The notes under the pieces: generated by a model
The model's database searches: none
Told to the model about the DNA's origin: nothing
The model's input: only the letters and a program-made list of their open reading frames with translations
Assembly: GCA_017993055.1 (NCBI GenBank)
Contig: JAGONM010000007.1
Location: 1 to 50,959 of the forward strand
DNA: 50,959 bases
Source: Armatimonadota bacterium
GTDB lineage: Bacteria > Armatimonadota > UBA5829 > DTJY01
Direction: 5' to 3'
Position numbers and translations under genes: made by a program
Shown here: positions 1 through 50,959 of the stretch, piece after piece
How positions within the stretch are numbered: position 1 is the first letter of the stretch
Layout of the letters: the number at the start of each line of letters is the position of its first letter

Positions 1-18
1 CTCGAAGAAACCTGCCAT
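1..18 (-). CDS. Start of an unidentified divergent gene (partial)
   Basis: Only the first six codons (MAGFFE) lie in the window; the frame is open to the left edge. The ATG at 16-18 (read leftward) is preceded by a strong ribosome binding site, GGAGGT, about four bases upstream. An in-frame ATG at 28-30 has no such site. A promoter-like pair lies further upstream at 81-111. The gene diverges from the phosphate operon. Its function cannot be judged from six residues. Confidence 0.4.
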
Positions 19-80
19 GCTGACCTCCATGATACGGTTTTCCTATCATTTCGAAGGCTTCAGGCGTAGGTTCCTTCAAT

Positions 81-111
81 ATTGTACCTACCACTACTTC
101 GGAGATGTCAA
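81..111 (-). promoter_or_regulatory. Candidate promoter of the divergent left-edge gene
   Basis: Reading leftward, TTGACA (111-106) and TACAAT (86-81) match the sigma-70 -35 and -10 boxes. The spacer is 19 bases, longer than the ideal 17, so this is a moderate call. Transcription would begin near 75 and leave a leader of about 55 bases before the ATG at 18. Confidence 0.4.
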
Positions 112-139
112 AATGCGTTCGCCCTGTAGGTTAAGCGCC

Positions 140-173
140 ATGTAAGCATTCTGTAATCTCGATCGGGTATATT
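140..173 (+). promoter_or_regulatory. Candidate Pho box and -10 element of the pst operon
   Basis: TGTAA occurs at 141-145 and again at 152-156, an 11-base direct repeat. This is the spacing of the two 7-base repeats in a PhoB/PhoP box. It is followed about 11 bases later by TATATT at 168-173, a good -10 box, with no convincing -35. That layout, a Pho box replacing the -35, is typical of Pho-activated promoters. Transcription would start near 180, giving a leader of about 45 bases. The repeat differs from the E. coli consensus (CTGTCAT), so the call rests on spacing and context. Confidence 0.45.
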
Positions 174-225
174 GTGTGAGAGACAGGCAGATACCTGTCG
201 AAATCGGATCCAGGAGGGGAAACAG

Positions 226-1119
226 ATGCGTGCCAAGGCAAAGCCAATCGTGACTGTGCTGTTGTTCTCGGCGATTCTTGCTCTGACAGGATGCGCAAAG
301 CCACCTGCAAAGAGTACAGGACCCAGTGCCAAGATGGTTCAGATCAAGGGGTCCGATACGATGGTGAATCTCGGCCAGGCATGGGCCGAGGCATACATGA
401 ACGCCAATCCCGGATCGAATGTGGCGGTGACCGGCGGCGGCTCGGGGACGGGCATAGCGGCGATGATAGACGGAACCACGGACATCGCCGAATGCTCGCG
501 GCCGATGAAGGATGAAGAGATCGCATTGGCCAAGGAGCGCGGCGTTGATCCCATCGAGCATGAGGTTGCACTCGATGCTCTAAGCATCATCGTCCACCCC
601 GCGAATCCGGTAAGCAAGTTGACCATTGAGCAGCTCTCGGACATCTTCACCGGAGAGATCACCAACTGGAAACAGGTAGGCGGCCGCGATGAGAAGATCG
701 TGATTCTCTCCCGCGATAAGAGCAGTGGAAGTCATGTGTTCTTCCTCGAGCACGTCGTCAGAAAGGGCCATGACAAAGGTCCAGAGGAATATGCCAAAAC
801 AGCGCTCATGATGCCTTCATCCGAGGCGGTTGCGGCCCAGGTGGCAACCGACACGGCCGACATCGGCTACGTGGGGCTCGGGTACGTTGATCCCAAGAAA
901 CACAAAGCGGTGGCGGTCGCCAAGACCGTGGCGGGGCCGTTTGTTATGCCCAGCGTCGGCGCTGCCATAGACCGCACCTATCCGATCTCCCGCCCGCTAT
1001 ACTGGTATACCGACGGACAGCCCGAAGGCGAGATCAATAACCTGCTGGAGTTCGCGCTGAGCGAAGATGGTCAGAAGATAGTGGACAAGCTCGGGTTCGC
1101 GCCGATCAGGAAGATCTGA
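226..1119 (+). CDS. pstS: Phosphate-binding lipoprotein PstS
   Basis: Substrate-binding protein of the high-affinity PstSCAB phosphate importer, anchored outside the membrane. The ATG at 226 is chosen over an upstream GTG at 172 because it follows AGGAGGGG and begins a classic lipoprotein signal: charged start, hydrophobic core and lipobox LTGC with the acylated Cys at residue 23. The mature part shows PstS family features: IKGSDTMVNL near the start, GGGSGTGIAAMIDGTTDIAECSR split over the phosphate pocket, and SRDKSSGSHVFF. The length of 297 residues is normal. It is the first gene of a six-gene operon and lies one base before the next start. Confidence 0.95.
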   Translation: MRAKAKPIVTVLLFSAILALTGCAKPPAKSTGPSAKMVQIKGSDTMVNLGQAWAEAYMNANPGSNVAVTGGGSGTGIAAMIDGTTDIAECSRPMKDEEIALAKERGVDPIEHEVALDALSIIVHPANPVSKLTIEQLSDIFTGEITNWKQVGGRDEKIVILSRDKSSGSHVFFLEHVVRKGHDKGPEEYAKTALMMPSSEAVAAQVATDTADIGYVGLGYVDPKKHKAVAVAKTVAGPFVMPSVGAAIDRTYPISRPLYWYTDGQPEGEINNLLEFALSEDGQKIVDKLGFAPIRKI

Positions 1120-1120
1120 C

Positions 1121-1567
1121 GTGAAGAAGGTGCTCTTCGTCTGCGTTCACAACTCGGGCCGCAGCCAGATGGCGGAGGCGTTCACGAGAAGACTCGGCAA
1201 CGGTGTCATCGAGGCCGAGTCCGCCGGCACGCTGCCAGGAGACAGTTTGAACCCGGCGGTCGTACAGGCTATGCGGGAGATTGGATACGATATGAGCGGT
1301 CACCACCCCAAGGTCATGACCGACGAGATGGCTGATTCCGCCGATCTGGTGATCACTATGGGCTGCGGAGTGAGCCTCGAGGATGCCGCTGAGGGCGCGG
1401 TCTGCCCGGCAGCGCTTGTCCCCAGCGAGGACTGGGCGCTAGACGATCCCAACGGGCAGCCCATCGAGAAAGTGCGGGAGATCCGCGACGAGGTCGCGTC
1501 ACGAGTCGAAGAACTGGTAGAACGCTTCAAGACCTCTGACCAAGTGAGTCAAGGAGAGCCGTCCTGA
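1121..1567 (+). CDS. arsC: ArsC-type arsenate reductase / low-MW tyrosine phosphatase fold
   Basis: A 148-residue protein of the thioredoxin-coupled arsenate reductase family. The P-loop CVHNSGRS gives the CX5R motif with Cys8 and Arg14. Further cysteines at 82 and 95 could form the disulfide relay, and the late Asp-Pro (109-110) fits the general acid. It starts at GTG one base after the pstS stop, and its own stop overlaps the pstC start (TGATG), so it is embedded in the pst operon. Arsenate enters through phosphate transporters, so co-expression would reduce incoming arsenate; this role is inferred. No arsenite exporter is visible nearby. A protein tyrosine phosphatase is the alternative. 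Confidence 0.85.
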   Translation: MKKVLFVCVHNSGRSQMAEAFTRRLGNGVIEAESAGTLPGDSLNPAVVQAMREIGYDMSGHHPKVMTDEMADSADLVITMGCGVSLEDAAEGAVCPAALVPSEDWALDDPNGQPIEKVREIRDEVASRVEELVERFKTSDQVSQGEPS

Positions 1568-2463
1568 TGCAGACTCCAGATTCAGCCAGGAGGAGTCTTG
1601 CCCGTATCCGCGAGTGGGCGATGGAGAGGATCATTCTCTTGTGCGGCGCGATGACGATCACGATCGTCGTGCTCATCTTCGCGTTTCTCCTGAGGGACGG
1701 GCTTCCGACGTTTCGCCATGTAACGGTTCCGGACTTTCTTCTCGGCAGAGACTGGTATCCGCTCTCGGACAAGTTCCAGATTCTGCCGCTCATACTCGGA
1801 TCGCTCCTGGTAACGGCAGGGGCGATACTGATCGCCGTTCCCATAGGGATTGCGTCGGCGGTCTACCTCGCCGAGGTCGCCCCGCTACGCGTTCGAGAGG
1901 TTCTCAAGCCTACAGTCGAGGTGTTGGCGGGGATACCGTCCGTGGTCATCGGGTTTATCGGGATGGTCGTCCTCGGGCCGTACATCAAGAGCATCTTCGA
2001 CCTTCCGACCGGCCTAACCGCCCTGACCGGCTCCGTGATGCTGGCGTTCATGGCGATGCCCACGATCATATCCATCTCCGAGGACGCGATCGTCGCCGTG
2101 CCCAGGGACTACGGGGCGGGTGCGCTCGCTCTGGGCGCGACTCCGTGGCAGGCCATATCCGGCGTGACGGTGCCGGCTGCGAAGAGCGGCATCATCGCCG
2201 CCGTCATGCTCGGAATAGGCCGTGCGATCGGAGAGACCATGACCGTGCTGATGGTCACCGGCAACGCCGCTGTGATCCCGCATTCGTTCCTTCAGCCGGT
2301 CCGGACAATGACGGCCACGATAGCCGCCGAGATGGGCGAGGTTGCACAGGGGACGCCGCACTATTACTCGCTGTTCGCCATCGGAATCGTGCTATTCGGC
2401 ATGACATTCCTGATCAACCTGACTGCCGATCTCGCGCTTCAGAGATCGGGACGGAGTAGTTAG
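1567..2463 (+). CDS. pstC: Phosphate ABC transporter permease PstC
   Basis: One of the two membrane subunits of the Pst importer, 298 residues with about six membrane spans. The first span is near residues 20-45. The ABC permease coupling loop (EDAIVAVPRDYGAGALALGATPWQ region) lies near residues 175-200 and would contact PstB. IPSVVIGFIG is typical of PstC. The ATG overlaps the arsC stop, implying translational coupling. It is followed three bases later by pstA. Confidence 0.95.
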   Translation: MQTPDSARRSLARIREWAMERIILLCGAMTITIVVLIFAFLLRDGLPTFRHVTVPDFLLGRDWYPLSDKFQILPLILGSLLVTAGAILIAVPIGIASAVYLAEVAPLRVREVLKPTVEVLAGIPSVVIGFIGMVVLGPYIKSIFDLPTGLTALTGSVMLAFMAMPTIISISEDAIVAVPRDYGAGALALGATPWQAISGVTVPAAKSGIIAAVMLGIGRAIGETMTVLMVTGNAAVIPHSFLQPVRTMTATIAAEMGEVAQGTPHYYSLFAIGIVLFGMTFLINLTADLALQRSGRSS

Positions 2464-2466
2464 CAG

Positions 2467-3303
2467 ATGCGGAAGCAGAGGCTCGTGTTCGCGCTGCTAA
2501 GTATGTCCACGGTCTTCGTGGTGGCCCCGGTACTGGCAGTGGTCTACTTGCTACTCTCGCGCGGGCTTCCGGCGATCAACTGGACGTTCATCTCGCAACC
2601 CCCGATTAACATGATGAGGGAAGGCGGCATCTTCCCGGCTATCGTCGGGACCGTATACCTCATCATCGGCACTATCATCTTCGCCCTGCCGATGGGAGTG
2701 CTCTCGGCCATATACCTCTCGGAATATGCGAGACCGGGAAAGTTCACGAGGCTTATTCGGCTCTCAATAGTGAACCTCGCGGGAGTCCCTTCGGTGGTCT
2801 ACGGCCTCTTCGGGCTGGGGTTATTCGTGATGCTGTTCCATTTCGGCGCGTCACTGCTGTCAGGGTCACTGACGCTCGCGATCCTGACGCTGCCCGTGGT
2901 CATCACCGCGTCGGAGGAGGCACTGTCGTCGGTGCCGCAGTCGTTTCGGGAGGCCAGCCTGGCCCTCGGCGCAACTAAGTGGCAGACGACCGTGAGGGTG
3001 GTCCTGCCGAACGCCGTGTCAGGGATCATCACGGGGCTGATTCTCGGGGTGGGCCGAGCGGCGGGGGAGACCGCGCCCATTCTGTTCACGGTCGCAGCGT
3101 TCTACCAGCGGGACCTGCCGCGTTCGATCTACGATCAGGCGATGGCGCTTCCTTACCATCTCTACGTGATCTCGACCCAGGTCCCGAACGCTTCACCAAA
3201 GATCCAGTGGGGAACGGCGCTCGTGCTGCTCACACTGGTCCTGGGCATGAACCTGGTGGCGGCGTCACTCAGAACCAGATATCGGAGGGCGAGGAAGTGG
3301 TAA
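2467..3303 (+). CDS. pstA: Phosphate ABC transporter permease PstA
   Basis: Second membrane subunit of the Pst importer, 278 residues, with a first span near residues 7-32 and five more. The family motif [13 protein letters not shown] and the EEAL...[19 protein letters not shown] coupling loop identify it as PstA. The last codons overlap the preferred pstB start by seven bases. Confidence 0.95.
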
Positions 3304-4109
3304 GCACGCTCGGCAGAGAAGAGGCAGCAATGGAAGTGACGACTGACGCGGAGCGGGAGAGCGCGATCTCCGTCCGCGATCTCAACGTCTGGTACGCCGA
3401 TACCCACGCGCTCAAGCACGTCAGCATTGAGATACCGCTGCGTGAAATCACCGCTCTCATCGGACCCTCCGGGTGCGGCAAGTCTACTTTCCTGCGCGCG
3501 ATCAACCGGATGAACGACCTGATCCCATGCGTCAGGACGACAGGCGAGATATTCATAGAGGGCCGCGATGTCAACTCGGCCGGCACAGACGTGGTGCAGC
3601 TTCGCAAAGACATCGGGATGGTATTCCAGCGTCCGAACCCATTCCCGAAGCCGATCTTCGACAACGTGGCTTACGGGCCGAGAGTTCACGGCATAACGGA
3701 CCGCGGCGCTCTTCGCGAGATCGTCGAGAAGAGCCTGAAGCGGGCCGCGATCTGGGATGAGGTCAAGGACGCCCTGCACAAGTCGGCCTTCGATCTATCC
3801 GGCGGACAGCAGCAGAGGCTGTGCATCGCCCGGGCGCTGGCCGTCGAGCCGGAGATCATGCTGATGGACGAGCCCGCATCGGCGCTCGATCCGATCTCGA
3901 CCCTCAAGATAGAGGAGTTGATGCACGACTTGAGCAAGGAGATCACCATAGTCATCGTCACGCACAACATGCAGCAGGCCGCGCGGGTCTCCGCATGCAC
4001 GGGCTTCTTCCTCCTCGGGGAGTTGATTGAGTTCGACAGATCGAATAAGATGTTCACGACGCCGTCGGACAAGCGGACAGAGGACTACATCACCGGACGA
4101 TTCGGCTAG
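3297..4109 (+). CDS. pstB: Phosphate ABC transporter ATPase PstB
   Basis: Cytoplasmic ATPase that powers phosphate uptake. Walker [10 protein letters not shown] (about residues 56-64), the Q-loop, the signature LSGGQQQR and Walker [11 protein letters not shown] are all present, as is the late switch His in VTHNMQQ. The start is uncertain: GTG at 3297 follows GGAGGGCGAGG and overlaps the pstA end, while ATG at 3330 has a poorer ribosome site. From 3297 the protein is 270 residues, within the family range. Confidence 0.93.
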
Positions 4110-4121
4110 GACGGAGGATTG

Positions 4122-4787
4122 ATGGATACCGGACATACGAGAAGAAACTTCGACGAAGAGCTGCAGGAGATGAAACAGGATATCCTGAAGATGGGGAGCG
4201 TCGTCGAGGATATGCTGTCGGGGTCGGTCAAGGCTCTGCGCGAACGGAATACGGCGCTGGCGGAAGAGATCATTGCCAGGGATGACATCGTCGATGAGTA
4301 CAACCTTACAATCGAGCAACGATGTCTGGACCTCCTTGCGCTTCAGCAGCCGATGGCCCGGGACCTGCGAACCATCGCCGCCGGACTCTACATCATCAAG
4401 GACGTCGAGCGGATGGGCGACTACGCCCTGGACATTGCCAAGGCAGCGAAGAAGCTCGCGCCGATGGAGCCGATCACTCCGCTGGTGAAGATACCTCGAA
4501 TGGCCCAGATCGTGCAGAATATGCTGCACGGATCGCTTCAGGGATTCGTCAACCGTAACGTGGACACCCTCTCCGAAGTCGCCCGCGAGGACGATGAAGT
4601 CGATGCCCTGTACCGGGAGGTCCGCGATACGATGATCGTCATGATAGAGGAGAAGCCCGAGGTCGCCCTCCGCGCGGTGGAACTGATCCTCGTCGCCCGT
4701 TATCTGGAGAGAATCGCGGACCACATCACCAACGTCGGCGAGCGGATTGCCTACATGGAGACCGGCGAGTTCCGCGAACTGCACTAG
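4122..4787 (+). CDS. phoU: Phosphate signalling regulator PhoU
   Basis: Cytoplasmic regulator that links Pst transport to the PhoR-type sensor kinase and restrains phosphate uptake. The 221 residues form two PhoU helical repeats; each has the acidic D..D/E..E metal-binding pattern, and ARDLRTIAAGLYIIKDVERMGDYA is the diagnostic stretch, echoed by ARYLERIADHITNVGE in the second half. ATG at 4122 is chosen because ACGGAGGA sits three bases upstream; a TTG three bases earlier is less likely. It ends the operon. No Rho-independent terminator is evident in the 96-base gap that follows. Confidence 0.93.
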   Translation: MDTGHTRRNFDEELQEMKQDILKMGSVVEDMLSGSVKALRERNTALAEEIIARDDIVDEYNLTIEQRCLDLLALQQPMARDLRTIAAGLYIIKDVERMGDYALDIAKAAKKLAPMEPITPLVKIPRMAQIVQNMLHGSLQGFVNRNVDTLSEVAREDDEVDALYREVRDTMIVMIEEKPEVALRAVELILVARYLERIADHITNVGERIAYMETGEFRELH

Positions 4788-4883
4788 CCCTCATAGAGAA
4801 GCCACGGCGCTGGGACGCTCAGGGAGGACAGTCGGCCCCTCACGCGGAAGGTTGAGGAGCGAATACCTTCAGAGGAGCTGACC

Positions 4884-6524
4884 ATGAAGATCATTCTGCC
4901 TCTCCTCGTCCTCGCCGTCGCATCAGTCCCATGCTGGGCGATCAACGGCCTGTGGGTGCACCCAGAGAACGTGGTTGACAAGGCCACGGCGGATAGGATG
5001 CTCGACCAGGCGCAGCGGTCGGGCATAGACAACATCTACGTCCTCATCTTCTACCGCCAGCAGGCGTGGTTTCGGACCGAGTTCTGTCCGATGTCTCCCC
5101 AAGTGAAGGACGGCTTCGACCCGCTGGGCTACTGCATCACGGCCGGCCACAAGCGCGGCATGAAGGTCCATGCCTGGTACGTCAACGGCGAGCCGGGCGG
5201 CGATGACAAGGGCTACTTCATGACGAAGCATTCCGACTGGATGGCCACGGACGCGCAGGGGAACTTGGTGAGCTGGTTCGACTTCACGAACCCGGATGTC
5301 CGCCGCTTCCAACGCGACCTGATGGTCTCCGCGGTGAAGAACTATCCCCAGCTCGACGGCATTCACTTCGACTACATCCGCTATCCGGCTGTCTCACTCG
5401 GATACGGCAAGTCGGCCACCGAGAACTTCCGCAAAGAGACCGGCGAGGAGTTGATCACCCCACCGACCTGGACGAAGTTCCCGATCAGGATAGATGTGAG
5501 CGCGAACGCACTGCACGGCGTCACCACGGCAGAGACACTCGCCAAGTTCGGGACCGGGATACCGGCGATCGTCGAGAACCGGCTCGGGAATGGGCGAGCG
5601 CTCTTCTTCAACTGGCATGCCGAACAGAGCATCGCGCCCGTGCTCGATTCCTTCCTGGCATCGAGGCTGAAGGCATACGGATCGGAGACGAAGACCGTCC
5701 GGCTGCTTGTGTCGGAGCTGAACGAGAAGCGCTACGGCGACCGACTGCGGAGCGGGGCCGCCGAGTGGCTCGCCCGTATCGGCGTCAAGGCCATGGAGTC
5801 GAAGCTCGATCAGTGTGCGGCGAATGACATTCTGGTAGTGCCTTGCGTATACCTGTGGAGTGCCGAGGAAGCGTCCGCCCTGCGCAAGTTGGTCGACGCC
5901 GGTATGAACGTGGTGTGGATCGACGGACTGGCGGAGGGGAAGCCCGATCTGCTCGCGATCCTCGGCATGGATCGGCCGCATGGGTATTTCTACTCGAGGC
6001 TGACGATCAACCCCGTAACCGATGACCCCACGAGGCCGATGTCCGCCGATTCCAAGGCAGTCGAGGAGATGGAGAAGCAGGACCTCGCGTGGCGGCAGTG
6101 GCCGATGGACAAGGTGACCGATGTGGTGCGGGACGTCTACCGTTCGGCGAAGAAGGTCCGCCACTCGGTAGTAGTGTCCGCCGCGGTGTTCTATACGAAG
6201 GCATCGGGGGAGAGCGTCCTCCAGGAATGGCCTCGGTGGATTCGAGAAGGGATCATTGATTACGTGATCCCGATGGCGTATGTAGACGATCCGGCGCTCT
6301 CGGCCGCGTTCGATGAATGGACGAAGATCCCGGGCTGGAAGAGCAAGATCATTCCGGGACTCTCGATCTACAGGATGGTCGAGGGCAAGCCCGCCCCCAG
6401 GACGGCAGAGGTTGTGCAGCGCCAGATCGAGATGTGCGCTAAGCGAGGGTCGAACGGGCAGGTATACTTCTGCTGCCACTACATCAGCCCGGAGCTCGAA
6501 CTAGTGCTGAGATCAGGGAAGTAG
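4884..6524 (+). CDS. Secreted GHL10-family (DUF187) glycosyl-hydrolase-like protein with an inserted domain
   Basis: A signal peptide (residues 1-19, ending CWA) precedes a GHL10 TIM-barrel. Family motifs include KVHAWYVNGEP (about 94-104), the WFDFTNPDVRRF segment and DGIHFDYIRYP (158-168) with the likely catalytic Asp163. The barrel seems interrupted at about residues 195-385 by a separate alpha/beta domain resembling a class I glutaminase-like (ThuA/BPL-type) fold. The barrel resumes with the Trp-rich segment near 403 and ends at VIPMAYVD. It probably acts on an extracellular polysaccharide; the substrate is unknown. AGAGGAG precedes the ATG. Confidence 0.8.
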   Translation: MKIILPLLVLAVASVPCWAINGLWVHPENVVDKATADRMLDQAQRSGIDNIYVLIFYRQQAWFRTEFCPMSPQVKDGFDPLGYCITAGHKRGMKVHAWYVNGEPGGDDKGYFMTKHSDWMATDAQGNLVSWFDFTNPDVRRFQRDLMVSAVKNYPQLDGIHFDYIRYPAVSLGYGKSATENFRKETGEELITPPTWTKFPIRIDVSANALHGVTTAETLAKFGTGIPAIVENRLGNGRALFFNWHAEQSIAPVLDSFLASRLKAYGSETKTVRLLVSELNEKRYGDRLRSGAAEWLARIGVKAMESKLDQCAANDILVVPCVYLWSAEEASALRKLVDAGMNVVWIDGLAEGKPDLLAILGMDRPHGYFYSRLTINPVTDDPTRPMSADSKAVEEMEKQDLAWRQWPMDKVTDVVRDVYRSAKKVRHSVVVSAAVFYTKASGESVLQEWPRWIREGIIDYVIPMAYVDDPALSAAFDEWTKIPGWKSKIIPGLSIYRMVEGKPAPRTAEVVQRQIEMCAKRGSNGQVYFCCHYISPELELVLRSGK

Positions 6525-6540
6525 GCGTTTGGGAAGCGCA

Positions 6541-7839
6541 ATGAAACGATGGCTGATCGGTTTGTGCCTGATGGGATTGATGGTCCCATGCCACGCGACG
6601 ACTTACGCCACGTGGATCATGATATGGTACGGCCACGACCAGGCGTGGTGGAGCGAGAAGAACCCGGATGCGACTCGCAACCTCGTCAATGGCAAGTGGA
6701 AGACGCTCGACTGGTCGGATGAGAGTCAGTACGGCGCTCATCTCGACGGGATAAAGGCAGCGGGCGTCACCGTCGTGATCGCAGACCTGACGAACGGTTG
6801 GGGATGGCTGGACGGCCGCTCTCGACTCATCCAGAGGCTCTGCGCCGAGCGGGGCATGAAGTTCTGCGTCGCGGAGAACAGCGGTGGGAATACGGCTTCC
6901 TTCGAGAGCCATGCCGCGGACATCTGGAAGAACTTCGCCGGACCGGATGCGCCCCACCCCGAGACCTACTTCCAGTACCGGGGCAAGCCGTTGATCGTCT
7001 GCTATGCGGTCCGGGATTGGTACCGGGCTTACCTCGAGATGGCCCCTCGATACACGCCCAGAGGCGCACCAGGGGTAGTCGGGAAAGAGGAGACCTCGCG
7101 GTTCAGCCTGGTGTGGGCCTCCGGGGAGGATTCGTGCATCAACAAGTGGGGCTGGCAGCTCGAGCCGTGGATGGGAAGCATCCCGTCCGACGATTCGATG
7201 TACGTGACATCGGCGGTCCGGTGGAATCCCGCCGACGGAGTGATGTGGCGGAAGTCCATCGCCTGGCTCGACTACAACTTCGCTCTGGCAAGGAAGAGCA
7301 ACCCGGACTACGTAATCGTCGGCTCGTACGACGATCCCACGGAGCGCAACCAGTGGTGCATCTCGGAAACATCTCACTGTGAACTCGGGCGGCAGATCCG
7401 CGACAAAACCGGCGCGCTGAATCCCCGTGCACTCTACGATAGGGTCAGGGAGTGGACATCGAGGAAGGTGTCGGTAGTTCCGGGAGGACTGCTTCGCGAC
7501 GGAGCGTACCGGATCATCAGCCGCTCGGGTGGGCATCTCGGCATCGAGAAGGGAAAGGAGGGAGCACCGGGGGCACTACTGGTCAAACGCTCGACGGAAC
7601 GGGCACCGAACGGATTGTTCTGGCTCTATCACGTGGGAAAGAACCGATACCGAATCATTGCGGTCCAGAGCGGACTAGCGATCGAGGCATCGGACGCAGG
7701 CATCGTCCAGAACTGGGACAGCACGGACTTCCGCCAGCGGTGGGCAATCTCACGTGAGAAAGACGGGTTCTTTCGCGTCAGCAACGAATCCACCGGCTGG
7801 ACGGATGAGTGGGACCTTCGACCTTCGCTGGTGCTATAG
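6541..7839 (+). CDS. Secreted protein with putative glycosidase-like N-terminus and C-terminal ricin-type lectin domain
   Basis: A signal peptide (residues 1-19, ending CHA) is followed by about 300 residues rich in Trp and Asp, with barrel-like segments (YATWIMIWYGHDQAWW, TVVIADLTNGWGW, VIVGSYDDPTERNQW). These resemble GH99-like or DUF5010-type proteins, but no family is certain. From about residue 325 a beta-trefoil follows (YRIISRSGGHLGIEKG, YRIIAVQSGLAIEAS), typical of ricin B-like carbohydrate binding. ATG at 6541 is used; a TTG at 6529 would give four extra residues ahead of the signal peptide. It lies 16 bases after the GHL10 gene, likely the same transcript. It ends tail to tail with the next gene. 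Confidence 0.6.
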   Translation: MKRWLIGLCLMGLMVPCHATTYATWIMIWYGHDQAWWSEKNPDATRNLVNGKWKTLDWSDESQYGAHLDGIKAAGVTVVIADLTNGWGWLDGRSRLIQRLCAERGMKFCVAENSGGNTASFESHAADIWKNFAGPDAPHPETYFQYRGKPLIVCYAVRDWYRAYLEMAPRYTPRGAPGVVGKEETSRFSLVWASGEDSCINKWGWQLEPWMGSIPSDDSMYVTSAVRWNPADGVMWRKSIAWLDYNFALARKSNPDYVIVGSYDDPTERNQWCISETSHCELGRQIRDKTGALNPRALYDRVREWTSRKVSVVPGGLLRDGAYRIISRSGGHLGIEKGKEGAPGALLVKRSTERAPNGLFWLYHVGKNRYRIIAVQSGLAIEASDAGIVQNWDSTDFRQRWAISREKDGFFRVSNESTGWTDEWDLRPSLVL

Positions 7840-7844
7840 TCGCT

Positions 7845-10427
7845 TCACCTCATCGTAACCAGAGAGCCGAGCATCCATGCGGGAGGGTCGGGAATCCTCG
7901 CCGGCTTTGACTCGGACGGCATGGCCACCGAGATGAAGTAGCTGCGGCCCTTGTGGAACACGCCGATGTTCCATGTCATCACACCCGTGTCCTTGTCCCA
8001 GTCGGCGATCTGCACGGCCTCGGCCATCCCGAACTTGACGCGTGCGCTCTGGGCGGAAGGACTGTCCTTCAGCATCTTGGCGGCGAAGTTGTTCAGCACG
8101 GTATCGGCGGTCTTGCTCCCGTTATCCGTGAAGTCGCGCGCGCAGATGACGGCCATCCCCTCATCCGACGGGAAGAGCGTATCGTAGCCGGCGTCCTTCT
8201 CATCAAAGAACTGCTTGGCGAATACCTTCCAGCCTGGGGAAACCTTGAACTTGTAGTCGCCCGAAGGATGAGTGTACCACTGCTCAGGCGACTTGGGCTT
8301 GTCCGGCTTGGTTGGCGGCGGCGTCTCTTTTGTCACAGGTATCTTCACGACTTCTCCGGGTCCCGGCGGGACGTTGTCCATACCCGGCGGTTCAGGTTCG
8401 GGCTGAGGCTCCTCGGCCACAAGCGTCGCATCGGCCTTCCCGGGAGAGGAGTCGGAGGCGATCGGCTCCCATACGTAGCGGAAGTCCACCTCTACGGTCA
8501 TCGGGCTGCTGAGGGTCTTGAACCGGACGATCAGCTTGTCTCCGGGACGTCCTTCGGGTATCGGCATCTGAATCGTCTTGCTCTCGGTGGACTTGGTCTG
8601 GTCGAGAGAGGCTGATCCCCCGGACGAGTCCTTGCCTCCCGACGTAGGGTGATCGAACAACCCGAAGCTCACGTGTCCGGTAGGGGGCTCTACCCAGGCT
8701 TCCAGCGTGGTCCAAGGTCCGCCCATATCACCGTCCTGCGTCACGGTGATCGTCACCGGCACCTTCGTGTCGGGAGTCAGCGTCGTCCCGGGGTGCGTCC
8801 ATGTGTGCACACGATGCCACTTCACTATCCTGGGCGGCCTACCGTCAATGTTCTGCTGCGCACTGATCTCGGCGGTAGTGTCATCCACGGCCGCATCGCC
8901 CGTGATGTTCTGGTTGCTGAGGAAGTCGTCGAACTTCTTACCCTTCACGACGCCGTCGAGCCGCCATGCCCCTTTGGGCGTCTTGGGAGCCGCGGCGGAC
9001 GACGCACCGGGCGCGCTCGTCGCAGGCGGGGCAGGCACCGACGCCTTACCCGATCCGGTCACGTCCACGTAGTAGACCGCCTTCGACGAGAGATAGAACG
9101 GCGGCTTCTGCACACCATCCACCATCCGGGGATCGGGCTCGTACTGCACTGAGATGTGATAGCGCCTGACACCTCGGAAGCTCGACAACTTGTTTCGAAC
9201 GAGCGTGACCCGAATCGTGCCGGTCCGCTTGAACCCGGCGAGGTCTATCTTTCCGGAAGCCCCGCTCCGCTTGATCGGCTTGCCGTCAACCGACAGCTCG
9301 ATGGTCGTGTCTGCGTCGGCGTTGTCAAGCGCTATCAGTACCTTCCCGTGGTTGAGCGAATCACTGCGCTCCTTGATCCTGTAGTTCTCCATCACGCGCA
9401 CATCGAAACCGAAACGGAGCAGGTCGCCGCTGATGTTCTTGCCCTCATTCAGATGCCCGACGATGACGGCGCTCTTCATCGGATCGGGGTTCATCACCCA
9501 CTCCGGGACCTTGATCGGCTTGCCGTCGGCCGCCTTCAACCCGCCGTCCATATAGAACTTGATGATCTCCTCGACGAAGCCGATATGAACCCCGCATATC
9601 TGCTCATAGTCCTGTCGGAAATTCAGAGGAAGGGGAGCGACGTTCTTACCGGCCTGCTCCCAGGCGCGGCAGTAGGCGTCGTGCGCCTTGGCCCAACAGA
9701 AGTTCTCCACAGCGTAGCTGAGCGACTCGCCGCGCGCAGAGTACTGCTTCATCTGCTCGTATGCGTCTCGCGCGTGTTTCTCGAATCCCACGGCCGCGCC
9801 GCCGGTGAGGGCCGACCTATCATGAAGCAACAGGTCGAGCCACTCCACGGTGTACTCTGCGAGGCCCTCCATGTAGATATGCTCTTCGTTCCTGTTATCT
9901 CCGGGCTTGGCGTAGATCATCCACGGCGAGCGGGGAATCGCCACGGGTCTCCCGCTCCGCTCACTCGCAAGGACGATGACGTGCTGGAACTCGTGAAAGC
10001 ACGTATCCGGGTGGCCGTCTATGTAAGCATCCGACGCGCCCTGGGGGAATATGATCTCCGCCGTGTCTTCCATCGTGCTGGGAGCGCCGACGGTCGCGAA
10101 TGTGATCGTGGTGGTTCCCGTGCCGGTCGGCGGGGCAAGGAGCGTCTTGAAGAAGCCGCTCCAGTCGCCGAGGTTCACGATCTTGGGGGTGGCCTTCCCG
10201 ATGGCCGTGTCATCCAGGACCTGCTGGTAGTGCCTGATCTTGCCCATGAACCACTGCTGGAGACGCGTTTGGCAGTCGGAATCTCTCTGCCGCCGATCAG
10301 GTAGCAGGGCGTCCACCTTCACCTGCCCCCAAGGGCTCGGCGGGGCGGCGGCCCCGAAGCAGAGTGCCGAAGCGAAACAGGCGAGAAAGACCGAGGTGAC
10401 GGCGGTTGCGCGAAGTCTGAACTGCAT
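7845..10427 (-). CDS. Large exported protein with HExxH zinc-peptidase motif
   Basis: An 860-residue exported protein (signal peptide about 1-27, ending CFGA). The N-terminal third has HEFQH at residues 145-149 and, about 45 residues on, EGLAEYTVEW, matching the HExxH...E zinc site of gluzincin-type peptidases. The centre holds beta-rich segments; a Pro/Glu-rich linker with many PEPEPP-like stretches precedes a C-terminal domain of about 130 residues. The start at 10427 is chosen because the signal peptide begins there; an upstream ATG at 10469 lacks it. It faces away from the phosphatase gene. I do not recognise a named family; peptidase activity is inferred from the motif only. Confidence 0.65.
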   Translation of the reverse strand: MQFRLRATAVTSVFLACFASALCFGAAAPPSPWGQVKVDALLPDRRQRDSDCQTRLQQWFMGKIRHYQQVLDDTAIGKATPKIVNLGDWSGFFKTLLAPPTGTGTTTITFATVGAPSTMEDTAEIIFPQGASDAYIDGHPDTCFHEFQHVIVLASERSGRPVAIPRSPWMIYAKPGDNRNEEHIYMEGLAEYTVEWLDLLLHDRSALTGGAAVGFEKHARDAYEQMKQYSARGESLSYAVENFCWAKAHDAYCRAWEQAGKNVAPLPLNFRQDYEQICGVHIGFVEEIIKFYMDGGLKAADGKPIKVPEWVMNPDPMKSAVIVGHLNEGKNISGDLLRFGFDVRVMENYRIKERSDSLNHGKVLIALDNADADTTIELSVDGKPIKRSGASGKIDLAGFKRTGTIRVTLVRNKLSSFRGVRRYHISVQYEPDPRMVDGVQKPPFYLSSKAVYYVDVTGSGKASVPAPPATSAPGASSAAAPKTPKGAWRLDGVVKGKKFDDFLSNQNITGDAAVDDTTAEISAQQNIDGRPPRIVKWHRVHTWTHPGTTLTPDTKVPVTITVTQDGDMGGPWTTLEAWVEPPTGHVSFGLFDHPTSGGKDSSGGSASLDQTKSTESKTIQMPIPEGRPGDKLIVRFKTLSSPMTVEVDFRYVWEPIASDSSPGKADATLVAEEPQPEPEPPGMDNVPPGPGEVVKIPVTKETPPPTKPDKPKSPEQWYTHPSGDYKFKVSPGWKVFAKQFFDEKDAGYDTLFPSDEGMAVICARDFTDNGSKTADTVLNNFAAKMLKDSPSAQSARVKFGMAEAVQIADWDKDTGVMTWNIGVFHKGRSYFISVAMPSESKPARIPDPPAWMLGSLVTMR

Positions 10428-10581
10428 GGGTGCTTCCTCCACGGATAGTCGGCGACTGTCGCCCTTCATGGTTATTCCATACGAAGAGGCCGAGTTACCT
10501 GCTTCTCGAAATCAAGGGCGCGAGAACTGCAGGAATACACCGGCACGGCAAGTAAGAGTGAGTGGAGATAAGGAGGCACAC

Positions 10582-11847
10582 ATGAAGCGCACATTCACGC
10601 GCCTGATGTTCGCGGCGGTCCTTGCCCTGGCACTGACTTCCCCGAATATCGGCCAGGACAAGTCAAACGGCGCGACGGCCGTTCCCGACCACGTCACGCT
10701 CACATGGACGGGCGACCCGGCAACGAGTATGACGATCACCTGGAGAACCGATCCTTCCGTGACGACGGGGCTCGTCCAGCTCCAGGTGGGATCGAGAGCG
10801 ACGCAGGCTAACGCTACCGCCGCGGACTTCGATACCGACCTCGGAAAGTGCAGGCTATTCACTGCGGCACTAACCGGCCTGTCCGCGAGCACGAGATACT
10901 CATACCGAGTCGGGGACGGCGAGCATTGGAGCCCGTTCCGCCGTTTCACTACTGCGGCACCGAAACCGCGGGCGTTCAAGTTCCTCGTGTTCGGCGACAG
11001 CCAGAGCAGTACCTCCGGCGACAATCCGTATGGGCAGTGGCGGACGACCGTGCAGAACGCTTACAGGGCGAACCCGACCGCGAAGTTCATGGTGAACGTC
11101 GGCGACCTCGTCAACACCGGCCAGAGCGCCGAACATTGGAACTGCTGGTTCGCGGCTGCGACCGGAGTGATCGACGCGATCCCTGAGATGCCTGTCCTCG
11201 GAAACCATGAGTACGCCGGCGGGGGCGGACCTTCGTACGCGACCAGGCAGTTCCCCGTCCCGCAGAACGGTCCCGAGGGGCTGAAGAGCCGGGTTTACTC
11301 ATACGACTACGGGCAGGCGCACTTCGTGGTGCTGGACACCGAGAAGGCCAAGGGTGACAGCCTGGATGCGACTCGGAAGTGGCTCGACTCCGACCTGTCG
11401 GCCTCCAAAGCAATCTGGAAGATCGCTTTCTTTCACAAGGCTCCCTGGGAGGTGAAGGACGGGCGCACGAACGAGGAACTGAGAGGGGCCTTCTCGCCCA
11501 CGCTCGAACAGCACGGGGTTGACCTCGTGTTCAACGGCCACGATCACGGAATCGGACGTACCTGGCCGCTCCGGAATGGGATGAGGATGGAGAAGCCGTC
11601 CCAAGGGACGGTCTACTTCGTCACCGGACGAAGCGGCGAGAAGACCTACAAGAACCTCAGCAAGCGGGAATGGAACTCATTCTTCTTCAATCCGCTCGAT
11701 CAGCCGAACTATCTCGTCGTCCGCGTCGCGAGCGACAGGCTCACGGTCACAACCGTCAAACAAGACGGGACGCTGATAGACGACTTCTGCATTGACAAGA
11801 CGAATGACACGACCTCCGACCACCTGTCCTCGGGCGAGACAGACTAG
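10582..11847 (+). CDS. Secreted purple-acid-phosphatase-like metallophosphoesterase
   Basis: A signal peptide (residues 1-24) leads into a fibronectin-like N-terminal domain of the purple acid phosphatase type (VTLTWTGDPATSMTITWRTD). The calcineurin-like catalytic domain carries the metal motifs in order: FGDSQ, GDLVN, GNHEY, FFHKAPW and GHDHG. It would hydrolyse phosphate esters outside the cytoplasm, which fits the phosphate-uptake operon nearby, although no Pho box was found here. ATG at 10582 follows AAGGAGGCACAC, a near-perfect ribosome site. The 3' end overlaps the next gene by 44 bases. Confidence 0.85.
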   Translation: MKRTFTRLMFAAVLALALTSPNIGQDKSNGATAVPDHVTLTWTGDPATSMTITWRTDPSVTTGLVQLQVGSRATQANATAADFDTDLGKCRLFTAALTGLSASTRYSYRVGDGEHWSPFRRFTTAAPKPRAFKFLVFGDSQSSTSGDNPYGQWRTTVQNAYRANPTAKFMVNVGDLVNTGQSAEHWNCWFAAATGVIDAIPEMPVLGNHEYAGGGGPSYATRQFPVPQNGPEGLKSRVYSYDYGQAHFVVLDTEKAKGDSLDATRKWLDSDLSASKAIWKIAFFHKAPWEVKDGRTNEELRGAFSPTLEQHGVDLVFNGHDHGIGRTWPLRNGMRMEKPSQGTVYFVTGRSGEKTYKNLSKREWNSFFFNPLDQPNYLVVRVASDRLTVTTVKQDGTLIDDFCIDKTNDTTSDHLSSGETD

Positions 11848-12754
11848 AACAGCCGCGCTGGCCCTGATGCTGTGCATCGCCGCAGAGGCACAAGCCATGC
11901 TCAAGACGGAAGACATCGGGATTCGAGATCCTTTCGTCCTTCCTGTAGCGGAGGAAGGAAGATACTATTTGTACGGCACCACGCGCGCCATGCCGGACGG
12001 ACAAGGCGGTCCGTGCTTCGAGGCATACACGAGCAGCGACTTGAAGGAGTGGGAAGGGCCGATCAGGGTCTTCGGGGCGAGCATGGGTTTCTGGGGAACG
12101 AAGACCTACTGGGCGCCGGAGGTCCACCGATACCGGGGTAAGTACCATCTATTCGGCACCTTCAGCTCCGATACGAGACGGCGAGCCTGCCACATACTCG
12201 TCTCGGACGGCCCCCGAGGCCCGTTCAAGCCTCTGACGAACCGGCCTATCACCCCGCACGGATGGCAGTGCCTCGACGGGACGCTCTTCGTGGACGACGA
12301 CGGCAAACCGTGGATCCTCTTCTGCCGCGAGTGGGAGCAGGTCGGTGACGGTGAGATCTGCGCCCTGCGGCTGACCGACGGCCTGAAATATCCGCTCGGC
12401 AAACCGATCGTGCTCTTCCGGGCTTCGGAAGCTCAGTGGGTGAACAGAGGGGCGACATACGTTACCGACGGCCCGTTCCTGCATCGAGCGAATGAAGGAA
12501 GGCTCCTCATGCTCTGGTCGAGCTTCGGCATAGGCGGGTACACGCAAGGCGTGGCGCGCTCGGAATCCGGGCAGATCACCGGGCCGTGGAGACAGGAGGC
12601 GGACCCTCTCTTCGCAGAGGACGGCGGACACGGCATGGTCTTCCGCACCTTCGAAGGTGAACTGATGCTTGTTCTACACGCCCCAAACGGGGGACCGACG
12701 CGACCGAGGTTCATCTCCGTTCGCGAGACAGAGAACGGACTGGCGGCCGAATAG
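11804..12754 (+). CDS. Secreted glycoside hydrolase family 43-like protein
   Basis: A five-bladed beta-propeller enzyme of the GH43 type. Seen are the catalytic-base region IRDPFVLPV, the WAPEVHRYRGKYHLFGTF segment and DGTLFVDDDGKPW. Family members cleave arabinose- or xylose-containing polysaccharides. The start at 11804 gives a signal-like N-terminus ending AEAQA, but overlaps the upstream gene by 44 bases and lacks a strong ribosome site. ATG at 11897 would give a cytoplasmic form; TTG at 11792 is also possible. About 316 residues. It converges with the oxidoreductase gene that follows. Confidence 0.75.
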   Translation: MTRPPTTCPRARQTRTAALALMLCIAAEAQAMLKTEDIGIRDPFVLPVAEEGRYYLYGTTRAMPDGQGGPCFEAYTSSDLKEWEGPIRVFGASMGFWGTKTYWAPEVHRYRGKYHLFGTFSSDTRRRACHILVSDGPRGPFKPLTNRPITPHGWQCLDGTLFVDDDGKPWILFCREWEQVGDGEICALRLTDGLKYPLGKPIVLFRASEAQWVNRGATYVTDGPFLHRANEGRLLMLWSSFGIGGYTQGVARSESGQITGPWRQEADPLFAEDGGHGMVFRTFEGELMLVLHAPNGGPTRPRFISVRETENGLAAE

Positions 12755-12772
12755 GATCGTCCACGCCGTCGT

Positions 12773-13984
12773 CTACCGATCGAAGCTAGGGACCTTCATC
12801 TGCTTGCCGCCCTCGACAGCCGACTTGTGCGCGATGGTCCCCGGCACGGTGTACGCCAGCGCCTCGTGGATGTCAATCGCAGGCTTCCGGTCGTTCACCA
12901 GCGCGTCTATGAACTCGTGCGTCAGGAACGGCTCGGCGCCCTCATGTCCGCCACCGACGCGCATCGGCTCGGGTAGAAGCTGTTCCGCCCAGTTCGGCAC
13001 GGCATACGGCTCGAATGTCGCCTGCTGAACATCGTACCCCGCGCCATCCTTTGCGAACTCGTGCGTCGCCCTCCGGATGACCGGCCCGACGCCGTTCGGG
13101 TCCGGCTCGAAGAGGCTCATCCTGCTGCCATACCACTGCGCCCGTTCGCACCCTCCGAACGCGCCTCGCCAGTTGATCGAGACGCGGAAGGCGTTGCCTC
13201 GGTCGGTCTTGAAGAGCGCGGTTTCGTTCCAGAACCGGTTCTCGTACGGATTGCCGTCCATGATCGGGTCGCCGTCGCCCCAGCCGATGCATGAGACTTC
13301 CGTCAGCCGCTCACCGGTCAGCCCGACCAGGAACGAAGTGCAGTGGGTCGGGTAGAGCATCGGCGGGTAGGCCCAGCGCCAAGTGTGCCCGCGCTGTTCG
13401 TCCGTCCAGAGCACGTACTCCATCCCCGCATGGTGGTACTCGGCCTCTGTGTAGTAGATGTCTCCGAACTTGCCCTCTGCATAGAGCTTGCGGGCCGAGA
13501 TGAAGACGGGATGATAGTAGCTGGTCTCGGCCATCATGTAGGTGAGGCCGGTCTTCTTCTGGGCGGCGAGCAGCTCCTCGGCCTGATCGAGAGAGATGCA
13601 GGCGGGAACGGCCGAAATCACGTGCTTGCCGGCGTTCATGCATGCGACGGCGTGCTTCACGTGGTCCGGCGCGCCGGTGAAGACCGCGACTGCATCAACG
13701 TCCTTGTCCTTGATCAGCTCTTCCAGGGAGCTGTAGGGCTTGTTGCAACGGTAGACGTCCTGGAGATGCTTGCGCCTGTCCTCCCTGAGATCGCTCACCG
13801 CCTCGACGACACAGTTCGGGTCGAGATGCCAGTGGAACGCGGCCCCGAATCCGCCGCCGACCACGCCGATCCTGATCTTCTTGTCCATGCGTCTCTCCTC
13901 CTCCGCGCCGACCAACTCAGTCGCCAGAGCGACTCCCGCGAGTGCGATTCCACTCCGCCTCAGAAACTCCCTTCTTGTATGCAT
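12773..13984 (-). CDS. Gfo/Idh/MocA-family oxidoreductase with Tat signal
   Basis: Begins with a twin-arginine signal (RREFLRRSGIALAG, residues 4-17), then the NAD(P)-binding Rossmann motif IGVVGGGFGAAFHW and the usual Gfo/Idh/MocA C-terminal domain. Members oxidise or reduce sugars and cyclitols. The Tat signal implies export with the cofactor bound, as in glucose-fructose oxidoreductase and many planctomycete or armatimonad relatives. It is the last gene of the eight-gene minus-strand operon, nine bases after the amidase gene. 403 residues. The substrate is unknown. Confidence 0.88.
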   Translation of the reverse strand: MHTRREFLRRSGIALAGVALATELVGAEEERRMDKKIRIGVVGGGFGAAFHWHLDPNCVVEAVSDLREDRRKHLQDVYRCNKPYSSLEELIKDKDVDAVAVFTGAPDHVKHAVACMNAGKHVISAVPACISLDQAEELLAAQKKTGLTYMMAETSYYHPVFISARKLYAEGKFGDIYYTEAEYHHAGMEYVLWTDEQRGHTWRWAYPPMLYPTHCTSFLVGLTGERLTEVSCIGWGDGDPIMDGNPYENRFWNETALFKTDRGNAFRVSINWRGAFGGCERAQWYGSRMSLFEPDPNGVGPVIRRATHEFAKDGAGYDVQQATFEPYAVPNWAEQLLPEPMRVGGGHEGAEPFLTHEFIDALVNDRKPAIDIHEALAYTVPGTIAHKSAVEGGKQMKVPSFDR

Positions 13985-13993
13985 GTCTTATCC

Positions 13994-15658
13994 TCACTGC
14001 GTGTTCGACGAGGTGTCGGGGGTCTCGCCGAGGGGATACCAACCGTCCCAGATGGTGCTCTTGCCCGGCTCGCGCTGGACGCGGTACTGCACACTACCAT
14101 CCGCTCTCCGCGCGAAGATCACGATTCGGCCGTCTAGGTTGCGTCCGGCCGCGAGACCTCCCGCGAACGCTCCGCCCAGCGATCGCCAGTCGGTCCAGTT
14201 GCCGTCGGAATCCTCCGAGCTATGGGATACCGCGCCGCCCGAATCGACAGCGAACAACTCGACGCGCCCGTCGGTGCCGGTGACAGCGACCGGGCCGGAT
14301 GCGAACGAGCCGCCGAGGTCGTCCCAGACTCCTCCGTTCTTAGCCAGCACTCGTCCGCCGGACCCGAGGCAGAAGACGATAACTCGGCCCTCTCGATCTC
14401 TCGCCAGGACAGGGTCGCTCGCGACCAGGTCGTCCTGATCGTTCGACACGACCCAATCGTCGCCAGACTGAGATGCTACAATGAGTCCGTGCCCTGGGGC
14501 CCGGCATGCGACCGTGAGTCGCCCGTCCGCGTCAGCGCAGACCGAGAGTCTGCCGACCACCTTACCACCGAGATCGCTCCAATCCTCCCACTGCAGCGCG
14601 CTCCTTACCGAACGCTGCATCCTGTACCGCAGATGCCCGTCCAAGCCCACGGCAAAGACGATGAGCCTTCGTTCGTCGTCAATCCCTACCACGGGATCGG
14701 AGCCCGCGCTCCCACCCAGATCGTACCAGCCATTCCAGCGATCGCTCCCGGCAGATGATTGAACTTTGTGCCGGATCCGCCCGTCACGGCCCCTGGCGAA
14801 TGCCTGCAACCTGTCCTGCGGATTCCGAGCAATCACCGGCTCACCCTCGATCAAACCGCCAAGGTCGGTCCAAGTGTCCGGCCACGCGCCGCTGATGCCC
14901 GTCTGCCTGATCACACGCACATCACCCTTCGCGCCGCGAACCACTAGAGCGAGGTTGCCCGTCGAGTCGTTCGCTACCGGGCCGGCCGGATGGAGAATCG
15001 GCGCGTCCGGGTAGTAACTCCATCCGAAGTAATCGCAAACCGCCTCGTATACTCCCTGCGCGTAAGCGTCCCGACCCTCCTCGGTCTTCAGGACTGCGGT
15101 GTCGGCCTCGTTGTCGTGGAACAGACCTTCGACGAGCGTGCCGGGCATGTTCGTGCGGCGCAGGACGTAGAGGTTGAAGTTGAGGAACGGCAGGTCCGCT
15201 CGAACGCCAAATGGATGCCCGACGCCGTGAGTGATGTACTTCTCGACGCACTTGTCCATACAGCGCTGAGCAAGCTCAATGCTGATCGGATTGGGCTCGC
15301 CCTCTCGCGGCTGATAATAGAGGGTGAGCGTACCGCGCGGCGTCCCCCACCCCTCGCCCCCGCGAGCGTTCGTGTGCAGGGATATGAAGATGTCCGCAGG
15401 CCACGCGTTGGCGGCCTCGCACGATTCCCTCATCGTCGCGCCGTTCGAGTTGCGGACGCCGAAGCCCCTCGCGTTCAGCTTGCCTTCGAGACGGCGGGCA
15501 ACGTCCTGCATGGCCTCAGCCTCATTGTACGTCCTGTCCGGGCTCCAATTGCCGGTCTGGTCGCTGGGGTTGAGATAGATCTTCGGAATCTCCTGGGCAG
15601 ATGCCACGAGGCATGCGGACAGCACCGCGGCAAGAGTAAGCGTATGAGTCAGAATCAC
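13994..15658 (-). CDS. Secreted N-acetylmuramoyl-L-alanine amidase-like protein with PLL-type beta-propeller
   Basis: The N-terminal half is an Amidase_3-like domain: NEAEAMQDVA, ISLHTNARGG (zinc His) and the late catalytic Glu in TLVEGLFHDNEAD. The first zinc-ligand motif GHGG is replaced by NPSDQTGN. The C-terminal half has about seven repeats ending in WxDLGG-like motifs (from about residue 240), as in the seven-bladed PLL fucose-binding lectin fold. The GTG start at 15658 is chosen because it overlaps the upstream stop as GTGA and follows GGAGGT; an ATG at 15688 is less likely. A signal peptide (about 1-21, ending ASA) follows from that start. Cell-wall or sugar binding is inferred. Confidence 0.75.
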   Translation of the reverse strand: MILTHTLTLAAVLSACLVASAQEIPKIYLNPSDQTGNWSPDRTYNEAEAMQDVARRLEGKLNARGFGVRNSNGATMRESCEAANAWPADIFISLHTNARGGEGWGTPRGTLTLYYQPREGEPNPISIELAQRCMDKCVEKYITHGVGHPFGVRADLPFLNFNLYVLRRTNMPGTLVEGLFHDNEADTAVLKTEEGRDAYAQGVYEAVCDYFGWSYYPDAPILHPAGPVANDSTGNLALVVRGAKGDVRVIRQTGISGAWPDTWTDLGGLIEGEPVIARNPQDRLQAFARGRDGRIRHKVQSSAGSDRWNGWYDLGGSAGSDPVVGIDDERRLIVFAVGLDGHLRYRMQRSVRSALQWEDWSDLGGKVVGRLSVCADADGRLTVACRAPGHGLIVASQSGDDWVVSNDQDDLVASDPVLARDREGRVIVFCLGSGGRVLAKNGGVWDDLGGSFASGPVAVTGTDGRVELFAVDSGGAVSHSSEDSDGNWTDWRSLGGAFAGGLAAGRNLDGRIVIFARRADGSVQYRVQREPGKSTIWDGWYPLGETPDTSSNTQ

Positions 15659-18015
15659 AATCGTACCTCCGATGTATGTCGGTCCCACTTGAGCGCATTG
15701 CCGTTCAGCATGATGCTCTTCAGGCCGGGGACCGGCGGGATGTGCAGAATCGTGGAACGTGGAGTGCGGAACGCGGAAGGAGGACGGGCGAAATATGACA
15801 CCTGCAGTTGGTCTCCGGCGGGGTTGAGCCTGATGTGCAGATCAACCGGGCCGAAACGGGTCGGAATGTTCTCGAAGTTCGAGCCCTTCCCCTCGAGCCA
15901 GGCGAGCGGACAGAGGCGGAGGAGATGGAGCTTGCCTTCCTCGATCTCATCGTCAATCACCGCCAAGCGCGCGATTTGAAACCCTGGAATCCAGAAGATG
16001 CCCGACGTTATCCCGCCTCGGGATTCGCAGACGGTGTAGGTCTGCTGCGACATTGCGCCGGCGAACTGCGAATACAGCCCCTCCAGGAAGTGCCGGCGGT
16101 CGCCGAGCTGCCAGTTGTGATAGACGTTCCAGCTGTAGCAGCACTCCCAACTCGACATTTCGTACCTGAGCGACGGCACGTGGGTGAGATCGCCATACTC
16201 ACGGTACATCTTCGACGGCGGGCCCTCGCGATACCATGCGACCGCATCTCTCATCAACGGGTCGGAGGCATCCATCAACTCCGAGAACACCAGGTGCATC
16301 GGCCCGGTGTCCAGGTAGAATAGGAATCGCCACTGCCAGTCCTGCTCCTTAGAGAGCGAGAACGGGACCATGTGGCGCACCTTCCCCTTGTCGTCGGTCC
16401 ATGTCGCCGTCGTCTTCGCCTTCGCGCGGAACGCCTTCCGGAACGTCGCCTTGTACTCCCTCGCCTCGGCCTCGAACTCGGCGGCGCGCGGGTTGCCGGT
16501 CATCTTGAGGAAGTCGACGGCGGAGGTGAGCCCCTTGTAGATCCAGCCGTCGGTCCAGCAGTTCTGGATGTGCGACTCGTCGTCCGACGCCCCCGCCGGC
16601 GGCATGATACCCGGCACCGCGCCCTCGACGGCCGTCCGCCGGGCATCGCGGATCCACTCGCACGCCTTCACGATCACCGGCGTGTACTCCTCGATGAACT
16701 TCGCGTCGTGGGTGAGAAGCCCGTGCTCGGCCATCGTCCAGAGGATCGCGCCGTGATCGGGCAGCCAGTTGATGATCGCCGTCTCGGGGGGAACGCCGAG
16801 GTAGCCGGGATGCTGTTTCAGTCCGTCACCGGGGGGAATCACCCTGCCCTGGGCATCCTTGAACGGCTTGAGGTATTCCTCCACGACCGAGTGATATCCC
16901 AGAGGGTCCAGGAAGCGAACTATCGCCGTGCAGACCGGAGTGCCCCAGCAGGCGATCCCGTACCCAAACCCACCGGTCATGACGTAGGTCCCGGCGTCCG
17001 GCCACTTCTCGGAGGTGATGCGGCTGATCTGTGCGTTACGCCTGATCGCCTGGGTGATGTAGTCCTCGGCGACCTCGAACTTCGCGGCGGGCAATGTCTT
17101 CGTCCAGAAGGCCTCGGCTTCCTTCAAGGCGCCGTCGTATCCCAGGGCGAGTTCCTTGTCGAAGGTCACTCGGTCGGTCGGGAGCATCGGGACCAAGAGA
17201 TCGACGCAGGATCCCTGCTTCGGTGGAAGCTGGACGTAGAGGAGACTGTCGTCCGCAGAGGGAGCCCCGGCTCTGAACTCGGCCTTGACGGCTGCTCCGG
17301 GCACGAGAGCGATCCGCACCCGTCCGTCGGGTTCGATCACATGAAATGTGTCATCGGCGGCGAGTTCGCGCGGATACTTCGGCTTGGCGTTGAGGGTGTT
17401 CAGGTTGTGCTTTACCTCCATCGAGGCATTGACGGCGAAGGAATTGATCCTGATGCCGAAGCCGGGCGTCTGCTCGAGCGGAAGCCCCTGGGAGGCGTAG
17501 TGGACCGAGAGCCGTACCCAAGCGAAGAGCGGCTCGTCGCCCCGAGTCAGCTCTTGCCCGCCGGGAACGTGGGCGAACACCTGCGAACGAAGGAGATACC
17601 CGTGCCACGCCCACTCGCTCCAGAGGACCGGCGTCTCGCAGTCGGCCCATCCCTGGACCACGTCGTGGTAGTCCTGGGCGATGTTATAGGCCGGCTTCGT
17701 GACCTCGCCAATGCTCCCGGCGGGGATGAATGCGAACTGGGCGAACGGCTCCTGAATATCCGGCCGCGAGCCCGAGCGAGCCGTCGCGTGGTGATGAAAT
17801 GCGAAGTAGTTGGCCAGCGTCCCATCGTAGAAGACATTGAACCTAGTGCGGTGCTCCGGCCACCCGACGACGGTCCACTTCTTCTCCATGTCGTCCCACC
17901 ACGTTTTGGCGATCTCGATGTTCGGCTCGACGGTATTCATCTTCCCCTCCTGTGCGCAGACTGCTCCGAAGCAGAGCATGATCAGCGCTCCGGCGAGCAG
18001 CGTTCTATTCGTCAT
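15655..18015 (-). CDS. Secreted six-hairpin (alpha/alpha6) glycosidase-like protein
   Basis: A 786-residue exported protein (signal peptide about 1-21, ending VCA). The central region alternates long helices with loops bearing Trp, Asp and Glu (YVMTGGFGYGIACWGTP, INWLPDHGAILWTMAEHG, MPPAGASDDESHIQNCW), a pattern of GH63/GH78/GH127-type barrels. The N-terminal part is beta-rich. I cannot place it in one GH family or name catalytic residues safely. The ATG and its stop are coupled to neighbours: 39 bases after the oxidoreductase gene, and GTGA overlap with the amidase gene. Polysaccharide or glycoside breakdown outside the cytoplasm is the likely role. Confidence 0.65.
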   Translation of the reverse strand: MTNRTLLAGALIMLCFGAVCAQEGKMNTVEPNIEIAKTWWDDMEKKWTVVGWPEHRTRFNVFYDGTLANYFAFHHHATARSGSRPDIQEPFAQFAFIPAGSIGEVTKPAYNIAQDYHDVVQGWADCETPVLWSEWAWHGYLLRSQVFAHVPGGQELTRGDEPLFAWVRLSVHYASQGLPLEQTPGFGIRINSFAVNASMEVKHNLNTLNAKPKYPRELAADDTFHVIEPDGRVRIALVPGAAVKAEFRAGAPSADDSLLYVQLPPKQGSCVDLLVPMLPTDRVTFDKELALGYDGALKEAEAFWTKTLPAAKFEVAEDYITQAIRRNAQISRITSEKWPDAGTYVMTGGFGYGIACWGTPVCTAIVRFLDPLGYHSVVEEYLKPFKDAQGRVIPPGDGLKQHPGYLGVPPETAIINWLPDHGAILWTMAEHGLLTHDAKFIEEYTPVIVKACEWIRDARRTAVEGAVPGIMPPAGASDDESHIQNCWTDGWIYKGLTSAVDFLKMTGNPRAAEFEAEAREYKATFRKAFRAKAKTTATWTDDKGKVRHMVPFSLSKEQDWQWRFLFYLDTGPMHLVFSELMDASDPLMRDAVAWYREGPPSKMYREYGDLTHVPSLRYEMSSWECCYSWNVYHNWQLGDRRHFLEGLYSQFAGAMSQQTYTVCESRGGITSGIFWIPGFQIARLAVIDDEIEEGKLHLLRLCPLAWLEGKGSNFENIPTRFGPVDLHIRLNPAGDQLQVSYFARPPSAFRTPRSTILHIPPVPGLKSIMLNGNALKWDRHTSEVRL

Positions 18016-18054
18016 TTCGGCTTCTCCTCGATCAAGAACATGAGTGCGGGGCGC

Positions 18055-19119
18055 TCACTCCCACGGATAGGATATCTTCGTGAGCTGCCCACCGGCGCGC
18101 GCGGACTCCAGCGCATAGAGTCCCGGAAGGCTCATGCGGATCGCTTCGCGCATATTGACTTCCGGCTGTTTGTCGCCGGCGACCGCCGCCAGGAAGTCGG
18201 CGATCATCAGGCCGTCGGCACCGCCGTGACCGCCCAAGCCGACTTCGTGCGCGTGCTCCGGGTGCTTCTCGGTAACCGGAAGCTCCGTCAGCCCGCGCAT
18301 CCCGTAGACCTGATCGGTCGAGAGCAACACCTGGCACTCACCCCCGGCGAGAGGCTGGGTCTTCTCGAAGTAGCCCTTCGTCCCCTGGCAGACGTATCGG
18401 TGATACGGAACGGGATGGCGGTTCACGAAACAGGTCAGCAGCTTCACAACGATACCGGACCTGGTCCTGAAGATCGCGACCATCGCATCGTTGTCCTTCG
18501 GGTCCTTCCGAACGCGGCCGCCCGTGCTGAAGCACGATACCTCCGCCAGGTCCTCGTCAATCCACTTGAGCACCGGGCCGAGGGAGTGCGTGCAGTATCG
18601 TATCGGCTCGTAGTGCTTTCGCCACGGAGTCAACTCCGGGAGATTCCCGAGATCCGCAACGTACTCCGCCTCCAGGTAGAAAGGATCGCCCAGCAGGCCC
18701 TTCTTCTTCATGTCGAGGCAGGCGTCAACATAGGCCCAGAAGTTCGTGGTCGCGCCGAGCATGTAGACAGCGTGCGTCTTCCAGCCGGCGTCCCAGAGCA
18801 TGCGAGCCTCTTCGATCGTATGAACCGCCGGGACATCGCTGAGGACGTGGATGCCCCTCTGCATCGCATCAATCGCGCAGGACGCATGCGTGGGAGGCGG
18901 CGATTCGATCAGAACCGCCTCGACTCTGCCGGAATCGAGCATAGCGCTGTGGTCGGCGAACGTCTCGACGCCGGGGTGATCTGCCGTCGCTCTCTTGAGG
19001 GCAGAAGGGCTGGTGTCGGCGATAGCGGCGAGTCGGACCTCCTTGAACTGCCCCAGGACCGCAATTAGCGAAGAACTCCGCAAGCCATAGCCAATGACGC
19101 CGACGTTTATTCTGGACAT
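18055..19119 (-). CDS. Gfo/Idh/MocA-family oxidoreductase (cytoplasmic)
   Basis: A 354-residue NAD(P)-dependent oxidoreductase without signal peptide. The Rossmann motif INVGVIGYGLRS starts at residue 4, followed by AAIADTSPSALKRA and SPPPTHASCA typical of the family. ATG at 19119 is used because GGAGGTGCAAC lies directly upstream; longer frames have no such site. It lies 32 bases after the amidohydrolase gene and shares the operon with a second, Tat-exported member of the same family. The substrate is probably a sugar or cyclitol, by family only. Confidence 0.88.
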   Translation of the reverse strand: MSRINVGVIGYGLRSSSLIAVLGQFKEVRLAAIADTSPSALKRATADHPGVETFADHSAMLDSGRVEAVLIESPPPTHASCAIDAMQRGIHVLSDVPAVHTIEEARMLWDAGWKTHAVYMLGATTNFWAYVDACLDMKKKGLLGDPFYLEAEYVADLGNLPELTPWRKHYEPIRYCTHSLGPVLKWIDEDLAEVSCFSTGGRVRKDPKDNDAMVAIFRTRSGIVVKLLTCFVNRHPVPYHRYVCQGTKGYFEKTQPLAGGECQVLLSTDQVYGMRGLTELPVTEKHPEHAHEVGLGGHGGADGLMIADFLAAVAGDKQPEVNMREAIRMSLPGLYALESARAGGQLTKISYPWE

Positions 19120-19151
19120 GTTGCACCTCCGTCTGCGATCTAACCCCAGGT

Positions 19152-19919
19152 TCAGGTCCCGCACCCCAAGATCCTGAGAGGTGTCGTTACCTCGATGATC
19201 CGCCGTGTCTCCTCACGAATCTCGACTGCGCGGAAACTCGCCCAGCGAAACCAGATCACGCAGTCGTCCGCGTTCGAGGCAAAGAAATCCGAGCCGACGC
19301 ATATCTGCTCCGGCGGAATGGTCCCCACGATCTCGCGCATGGCAGCCTCGCGCGGGCCGCAGAGGCAGAGAATGAAGTCGGGGTATCTCTGCGCGGCGAG
19401 CATCGCTTCTCGCCAGAGGTCTCCCAGTCCCGAATGGCCGGAGATCACGGTCAGACCCGGAAAGTCCCTGCACAATCGCGCGAGCTGCAGGGGATGCGTG
19501 TACATAGGAGTGCCATCGTGGAACATGATCGCGATGCCCATACCCCTGCACAGGGCCGCAACGGAGTCCATCTCCGGCGAAGCGATCGGAAATCCCTGAA
19601 GCCAGGGGTGGAGCTTCAGCACCTTCACATCGTGCTCGGTCTTGCAGCGTCTGATCTCGGCGAGGGCGGCCTGTCCCATCAGAGGGTTGACGGTCATGGC
19701 GGCAAACAGACGTCCCGGCGCGCGGCTGCAGTACTTAAACACCCGGTCGTTCTCCGCCCCGTGGTCGGCGCATCCGGAGAAGAGCGCATTCAGAGGAGAT
19801 ATCAGCGCCCCGCTCACGCCGTGCCGAGCGAACAGATCGAGTATCCTCTCCGGTGAACCCTCAGGGTAAGGCTCCCCGCCCCAGTTCCCGTAGTGACAGT
19901 GGAAGTCAATCGCACTCAT
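19152..19919 (-). CDS. Amidohydrolase-2 family protein
   Basis: A 255-residue TIM-barrel metal-dependent hydrolase or decarboxylase. It shows the metal motif DFHCHYG (residues 5-11), VLKLHPWLQGF, the His in ISGHSGLGD and the Asp in VGSDFFASN. The family acts on amide, lactone or carboxylate groups of small molecules. Its ATG overlaps the upstream stop as ATGA, showing translational coupling to a close paralogue (next entry). Substrate unknown. Confidence 0.85.
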   Translation of the reverse strand: MSAIDFHCHYGNWGGEPYPEGSPERILDLFARHGVSGALISPLNALFSGCADHGAENDRVFKYCSRAPGRLFAAMTVNPLMGQAALAEIRRCKTEHDVKVLKLHPWLQGFPIASPEMDSVAALCRGMGIAIMFHDGTPMYTHPLQLARLCRDFPGLTVISGHSGLGDLWREAMLAAQRYPDFILCLCGPREAAMREIVGTIPPEQICVGSDFFASNADDCVIWFRWASFRAVEIREETRRIIEVTTPLRILGCGT

Positions 19920-20650
19920 CTTCCGTCTCTAAGAATGCCGTCCAGGTTCAGGCCCAAGATGCGCTCCAGATCGCCGGCATCGTTCACATATCGGGTGATC
20001 TTCTCGATCTCGACTGCCATGTCCGCGCTCGGCGAGTCCGAGCCGTAGACGATACGGTCAGCCCCGACCCGGCTCACCAGATCGCGGATGAAGACCGGCA
20101 GGTGCAGGGAGGTCTCGACGTAGATGTTCCGCACCGCGCTCACAGAGGCGGCCACATCGTTCCAGTAGTCCGCGTAGGCCGCGTGTCCCATGATGAATGT
20201 CCCCTCCGGATACCGCAACGCAAGCTCGGTAAGCTGAAACGGCGACGAACTGACGGCGGTCCCGGTGTGGAAATAGACGGGCTTCCCCCGACTTACTGCC
20301 CGTTCCACAACGGGAAAACCAATCGCATCGGTGATCTGGAATCCCTGAATGGCGGGGTGCAGCTTCAGCCCCGATGCTCCCGAGTCCAATGCCCGATCCA
20401 GTTCGTAGAGGGCTTGCTCCCCGTACCAAGGGTTCACCGTGGCGAACGGGATGAAACGGTCCGGGCGTTCCCTGGCCGCTTGAAGAACCAGATCGTTCCC
20501 CTCACGATTGTAGACTGCCAGAAACCTGTCAACAGGAACGATCACGGCTGCCTCGACGCGATGCGCGTCCATTGTCCGAAGAAGATCCTCGGGCTCGTGC
20601 GAGCAGGTCAACCCCGCACCGATGTGGCAATGGGCGTCCAGTATCCTCAT
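19916..20650 (-). CDS. Amidohydrolase-2 family protein (paralogue)
   Basis: A 244-residue relative of the preceding protein with the same layout: DAHCHIG (residues 5-11), GLKLHPAIQGFQ, FIMGHAAYAD and VYGSDSPSADM. ATG at 20650 is chosen since the metal motif follows at once and the upstream gene stops two bases earlier. Two adjacent members in one operon may act on successive intermediates or form a heteromer; this is inference. Confidence 0.85.
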   Translation of the reverse strand: MRILDAHCHIGAGLTCSHEPEDLLRTMDAHRVEAAVIVPVDRFLAVYNREGNDLVLQAARERPDRFIPFATVNPWYGEQALYELDRALDSGASGLKLHPAIQGFQITDAIGFPVVERAVSRGKPVYFHTGTAVSSSPFQLTELALRYPEGTFIMGHAAYADYWNDVAASVSAVRNIYVETSLHLPVFIRDLVSRVGADRIVYGSDSPSADMAVEIEKITRYVNDAGDLERILGLNLDGILRDGR

Positions 20651-20651
20651 C

Positions 20652-21833
20652 TCAACTTCCGCCAAACTCCCGGATGACCGCATTCAGCTTCTCCGCCTCG
20701 CGTTTGGCGGACTCCTCGCTCTCTACGACGTATGCGAGCAGCAGCCGCGGGATGATGCGCTCGGCAAAGGGACACGTCCCCTCGTCGTATCGCCCGGAAT
20801 GACCCGCGTTCTCGGGACAGTGGAAAGCATGAGCCCGACGCTCCTCGATCACCGGATGCTTGTATGCCGGTTTGCCGGTGTAGCCGACCGAAACCGAATC
20901 GAATCCGGCAGATTCGATCACCTTCCTGAACTCGGCCAGATCGCCATCGCCGCCCTGGAAGGTCGCCGCCCAGTGGTAGAACGAGTGATTCGACCCCTCG
21001 GGACCGCGCTGGAGAACGATCCACGGGCAGCCGGCCACCGCGTCGTCGTAGTGGCGCGCGTTTGCTCTCAGCCTCTGAATGAAGGCAGGCATGACCTCGA
21101 GTTGGGCAAGTCCCACCGCAGCGGTCGGCTCGTTCATCCGGTAGTTGAAGTCCAGGTCGTATGCGACGGACTTGAAGGTCGGCGCGCCCGCCTGCGAGGC
21201 GATCTTCGTCTGAAGCGCCTCACTATTCGCCGTAGCCATGCCTCCATCGCCGAGGGACAACTGCTTGCTCGCCTGGAAACTGAAGCATCCGATGTCTCCC
21301 CACGCGCCGGTGTATCTTACTTTGTAGTCGGCGAGGAGCGACTCCGCGCAGTCCTCGATCACGAGCAGTCCGCGACGATGTCCTATCTCGACGATGCGGT
21401 CCATCTCGGCGGGCAGTCCCCATGCGTGAGTGACAATGATCGCCTTCGTTCGCTCCGTGATCGCCGCCTCGATGCCATCGGGGTTCATGTTGTGCGTAAC
21501 CGGGTCCAGGTCCACGTACACCGGTATGGCATTGTTGTACAGGACGGCCATCGAACCGAAGATGAACTCCGAATCGCAGATGACCTCGCTTCCAGGCCCG
21601 GCCCCGGCGCAGAGGACTCCCGCATGCAGGGCGCTCATGCACGTGTTGATGGCGACGGCATACTCTGCGCCGAGGAGCTCTGCAAATGCTTCCTCGAATC
21701 GCGGGACGAAGGCGCCGCCGTTGAGACTCGAGAGACGCCCGGATTCGAGCACCTCCCGGAGGTATACCATCTCATTGCCTCTGTACGTGCGCCCGGTTTG
21801 CTCCTCCTGTTCAAGCAGCTTGTCGTCTGCCAT
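20652..21833 (-). CDS. DegT/DnrJ/EryC1-family PLP-dependent aminotransferase
   Basis: A 393-residue fold-type I PLP enzyme. The Schiff-base lysine is Lys190 in FQASKQLSLGDGG, and Asp161 in VIEDCAES would pair with the PLP nitrogen. Members put an amino group on keto-sugars or keto-inositols, usually from glutamine or glutamate. The operon also encodes two Gfo/Idh/MocA oxidoreductases, so an oxidation-transamination pair on a sugar or cyclitol is plausible. The start is one base after the creatininase stop. Confidence 0.88.
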   Translation of the reverse strand: MADDKLLEQEEQTGRTYRGNEMVYLREVLESGRLSSLNGGAFVPRFEEAFAELLGAEYAVAINTCMSALHAGVLCAGAGPGSEVICDSEFIFGSMAVLYNNAIPVYVDLDPVTHNMNPDGIEAAITERTKAIIVTHAWGLPAEMDRIVEIGHRRGLLVIEDCAESLLADYKVRYTGAWGDIGCFSFQASKQLSLGDGGMATANSEALQTKIASQAGAPTFKSVAYDLDFNYRMNEPTAAVGLAQLEVMPAFIQRLRANARHYDDAVAGCPWIVLQRGPEGSNHSFYHWAATFQGGDGDLAEFRKVIESAGFDSVSVGYTGKPAYKHPVIEERRAHAFHCPENAGHSGRYDEGTCPFAERIIPRLLLAYVVESEESAKREAEKLNAVIREFGGS

Positions 21834-21834
21834 G

Positions 21835-22626
21835 CTATTCTCCCGTTGGCTCCAGTTCGGCGATGAGATCTGCCAGGCCGGCGATGCATTCGTCCGCTAT
21901 CCTGTGCCCGAGTTCAGCGTTCGCGCCGTCGAAGAACCCCATGACGCCGACCTTGACCCTCGGGTCCTGCGCGATCCGCGGCACGACGAAGGCCGTATCA
22001 ACGGACTTGAGCTTCCGGGCATAGGCATCGGGGTCCGCCCTCATCACGGTGAGAATCTCATCGTCGTCGTAGACGGCCTCGTCCATATTGACCAACTCCG
22101 GCTTCCAGAAGAGCATGAGCGAGGTCTCCGCCATGCCGGCGTGGTAGTCGCCCCGCGCGAACCATTCCATGTAGGTCGGCGAGAGTTCCCAGAACGGCAC
22201 GACCGACACCGTTACGCCGGGCATCTCCGGGCGAAGACGCTGGAACTGTTCTGCGGCATCCTTGGCGGCGGCGACGCTCTCCGATCCGCCGTGGCCCAGC
22301 AGGATGATCAGTTGTCTGAAGCCCTGCAAGGTGAGGCTCTGAAGGATATCCATCAGGAGAATACCAAAGACCTGCGGGCTGATGTTGATCGTGCCGGGCA
22401 GCATCCCGCCCGAGAAGTTATACGGCAGCGGCGGCGCGACGAAGCACCCGGTCTTCTCCGAGGTCCTGTGCGCGATCTCGGAGGCATTGTGGAGGTCAAC
22501 ACTGACCGGGAGGTGGTAGCCATGCTGCTCGCATATCCCGACGGGCAGAACCACCGTCCGGGTCTGTTCGAGCCCTTCTCTGATCTCCTCCACGGTCATG
22601 TTCAGCATCGGTCTTGCGATTGTCAT
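21835..22626 (-). CDS. Creatininase-family metal-dependent amidohydrolase
   Basis: A 263-residue protein with the family signature LPVGICEQHGYHLP (about residues 27-40) and VDLHNA (43-48), supplying Glu33, His35, Asp44 and His46 as metal ligands, and LLGHGGSESVAA further on in place of the usual NGHGGN. Relatives hydrolyse creatinine, dialkylglycine amides, formamidopyrimidines or mycofactocin precursor peptide, so substrate cannot be inferred. First gene of the eight-gene operon; a promoter-like sequence and a palindrome lie upstream. Confidence 0.85.
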   Translation of the reverse strand: MTIARPMLNMTVEEIREGLEQTRTVVLPVGICEQHGYHLPVSVDLHNASEIAHRTSEKTGCFVAPPLPYNFSGGMLPGTINISPQVFGILLMDILQSLTLQGFRQLIILLGHGGSESVAAAKDAAEQFQRLRPEMPGVTVSVVPFWELSPTYMEWFARGDYHAGMAETSLMLFWKPELVNMDEAVYDDDEILTVMRADPDAYARKLKSVDTAFVVPRIAQDPRVKVGVMGFFDGANAELGHRIADECIAGLADLIAELEPTGE

Positions 22627-22638
22627 GCGTTACCCCCG

Positions 22639-22651
22639 GGGACTTAGTCCC
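22639..22651. promoter_or_regulatory. Palindrome GGGACTTAGTCCC, candidate operator
   Basis: A perfect 13-base palindrome (six-base arms around one base) lies 12 bases upstream of the creatininase start and downstream of the predicted -10 box, where a repressor would block transcription. It could also affect translation by forming a small hairpin near the ribosome site. No regulator gene is adjacent. Confidence 0.35.
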
Positions 22652-22674
22652 TATGTCGCTCCCGCCCGAACGCC

Positions 22675-22705
22675 AGTATAGCACCCTGAATGGAAGGCCG
22701 TCCAA
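22675..22705 (-). promoter_or_regulatory. Candidate promoter of the aminotransferase/amidohydrolase operon
   Basis: Reading leftward, TTGGAC (22705-22700) and TATACT (22680-22675) are -35 and -10 like, with a 19-base spacer. The -10 is good, the -35 modest and the spacer long. The gap after hypE is 88 bases, enough for a separate promoter. Read-through from the hydrogenase operon remains possible, as no terminator is evident. Confidence 0.35.
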
Positions 22706-22714
22706 GCTCGGCGA

Positions 22715-23725
22715 TCAGCATATCCTTGGCAGGAGATCGCCTGAGGGCATGTCGAGAATCCGCGCGACGCCCAGGGCGGTCCGCAGATGCACCCTGCGCG
22801 GCGGAGATCCAAGCACGCGCCCGATGATGCAGGCGCGCTCACCGTACGGATGACGGCGCATCGCCTCCAGTACCTTCTCCGCGCTCAGGGCCGGCACGAC
22901 CGCCAGCATCTTTCCCTCGTTCGCCACATGAAGCGGGTCAATACCTAGGAGTTCGCACGCAACGCGGACACCGTCGTCCACCGGGATCGCCGGCTCGTCT
23001 ATCTCGATGCACACGCCCGACTGCGCCGCGATCTCGCTCAGCGACGCGGCCAACCCACCCCTTGTCGGGTCGCGCAGACAGTGAATCTCCGGGCAGGCGT
23101 CCACCATCGAGGCGACGAGCACGCCCAGCGGCGCGCAGTCGCTTGCGATCTCGGAATCGAGCCTGATCCCCTCGCGGCAGGTCATAACCGCCATGCCGTG
23201 ATCGCCGATCGTCCCGCTGACGATCACCGCATCGCCTAGCTTCGCCTTCTCCGGCGAGGGATGAGGCCCCTCGGGAAGCGCTCCGACACCCGAAGTGGTC
23301 ACGAACACGCGATCGGCCGATCCCCTGGGCACGACCTTGGTATCGCCGGCGACGATTGAGACGCCAGCTTCGGCCGCGGCATCGGCCATGGATCCCACCA
23401 CCCGCTCAAGGACGGATATCTCGAGCCCCTCCTCAAGAATGAATGCCGCGCTGAGTGCGATCGGTCGCGCGCCCGATGCCGCCAGATCGTTCACGGTGCC
23501 GCAGACTGCGAGCCTCCCGATGTCGCCGCCCGGGAAGAAGAGCGGGTCCACGACGAAAGAGTCGGTGGTGAAGGCCAGAACTCGGCCCGGAAACTCGATG
23601 ACCGCCGAGTCGCCCATCAGGTCGAGCGCGGGATTGCCGAAATGGCGCAGGAACAGATCGCGTATCAGGTCGGCGCTCTTTCGCCCGCCCGCCCCGTGCG
23701 CGAGCAGGATCACATCGGCACTCAC
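22715..23725 (-). CDS. hypE: Hydrogenase maturation protein HypE
   Basis: Converts the carbamoyl group on its C-terminal cysteine to thiocyanate, supplying cyanide for the [NiFe] centre. The protein ends PRIC, the required terminal Cys. AHGAGGRKSADLI, GDSAVIEFPGR and the FTTDSFVVDPLFFPGGDIG ATP-binding segments fit the family. The GTG start at 23725 overlaps the hypD stop as GTGA. 336 residues, normal length. Last gene of the hydrogenase locus. Confidence 0.95.
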   Translation of the reverse strand: MSADVILLAHGAGGRKSADLIRDLFLRHFGNPALDLMGDSAVIEFPGRVLAFTTDSFVVDPLFFPGGDIGRLAVCGTVNDLAASGARPIALSAAFILEEGLEISVLERVVGSMADAAAEAGVSIVAGDTKVVPRGSADRVFVTTSGVGALPEGPHPSPEKAKLGDAVIVSGTIGDHGMAVMTCREGIRLDSEIASDCAPLGVLVASMVDACPEIHCLRDPTRGGLAASLSEIAAQSGVCIEIDEPAIPVDDGVRVACELLGIDPLHVANEGKMLAVVPALSAEKVLEAMRRHPYGERACIIGRVLGSPPRRVHLRTALGVARILDMPSGDLLPRIC

Positions 23726-24822
23726 GGCGTCACCTCGACATCGGAGTACCTGTACTCGGCGGCGCAGGCCCCCTCGCTCGATACCATGCAAGGCCCGAGG
23801 GGACGCTCCGGCCTACACGGCTTTCCGAACGCCGCGCATTCGCGAGGCGACTTGAGACCCTTGAGGATCGCGCCGCACTCGCACTCACCGCTCCCGACCT
23901 GCCGATCAGCCGGGAGTTGCACTCCCGACCGCGAGGCATCGTATGCGGCGAACTCGGAACGCAGGCGGAGACCGCTCCCGGGGATCACACCCAGCCCGCG
24001 CCACTCGGCGTCGCACGGACGGAAGACCTCTCGGATGCACCGCAACGCCGCCGGATTGCCACCCCCGCTCACAGCCCGCGAGTACTGAACCTCGACCTCG
24101 GAGCGACCTTCCGCCGCCTGCCGGACAAGCATCAAGACGGCCTGCAGAATGTCGAGCGGCTCGAAGCCCGCGACGACGCAGGGGATGCCGCACTTACTAG
24201 CGATTGGCTCATACGCGCGACTGCCGATGACCGAGGTCACGTGGCCGGGGCAGATGAAACCGTCAACGGCGACCTCCGGGTCGGACGACAGCGCCGACAT
24301 CGCCTGAGGGATCGTCTTGTGAGCCGCGAGCACGAGGTAGTTGTCTAGTCCCGCCTTGTCCGCCTCCAGAATCGAGAGAGCGACCGCGGGCGCGGTAGTC
24401 TCGAATCCGATGCCGAAAAACAAGACGCGCCGATCCGGATTTTCAGACGCGACGGTGACCGCGTCGAGCGGCGAGTAGACCACCCTCACGTCGGCACCCA
24501 TCGCCCGAACTTGCTCCAGGGAGACGCGGCTTCCCGGGACGCGAATCATGTCTCCGAACGTGGCGAGGATGGTATCAGGCGACCGGCCCATCTCGATGAA
24601 GCGGTCAATCTCGGTCTGGGAAGTGACGCAGACGGGACAGCCCGGGCCGGACACGAGCCGCAGGGAGTCGGGGAGAAGCCGCCTGATGCCGGACCGTGCG
24701 ATCGCCATCGTATGCGTGCCGCAGACCTCCATGAGCCGCATCGGGCGAGGAAGCGCGCGACGGATAGCATCAGCGAGGCGCAGGGCCGTGTCCGGATCGC
24801 GGAACTCCTCAACGTACTTCAT
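23722..24822 (-). CDS. hypD: Hydrogenase maturation protein HypD
   Basis: Iron-sulfur scaffold that, with HypC, holds the Fe(CN)2CO unit. The family cysteines are present: EVCGTHT (Cys34), SGPGCPVC (near 60-67), GIGFETTAP, and C-terminal Cys positions ending with CAAEYRYSDVEV. 366 residues, normal length. The start overlaps the hypC end by 14 bases. Confidence 0.95.
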   Translation of the reverse strand: MKYVEEFRDPDTALRLADAIRRALPRPMRLMEVCGTHTMAIARSGIRRLLPDSLRLVSGPGCPVCVTSQTEIDRFIEMGRSPDTILATFGDMIRVPGSRVSLEQVRAMGADVRVVYSPLDAVTVASENPDRRVLFFGIGFETTAPAVALSILEADKAGLDNYLVLAAHKTIPQAMSALSSDPEVAVDGFICPGHVTSVIGSRAYEPIASKCGIPCVVAGFEPLDILQAVLMLVRQAAEGRSEVEVQYSRAVSGGGNPAALRCIREVFRPCDAEWRGLGVIPGSGLRLRSEFAAYDASRSGVQLPADRQVGSGECECGAILKGLKSPRECAAFGKPCRPERPLGPCMVSSEGACAAEYRYSDVEVTP

Positions 24823-25030
24823 CGCCGAGTGTCCTCATGAGTCGAAGCGTCTCCTCGGCTTCCTCGGGCCGGACGCGCTCGATGGCAATCCCGGCGTGGA
24901 CGAGGACGTATTCGCCGACCACGACGCCTCCCAGGAGATCAACGCGAACGTTCCTGGACACGCCGTCCTGCTCAACGCGGGCCGTGTTATCCTCGATCCC
25001 TACGACCTTCATCGGGACTGCCAGACACAT
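24809..25030 (-). CDS. hypC: Hydrogenase maturation chaperone HypC
   Basis: A 73-residue chaperone that carries the iron centre from HypD to the large subunit. It starts with the invariant MCLAVPMKV, whose Cys2 binds iron. ATG at 25030 is chosen because it produces this N-terminus and shares a base with the hypF stop (TGATG). The beta-barrel pattern (NVRVDLLGGVVVGEYVLVHAG) and length match the family. Confidence 0.96.
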   Translation of the reverse strand: MCLAVPMKVVGIEDNTARVEQDGVSRNVRVDLLGGVVVGEYVLVHAGIAIERVRPEEAEETLRLMRTLGDEVR

Positions 25031-27306
25031 CAGCGCATGCACCTCCCGGCGGCCACGACCGCCTGTCCGAGCGAGAGCCCGCCGTCGTTGCAGGGGACGA
25101 GCCTGTGGATCAAGACCTCGAATCCTCGTTTTCGAAGCCGCTCCGCGACCATGCCGAGGAGCAGCACGTTCTGAAACACGCCGCCGCTCATGGCGACCCG
25201 GCTCAAGCCGGTCTGATCGCGCAGGGCGGAGCATACCCGTACGGTCATGTCGGCGATCGTCGAGTGGAACTTCGCGGAGATGCCCGCCACTTGCTTTCCG
25301 CGAGCAACCTCCTCGACGATCTCGCGGATCATCGGCCGAACGTCAACTCGGATCGGCCCGCCATCACGGGACAGGTCGTAACGATATACACCCTCGCTCG
25401 GGCCGGAGGCGGCGGCTTTGAGTTCCATAGCGGCCTGCCCCTCGTAGGTGACCTCTCTGCACACGCCGAGCAGCGCCGACACGGCATCGAACAGCCGTCC
25501 CATGCTGGAGGTGAGCGGGCAGTTGACCCCACGCTCGATCTGCGCCGCGACCACCCGGACCTCCTCGGGGGTCAGCAGTTGCACAGCCACATCCGGGCCG
25601 CAGGCCCTTAGCAGATAGGACAGAGCCATCCTTCCCGGCCTGCGGACCGCCGCATCGCCACCCGGAAGCGGGACATATTGCAGGTGCGCCGCGCGCCGGA
25701 AGTCGCGGCTGTCGGCGACAAGGAACTCCCCGCCCCAGATTCGGCCGTCCGCGCCGTATCCAGTACCGTCGAACGCGACCCCGATCACCGGGCCTTCGAG
25801 ACCGTTCTCAGCCATGCAACTTGCGATGTGCGCGTGATGGTGCTGAACGGCAATCTGCCGGGCGATCCCCGAGGACTCCGCATACCGGGTCGAGTGGTAG
25901 TCGGGATGAAGATCGTGCGCGACAACCTCAGGCTCACAATCGAAGAACCGGCGGAAGTGGGCGACCATCCGCTCGTAATGGTCAAGGGTCGGCGCATTCT
26001 CCAGATCGCCCAGGTGCTGACTGAGCACCGCGAGACTGCCCTTCGTCAGGCAGAAGGTGCTCTTGAGGTCGCCGCCGCACGCAAGGATCTGCGGCATCTC
26101 GACTCCGAGATCGATCGGCCTAGGCACGAAGCCTCTCGCGCGGCGGATGGGCATCGGCGCGTCCTCGAACACCCTCATCACGGAGTCGTCACAGGGGACG
26201 TGGATCGGCCTGTCGTGGGCGAGGATGTGATCGGCTATGTGCCTCAGCCGCCGCGCGGCATCGCAATCCTCGTGGGCGATCGGCTCCTCGGAGAGGTTGC
26301 CGCTCGTCATCACGAGCGTCGGCGGGCCAGCCGAGAGAAGCAGGTGATGCAAGGGGGTGTACGGGAGCATGACGCCGAGGTCGGAGCTGCCTTCCACAAC
26401 GAAATGGGATATCCCGTTTCCGTGTCGGGCGGGCATAAGGACAATCGGCCGCTCGGGGGAAAGCAGGAGCGCCTCCGATGGCGCGTCAACCACGCAGATT
26501 CTTCGCGCTTCAATATGATCAAGGCACATCAGCGCGAACGGCTTGCCGACGCGACCCTTTCGAGTCCGAAGCGCGCTCACGGCCTCGTCACTGCGGGCGT
26601 CGCAGGCGAGATGGAATCCCCCCAGGCCCTTGATCGCCAGAACGCTCCCCGCAAGGAGCAGGTCGGCAGCTTGTGCGACGACTTCCCTGTCTTCGGCTGA
26701 CCTCACGCCATCCAGGATCAGATGCGGTCCGCAGACGGGACACGCGTTCGGCTGGGCGTGAAACCGGCGGTCGAGCGGGTCGCGATACTCCGTCTCGCAG
26801 TCCGGACACATCCGGAAGCCCGACATCGTGGTGCCCGCGCGGTCGTAGGGGATGCGCTCGATGATCGTGAAACGCGGGCCGCAGTTAGTGCAGTTCGTGA
26901 ACGGATACGCGTACCGACGGTTTGCAGGCGATGTCATGTCCGAGAGGCAGTCGGGGCAGGTAGCGATGTCGGGAGGGACTATCGGGCGAATATCGGCGCC
27001 TTCGATGCTCTCACGGATCGCGAAGCCTGTGCCACCCTCGGCGGGAATCGTCACGACCGTCGAGTCGGATACGGACGCGAGCGTCGGGGCGTCAGTTCGC
27101 AAGACCTCGGCAAAAATGCGAAGCGCGCTTTCGTCGCCCTCCACCTCGATCAGCACGCCATCGGCGACGTTCCTGACCCAGCCGGAGAGCCCGTGCTGTC
27201 CGGCGAGGCGGTATACAAAAGGACGAAAGCCGACGCCCTGAACGGTACCCGCTACGGTTATCCGCAATCTCCGGCTTGCCCGTGACTCAGTTTCGACTCC
27301 AGCCAT
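25030..27306 (-). CDS. hypF: Carbamoyltransferase HypF
   Basis: Makes the carbamoyl-AMP used for the cyanide ligands. Domains in order: acylphosphatase (GTVQGVGFRPFVYRLAG), two zinc-finger pairs (CPDC...CTNCGPR and CPDC...CPVCGPH), a YrdC-like domain and a Kae1-like carbamoyltransferase domain with the metal-binding HHHAH. About 758 residues, normal. ATG at 27306 overlaps hypB by 49 bases; TTG at 27267, directly at the acylphosphatase domain, would shorten the overlap to 10. Confidence 0.95.
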   Translation of the reverse strand: MAGVETESRASRRLRITVAGTVQGVGFRPFVYRLAGQHGLSGWVRNVADGVLIEVEGDESALRIFAEVLRTDAPTLASVSDSTVVTIPAEGGTGFAIRESIEGADIRPIVPPDIATCPDCLSDMTSPANRRYAYPFTNCTNCGPRFTIIERIPYDRAGTTMSGFRMCPDCETEYRDPLDRRFHAQPNACPVCGPHLILDGVRSAEDREVVAQAADLLLAGSVLAIKGLGGFHLACDARSDEAVSALRTRKGRVGKPFALMCLDHIEARRICVVDAPSEALLLSPERPIVLMPARHGNGISHFVVEGSSDLGVMLPYTPLHHLLLSAGPPTLVMTSGNLSEEPIAHEDCDAARRLRHIADHILAHDRPIHVPCDDSVMRVFEDAPMPIRRARGFVPRPIDLGVEMPQILACGGDLKSTFCLTKGSLAVLSQHLGDLENAPTLDHYERMVAHFRRFFDCEPEVVAHDLHPDYHSTRYAESSGIARQIAVQHHHAHIASCMAENGLEGPVIGVAFDGTGYGADGRIWGGEFLVADSRDFRRAAHLQYVPLPGGDAAVRRPGRMALSYLLRACGPDVAVQLLTPEEVRVVAAQIERGVNCPLTSSMGRLFDAVSALLGVCREVTYEGQAAMELKAAASGPSEGVYRYDLSRDGGPIRVDVRPMIREIVEEVARGKQVAGISAKFHSTIADMTVRVCSALRDQTGLSRVAMSGGVFQNVLLLGMVAERLRKRGFEVLIHRLVPCNDGGLSLGQAVVAAGRCMR

Positions 27307-27926
27307 TCCAGCCACTTCCCGCAACCCGCGCCGGTCGAGCATGAGACTTCGATCAGTTCCGCGTCGGCGTTGACTTCCGCGAGGGTTCGCCTGAAGAGCG
27401 CCAGATCGAACTCCAGGTACTCCGCGAGGTCGAGCTTATTCAGCACGACACTGTCCGCGAGGCTGAACGTCCCCGGATACTTGGCGACCTTGTCGTCACC
27501 CTCGGGAAGACTGCAGACGACGGCCCGCACCGTCTCTCCGAGATCGAACTGCGCGGGACATACGAGATTCCCAACGTTCTCGATGAGCAGTACGTCGAGG
27601 GACGAGACGTCAAGGCACTCCAGCGCCTTGCCGATCATGCGGGCATCGAGGTGACACGCGCCGCCCGTGTTGATCTGAACCACCGGAGCGCCGAGCCGTG
27701 AGATGCGGTCTGCATCGAGAGAGGTGGCGATATCACCCTCGAGGACGCCGACCCTGAACCGACCGGCCACGCGCCGAATCGTCTCCTCGACCAGACTGGT
27801 CTTGCCCGCTCCCGGCGACCCCATGAGGTTGACGACGAGCAGCCCCGCGTCGGCGAAACGCTTCCGAAGCGCTTCGGCGGACCGATCGTTCTCGTCAAGT
27901 ACTCGGCGCGCCAACGGTATCCGCAT
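27258..27926 (-). CDS. hypB: Nickel-insertion GTPase HypB
   Basis: SIMIBI GTPase that drives nickel insertion. Walker A GSPGAGKTS, the metal-site motif GGACHLDA, ENVGNLVCPA and the guanine-specificity motif NKLDL are seen. It lacks the His-rich nickel-storage N-terminus found in some homologues. 222 residues. Its start lies inside the hypA end (32-base overlap), so the two are coupled. Confidence 0.96.
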   Translation of the reverse strand: MRIPLARRVLDENDRSAEALRKRFADAGLLVVNLMGSPGAGKTSLVEETIRRVAGRFRVGVLEGDIATSLDADRISRLGAPVVQINTGGACHLDARMIGKALECLDVSSLDVLLIENVGNLVCPAQFDLGETVRAVVCSLPEGDDKVAKYPGTFSLADSVVLNKLDLAEYLEFDLALFRRTLAEVNADAELIEVSCSTGAGCGKWLEWLESKLSHGQAGDCG

Positions 27927-28266
27927 GCTCTACCTCAATGGAATCAACGTAGAATTCTCTTCCGCCGACGAGCTTTCCTTTGCCCGCCTGGCACTGAGGG
28001 CATGCGAACTGACCGTCGAGAGGTTCATACTCTATCTCACACTCGGCGCAGAGGTACCTGACCGGAAGCATCTGCACGTCTAGCCTGGCGCCTTCGGCCG
28101 CCGTGCCGCGCGACACGATACCGAAGTAGAACGCGATGGAATCCGGGTCGAATGTGGACCACTCACCGGACTTGATGCAGATTCTCGTGACTCTGCGCGC
28201 GCCGACTCGCCCGGCCTCCGCCACAGCGATATCCAGAATGCTCTTCGTTGCGGTCAGTTCGTGCAT
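27895..28266 (-). CDS. hypA: Nickel chaperone HypA
   Basis: Delivers nickel with HypB. It begins MHE, giving the nickel-binding N-terminus, and has a structural zinc site of two CxxC pairs (CAEC and CPQC) near residues 73-94. 123 residues. The ATG overlaps the stop of the upstream HyfF-like gene (TGATG), so structural and maturation genes form one translationally coupled unit. Confidence 0.95.
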   Translation of the reverse strand: MHELTATKSILDIAVAEAGRVGARRVTRICIKSGEWSTFDPDSIAFYFGIVSRGTAAEGARLDVQMLPVRYLCAECEIEYEPLDGQFACPQCQAGKGKLVGGREFYVDSIEVEHADTVGAPST

Positions 28267-29825
28267 CAGGGCACAGCTCCCGATCCACCATGCATAGTCG
28301 CGGTCATGGCGGGCTGCCTGGAGCCGACGCTCTGCACTACCTCGGCCGCGGCCTTGAGAGGTTGATAGACAGCGCGAGGATATACCCCTATCAGGAGGCA
28401 GAGCAGCGCGAGTACGACCATCGAGACAGTCACGGACAGCGGGGATTCACGAACGGAGGCCGCCGAGACCGCCGCGCTCTCACCGCCCCAGAAGACCGAT
28501 TTCGCCGCCTTGGCGAGGACGACCAGCGTCACCAGGCTGGCGGCGATCCCGATTATGACGGCCCACCAAGCGTGGATATCGGTGCCGGAGACAAAGAGAG
28601 CCAGCTTGCTCTGGAACCCGTTGAACGGAGGAATCCCCGACACCGCCAGCGCGCCGACAAGGAAGCAGAACCCGGTGATCGGCATCTTCTTCGCCACACC
28701 GCCGAGTTCGGATATCCTGCGTGCTCCCGTCGCGTAGATCACCGAACCCGCCGAGAGGAAGAGCAGGGCCTTTGCGATCGCGTGGTTCAGCATGTGGAAC
28801 AACCCGGCGTAGATGCCTAGGTACGTACCGACGCCAAACCCCATCAGCACGTAGCCGATCTGGCTCACCGATGAGTAGGCAAGCATACGCTTGAGATCGT
28901 CCTGCGCGAGCGCCATCAGGTCGCCGATCACGAGGGTGAACACGCCCAGCGCGAGCAGGAATGAAGCGATCGGAGGAAACGCGGGGTAGAAGAGCGTTAC
29001 AGTGCGGACCAGGGCGTATATCGCCACCTTTAGCATCACTCCCGACAGCAGTGCCGAGACGGGGGTCGGAGCTTCAGCATGGGCGTCCGGCAACCACGGG
29101 TGGAAAGGCGCAACCCCCGCTTTCGTCCCGAATCCCACGATCAGGAACGCCGAGGCAAGTACAACCGTAGCTCTCGGGAAGGAGCTGGCCGCCAGTTTCA
29201 ACTGCGAGAGCATCAGGGCGCGGTGACCATCGAGCAGGCCCGCGCCCGTCGCATAGACCAGCACACAGCCGAAGAGGGAGAACGTGATGCCGACGGTCAG
29301 CAGCATAAGGTACTTGTAGCCCGCCTCGAGCGACCGCTTGTCCCAATAGAACGCGACTAGCAGTCCACTCGCGATCGTGCTTGCCTCTACGGCCACGTAG
29401 AGCATGATGATGTTGTTGGAGACACACGCCCAGAGCATCGTACCGATGAAGAGCATCATCCAGCCGTAATAGGCACTCAACCGCCCAACAGTCGTGGTGT
29501 GAGGAAGTCCGCCCTCCTGCACCTGGTGGCGCATATACTTCATGGAGTAGAGCACGGCGATGAAGCCTATGCCCGAGACGAGCACGACCAGCAGGGCGCT
29601 CAAAGCATCGGCGTACAACTGGCTGTTGACTGCAGTCAGCACCCCACCGTTCAGGACCCGGCTCCCGATCAGCAACGCGACGACCAGCGCAGCGGACGAG
29701 CCGATCAGTGCCAGCGCCTCCCGGAGCGCCGAGGAGAACCGCCCGAGCGCGAGTATAAGGACTCCGGCCGCCAACGGAAGCGCCAGCAGCCAGACAGGCA
29801 GGTTCGATGCTGTTTCAGCAGGCAT
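28266..29825 (-). CDS. hyfF: Hydrogenase-4 HyfF-like antiporter-type membrane subunit
   Basis: One of three NuoL/M/N-related proton- or sodium-channel subunits in the locus. About 14 membrane spans. The conserved Glu lies in LYVAVEASTIASG and the helix-7/8 motif in PFHPWLPDAHAEAPTPVSALLSG, both closest to HyfF. ATG at 29825 is used; a GTG three codons earlier is possible. 519 residues. Coupled to hypA. Confidence 0.88.
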   Translation of the reverse strand: MPAETASNLPVWLLALPLAAGVLILALGRFSSALREALALIGSSAALVVALLIGSRVLNGGVLTAVNSQLYADALSALLVVLVSGIGFIAVLYSMKYMRHQVQEGGLPHTTTVGRLSAYYGWMMLFIGTMLWACVSNNIIMLYVAVEASTIASGLLVAFYWDKRSLEAGYKYLMLLTVGITFSLFGCVLVYATGAGLLDGHRALMLSQLKLAASSFPRATVVLASAFLIVGFGTKAGVAPFHPWLPDAHAEAPTPVSALLSGVMLKVAIYALVRTVTLFYPAFPPIASFLLALGVFTLVIGDLMALAQDDLKRMLAYSSVSQIGYVLMGFGVGTYLGIYAGLFHMLNHAIAKALLFLSAGSVIYATGARRISELGGVAKKMPITGFCFLVGALAVSGIPPFNGFQSKLALFVSGTDIHAWWAVIIGIAASLVTLVVLAKAAKSVFWGGESAAVSAASVRESPLSVTVSMVVLALLCLLIGVYPRAVYQPLKAAAEVVQSVGSRQPAMTATMHGGSGAVP

Positions 29826-29864
29826 ATCGCACACCTCTCTATGACGAGACGACCCGTCCAGCGG

Positions 29865-30524
29865 CTACCAGTGCAGTTCGGAAAGCTGATGGGTGTCCGT
29901 CGAGCCGAACTTCTCCCTGATGCCGCCGATGATGTAGAGCAGCAGGTAGACGGTCACGACAACCTCGGTCGCAATGCCGGCCAGGGCAGTCTCCTCCATC
30001 GTCGGAGCGAGACTGACCAAGCTCAGATGCACACCGTTCTCCAGCAAGCACAGGCCGATTACCGTCTTGATCGCATCGCGCCTGGTGAGTATCGCGTAGA
30101 TTCCGAGGATGAAGACGGTGAACGCAACGGCAAGGTTCGTCTGCGCGATCTCACCCAACTCCCCGCCGACGCCGATGAATACCCCGGCGTGCATATGGGT
30201 CAGCTTGTACATCACCGCGAGCAGAGCTATCAGTAGGACCGCCGACACACCGAATCCGATGATGGGCTTCGTCTCCTGCTCCGCCCCGGCAGTCGCGCGC
30301 CAGAGGAACCACGGGACGAGTACCGCCTTTGTAACGAGAGCCGTCGCCGCCCAATAGAGCAGAGCGGTGTTAAGCGGCGAGTACGCGGTCAGCAGCCCGC
30401 AGATCAGCAGCGCCTGGAAGAGGTAGGCGATCGTCGCGTGACGGAGGTTCCTTGCCTCCACGGCGGCGAAGCTCGTGAAGATCATTATCAGACTGAGTGC
30501 ATGAACAAGATCAGGATTAACCAT
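29865..30524 (-). CDS. hyfE: Hydrogenase-4 HyfE-like membrane subunit
   Basis: About 219 residues, six to seven membrane spans. The second half (IGLCLLENGVHL to the EVVVTVYLLLYIIGGIREKFGS stretch) resembles NuoK/MrpC and is typical of HyfE. ATG at 30524 is chosen because the residues before it are charged and out of character. It lies between the NuoH-like and HyfF-like genes, the same order as in hyf operons. Confidence 0.87.
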   Translation of the reverse strand: MVNPDLVHALSLIMIFTSFAAVEARNLRHATIAYLFQALLICGLLTAYSPLNTALLYWAATALVTKAVLVPWFLWRATAGAEQETKPIIGFGVSAVLLIALLAVMYKLTHMHAGVFIGVGGELGEIAQTNLAVAFTVFILGIYAILTRRDAIKTVIGLCLLENGVHLSLVSLAPTMEETALAGIATEVVVTVYLLLYIIGGIREKFGSTDTHQLSELHW

Positions 30525-30528
30525 ACGC

Positions 30529-31425
30529 TCACACTCCGATCGCGGCGAAGGCGAGGGCCGCCAGCGCCACAAACAGGACTCTGCTCATGTAGGTCATCGC
30601 GTGGTCAATGCGAAGCCTTGGGCTCACCGCCTCGACGACTGCAGCGAGGACGAACAGTACGATTACCTTCAGCAGAGCAATCAGAACCGCAAGAGGCCAG
30701 ACAGCGACTGCGGGCCAAGGGACAAACAACTGCACCAGGATGAACGCATACACGAGCTGGCGTACGAGGAGAGCGATCTTCATGAGCGCGAGATTCGGAC
30801 CGCTTACCTCCACCATCGGACCATCCACGATCTCGCTCTCGGCTTCGGCGATGTCGAAGGGAAGCCGGCCCATCGTCGCTTGGAGCGCGAGGAACAGCGC
30901 CACTCCTGCGCCCGCCATGGAGAGCGAAGGACCGTTGGCCGAGTTCCAGGCAGCCATCTCCCCAAGGCGCATCGAGCCGCTCTTTACTGCGGCGGTGATG
31001 AGCGCAGCCACGACGATCGGCTCGACCGAGAGGAGCATCATGATCTCGCGGGCCGCCCCTGTCTGGGCGAACGGGTTGCCGGAAGCCGCCGCCATGAGGA
31101 TGACCGCCGCCGCACCCAGCGTCAGGAAGTATATCCAGGTGACCATGTCGCCCGGAGCCGCATCGGCACCCACACCCATCGGCGTGAGTACGGCCGCCAC
31201 GAGAAACGCCGCCAGAGCCGCGGCGGGAGCGTACCTGAACACCAGGCTCGGCGTACAGCGGAGGTCTTCCTTCCCAAGCAGCTTGAAGATGTCAATGTAA
31301 GGCTGGACGATCGGCGGCCCCTTGCGCGAATGGATGACGGCCCTAACCTTCCGGGCCACTCCATCGAGCATTGGGGCGGCCAGCAGGGCTATCGCGCCGT
31401 TTATCACCAGTACTTGAACGGACAT
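30529..31425 (-). CDS. hyfC: Hydrogenase NuoH/HyfC-like membrane subunit
   Basis: Links the peripheral hydrogenase arm to the antiporter-like arm, as NuoH does in complex I. 298 residues with about eight spans. The quinone-chamber-like loop RLPFDIAEAESEIVDGPMVE and SRKGPPIVQPYIDIFKLLGKED are characteristic. The start follows GGAGGATGCC. It is four bases from the HyfE start. Confidence 0.93.
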   Translation of the reverse strand: MSVQVLVINGAIALLAAPMLDGVARKVRAVIHSRKGPPIVQPYIDIFKLLGKEDLRCTPSLVFRYAPAAALAAFLVAAVLTPMGVGADAAPGDMVTWIYFLTLGAAAVILMAAASGNPFAQTGAAREIMMLLSVEPIVVAALITAAVKSGSMRLGEMAAWNSANGPSLSMAGAGVALFLALQATMGRLPFDIAEAESEIVDGPMVEVSGPNLALMKIALLVRQLVYAFILVQLFVPWPAVAVWPLAVLIALLKVIVLFVLAAVVEAVSPRLRIDHAMTYMSRVLFVALAALAFAAIGV

Positions 31426-31438
31426 GGCATCCTCCGAA

Positions 31439-33436
31439 CTACTTCACGAGCGCAAACAGCAGCGCCACAACGACTATCATCCCCGCGACCTGCCATATCA
31501 TGTATATCTGCGGCACGCCAATGTGTGAGCGGCTGACCTTGTCCACGAACCTTCCGCTCCCGCGGAGCGCCGGGCCATACAGCCACTTGTCGAGATCGAG
31601 CGCGGCCCGAATCCGCCCGAGGCTTGGTAGGCGCGGGATCGCCAGGCGCGGGTAGACATGAGCGAAGGCCTCATTGAACGGCGAGTAGAACCCTTTCGCC
31701 CTGAAGCGTACCTCGTCGTCAAGGTGCTCCTCGCCGCCGTACCAGCTCGATACGACCCGCATAGACGCGCGGCCGGAAGCTCGGAGCACCTCGGCCAGCA
31801 CGAAGAAGATCAGAAACAGACCAAACAGCACGATCGGGCTCCATATCGCGGACACCGCCCCGCCCGAGGCCACCGTCATCAGACCGCCGACTCTGCCGAT
31901 TCCAAACATGTCTGCGGACGGGACGCTCATCGCGGAGGAGACAGCACCGATCGCCCTGAACGGCAGGAGACCGATCAGTATGCAGGCCAGCGCGGGCACG
32001 ACCTGCGCGAACGTCATCGTGAGGGGTATGGGCACCGCCTTCCCCGAGGACGCGGCGGGTTTCCCCAGGAATGCAATGTTGAAATACTTGAGCGAATAGG
32101 CCAACGTGCTCAACCCTACGAAGAACGCGACCACCGCCGCGACGATCAGAGGTGACAGATTGATCCCTCCGGAAATGGATGCCTGGTAGATCAGCCACTT
32201 GGATGCGAATCCGTTCATGGGGGGAAGGCCCGACAGGCTCGCGACGCCCACGAGTCCGGCCGCCGCCGCAGCCGGCATCACCACCGCCAGCCCACCAACC
32301 TTGTTGATGTCGCGCGTGCCGGTAGAGTACAGGATCGAGCCGGCGTTCATGAAAAGCAGGGACTTGTAGATCGCATCGTTCAGGATGTGGAAACCGGCCG
32401 CCAGAAGGGCCAGCATGACGAGGAGCGACATGCCCGGCGTTACCGAGAATGCAACCGCGATTCCGAGCGCAAGGAAGATATAGCCCATCTGGCTGATGCT
32501 GGAGAATGCAAGAAGCCGTTTTGCATCGTTCTCCTTCATCGCGGTGACGCCTCCCACGAACGCCGAGAGGGTACCCAGGAAGACGATCACCAAACCCCAG
32601 GTCGTCAGTTCGGACGCGGTTCCGACTCCGGGCAGCACGTCCCAGAACACGCGGATGACTCCGTATGCGCCCAGCTTGATCATCACGCCGGAGAGAATCG
32701 CGGAGACTCCCGACGGCGCCGCGGGGTGAGCATCCGGCAGCCAGTCGCCCATTGGGAAGATGCCTGCCTTCGTGGAAAACGCGATCAGGTACAGCGCGAG
32801 GAGGAAGCCGCGCATCGCCACCGACAGCGCTCCGAGACCTTCGCCGTGCGCCTGGAACGACCACGACCCGGTCCCGCTCCAGAGAACAATCGCGGAAACG
32901 AGCAATCCTGCGGTGGCGACATGCGTCATGATGAAGTACTTGAACCCCGCCCGAACCGCTCGCGGGTCCGAGCGCTCGAACGTCACCAGAAAATACGAGG
33001 CGAGGGTCATCAGTTCCCATAGAACAATGAAGAAGAGCCAGTCCGCGACGGCGACGACACCGATCATCCCCGCGATGAAGAGTTGGAGCAGCGAGTAGAA
33101 CCTGCGCGGACTCTCCTTCTTGTAGAACCCCATGTAACCGACGGAGTAGATGGTCGCGATCAGCGACACGGCGGTAATGACCATCAGGAAGCCGGCGCCG
33201 AGAGGATCGAGCATAACCGCCAGTTGGCTGCCGAAACCGGGTAGAGCGAACACGAAGCCCTCGACCGCGCGCCCATTCACAAGCACCTTCAAGCCATCAG
33301 CCCAGGCGAGAATCGTCGCGGTGGCGACGAACGCCGCCGCCACCCACCCGCCGGACCTCCACGAGCGGGCTGAGCCGACCGCCAGCGAACCCGCCAAAAG
33401 GACAAGGAACGCTAGTCCGACGTTAGTGTATATCAT
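31439..33436 (-). CDS. hyfB: Hydrogenase HyfB/HycC-like antiporter-type membrane subunit
   Basis: Large membrane subunit, 665 residues. The TM core carries Glu in VLWELMTLASYF and the channel motif GDWLPDAHPAAPSGVSAILSGVMIK split over helices 7-8. The C-terminal extension, ending after DDEVRFRAKGFYSPFNEAFAH, resembles HycC/HyfB. It would take part in proton or sodium translocation. It starts 75 bases after the NuoL-like gene. Confidence 0.9.
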   Translation of the reverse strand: MIYTNVGLAFLVLLAGSLAVGSARSWRSGGWVAAAFVATATILAWADGLKVLVNGRAVEGFVFALPGFGSQLAVMLDPLGAGFLMVITAVSLIATIYSVGYMGFYKKESPRRFYSLLQLFIAGMIGVVAVADWLFFIVLWELMTLASYFLVTFERSDPRAVRAGFKYFIMTHVATAGLLVSAIVLWSGTGSWSFQAHGEGLGALSVAMRGFLLALYLIAFSTKAGIFPMGDWLPDAHPAAPSGVSAILSGVMIKLGAYGVIRVFWDVLPGVGTASELTTWGLVIVFLGTLSAFVGGVTAMKENDAKRLLAFSSISQMGYIFLALGIAVAFSVTPGMSLLVMLALLAAGFHILNDAIYKSLLFMNAGSILYSTGTRDINKVGGLAVVMPAAAAAGLVGVASLSGLPPMNGFASKWLIYQASISGGINLSPLIVAAVVAFFVGLSTLAYSLKYFNIAFLGKPAASSGKAVPIPLTMTFAQVVPALACILIGLLPFRAIGAVSSAMSVPSADMFGIGRVGGLMTVASGGAVSAIWSPIVLFGLFLIFFVLAEVLRASGRASMRVVSSWYGGEEHLDDEVRFRAKGFYSPFNEAFAHVYPRLAIPRLPSLGRIRAALDLDKWLYGPALRGSGRFVDKVSRSHIGVPQIYMIWQVAGMIVVVALLFALVK

Positions 33437-33511
33437 ACGTCCACCTCATCAAGCCCCAATGTTGGGTCAGGAGTTGACCTCCTGTCCCGACACAGGAACT
33501 CGCCACGGTCA

Positions 33512-34996
33512 TCACGGCACGCCAACGAGCCTGGCCACCATCGGCATCCCGGCGAACGGGGCGAGCAGTGTCAGCAGGACCATAGTCGCGAGCACCCAGT
33601 TCATGGCTGCGGAGGCATGAAGCTCCGATTCGGCCTCTGCCTCGTGGGTGACAGCCACCACCGCCTCTTTCGATCTGCCGAAAAAGACCTGCTGGCCGAT
33701 CCAGAGGAACCATCCGAACGAGATCAGGCTTTCGATCAACACGAGCGTCAGGGCGATCGGGCCGAACGCTCCCGGCACCTGAAGAGCGCCCGCAAGGACA
33801 TACATCTTGCTCCAGAAACAGGCCAAGGGGGGTATGCCGGTCAGCGCGAATGCTCCGACGAAGAAAGCGAGAGTTGCGAGAGGCATCCTGGACGCGAGGC
33901 CGGAGAGCTTCGATATGCTCCGTGTCCCTGTCGCGTAGGCGACCGTACCGACGGTCAGAAACAGCGTCGTCTTGGCGAAGGCATGCATGAATATGTGGAG
34001 CACCGCGCCCCGATACGCTATCGAGGCCCCGAGGGCCCCGATGCCTAGCCCGAGCAGGATATATGCAAGCTGAGCGATCGTAGAGTAAGCGAGCAACCGC
34101 TTGAGATCGTCCTGGAAGAAGTACAGGTAGAGCGCCGCGAACATCGTGATGAGCGCGCCTATCGAGAGAACCAATCCCATGCCGGCCGGAAGGTCCCATC
34201 CCGCCGAAAGAAGCCTGGCGATCAGAAAGACCCCCGCCTTGACCATCGCGGCGGCATGCAGGTACGCGCTGATGGGCGTCGGAGCGGCCATCGCATCCGG
34301 CAGCCAGGTGTGAAAAGGTATCTGCGCGCTCTTCGACCATGCCGCGATCATGAACAACGCGAACGCCCCGGCACGCACCTGGGGCATCATCAGCCCGAGC
34401 GCGTCGAACCCCATCGAGCCGGTCGCACCGAAGACCCAGACGAGCCCGCCGATGAAGAACAATCCTCCAAAGGATGTGAATATGAGCGCCTTCAATCCCG
34501 CCTTCAGGCTCTCCTCGTTGTCATAGAACGAGATCAGCGCCCACGAACAGAGCGTAGTCATCTCCCAGAAGATCAGAAGCTGCAGGAGCGTCGGCGAAAC
34601 CGCGATCCCCGCCATCGAACCGATGAAGAGCATCAGCCAGAAGTAGTACCGCGCCTGGCCGCCGTGGACCGCGTGATCGCGGTTTCCGGGAGACAGGTAC
34701 CCACCGGAGTACACGACGATGGCTACGCCGATCACAGTGGACGCGACCAGCATGACCAGCGCTAGAGGATCGAGCTGATAGCCGAACAGGCCCTTCGATG
34801 CGCCTTCACCGAGCCAGGGCATAGCCCCGAACAGACGGGTCTCGACCGGCAACCGCCACGCCAGCACCACCGCCGAAACCGCGGCGACCAGCGAGAAGAC
34901 CGCAGCCGCGTATTTCGCCCCGCGGTCCCTGACGGCGATGCCGACCAGCGCTCCCAGAAATGGAACAGCCACCACAGCGATTGCCAAAGGTTGCAT
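33512..34996 (-). CDS. NuoL/HyfD-like antiporter-type membrane subunit
   Basis: Third antiporter-like subunit, 494 residues, about 14 spans. FWEMTTLCSWALISF carries the key Glu, and PFHTWLPDAMAAPTPISAYLHAAAM with a following Lys is closest to NuoL/MrpA. Its place between the small-subunit gene and HyfB, and the lack of another HyfD candidate, make it the HyfD equivalent by position. Three such subunits imply several ion channels per electron pair. Confidence 0.88.
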   Translation of the reverse strand: MQPLAIAVVAVPFLGALVGIAVRDRGAKYAAAVFSLVAAVSAVVLAWRLPVETRLFGAMPWLGEGASKGLFGYQLDPLALVMLVASTVIGVAIVVYSGGYLSPGNRDHAVHGGQARYYFWLMLFIGSMAGIAVSPTLLQLLIFWEMTTLCSWALISFYDNEESLKAGLKALIFTSFGGLFFIGGLVWVFGATGSMGFDALGLMMPQVRAGAFALFMIAAWSKSAQIPFHTWLPDAMAAPTPISAYLHAAAMVKAGVFLIARLLSAGWDLPAGMGLVLSIGALITMFAALYLYFFQDDLKRLLAYSTIAQLAYILLGLGIGALGASIAYRGAVLHIFMHAFAKTTLFLTVGTVAYATGTRSISKLSGLASRMPLATLAFFVGAFALTGIPPLACFWSKMYVLAGALQVPGAFGPIALTLVLIESLISFGWFLWIGQQVFFGRSKEAVVAVTHEAEAESELHASAAMNWVLATMVLLTLLAPFAGMPMVARLVGVP

Positions 34997-35059
34997 ATCC
35001 GCTTCTTCCTTCTCTCGGCCCGGAGTGCGGTTCGGACGAAGCCTCGTCCTTGCGAAACG

Positions 35060-35581
35060 TCAACCGCGCGTCATGACAGGCCGGTCCTGCCAGACCCTCA
35101 TGTGCTCCTCGAGATCGAAGCCCGGAGGCAGATGCGCCTCGTGACGCGGCTCGACCTTCTTGGGAACGAGGCCGAGGGCCAGCGCCGCGCCGTACACGAT
35201 GGCTTCCGGCCTCGGAGGGCACCCCGGGATGTACACGTTCACCGGGATAACCGTATCGACGCCGCCGAGGATGTTGTACGTGTCGAACCAGATGTTGCCT
35301 CCGACGGCGCACGCCCCGACGGCGATGACGACCTTGGGATCTGGGGTCGCCTCATAGAGCCGCCTGAGCGCGGGAGCGACCTGCCTGCTGACGCCACCAG
35401 CGACGACAAGAGCATCGGCGTGCCTCGGGCTTCCGATCAGCTTCATTCCGAAACGCTCGACATCGTAGTACGGCGTGAGCACGTCTATCACCTCGATGTC
35501 GCATCCGTTGCACGATCCGCAGTTCGTGTGAAAGAGCCAGAGCGACTTGGGAAACATCCTTTTGCAGAACCCGCCGATCAT
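35060..35581 (-). CDS. hyfI: [NiFe]-hydrogenase small subunit (HycG/HyfI/NuoB-like)
   Basis: Carries the proximal [4Fe-4S] cluster. Likely ligands are Cys21 and Cys24 (CGSCNGC), Cys91 (GACAVGG) and Cys121 (PGCPPRP). 173 residues, without signal peptide, as expected for group 4 enzymes, which face the cytoplasm. The ATG overlaps the ferredoxin-subunit stop (ATGA). Confidence 0.95.
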   Translation of the reverse strand: MIGGFCKRMFPKSLWLFHTNCGSCNGCDIEVIDVLTPYYDVERFGMKLIGSPRHADALVVAGGVSRQVAPALRRLYEATPDPKVVIAVGACAVGGNIWFDTYNILGGVDTVIPVNVYIPGCPPRPEAIVYGAALALGLVPKKVEPRHEAHLPPGFDLEEHMRVWQDRPVMTRG

Positions 35582-36108
35582 GAGCCGTCCTCCTCACCCC
35601 GCACGAGCGGCCCGGCCGGAATGAAGTCAAGCGGCGGCTTGAGCGGGAACGTGCCACGCTCGTTTTCCGCGCCCGGCCCGCGTCCGCGCCACCGCTTGCT
35701 GTGGAACTTGTCTATCGCATTGTCAATCTCGAAACACCTGCCGCACCGCTGACAACTCGACATCCACAGAGTCATCTCGGACTCGAGGTCCGACTTGTCG
35801 GGCGTCGCGGTCTCGAACTGCTGGGTCGGCCAGATGGCCTGCTCCGGGCAGACCTCATAGCACCTCGCGCACTGGATGCACCTGTCGAGATGGAACGCGA
35901 GTCTGGAGACCTCGCCGATGTCCTCGATGACGATGCACCTCGGAGGGCAGACATTCGCACAGCCGCCACATCCGATGCACTTGCGGGCATCGAACTCGAT
36001 CTTGCCACGAAACTTCGGCGGGGCGGCAGCCGGCTCGAACGGATACTTGAGAGTCACGCGGCCCGCGCCGAAACATATCACTGCTTCCTTGAGCTTCGCT
36101 TTGAACAT
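35578..36108 (-). CDS. hyfH: Ferredoxin-like subunit (HycF/HyfH/NuoI-like) with extra CxxCxxC
   Basis: Two [4Fe-4S] binding motifs: Cys44/47/50/54 (CIGCGGCANVCP) and Cys77/80/83/87 (CIQCARCYEVCP). It would pass electrons between the catalytic core and the HydBG/Fdh-like arm. The C-terminal tail has a further CQRCGRC (Cys119/122/125), with no fourth ligand next to it. 176 residues. It starts 15 bases after the large-subunit gene. Confidence 0.93.
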   Translation of the reverse strand: MFKAKLKEAVICFGAGRVTLKYPFEPAAAPPKFRGKIEFDARKCIGCGGCANVCPPRCIVIEDIGEVSRLAFHLDRCIQCARCYEVCPEQAIWPTQQFETATPDKSDLESEMTLWMSSCQRCGRCFEIDNAIDKFHSKRWRGRGPGAENERGTFPLKPPLDFIPAGPLVRGEEDGS

Positions 36109-36123
36109 ATGAGCCTACTTCCT

Positions 36124-37797
36124 TCAGGGCCCACCGCGCCTAGACATCTCCTCGAGCTCTTCCCTGGAGTAGATCCTGATGCCGCCGGTGTTCACGTCGA
36201 GCGCCTCCACCCTCTCGGTGCAGGAGAAGCACGGATCGTAGCTGCCGATGCCGATCGGAACGTCGGCGAGCTGCTCGCCCTTGATCATGCAACCGACCGC
36301 CTGCAGGTTCTGGAACGTCGGCGCCCTGACGCGCCAGCGATACGGGCGGTTCTCGTCACCCGTGAGGACGTAATGGTGAGCCTCGCCCCGACCGGCTTCG
36401 ACTGAGCAGAGGCCTACCTTGCCATAAGGCGGGCTAAGGTCAATCTCGGCCATGAGAGGTCCGGCGGGCATGTCGTCGAGCGCCTTCCGCACAAGCCGGA
36501 TGGACTCAAATATTTCGAAAACTCTCACGAGAGTGCGCGCCCAGATATCGCACCCGTCCTGCACCTGAATCTGAACGCCGAGTTCGGCGTAGGCGGCGTA
36601 CGGGTGGTCCAGGCGCGCATCAATAGGTATGTTAGAGCCACGCGCAACCGGTCCGACTACGGCAAGACTGCGGGCCTCCTCCTCGGTGAGGATTCCAACA
36701 CCCTTCAATCTAGCCAGTATCGTGGTGTCAATGACTACGGCATCCACAACGGCCTTGAACTCCTGCTCCACCTTGTCGAGCACGCGCCTGGCATCGTCCG
36801 CCGCATCGGCGTCAATGTCGAATCGCACCCCGCCGACGAGATTCGACGAGTAGTGCTTGCGATTGCCGGTGACGCGCTCCATGAGCCACATGACCGGCTC
36901 TCGGATGCGCCAGGCCTGCATCAGTATGGTGTCGAACCCGATGATGTGTCCGGCAAGCCCGACCCAGAGCAGGTGGCTGTGCAGCCGTTCGAGTTCGAGG
37001 AGTATCGAGCGGATATACTTGGCCCTCATCGGCACGTCAATGCCGGCGGCGTCCTCGACGGCCTGGCAGTAGGCACACGAGTGAACCTGCCCGCATATCC
37101 CGCATATCTGCTGGGCGACAAACGGCACCTGGTTGTAGTTCAACTCGCTGTCGCCAAGCTTCTCGACGGCGCGGTGGTTGTAGAACCCTCGGTAGTCCGA
37201 ACCGATGACCCGCTCGCCGTCGAGGAAGAGCCGGAAGTAAGCGGGCTCCTCCAGCGTCGGGTAGAATGGGCCGAGAGGAACGACGGTCGTCCCTTCTGGG
37301 GCCTCCTTTCTGGGGGGAGCGTTCCCAGGCTCTGACGGGAAGCGGTCGTTGTAGCCGAACTCCCGCCGCAGTGGATGGATGCCTTCGGGGAAGTCGTCCG
37401 GAAGGATGAGCCTGCGCGGGTCCGGGTGGTTCTCGGGCACGATCCCGAGCATGTCATACGCCTCCCGCTCTGACCAGTCGGCCGCCGGCACCTGCGGCGT
37501 GATGGAAGGAACCTTGAGGTCGTTCTCAGGTATCTCGGACTGCAGGATCAGGAACGTCTTGTCCTTGTCGAAGGAGAGGATGTACGAAACCCTGAAGGCG
37601 CCGCCCCGCGGGCGCATATCGGTGCCGACGCTGATCACGAACCGCGCTCCGAGCTGGTTCACCGCCCGCCTGACCACTATCGGCAGTTCGTCCCGGGGGA
37701 TGGTCAGCACGTACTGATCCTTGACATGCTCATCTACATCCTGCATGACATCAGGAAAATGCGTGGCCAAATCCATCAGAAAACCGTGGCGTTCCAT
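36124..37797 (-). CDS. hyfG: Group 4 [NiFe]-hydrogenase large subunit with N-terminal NuoC domain
   Basis: A 557-residue catalytic subunit of the HycE/HyfG type. The N-terminal NuoC-like domain shows SEREAYDMLGI (about 109-119). The L1 motif ICGICGQVH (Cys232, Cys235, His239) and L2 motif DPCFSCTER (Cys523, Cys526) supply the nickel-iron ligands. About 28 residues follow the Arg of CTER, a removable tail as in HycE. ATG at 37797 overlaps the protease stop as TAATG; an in-frame TTG 15 bases upstream is less likely. Confidence 0.95.
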   Translation of the reverse strand: MERHGFLMDLATHFPDVMQDVDEHVKDQYVLTIPRDELPIVVRRAVNQLGARFVISVGTDMRPRGGAFRVSYILSFDKDKTFLILQSEIPENDLKVPSITPQVPAADWSEREAYDMLGIVPENHPDPRRLILPDDFPEGIHPLRREFGYNDRFPSEPGNAPPRKEAPEGTTVVPLGPFYPTLEEPAYFRLFLDGERVIGSDYRGFYNHRAVEKLGDSELNYNQVPFVAQQICGICGQVHSCAYCQAVEDAAGIDVPMRAKYIRSILLELERLHSHLLWVGLAGHIIGFDTILMQAWRIREPVMWLMERVTGNRKHYSSNLVGGVRFDIDADAADDARRVLDKVEQEFKAVVDAVVIDTTILARLKGVGILTEEEARSLAVVGPVARGSNIPIDARLDHPYAAYAELGVQIQVQDGCDIWARTLVRVFEIFESIRLVRKALDDMPAGPLMAEIDLSPPYGKVGLCSVEAGRGEAHHYVLTGDENRPYRWRVRAPTFQNLQAVGCMIKGEQLADVPIGIGSYDPCFSCTERVEALDVNTGGIRIYSREELEEMSRRGGP

Positions 37798-38348
37798 TAG
37801 CTTGCTCTCCAATCAGGAGATGAAGTGCCGTACCCGGGCCGGGGGAGAATCTCGACCCCTGCCTCACCGCGACTTGCTCGAACACCTGCATTCAGACACG
37901 AGACCAGGATGCCCGCAAGGTTGCCCGCCGAGTGCTCCACCTCCGCGCACATTGAAGCGCCTTCGCGCACGTCATGCGGCTGGACCGCCAGCAGACAGCA
38001 CTCGCAGCCGAGTTCGTTCTCCAGATACTCCATCGTCAGCTTCAGCGGCGCACGGTGCGTGTCGAACCCTGTCGCTCGCAGGTCCGAGGGCAGAAGCAGA
38101 GCCGCCTCTCCCGGCTCTCCGCCGACATCGGCCGCATCTATGAAGAGCACGCTGTCCGGCTTGGATTCCCGCACCCTCCAGGTTTCGATCTCGGGCGACG
38201 GGCCGCCGTCAATCACATCCTCGACACCCGCCTCGGCAAGCAACCGGGCCATCATCGGACCGACGCCGTCATCACCCCGCCTGGAATCTCCGACTCCCAC
38301 GACGACGACTCGCCCCTTCATCATCCTCCGCAGATCGTCTCTCAGCAT
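37797..38348 (-). CDS. hycI: Hydrogenase maturation endopeptidase (HycI-like)
   Basis: Removes the C-terminal tail of the large subunit after nickel insertion. The family motif GVGDSRRGDDGVG (about residues 18-30) and the nickel-sensing acidic DAADVGG region are present. 183 residues. It starts five bases after the HydG-like stop and overlaps the large-subunit gene, so it is probably dedicated to that enzyme. Confidence 0.9.
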   Translation of the reverse strand: MLRDDLRRMMKGRVVVVGVGDSRRGDDGVGPMMARLLAEAGVEDVIDGGPSPEIETWRVRESKPDSVLFIDAADVGGEPGEAALLLPSDLRATGFDTHRAPLKLTMEYLENELGCECCLLAVQPHDVREGASMCAEVEHSAGNLAGILVSCLNAGVRASRGEAGVEILPRPGYGTSSPDWRAS

Positions 38349-38352
38349 CGGC

Positions 38353-39237
38353 TCAGATCCCCAGTTCCGGCAGGGCGCGCATCTGCCTGTAGGTGAATAC
38401 CGGCCCCTCAGTGCAGAGATAAACGTGATTCACGCAACAATGGCCGCACTTGCCGACCCCGCACTTCATGTACCGCTCCAAGCTGGTCACTACCCGGTCC
38501 TCGGAGAAGCCCTTCTTGAGAAGCCCGAGGGTCACGAACTTGATCATTATCGGCGGACCGCATGTCAGGGCGACGGCGTTCGGGGCATCGAGCTCGAGTT
38601 GGTCGAAGAGGGTGGTCACCACCCCGACATGGCCCGTCCAGTGCTCGTCGGCGATGTCAACCGTCTCCATCAGATGCAGGTCATCTCTTTGAGCCCACGC
38701 CTCCAAGTCGTACTTGAAGTCGCGGTCGGCGGGAGTGCGCGCTCCGTAGAGCAGCCACACGTCGCCATACTCACTGCGGTCGGCCAGGATTTTCAGTATC
38801 GCAGGCCTAAGCGGGGCGAGGCCGCAGCCGCCGCTGACGATCAGGACGTCTCTGCCCTTCATCTCCTCGAGCGGCCAGCAGTTGCCGAGCGGTCCTCGGA
38901 TGCCGACCTTGTCGTCCTCGCGAAGTGAGTGCATCGCACGGGTGACAGCACCGCGCTCCACGACCGTCAGCTCGAAGAACTCCTTCTCAAGCGGGCTCGA
39001 GGCGAACCCGATCGGGGCCTCGCCCGCGCCGAATACAGTGACCTGGACGAACTGTCCCGGCTCCCACGAGAACGACTTCGCGTACTGCGGATCCTCGAAA
39101 GCGAGCCTGAAGGTCTTTGTGTCTGGGGTCTCGTCCAGGATGGACTTCACTACGGCGACCATCGGGATGTACAGGTCGCCGCTCGGATTGTCGGTCACAC
39201 CCCACATGTTCCTCGGCTTAGCTGCGGTGAGTTCCAC
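38353..39237 (-). CDS. hydG: HydG-like FAD/NAD(P)-binding diaphorase subunit
   Basis: Resembles the gamma subunit of sulfhydrogenases and PyrK-type reductases. The FAD-binding segment (QFVQVTVFGAGEAPIGFASSP, split) lies near residues 60-85, the nucleotide motif VSGGCGLAPLRPAI near 140, and a [2Fe-2S] site at Cys259, 264, 267 and 275. It would exchange electrons with NAD(P)H. 294 residues from a GTG start that follows GAGGTG. Located directly after the HydB-like gene. Confidence 0.88.
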   Translation of the reverse strand: MELTAAKPRNMWGVTDNPSGDLYIPMVAVVKSILDETPDTKTFRLAFEDPQYAKSFSWEPGQFVQVTVFGAGEAPIGFASSPLEKEFFELTVVERGAVTRAMHSLREDDKVGIRGPLGNCWPLEEMKGRDVLIVSGGCGLAPLRPAILKILADRSEYGDVWLLYGARTPADRDFKYDLEAWAQRDDLHLMETVDIADEHWTGHVGVVTTLFDQLELDAPNAVALTCGPPIMIKFVTLGLLKKGFSEDRVVTSLERYMKCGVGKCGHCCVNHVYLCTEGPVFTYRQMRALPELGI

Positions 39238-39240
39238 TTA

Positions 39241-40323
39241 CTACACCTCGACTTTCCCACTGCTCGGTAATAGATGCTCGTGCATCGCGCGCCTGATGCG
39301 CTTGACGACCTCCGGCAGACCAAGGTTCGTCAGGCAAGAGGTGATGCACCTGCCGCATCCGACGCATCCGTGCCGGCCATCCCGGGATATGTATTGATAG
39401 CTGGCCTTGTGGTAGAACCGACGCTGAACGCGGCTGCCGAACGTCGCCCGCGGGTTGTGCCCGCTCGCCTCGCGGGTGAACCCGGAATACTGGCAGGAGT
39501 CCCAGGATCTGCACCTTGCATACCAGCCGTCTTCGTGCCGCACATCGTCCACCGTGTAGCAGGTGCACACGGGGCAGAGGTTCGTGCAGGCGCCACACTT
39601 GTAGCACGTCGAACCGAGGTAGTCCCAGATCTCGGACGGCACTTCGTCCGCAGATATGTAGTTGACCGCCTTAGCGATGTAGGCGGTCGTATTGAAAAGA
39701 CTGTCCGCCTGGAGCAGGAGCCTCGCCCGCTCGTCCAGATCGCGCGATTCGGCCTTGCCCAGCATATAGGCACCCGGTGCGGTGGCCTGCTCTCCCTTGT
39801 CGGATCCGATCTCATACAAAAAGCGGTCGCCGAGATCCGTGAGTTGCACGTCGAAGCCGGATTCAAGAGTAGGGCCCGCGTCGCAGCAGATGCAGAAACA
39901 CTCCTCGCGGGGAGGTGTATTGCAGGCGAGGCTGAAGAGCGTCGTGTTGTCCAGCCGCTTCCTGTAGCACGGATCAACGATCTCGCCGCCGAAGAACTTC
40001 TCCTGGAACCGGACCGCCGAGACATCGCAGGAACGAATACCGACGATCGCCTGTTTGGGAGGCTCCCCGGCAGGCTCGATCTCAACCCGCGTCCCATTCC
40101 GGTAGCGAAACATGTCCTCGAACGGGGGAAGCAGGAATCGTTTCGGGGGCAGGATGTCGTGCCCGTAGTCCCAGACGATGTCCTTGGGCGAATCCAGAAC
40201 GTCGAACATCGAGTCACCGCCGAAGAGATGCCTCGGCGCGATGAGCCTCATTTCTTTGGCGACCGCGGCGAAGAATATCACGGCATCGGACTTCTTGAGG
40301 ATCGAAGGTTCTCTTTCGCTCAT
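39241..40323 (-). CDS. hydB: HydB-like iron-sulfur subunit
   Basis: Resembles the beta subunit of sulfhydrogenases and anaerobic sulfite reductase A. Two [4Fe-4S] sites are at Cys240/243/246/250 and Cys320/323/326/330; other cysteines include a CFCICC stretch at 142-147. It normally bridges the HydG flavin to the hydrogenase. 360 residues. The ATG overlaps the Fdh-like stop (ATGA), so both are made together. Confidence 0.88.
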   Translation of the reverse strand: MSEREPSILKKSDAVIFFAAVAKEMRLIAPRHLFGGDSMFDVLDSPKDIVWDYGHDILPPKRFLLPPFEDMFRYRNGTRVEIEPAGEPPKQAIVGIRSCDVSAVRFQEKFFGGEIVDPCYRKRLDNTTLFSLACNTPPREECFCICCDAGPTLESGFDVQLTDLGDRFLYEIGSDKGEQATAPGAYMLGKAESRDLDERARLLLQADSLFNTTAYIAKAVNYISADEVPSEIWDYLGSTCYKCGACTNLCPVCTCYTVDDVRHEDGWYARCRSWDSCQYSGFTREASGHNPRATFGSRVQRRFYHKASYQYISRDGRHGCVGCGRCITSCLTNLGLPEVVKRIRRAMHEHLLPSSGKVEV

Positions 40324-42278
40324 TTGACCGCCTCAACCTTGACCGGCCGCGCCTTGAATGCAGGCACGCCGGAGATGGGATCGCCTTCGTAACCGGCGAA
40401 CGCATTTGGGGAGTCGCCGCCGAAGAAGTGCGGCACGTGGACGTGACCCGCCGGCACCGAATTACTGATAACGAGCGTGCGCACCAGCGACGCCGAATCC
40501 GTCGAGACCCTCACCGGCGCACCAGGCCTGAGCCCAAGTTTCTCGGCATCGGCTTCGCACAGTTCGACGTAGGACTCCGGGTACTCGCGGGCGAGCACCG
40601 AAGAGTGAGCGGACATCGTACCCGTCCGGTGGTGGTAGTTGACCCGACTTGCGATCAGCACAAACTCACGATCCTGCATCTGGCCAGAAGTCGGTTCGGC
40701 GTCTGGGACCGGGATCAACTTGGGCGACGCGGCGTTGAGAGGCCACGGCTCGCCCCAGCCTTGCTCCAGCATCTCATAGTTCACGCCCCCATAGCAGTCC
40801 ACGTTCTTCGCGATCTCCGCCATGACCTTGCCCGAACTGCTCTCCAGATTACCTCCAAGCGCCGAGGCGAGACTGGAGAGAATCTCCAGATCCGGTCTGG
40901 ACTCCCCGAGCGGTTCGATAACCTTGCGGACTCTCTGAACGCGCCGCTCGATGTTGGTAAATGTGCCGTCCTTCTCAAGGAAGGAGCACGCAGGGAATAC
41001 GACGTCCGCCAGCCGCGCGGTCTCCGTCAGATACGGATCGCAGACAGCGAGGAACTCGACCTTGTCAAGGGCAGCCAGAGTGCGTTCGGTGTCAGGGGCG
41101 GAGAGCGCAAGGTTCTCGCCGAACACCAGCAGCGCCTTGAGGTCGCCCGTCTCACAGGCACGGATCATATCTACTGAGGACATCCCCGGCGACTCCGGGA
41201 GCCGACAAGCCCACGCGGATTCCCATTTCTCCCTCACCTCCGCATCGCCGATATCGCCGTATCCTGGGAGCAGTTCGCGCGCCAGACCCATATCGGACGC
41301 ACCCTGCGCGTTGTTCTGAGCTCTTAGCGGCAGGACGTACCCACCCAGCAGAAGAGCCACGTCGGCGAGCGCGCCGACAGTCGGCGTGGACCGGGCCTGC
41401 TGAAGCACCCCGAGGCCGAACATGACTACGGATGGAGGAGCCGAGGCCAGGATGTCCGCGGTTCGCCTGACATCGTCACCGGACAGCCCACACGTACCGG
41501 CGGCCGCATCAACCGACAGGCCGTTCAGCGACACCCTGAGCTCCTCGAAACCCGGCATCCGGGGCGCGTCCTCGACGTACAACGAGCAGTCTATAATGGT
41601 CTTGAGCAGCGCTCGAATCCACACGAGGTCAGTCCCGGCGCGCGGACGGATGAACTGCTCGGCGTACGGTTCGAGGCGCGTCGTTCGCGAATCCACGACG
41701 ACTACCCGGCACCCTCCCGCGGCGGCGGTCTCGATGCGCGAGCCGACGTGGGCAACCTGCTCCGTGACATTGGCTCCGACGATGAGCATCGAGCCGGCGT
41801 GCGCCACGGCGTCGAGTCCGACCTGGGCGGCGGGGATTCCAAGGGCCGGGGCCAGCCCGGAGATGATCGAGGCATCGTACAGCCGAGACGAGCCGTCGAT
41901 GTTGGAGGTACCGAGGATGCTCCTCGCGAACTTGACGAGGGAGTAGCATTCCTCATTGGTGGTCTTCGCGGAGCCGATGACGCCGACGCTCTGAGGACCG
42001 CTGTCCGAGGAGATGCGTTTGAGGGCGGACGCCGTGAAAGAAACGGCCTCATCCCATGAGACGGGCTGCAACGAATCGCCGGTTCGCTTGAGGGGCAGGC
42101 GCAATCTACTCGTGCCGAGAACGGCAGGGATACCGTTCCACCCCTTCACGCAGAGTCTGCCATTCGCAACCGGGTGGTTGCCGCTGGGACAGAGGGTTGC
42201 TACGCGACCGTTACTCTGCTCTACATAGACCCCACATCCGCAACTGCAGAACCCGCAGGTCGTGAGAACTACACTCAT
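40320..42278 (-). CDS. Formate-dehydrogenase-like molybdopterin oxidoreductase lacking the catalytic Sec/Cys
   Basis: A 652-residue member of the bis-MGD molybdopterin family closest to FdhF/FdhA. One [4Fe-4S] cluster is coordinated by Cys8, Cys11, Cys15 and Cys43, with Lys45 (LCVKG) for electron transfer. QNNAQGASDMG with Arg319 is retained. The canonical NxDxCARxCH motif reads NIDGSSRLYD (126-135): the molybdenum ligand is Tyr134 (codon TAC) and the catalytic His is Asp135. It may act on another substrate, or serve as an electron-transfer or structural part like NuoG. It follows GGGAGGG and begins the operon. Confidence 0.85.
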   Translation of the reverse strand: MSVVLTTCGFCSCGCGVYVEQSNGRVATLCPSGNHPVANGRLCVKGWNGIPAVLGTSRLRLPLKRTGDSLQPVSWDEAVSFTASALKRISSDSGPQSVGVIGSAKTTNEECYSLVKFARSILGTSNIDGSSRLYDASIISGLAPALGIPAAQVGLDAVAHAGSMLIVGANVTEQVAHVGSRIETAAAGGCRVVVVDSRTTRLEPYAEQFIRPRAGTDLVWIRALLKTIIDCSLYVEDAPRMPGFEELRVSLNGLSVDAAAGTCGLSGDDVRRTADILASAPPSVVMFGLGVLQQARSTPTVGALADVALLLGGYVLPLRAQNNAQGASDMGLARELLPGYGDIGDAEVREKWESAWACRLPESPGMSSVDMIRACETGDLKALLVFGENLALSAPDTERTLAALDKVEFLAVCDPYLTETARLADVVFPACSFLEKDGTFTNIERRVQRVRKVIEPLGESRPDLEILSSLASALGGNLESSSGKVMAEIAKNVDCYGGVNYEMLEQGWGEPWPLNAASPKLIPVPDAEPTSGQMQDREFVLIASRVNYHHRTGTMSAHSSVLAREYPESYVELCEADAEKLGLRPGAPVRVSTDSASLVRTLVISNSVPAGHVHVPHFFGGDSPNAFAGYEGDPISGVPAFKARPVKVEAVK

Positions 42279-42452
42279 GAAGCCCTCCCTTGCGCCGAAC
42301 GCCGAATCTCAACGTAGACTCGTCAACCGAGGGTATGTGAAGCGTTTTCTCTTGTGTCCATCGGGTCAGATGAAGCAGCTATCTTTCCCTCGCCCATCAA
42401 GCGGAGGAGCATCTACGGACAGGTTCGCCATTCCGTGATTCGCTGGGGAATA

Positions 42453-42468
42453 TGTGAATTCCTTCACA
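42453..42468. promoter_or_regulatory. Rex-type operator, TGTGAA-TTCC-TTCACA
   Basis: A perfect inverted repeat with six-base arms and a four-base centre. The established Rex consensus is TTGTGAA-N4-TTCACAA, so the core of both half-sites matches, with the outermost T/A positions replaced. Rex represses fermentation and hydrogenase genes until NADH rises. It lies 175 bases upstream of the Fdh-like start. The rex gene itself is not in the window. Confidence 0.6.
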
Positions 42469-42492
42469 CGTTTTCGCGACGCGAGGGGATTT

Positions 42493-42533
42493 TTCGGGAA
42501 GCGCCTGGGAGGGCGCCTGACATGATACCCGAA
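42493..42533. repeat. Nested inverted repeat between tRNA-Gln and the hydrogenase operon
   Basis: Outer arms TTCGGG (42493-42498) and CCCGAA (42528-42533) enclose inner arms GCGCC (42501-42505) and GGCGC (42512-42516). Either strand could fold into a stacked hairpin. No T-run follows on either strand, so it is not a standard intrinsic terminator; it may help tRNA 3' processing or end transcription another way. Confidence 0.35.
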
Positions 42534-42597
42534 AGACGGCCAGACACGAGTTCCATGCGAGAGGTGACGGTGCTGATCTTGTCCAGTACGTAGAGGT

Positions 42598-42671
42598 TGG
42601 CTCCGGGGCCAGGATTCGAACCTGGATACCGGGCTCCAAAGGCCCGTGTCCTGCCGTTGGACGACCCCGGA
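42598..42671 (-). tRNA. tRNA-Gln (anticodon TTG)
   Basis: Reading leftward from 42671 the acceptor TCCGGGG pairs with CCCCGGA at the 3' end, followed by G and an encoded CCA (42600-42598). The T-arm contains GGTTCGAATCC. The anticodon stem CGGGC/GCCCG encloses the loop CTTTGGA, giving anticodon TTG for Gln. 74 bases, a complete cloverleaf. It is 54 bases downstream of the CBM9 gene on the same strand. Confidence 0.95.
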
Positions 42672-42725
42672 ATGACCTGGAACATTATAGGCCGAAGGCG
42701 GGATTCGGTCAAGCCGGACTGCGGG

Positions 42726-43406
42726 CTACTTACGAAATACTATCTTTCCAAATCTCGACGGGACATGGAAGTTCGCGGGAATCTCCATGGTCGGCGACCA
42801 GCAGCCATACTCGTCGGCCGGGGTGCGGTCTATGCGGTAGAAGTTGACGCGCCAGACATCGCCGTCTTCCGGGGGGACGTGCGGCGCCTCGCCGAGCGAT
42901 GCAAAGGGTATGGCCCACTCGACGGTCCACCCCCTGTCCACATCGTTCCGGTTGTCGAGAGTGCCGTCCACCCGGACTGCCACGCGCCATCCTTCGCAGT
43001 CCCAGGAGGTATCGCATGTCATGTTCACGCGGAGGCCGGTCGGGTTGTGAATGATGGCGTCGAAGAGAGTACCGCGCGGACTGGTCTGAAACTCGAAGTA
43101 GCGAACGAGGTCGGAATCGGGGTCAATAAACGCCTCGACGACCTCCTCCTCGTAGATCGGCTGGTCTCGCTCTAAGAGGGTGCCCCAGATATCCGGATCG
43201 TCGCAGTCAAAGGCGATATAGATGCTATCGTCGTCCCAGCACATGCGGGCGCGCGTCTGGCGCGTGGCGAGACCGGAGCCGTCGGAGAGCGTGAAATCGC
43301 CGACGGCGGGGACACCGATCCAGTCGCCGAGATCGCCGTCTACGGCGATGCTGCCGTTTGCGACCTTCCTGCACTCGTATGTCGGGATTTCGGAAGTCAT
43401 GGTCAT
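42726..43406 (-). CDS. CBM9-like carbohydrate-binding domain protein
   Basis: A 226-residue single-domain protein without signal peptide. The pattern DGDLGDWIGVPAVGDF, then RMCWDDDSIYIAFDCDDPDIW and the VEWAIPFASLGE segment is typical of family 9 carbohydrate-binding domains found in xylanases and surface proteins. Lack of an export signal is odd for such a domain; a second in-frame ATG at 43400 does not change this. It starts 10 bases after guaB and probably shares its transcript. Confidence 0.78.
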   Translation of the reverse strand: MTMTSEIPTYECRKVANGSIAVDGDLGDWIGVPAVGDFTLSDGSGLATRQTRARMCWDDDSIYIAFDCDDPDIWGTLLERDQPIYEEEVVEAFIDPDSDLVRYFEFQTSPRGTLFDAIIHNPTGLRVNMTCDTSWDCEGWRVAVRVDGTLDNRNDVDRGWTVEWAIPFASLGEAPHVPPEDGDVWRVNFYRIDRTPADEYGCWSPTMEIPANFHVPSRFGKIVFRK

Positions 43407-43416
43407 CTTGTCGACG

Positions 43417-44974
<1,558 letters not shown>

Positions 44975-45003
44975 GGAGTTGCGATGAGCGCGCTGCAATC
45001 TCG

Positions 45004-45033
45004 TTGACAGTTGTCGTCGCCTCGTGATACGCT
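45004..45033 (+). promoter_or_regulatory. Candidate promoter of the TMTC-like gene
   Basis: TTGACA at 45004-45009 is a perfect -35. The -10 is poor: GATACG (45026-45031) at 16 bases, or TGA-TACGCT as an extended -10 at 18 bases. The predicted transcript start would be only about 10 bases before the ATG at 45048. Confidence 0.4.
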
Positions 45034-45047
45034 GGCTTCCAGGGGGA

Positions 45048-47234
45048 ATGAACTTGCTGCGCGACATGAGTGACTCACGCCTGCGCCTGCTGATAGCGGT
45101 GGGGCTGCTCATCATAACCACCGCCGCCTACGCTCCAGTCCTGTGGAACGACTTCATCAATTTCGACGACGACAGGTACACGTACGACAACCCCCAGGTA
45201 ATGGACGGCCTCTCCCTGAGCGGCCTCAGATGGGCATTCACCAGCACCTGGAACGCGAACTGGCACCCGCTGACGTGGATCTCGCATATGTTAGACTGCG
45301 AAATCTACGGTCTCAAGCCCTGGGGGCATCATCTCACCAGCCTGCTGATACATCTCGCCAATGTGGTGTTGCTTTTTGTTCTGCTGACCCGACTGACCGG
45401 CCTGCCCTGGCGGAGCGCGTTCGTCGCCGCGCTCTTCGGAGTCCACCCCCTGCACGTCGAATCAGTCGCGTGGGTGGCTGAGCGAAAGGACGTGCTGAGC
45501 ACGTTATTCTTCATGCTCACGCTCATCGCATACGCGCGCTACGTGGAACGACGAGGCATCAAGGCTTACCTGCTGGTATTCGGAGCATTCGCATTGGGGC
45601 TGATGGCTAAACCGATGCTGGTGACCCTGCCGATCGTGCTGCTGTTGCTCGACATCTGGCCGCTTCGCCGGCTGGAACCCGCCGCTGAAGGCAAGGTGAA
45701 AGGGAGGGTCGCCCGGGTATCGTTCTGGACGCTGGTGCCCGAGAAGTTGCCGCTTCTCGCCCTGAGCGTCGGCTCCTCGGTCATCACCGTGATCGCTCAG
45801 AGCAAGGCATCAGCCGTGAAGCCTCTGGGGGACGCGGGGGTGCACCTCGCCAACATCGCCGCCGGGTATGCCGCGTACATCGGCAAGATGCTCTGGCCGC
45901 TGAAACTCGGGGTGATCTACCCACGCCCCGGTCCGAATCTCCCCGCATGGCAAGTGGCGGGGTCGGCAGTTCTTCTGCTCGCGATCACGACGGCGGTCTT
46001 CGTCTTCAGAAGGAGCCGGCCGTACCTCGTGTTCGGATGGCTCTGGTTCCTGATTACGATGGTGCCGGTGATCGGCGTCGTACAGGTAGGCGCTCAGTTC
46101 ATCGCCGATCGCTACACCTATATCCCACTGATCGGACTGTTCATCGCCATCACGTGGGGAGCAGCGGACTTGGGACCGGATTGGCAGCGGGGGCAGAGGG
46201 GAGACAGGGCAGCGTCTCCGCAGCACTCATTCGCCCAATCTCCCATTCTACTCGTCCCGATACTGATCGTGCTCGTGTTCAGCGGCCTCACTTTCCGACA
46301 GGTCGGCTTCTGGAGAGACAGCATGACCCTCTTCACGCACACTCTCCGGGTGACGGCGCCGAGCGCGACCGCCCACACGAATCTCGGAGTCTCGTATTCC
46401 GGGAGGGGCGAACTCGACGAGGCGATCCGCCATTACGAGAAGGCGCTGGAGATCAATCCCACGCACGTCAACGCTCTGTATAACAGGGGCAACGCTTATC
46501 TGCGGAAGAGGATGTATGATGAGGCGATCCAAGACTATGTCGCTGCGTTGGAGACAAAGCCGGACTCTCCGGAGGCACTCACCAACCTCGGCAAGGCATA
46601 CTCAGACATGAGGCGTTACGAGGAGTCCGAGGCATCCTACCGCAGGGCGCTCGAGTCGAACTCCGAGTACGTCCCGGCGCTGACCGGTCTCGGAGAACTC
46701 TACAAGAACACCGGCCGATTCCCCGAGGCCGAGCGGACCTATCGAGAAGTACTCAGGCTGCTTCCGAACAACGCGGAATCTTACAGCAGCCTTGGCGTCG
46801 CGCTGGCGGCGCAGGGGCTGATGGAAGAAGGGGTGGCATGCTTCCGGCGCGCGCTGAGGATTGACCCGAGACACACCGGAGCGCACGTCAACATGGCGAA
46901 CGTTCACGCGTCGAGCGGGGAGTACGCGGAGGCTGAGAGGGAGTACCGACTGGCGATCAAGCTCGACCCTGAGATGATGCAGGCTCATCACAATCTCGGC
47001 CTGATGCTGAAACGCAAGGGGGACCTTCAGGGAGCGATAGCTGAGCTTCGAAAGGCGGTCGAGATGGAGCCGGACATGCCGGTCCCGCACATCAGCCTGG
47101 CGACCGCGCTGTATCAGGCAGGCGACTACGCCGGGGCGTGGAAACACGTGCATCTCTGCAGAGCGAACAGGGGACGACCTCCGCAGAAGTTCGTGGAGAT
47201 GCTCTCGGCGAAGATGCCCGACCCGGGACCGTGA
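45048..47234 (+). CDS. TMTC-like multi-spanning membrane protein with C-terminal TPR repeats
   Basis: About 728 residues. The N-terminal 350 have around ten membrane spans with GT-C glycosyltransferase-like loops: FDDDRYTYDNPQV (acidic first loop), NWHPLTWISHMLDCE and HPLHVESVAWVAERKDVLS, as in TMTC-type O-mannosyltransferase relatives. Residues from about 440 to the end are some eight tetratricopeptide repeats, e.g. TAHTNLGVSYSGRGELDEA. A role in protein or lipid glycosylation is inferred. The start is uncertain: ATG 45048 follows AGGGGG closely, and ATG 45066 is an alternative. Confidence 0.8.
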   Translation: MNLLRDMSDSRLRLLIAVGLLIITTAAYAPVLWNDFINFDDDRYTYDNPQVMDGLSLSGLRWAFTSTWNANWHPLTWISHMLDCEIYGLKPWGHHLTSLLIHLANVVLLFVLLTRLTGLPWRSAFVAALFGVHPLHVESVAWVAERKDVLSTLFFMLTLIAYARYVERRGIKAYLLVFGAFALGLMAKPMLVTLPIVLLLLDIWPLRRLEPAAEGKVKGRVARVSFWTLVPEKLPLLALSVGSSVITVIAQSKASAVKPLGDAGVHLANIAAGYAAYIGKMLWPLKLGVIYPRPGPNLPAWQVAGSAVLLLAITTAVFVFRRSRPYLVFGWLWFLITMVPVIGVVQVGAQFIADRYTYIPLIGLFIAITWGAADLGPDWQRGQRGDRAASPQHSFAQSPILLVPILIVLVFSGLTFRQVGFWRDSMTLFTHTLRVTAPSATAHTNLGVSYSGRGELDEAIRHYEKALEINPTHVNALYNRGNAYLRKRMYDEAIQDYVAALETKPDSPEALTNLGKAYSDMRRYEESEASYRRALESNSEYVPALTGLGELYKNTGRFPEAERTYREVLRLLPNNAESYSSLGVALAAQGLMEEGVACFRRALRIDPRHTGAHVNMANVHASSGEYAEAEREYRLAIKLDPEMMQAHHNLGLMLKRKGDLQGAIAELRKAVEMEPDMPVPHISLATALYQAGDYAGAWKHVHLCRANRGRPPQKFVEMLSAKMPDPGP

Positions 47235-47269
47235 ACGCCAGTACTATTACCTGTATTTCCCCGTATACC

Positions 47270-47298
47270 TTGACATTGCGGCGTTTCCACCGGATAAT
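47270..47298 (+). promoter_or_regulatory. Strong candidate sigma-70 promoter of the large GHL10 gene
   Basis: TTGACA (47270-47275), a 17-base spacer and GATAAT (47293-47298) match consensus at eleven of twelve positions. Transcription should start near 47305, leaving an unusually long leader of about 115 bases before the GTG at 47420. I recognise no riboswitch in that leader. Confidence 0.7.
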
Positions 47299-47419
47299 CA
47301 AGGAGGGGACTGACATATAGAATGCAGGGAATGATCCGTATCGCGCTCTGACAGCAACCGCTTCCAGAACGTCAAAACCGCGCAGTACACCCTCAAAGCC
47401 GCACCCGAAGGAGACCGAT

Positions 47420-50400
47420 GTGAAGAAAGTATTCCTCCCGGCGCTCGCTGTCTGCCTGATGCTGGCAGTCGGGCCGTGCCGGTCGCAGACCTCCGAGTTT
47501 CGCTCAATGGAGGCCACGGCCTGGGGTTCGGGTTTCGAGAGCCCTACCGCTACCACCACGATGGTGAACTACATGCGGTCGTGCAACCTGAACTGCGTGA
47601 TCCCGGAGATCCGCCTGCGGTCGGATGCCTACTACAATTCTACCATCGAACCGAGAGGCACAGGGGTAGCCCCTAGTCCCGGCTACGACTCTCTCGCCGA
47701 CCTCGTCACCAAGGCGCATGCCGTAGGGATGGAGGTGCATCCCTGGGTCGTGACTTTCCGCATATGGACTACCGACTCGGGCCCCGCGCACATGACGCCC
47801 GAACACATCTGGTACACGCACGGCCCCGGAAACACGGACCCGTCGCAGGACTGGTGCATGAGAAGCGACACCGGCGCATGGTCTTACGGCGGAACATCAA
47901 ACCTGGATCCCGGACATCCGGATGTGGAGAGCTATCTCATCTCGGTCTTCATGGAGATCGTCAACAACTACGACGTGGACGGCCTCAACCTGGACTACAT
48001 CCGCTACCCCTCGACCAACTGGGGCTACAACGCAGTATCGGTCGCTCGGTTCAACGCGGAGTACGGGCGGACCGGCAATCCGTCAGCGAGTGACAGCACC
48101 TGGCAGAACTGGCGGCGCGACCAGATAACCAATCTCGTGAAGCGGCTGTACCTCGAGATCAAGGCAGTCAAACCATGGGTAAAACTGAGTCCTGACGGAT
48201 GGAACTCCTCAAGCACCGGCAACGCGAGCTACTTCCAGGATTGGGACAAGTGGACAACCAACCATTGGGTAGATTTCGTTCATCCCATGTCCTACACGTC
48301 GAACAACACCACTTTTCACGGCTGGTTGGATACCTACCTGACCAACCAGCACGGACGGCACGTGTACCCGCTTGTGGATGTTTCGAATGATATCAATGGC
48401 AATGCGCTTCCACAGATAGACCTCATCAGGCAGCACGGCTTCCAAGGCCTGGGGCTCTACTCATACCAGTCGATCCCCGACCGGACGGCCCTGCAGAGCG
48501 CTCTCGTCAGCGGTCCTTTCCCGACATTCGTCAGCCCTGCCGGCATGTCCTGGCTCGACAGCCCGACCAAGGGTTACATCAAGGGTTTCGTTAAGAACAG
48601 CGGTGGAGTCGGCATCTACCCGGCGACGGTCACCATTGTGAGCACCGGGGCTTCGACGAAGGATACCGGCACGGGCTTCTACGGCTTCGTGGACATCACC
48701 CCGGGGACCTACAGCGTCACGGCGGCGGCGGCGGGCTACAACTCACAGACCAAATCGGTGACCGTGACTGCGGGGCAGGTCGCGAACCTGAACTTCACTC
48801 TGTCATCGGAGTCGAGTCCGCCTGTGATAAGTAACGTAAGGGCCTCAAGCATCCAAGCTACCAATGCGCAGATACTCTGGGACACGGACGAGGCATCGAC
48901 GAGTCAGGTGGACTATGGTCTGACGGCCGCCTACGGCACTACGACGGTGGAGGACACCCTTGCGGTGACCGGCCATACCGTGCAGCTTGTCGGCCTCAAT
49001 CCAAGCACTACGTATCACTACCGCGTGCGGTCCTGGGATGCCGCCAGAAACATGTCCGTCTCCGGCGACTACACATTTACGACAGCAGCCGGCGATCAGC
49101 CGGACGACATCATCATAGACAACACCGACGTGAAGTGCGTCACCAGCGGATCGTGGTTCACGAGCACCAGCGCGGCCACGAAATACGGCACGAACTACTT
49201 CTACTGCTCGAACGCCGGCGGCACCAAGACCGCCACGTGGACGCCAAGCATTCTGACAGCGGGAAACTACGACGTGTACGGATGGTGGCCCGCAGGCACC
49301 AACAGAAGCGCAATCTCACCCTTTACCATCCAATGGAACGGCGGCAGCCAGACGATCGCGGTGAACCAGCAGGACACGGCAAACGACAACACTTGGCGGC
49401 TTCTGAGAGCAAACACCCCGTTTGCAGTCGGGACCGCGGGCTACGTTCGGCTCAGCAACACCGGCATTGAGGACAGCAGAAACGTCATAGCCGACGCGAT
49501 CAAGTTCGTCTACGCGCCGGGAGCGGACACTACTCCGCCAAGCGCGCCTACCAATCTGGCGGCGACGGCATCGGCACTCGGCCAGATTTCGCTCACGTGG
49601 ACGGCCTCCACCGACAATATCGGTGTGACCGGCTACCGGGTCTACCGAAACGGCTCTTTGATCGGATCGCCGACCGGCACGTCGTATATCAGTACCGGCC
49701 TCGCGGCGAACACGCAGTACAGCTATTACGTCACCGCTCGTGACGCGGCAGACAACGTATCGGCGCCCAGTGCCACGGTGGCCAGGTACTCGCTCTCCGT
49801 CGCGCCGGGGGCAAGCAGCATCACCTGCGACAAGGCGATCAACACTTGGCAATCCTCGCCTACGTTCACTTTCACCGCCACCGGCGGATTTGGGGCCGGC
49901 ACGCTACAGTACTACCGCTACGCCTGGACACAGAACTCCACTTACACGTTCACCGGCCTGGAGGGGCAATGGACCGCCGGCAACATTACGCCGCAGGCAT
50001 CGGCGACAGGCTCCTGGTATCTCCATGTCAAAGGCTACAACGGCGACGGAGTGGCCAATGGGACTTACTCCTACGGGCCCTACAAGTACGATGGAACTCC
50101 GCCGACGGCGCCGACGGGCCTGACCGCATCGGCAACAGCAACCGACCAGGTGTCTCTATCGTGGACTGCCTCGACGGACGACGTCGGCGTGACCGGCTAC
50201 CGGGTCTACCGCGACGGCTCGCTGGTCGGATCCCCGACCGCAACGTCGTACGCCAGCACCGGCCTCGCCGCGAACACGCAGTACAGCTACCACGTGACTG
50301 CGCTGGATGCGTTGGACAACGAGTCCGAGGCCAGCATCGCGACAGCGAAATACACCCTGTCGGCCGCCCCCGGATCGGGGAGCGTCACCTGCGACAAGGC

Positions 50401-50959
50401 CGTGAATACCTGGCAGTCTACCTCGGCCTTCACGTTCACCGCCGTCGGAGGGTTTGGCGCGGGGAAGGTGCAGTACTACCGATACGCGTGGACCCAGAGC
50501 AGTTCGTATTCGTGGACGGGCGGCGAGGACCAGTGGGCGTCCGGCACTCTGGTCCGGCAGGCTTCGGCCAACGGGCTTTGGTATCTCCATGTGCAGGGCA
50601 ACAACGGAGACGGGGTGCCAAATGGCACCTTCACCTACGGCCCTTACAGGTACGATGCTACCGCGCCCACCGTCTCCGGCCTCAGCGACGGCAAGTACGC
50701 CGCCGTCGGGGGTTCGCTGCAAGCATCCTGGTCAGGGAGCGATGCGGAGTCGGGCATTGCGGAGTACCAGTATGCCATAGGGACGAGTGCGGACAACATC
50801 GGGTCTGTGGCGGCGTGGACTTCGACCGGGACGTCGACTTCGATTACCAGGAGCGGACTGAACCTGGTCGCGAACCAGAAGTACTACTTCGGCGTGAAGG
50901 CAAGGAACGGCGCCGGCGCATGGAGCACTCCGGTCGTCTCCGACGGCGTCACCGCGGCC
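47420..50959 (+). CDS. Large secreted multidomain GHL10 glycosyl-hydrolase-like protein (3' end beyond window)
   Basis: GTG start after GAAGGAGACC; the frame stays open for 1180 codons to the window edge. Domains: signal peptide (about 1-24); GHL10 barrel (about 27-370) with DVDGLNLDYIRYPS and FVHPMSY; a carboxypeptidase-regulatory-like beta-sandwich (385-468, GYIKGFVKN...GFYGFVDITPGTYSV); a fibronectin-like domain (467-557); a golvesin/xanthan-lyase-type binding domain (560-702); then two 188-residue tandem units (fibronectin III plus a CDKAxNTWQS module) and the start of another fibronectin-like domain. It probably binds and cleaves a polysaccharide at the cell surface. The C-terminal anchor, if any, is outside. 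Confidence 0.85.
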   Translation, partial: MKKVFLPALAVCLMLAVGPCRSQTSEFRSMEATAWGSGFESPTATTTMVNYMRSCNLNCVIPEIRLRSDAYYNSTIEPRGTGVAPSPGYDSLADLVTKAHAVGMEVHPWVVTFRIWTTDSGPAHMTPEHIWYTHGPGNTDPSQDWCMRSDTGAWSYGGTSNLDPGHPDVESYLISVFMEIVNNYDVDGLNLDYIRYPSTNWGYNAVSVARFNAEYGRTGNPSASDSTWQNWRRDQITNLVKRLYLEIKAVKPWVKLSPDGWNSSSTGNASYFQDWDKWTTNHWVDFVHPMSYTSNNTTFHGWLDTYLTNQHGRHVYPLVDVSNDINGNALPQIDLIRQHGFQGLGLYSYQSIPDRTALQSALVSGPFPTFVSPAGMSWLDSPTKGYIKGFVKNSGGVGIYPATVTIVSTGASTKDTGTGFYGFVDITPGTYSVTAAAAGYNSQTKSVTVTAGQVANLNFTLSSESSPPVISNVRASSIQATNAQILWDTDEASTSQVDYGLTAAYGTTTVEDTLAVTGHTVQLVGLNPSTTYHYRVRSWDAARNMSVSGDYTFTTAAGDQPDDIIIDNTDVKCVTSGSWFTSTSAATKYGTNYFYCSNAGGTKTATWTPSILTAGNYDVYGWWPAGTNRSAISPFTIQWNGGSQTIAVNQQDTANDNTWRLLRANTPFAVGTAGYVRLSNTGIEDSRNVIADAIKFVYAPGADTTPPSAPTNLAATASALGQISLTWTASTDNIGVTGYRVYRNGSLIGSPTGTSYISTGLAANTQYSYYVTARDAADNVSAPSATVARYSLSVAPGASSITCDKAINTWQSSPTFTFTATGGFGAGTLQYYRYAWTQNSTYTFTGLEGQWTAGNITPQASATGSWYLHVKGYNGDGVANGTYSYGPYKYDGTPPTAPTGLTASATATDQVSLSWTASTDDVGVTGYRVYRDGSLVGSPTATSYASTGLAANTQYSYHVTALDALDNESEASIATAKYTLSAAPGSGSVTCDKAVNTWQSTSAFTFTAVGGFGAGKVQYYRYAWTQSSSYSWTGGEDQWASGTLVRQASANGLWYLHVQGNNGDGVPNGTFTYGPYRYDATAPTVSGLSDGKYAAVGGSLQASWSGSDAESGIAEYQYAIGTSADNIGSVAAWTSTGTSTSITRSGLNLVANQKYYFGVKARNGAGAWSTPVVSDGVTAA
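49532..50095 (+). repeat. Tandem coding repeat, unit 1 (564 bases, 188 residues)
   Basis: Encodes a fibronectin III domain (TPPSAPTNLAATA to SVAP) followed by about 95 residues beginning with ITCDKAINTWQS and ending YGPYKYDG. The next unit begins exactly 564 bases on. DNA identity is high in parts, e.g. the stretch at 49625 coding VTGYRVYR, and lower elsewhere. Confidence 0.85.
50096..50659 (+). repeat. Tandem coding repeat, unit 2 (564 bases, 188 residues)
   Basis: Second copy of the same two-part unit, from TPPTAPTGLTASA to YGPYRYDA, in register with unit 1 with no net insertion or deletion. A third fibronectin-like start follows (TAPTVSGLSDG) but diverges from the units. Confidence 0.85.

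What the first reader, a model, noticed from the sequence alone, without database searches (positions are those of the whole stretch)
41871..41904. Fdh-like subunit with Tyr in place of the molybdenum-ligand Sec/Cys and Asp in place of the catalytic His
The active-site motif reads NIDGSSRLYD where formate dehydrogenases have NxDxCARxCH or xUH. The codon is TAC, so neither Cys nor Sec. The FdhF-type TQH motif is also altered to LQQ near residues 292-294. Yet the [4Fe-4S] ligands (Cys8/11/15/43), Lys45 and Arg319 with QNNAQG remain. This points to either new substrate chemistry with an unusual Mo/W ligand, or a retired catalytic subunit kept for electron transfer, as with NuoG.
Basis: partly seen in the sequence, partly recalled or inferred. 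Interest (0 to 1): 0.75.

Follow-up and report, generated by a model that had tools for sequence, protein, structure and literature searches.

The report
Retired formate-dehydrogenase subunit in hydrogenase
In a group of uncultured bacteria (Armatimonadota), a membrane hydrogenase carries a formate-dehydrogenase subunit that has lost its metal-binding site, and often the cell can no longer make that cofactor, but the subunit keeps its iron-sulfur cluster site and sits beside a NAD(P)H-oxidising module, apparently replaying how part of respiratory complex I may have arisen.

Summary
In detail: a 652-aa FdhA-like protein (40320-42278, minus strand) reads NIDGSSRLYD where formate dehydrogenases have NxDxCARxC/U-H, and LQQ for TQH. 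The [4Fe-4S] cysteines, Lys45 and Arg319 remain. Tyr134-Asp135 is invariant in five close homologues (59-61% identity, two families), so it is no sequencing error. Five near-complete genomes with the Tyr-Asp form have no MoaC, MoeA or FdhD, and the window's genome has no other molybdopterin-oxidoreductase-family protein. The gene heads a conserved Hyf-type energy-converting [NiFe]-hydrogenase operon with HydB and HydG. In 34 such subunits from 11 Armatimonadota families Cys and His are both lost, in many different ways, while the four cluster cysteines stay. The tree puts the retired sequences on one side of one branch. In one nested hydrogenase clade a canonical FdhA plus a HycB/CooF-like protein has replaced retired FdhA and HydBG. 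Most likely the complex links NAD(P)H and H2, with the retired subunit as iron-sulfur relay and scaffold, analogous to NuoG. Prior art: a similar 'enigmatic' operon in Saganbacteria. No biochemistry exists.

The parts
40320..42278 (-). Retired FdhA-like subunit (FdhA*), 652 aa; Fe4S4, molybdopterin and dinucleotide-binding domains all present; heads the operon
   Evidence: model pLDDT 88.9, TM 0.96 to solved FDHs
41874..41903 (-). Lost active-site motif NIDGSSRLYD (canonical NxDHCARxC/U-H); Tyr134 codon 41877-41879, Asp135 codon 41874-41876
42150..42257 (-). [4Fe-4S] ligands Cys8, Cys11, Cys15, Cys43; kept in all retired homologues in the alignment
41397..41405 (-). LQQ (292-294) in place of FDH TQH/TEH
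39241..40323 (-). HydB/AsrA-like [4Fe-4S] subunit (Fer4_22)
38353..39237 (-). HydG/AsrB-like FAD/NAD(P)-binding subunit with [2Fe-2S] domain
37797..38348 (-). HycI-like hydrogenase maturation protease
36124..37812 (-). Group 4 [NiFe]-hydrogenase large subunit (HycE/HyfG-like) with ligands ICGIC and DPCFSC
35578..36108 (-). HycF/HyfH/NuoI-like iron-sulfur subunit
35060..35581 (-). Hydrogenase small subunit (HyfI/NuoB-like)
33512..34996 (-). HyfD-like antiporter subunit (over the curated cut-off for hydrogenase 4 subunit D)
31439..33436 (-). HyfB-like antiporter subunit
30529..31425 (-). HyfC/NuoH-like membrane subunit
29865..30572 (-). HyfE-like membrane subunit
28266..29834 (-). HyfF-like antiporter subunit
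22715..27926 (-). [NiFe] maturation genes hypB (27258-27926), hypF (25030-27342), hypD (23722-24822), hypE (22715-23791)
   Evidence: all over curated cut-offs

Best explanation
The gene encodes a retired, molybdenum-free formate-dehydrogenase alpha subunit (FdhA*) of a Hyf-type, ion-translocating [NiFe]-hydrogenase. Proposed electron path: NAD(P)H <-> FAD and [2Fe-2S] of HydG <-> [4Fe-4S] clusters of HydB <-> the single [4Fe-4S] of FdhA* and the NuoI-like subunit <-> small subunit <-> [NiFe] site, coupled through the HyfB/C/D/E/F membrane arm to H+ or Na+ movement. FdhA* acts as iron-sulfur relay and scaffold, as NuoG does in complex I. Shown here: loss of the Mo ligand and its His, absence of cofactor-pathway markers in the Tyr-Asp genomes, retained cluster and NiFe ligands, operon conservation, a single retired lineage. 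Inferred: cofactor-free state of the protein, subunit order, NAD(P)H as partner, direction and coupling.
For: (1) Both residues replaced and conserved as Tyr-Asp in 6 genomes. (2) MoaC, MoeA and FdhD absent in G000, G223, G224, G231 and G232, all >=97% complete, while found in relatives and in 8-11 of 14 controls; only one PF00384 protein in G000. MoaC also absent in many other operon genomes, e.g. G034 (100% complete), G206-G208, G267, G270, G272. (3) Cys134 and His135 kept in none of 34 retired sequences, replaced variously or deleted; C8/C11/C15/C43 kept in all. (4) Full operon conserved with HydB and HydG, NiFe ligands intact. (5) Retired sequences lie on one side of a branch (support 99.5, with an active Nap/Nas-type outgroup falling inside the canonical side). 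(6) Three operons with canonical FdhA lack HydBG; the one read in full (L163) has a Fer4_11 (HycB/CooF-like) protein; all three genomes have MoaC. (7) dN/dS 0.108, the highest of the subunits measured but clearly purifying.
Against: No biochemistry. Many FDH-fold positions persist (61% of canonical-invariant columns, including Lys45, Arg319 and Gln325) and the model has a complete FDH fold, so a bound ligand cannot be excluded. G230 (67% complete) has MoaC, MoeA and FdhD and a second Fdh fragment. MoaE is absent even in cofactor-making relatives, so the pathway in this phylum is not textbook. Outside the phylum, L074 and L084 combine canonical FdhA, HydB, HydG and a group 4 hydrogenase, so HydBG and retirement are not strictly linked.
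Confidence: 0.8

Rival explanations
1. FdhA* is a catalytic Mo/W enzyme with Tyr as metal ligand and Asp as base, acting on a substrate other than formate.
For: Tyr-Asp invariant over two families; Lys45, Arg319 and QNNAQG kept in the Tyr-Asp clade; complete FDH fold predicted.
Against: No MoaC, MoeA or FdhD in five near-complete carriers. A large share of all columns of alignment A1 is invariant, so conservation of two residues is weak evidence. Sister lineages in the same operon slot have other residues or deletions.
Confidence: 0.04
2. FdhA* is a purely structural plug without electron-transfer role, and HydB passes electrons directly to the NuoI-like subunit.
For: FdhA* is the least conserved hydrophilic subunit apart from the HycI protease (59% against 70-83%) and some lineages have shortened it to about 545 aa.
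Against: All four cluster cysteines are kept in every aligned retired homologue despite strong divergence elsewhere.
Confidence: 0.1
3. Same retired subunit, but the complex is ferredoxin-linked or confurcating (ferredoxin plus NAD(P)H), with HydBG as only one of two inputs.
For: Stn (PMC7483475), which has a NuoG-like part and no FDH activity, is a bifurcating enzyme. NADH to H2 alone is uphill under standard conditions (own knowledge).
Against: No dedicated ferredoxin-docking subunit identified beyond HydB and the NuoI-like protein; not tested.
Confidence: 0.25

Closest known systems
NuoG/Nqo3 of respiratory complex I
   Same: FDH-alpha-related subunit without Mo ligand, kept as iron-sulfur carrier next to a flavoprotein NAD(P)H module on a Nuo/Hyf-type membrane arm
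   Different: Partners are HydB/HydG (sulfhydrogenase/Asr type) rather than NuoE/NuoF; no N-terminal 2Fe-2S ferredoxin part; scores far below the NuoG cut-off (126 against 470 bits); the [NiFe] site is intact; much closer to true FDH
Formate hydrogenlyase, Hyf/FHL-2 type (FdhF + HyfA-I)
   Same: Hyf-like membrane arm, [NiFe] large and small subunits, NuoI-like subunit, FDH-like subunit in the same operon
   Different: FDH active site lost; no HycB/HyfA-like subunit found in the operon; HydB and HydG in its place
Saganbacteria RX5A 'enigmatic' group 4 hydrogenase operon (PMC6349859)
   Same: Group 4 [NiFe] hydrogenase, Mrp-like subunits, an unclassifiable molybdopterin-type oxidoreductase, AsrA and AsrB
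QrcB, ActB and StnC (cofactor-less Mo/W-bisPGD-family or NuoG-like proteins; PMC6303296, PMC7483475)
   Same: Homologues of catalytic molybdoenzyme subunits in complexes where they do not act as molybdoenzymes
   Different: Different complexes (menaquinone reductase, alternative complex III, transhydrogenase), not energy-converting hydrogenases

Membership tests
Formate dehydrogenase alpha (FdhA/FdhF) | Cys/Sec Mo/W ligand followed by His | tested here: not met
   Tyr134-Asp135, conserved in six genomes
Formate dehydrogenase alpha (FdhA/FdhF) | Curated score (TIGR01591 cut-off 666 bits) | tested here: not met
   485 bits
Formate dehydrogenase alpha (FdhA/FdhF) | [4Fe-4S] ligands and overall fold | tested here: met
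   Cys8/11/15/43; TM 0.95-0.96 to solved FDHs
Formate dehydrogenase alpha (FdhA/FdhF) | bis-MGD cofactor available in the cell | tested here: not met
   MoaC, MoeA and FdhD absent in G000 and four other carriers
NuoG (complex I) | Curated NuoG score and N-terminal 2Fe-2S/4Fe-4S ferredoxin domain | tested here: not met
   126 against 470 bits; protein begins with the Fe4S4 domain
Group 4 [NiFe]-hydrogenase, Hyf-like | CxxC and DPCxxC NiFe ligands in the large subunit | tested here: met
   ICGIC and DPCFSC
Group 4 [NiFe]-hydrogenase, Hyf-like | Hyf-type membrane subunits | tested here: met
   HyfD over cut-off (485 against 430); HyfE and HyfF are best matches but below their cut-offs
NAD(P)H-linked sulfhydrogenase beta/gamma (HydB/HydG) | Fer4_22 subunit plus FAD/NAD/2Fe-2S subunit | tested here: met
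   Pfam domains over cut-offs; NCBIfam equivalog cut-offs not reached
Formate hydrogenlyase | Formate-dependent H2 evolution | not testable with these tools
   Biochemistry needed; active-site residues absent

The most novel reading that the evidence does not exclude
A phylum-wide family of NAD(P)H-linked energy-converting hydrogenases arose from a formate-hydrogenlyase-like ancestor by retiring FDH and adding HydBG: an independent replay, still carrying a [NiFe] site, of the step that may have produced the NuoEFG arm of complex I. In one clade the change was reversed by swapping in an active FdhA.
Probability: 0.6. Interest if true: 0.85.

Novelty: new variant of a known kind. Interest (0 to 1): 0.7.

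Why it matters
How complex I acquired its NADH-oxidising arm, with an FDH-derived NuoG that no longer works as a molybdoenzyme, is a long-standing question; a recent genome survey still describes the N-module as a later acquisition (PMC12361115). Here is a separate system on an intact hydrogenase with several stages preserved: near-canonical Tyr-Asp forms, shortened forms, and a clade with an active FDH in the same slot. That makes the retirement step open to experiment. It also means that 'formate dehydrogenase' annotations in these operons should not be read as formate metabolism.

Tried and rejected
Sequencing error or isolated mutation: rejected. Pseudogene: rejected (intact frame, dN/dS 0.108). 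Selenocysteine or recoding: the codon is TAC. Unusual Mo/W ligand: disfavoured. MoaE as cofactor marker: uninformative, absent in all 19 genomes tested including those with canonical FDH and MoaC. MoaA C-domain (PF06463): only partly sensitive, misses G235. AFOR (PF01314): none in the Tyr-Asp genomes. Literature searches for a described retired FDH in a group 4 hydrogenase gave only the Saganbacteria paper; subscription journals are mostly not held.

Full report
Observation. The 652-aa ORF at 40320-42278 on the minus strand carries NIDGSSRLYD at residues 126-135. Alignment to solved FDHs places Tyr134-Asp135 exactly on the Cys/Sec-His pair. LQQ replaces TQH at 292-294, while Cys8/11/15/43, Lys45 and Arg319 with QNNAQG are kept. 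The Pfam Fe4S4, molybdopterin and dinucleotide-binding domains are all present, and the predicted model (pLDDT 88.9, pTM 0.92) has the full FDH fold (TM 0.96 to Methylorubrum FDH1, 0.95 to E. coli FdhF).

Conservation. A search of 291 genomes of the same phylum (record titles of matching contigs show it is Armatimonadota) gave five close homologues at 59-61% identity. All have R[F/L]YDAS and LQQ. The next homologues, near 40%, are canonical FDHs with CARxC-H or CARxU-H and TQH or TEH. The whole operon FdhA-HydB-HydG-HycI-HycE-FeS-small-HyfD-HyfB-HyfC-HyfE-HyfF is conserved in G223, G224 and G232, and as far as contigs reach in G230 and G231. Against G224 (L032) FdhA* is 59% identical, HydB 70%, HydG 77%, HycE 78%, FeS 80% and the small subunit 83%; the HyfB and HyfC membrane subunits and the HycI protease are also low (40%, 59%, 59%). 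Between G224 and G223 the dN/dS of FdhA* is 0.108 and that of HycE 0.004: constrained, but the loosest of the subunits measured.

Cofactor supply. G000 has exactly one PF00384 protein, this one. MoaC, MoeA and FdhD are missing in G000, G223, G224, G231 and G232, all at least 97% complete, though the same searches find them in relatives with canonical FDH and in control genomes. G230, only 67% complete, has all three plus a second Fdh fragment; whether that is real or contamination cannot be told. One canonical carrier, G276, lacks a MoaC hit but has MoeA and FdhD, which shows the error of single markers. MoaE is missing in all 19 tested genomes including cofactor makers and was set aside. No aldehyde-ferredoxin-oxidoreductase domain was found in the Tyr-Asp genomes.

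Wider family. Searching with the hydrogenase large subunit and reading the neighbourhoods showed related operons in some 45 genomes. In the alignment of 68 FdhA-like sequences the 34 retired ones, including the six Tyr-Asp forms, keep neither Cys nor His; the site reads YD, SARLDALPG, DNFGRMVDG, SSRPQRIAD, SFYRL with a gap, VYCNN and others. All 34 keep the four cluster cysteines. They come from 11 families (f1, f5, f12, f18, f26, f27, f28, f30, f42, f43, f45); one of the 34, L031, lies on a contig whose operon context was not read. The large subunit keeps ICGIC and DPCxxC wherever the sequence is complete, apart from one unmatched first motif in L186. MoaC is absent in many of these genomes too.

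History. With the motif columns removed, the canonical sequences form one side of the tree (98). With six active Nap/Nas-type sequences added and the longest branches left out, the outgroup falls within the canonical side and the 24 retired rows stay together with support 99.5: the simplest reading is one retirement followed by divergence. Long branches among retired rows are a caution. In the hydrogenase tree three operons with canonical FdhA (L163, L168, L175) lie inside the retired group; holding the retired rows together is rejected (AU p = 0.007). Their FdhA belongs with canonical Armatimonadota FDHs. These operons lack HydBG, and L163 has a Fer4_11 HycB/CooF-like protein, a ferredoxin-thioredoxin-reductase-like protein and a redoxin instead; their genomes have MoaC. 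The FdhA slot was thus refilled with an active enzyme when the NAD(P)H module was lost (inference).

Mechanism. HydB has a Fer4_22 domain and HydG has FAD, NAD and 2Fe-2S domains; hypB, hypD, hypE and hypF are present. I propose electron exchange between NAD(P)H and H2 through HydG, HydB, FdhA* and the NuoI-like subunit, coupled to ion movement. The path, the nucleotide used, the direction and the coupling are inferred. Because the NADH/H2 couple is uphill at standard conditions (own knowledge), the complex may run towards NAD(P)+ reduction, run at low H2, use the ion gradient, or take ferredoxin as second input.

Known relatives. NuoG is the functional analogue, but membership fails (126 against 470 bits; no N-terminal ferredoxin domain). 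FdhA membership fails on the ligand and on the curated score. Cofactor-less family members are known in Qrc and Act (PMC6303296), and StnC, annotated as FDH, shows no formate oxidation (PMC7483475). The Saganbacteria RX5A operon with an unclassifiable molybdopterin oxidoreductase, AsrA and AsrB (PMC6349859) is the closest report; its authors could not identify it as an FDH. A survey of Armatimonadota hydrogenases lists groups 4b and 4g among others and, in the passages read, does not discuss such a subunit (PMC10290634).

Verdict. The kind (an Mo-free FDH relic as electron relay) is known from complex I; its occurrence with HydBG on an energy-converting hydrogenase with intact NiFe ligands, with preserved stages and a reversal, appears new in detail.

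Noticed in passing
L074 10001-21776; L084 10001-22049: Clostridia-related contigs pair a canonical FdhA with two HydB copies, HydG and a group 4 hydrogenase: a possible intermediate with formate, NAD(P)H and H2 sites together.
   Followed up: partly
L163 9102-10723: A canonical-FdhA hydrogenase operon carries a ferredoxin-thioredoxin-reductase-like protein and a redoxin between fdhA and the HycB/CooF-like gene.
   Followed up: no
19 Armatimonadota genomes: MoaE is not found even in genomes with MoaC and canonical FDH, suggesting a divergent molybdopterin synthase.
   Followed up: no
L018, L027, L030: Several Armatimonadota FDHs have an in-frame TGA at the catalytic position (CART*H), probably selenocysteine.
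   Followed up: no
window 42598-42671 (-): tRNA-Gln (TTG) lies just upstream of the operon on the same strand.
   Followed up: no
G061:C22 (L184 about 11378-12913): The FdhA-like gene matches in two separate pieces that appear to lie in different reading frames, perhaps a frameshift or assembly error.
   Followed up: no
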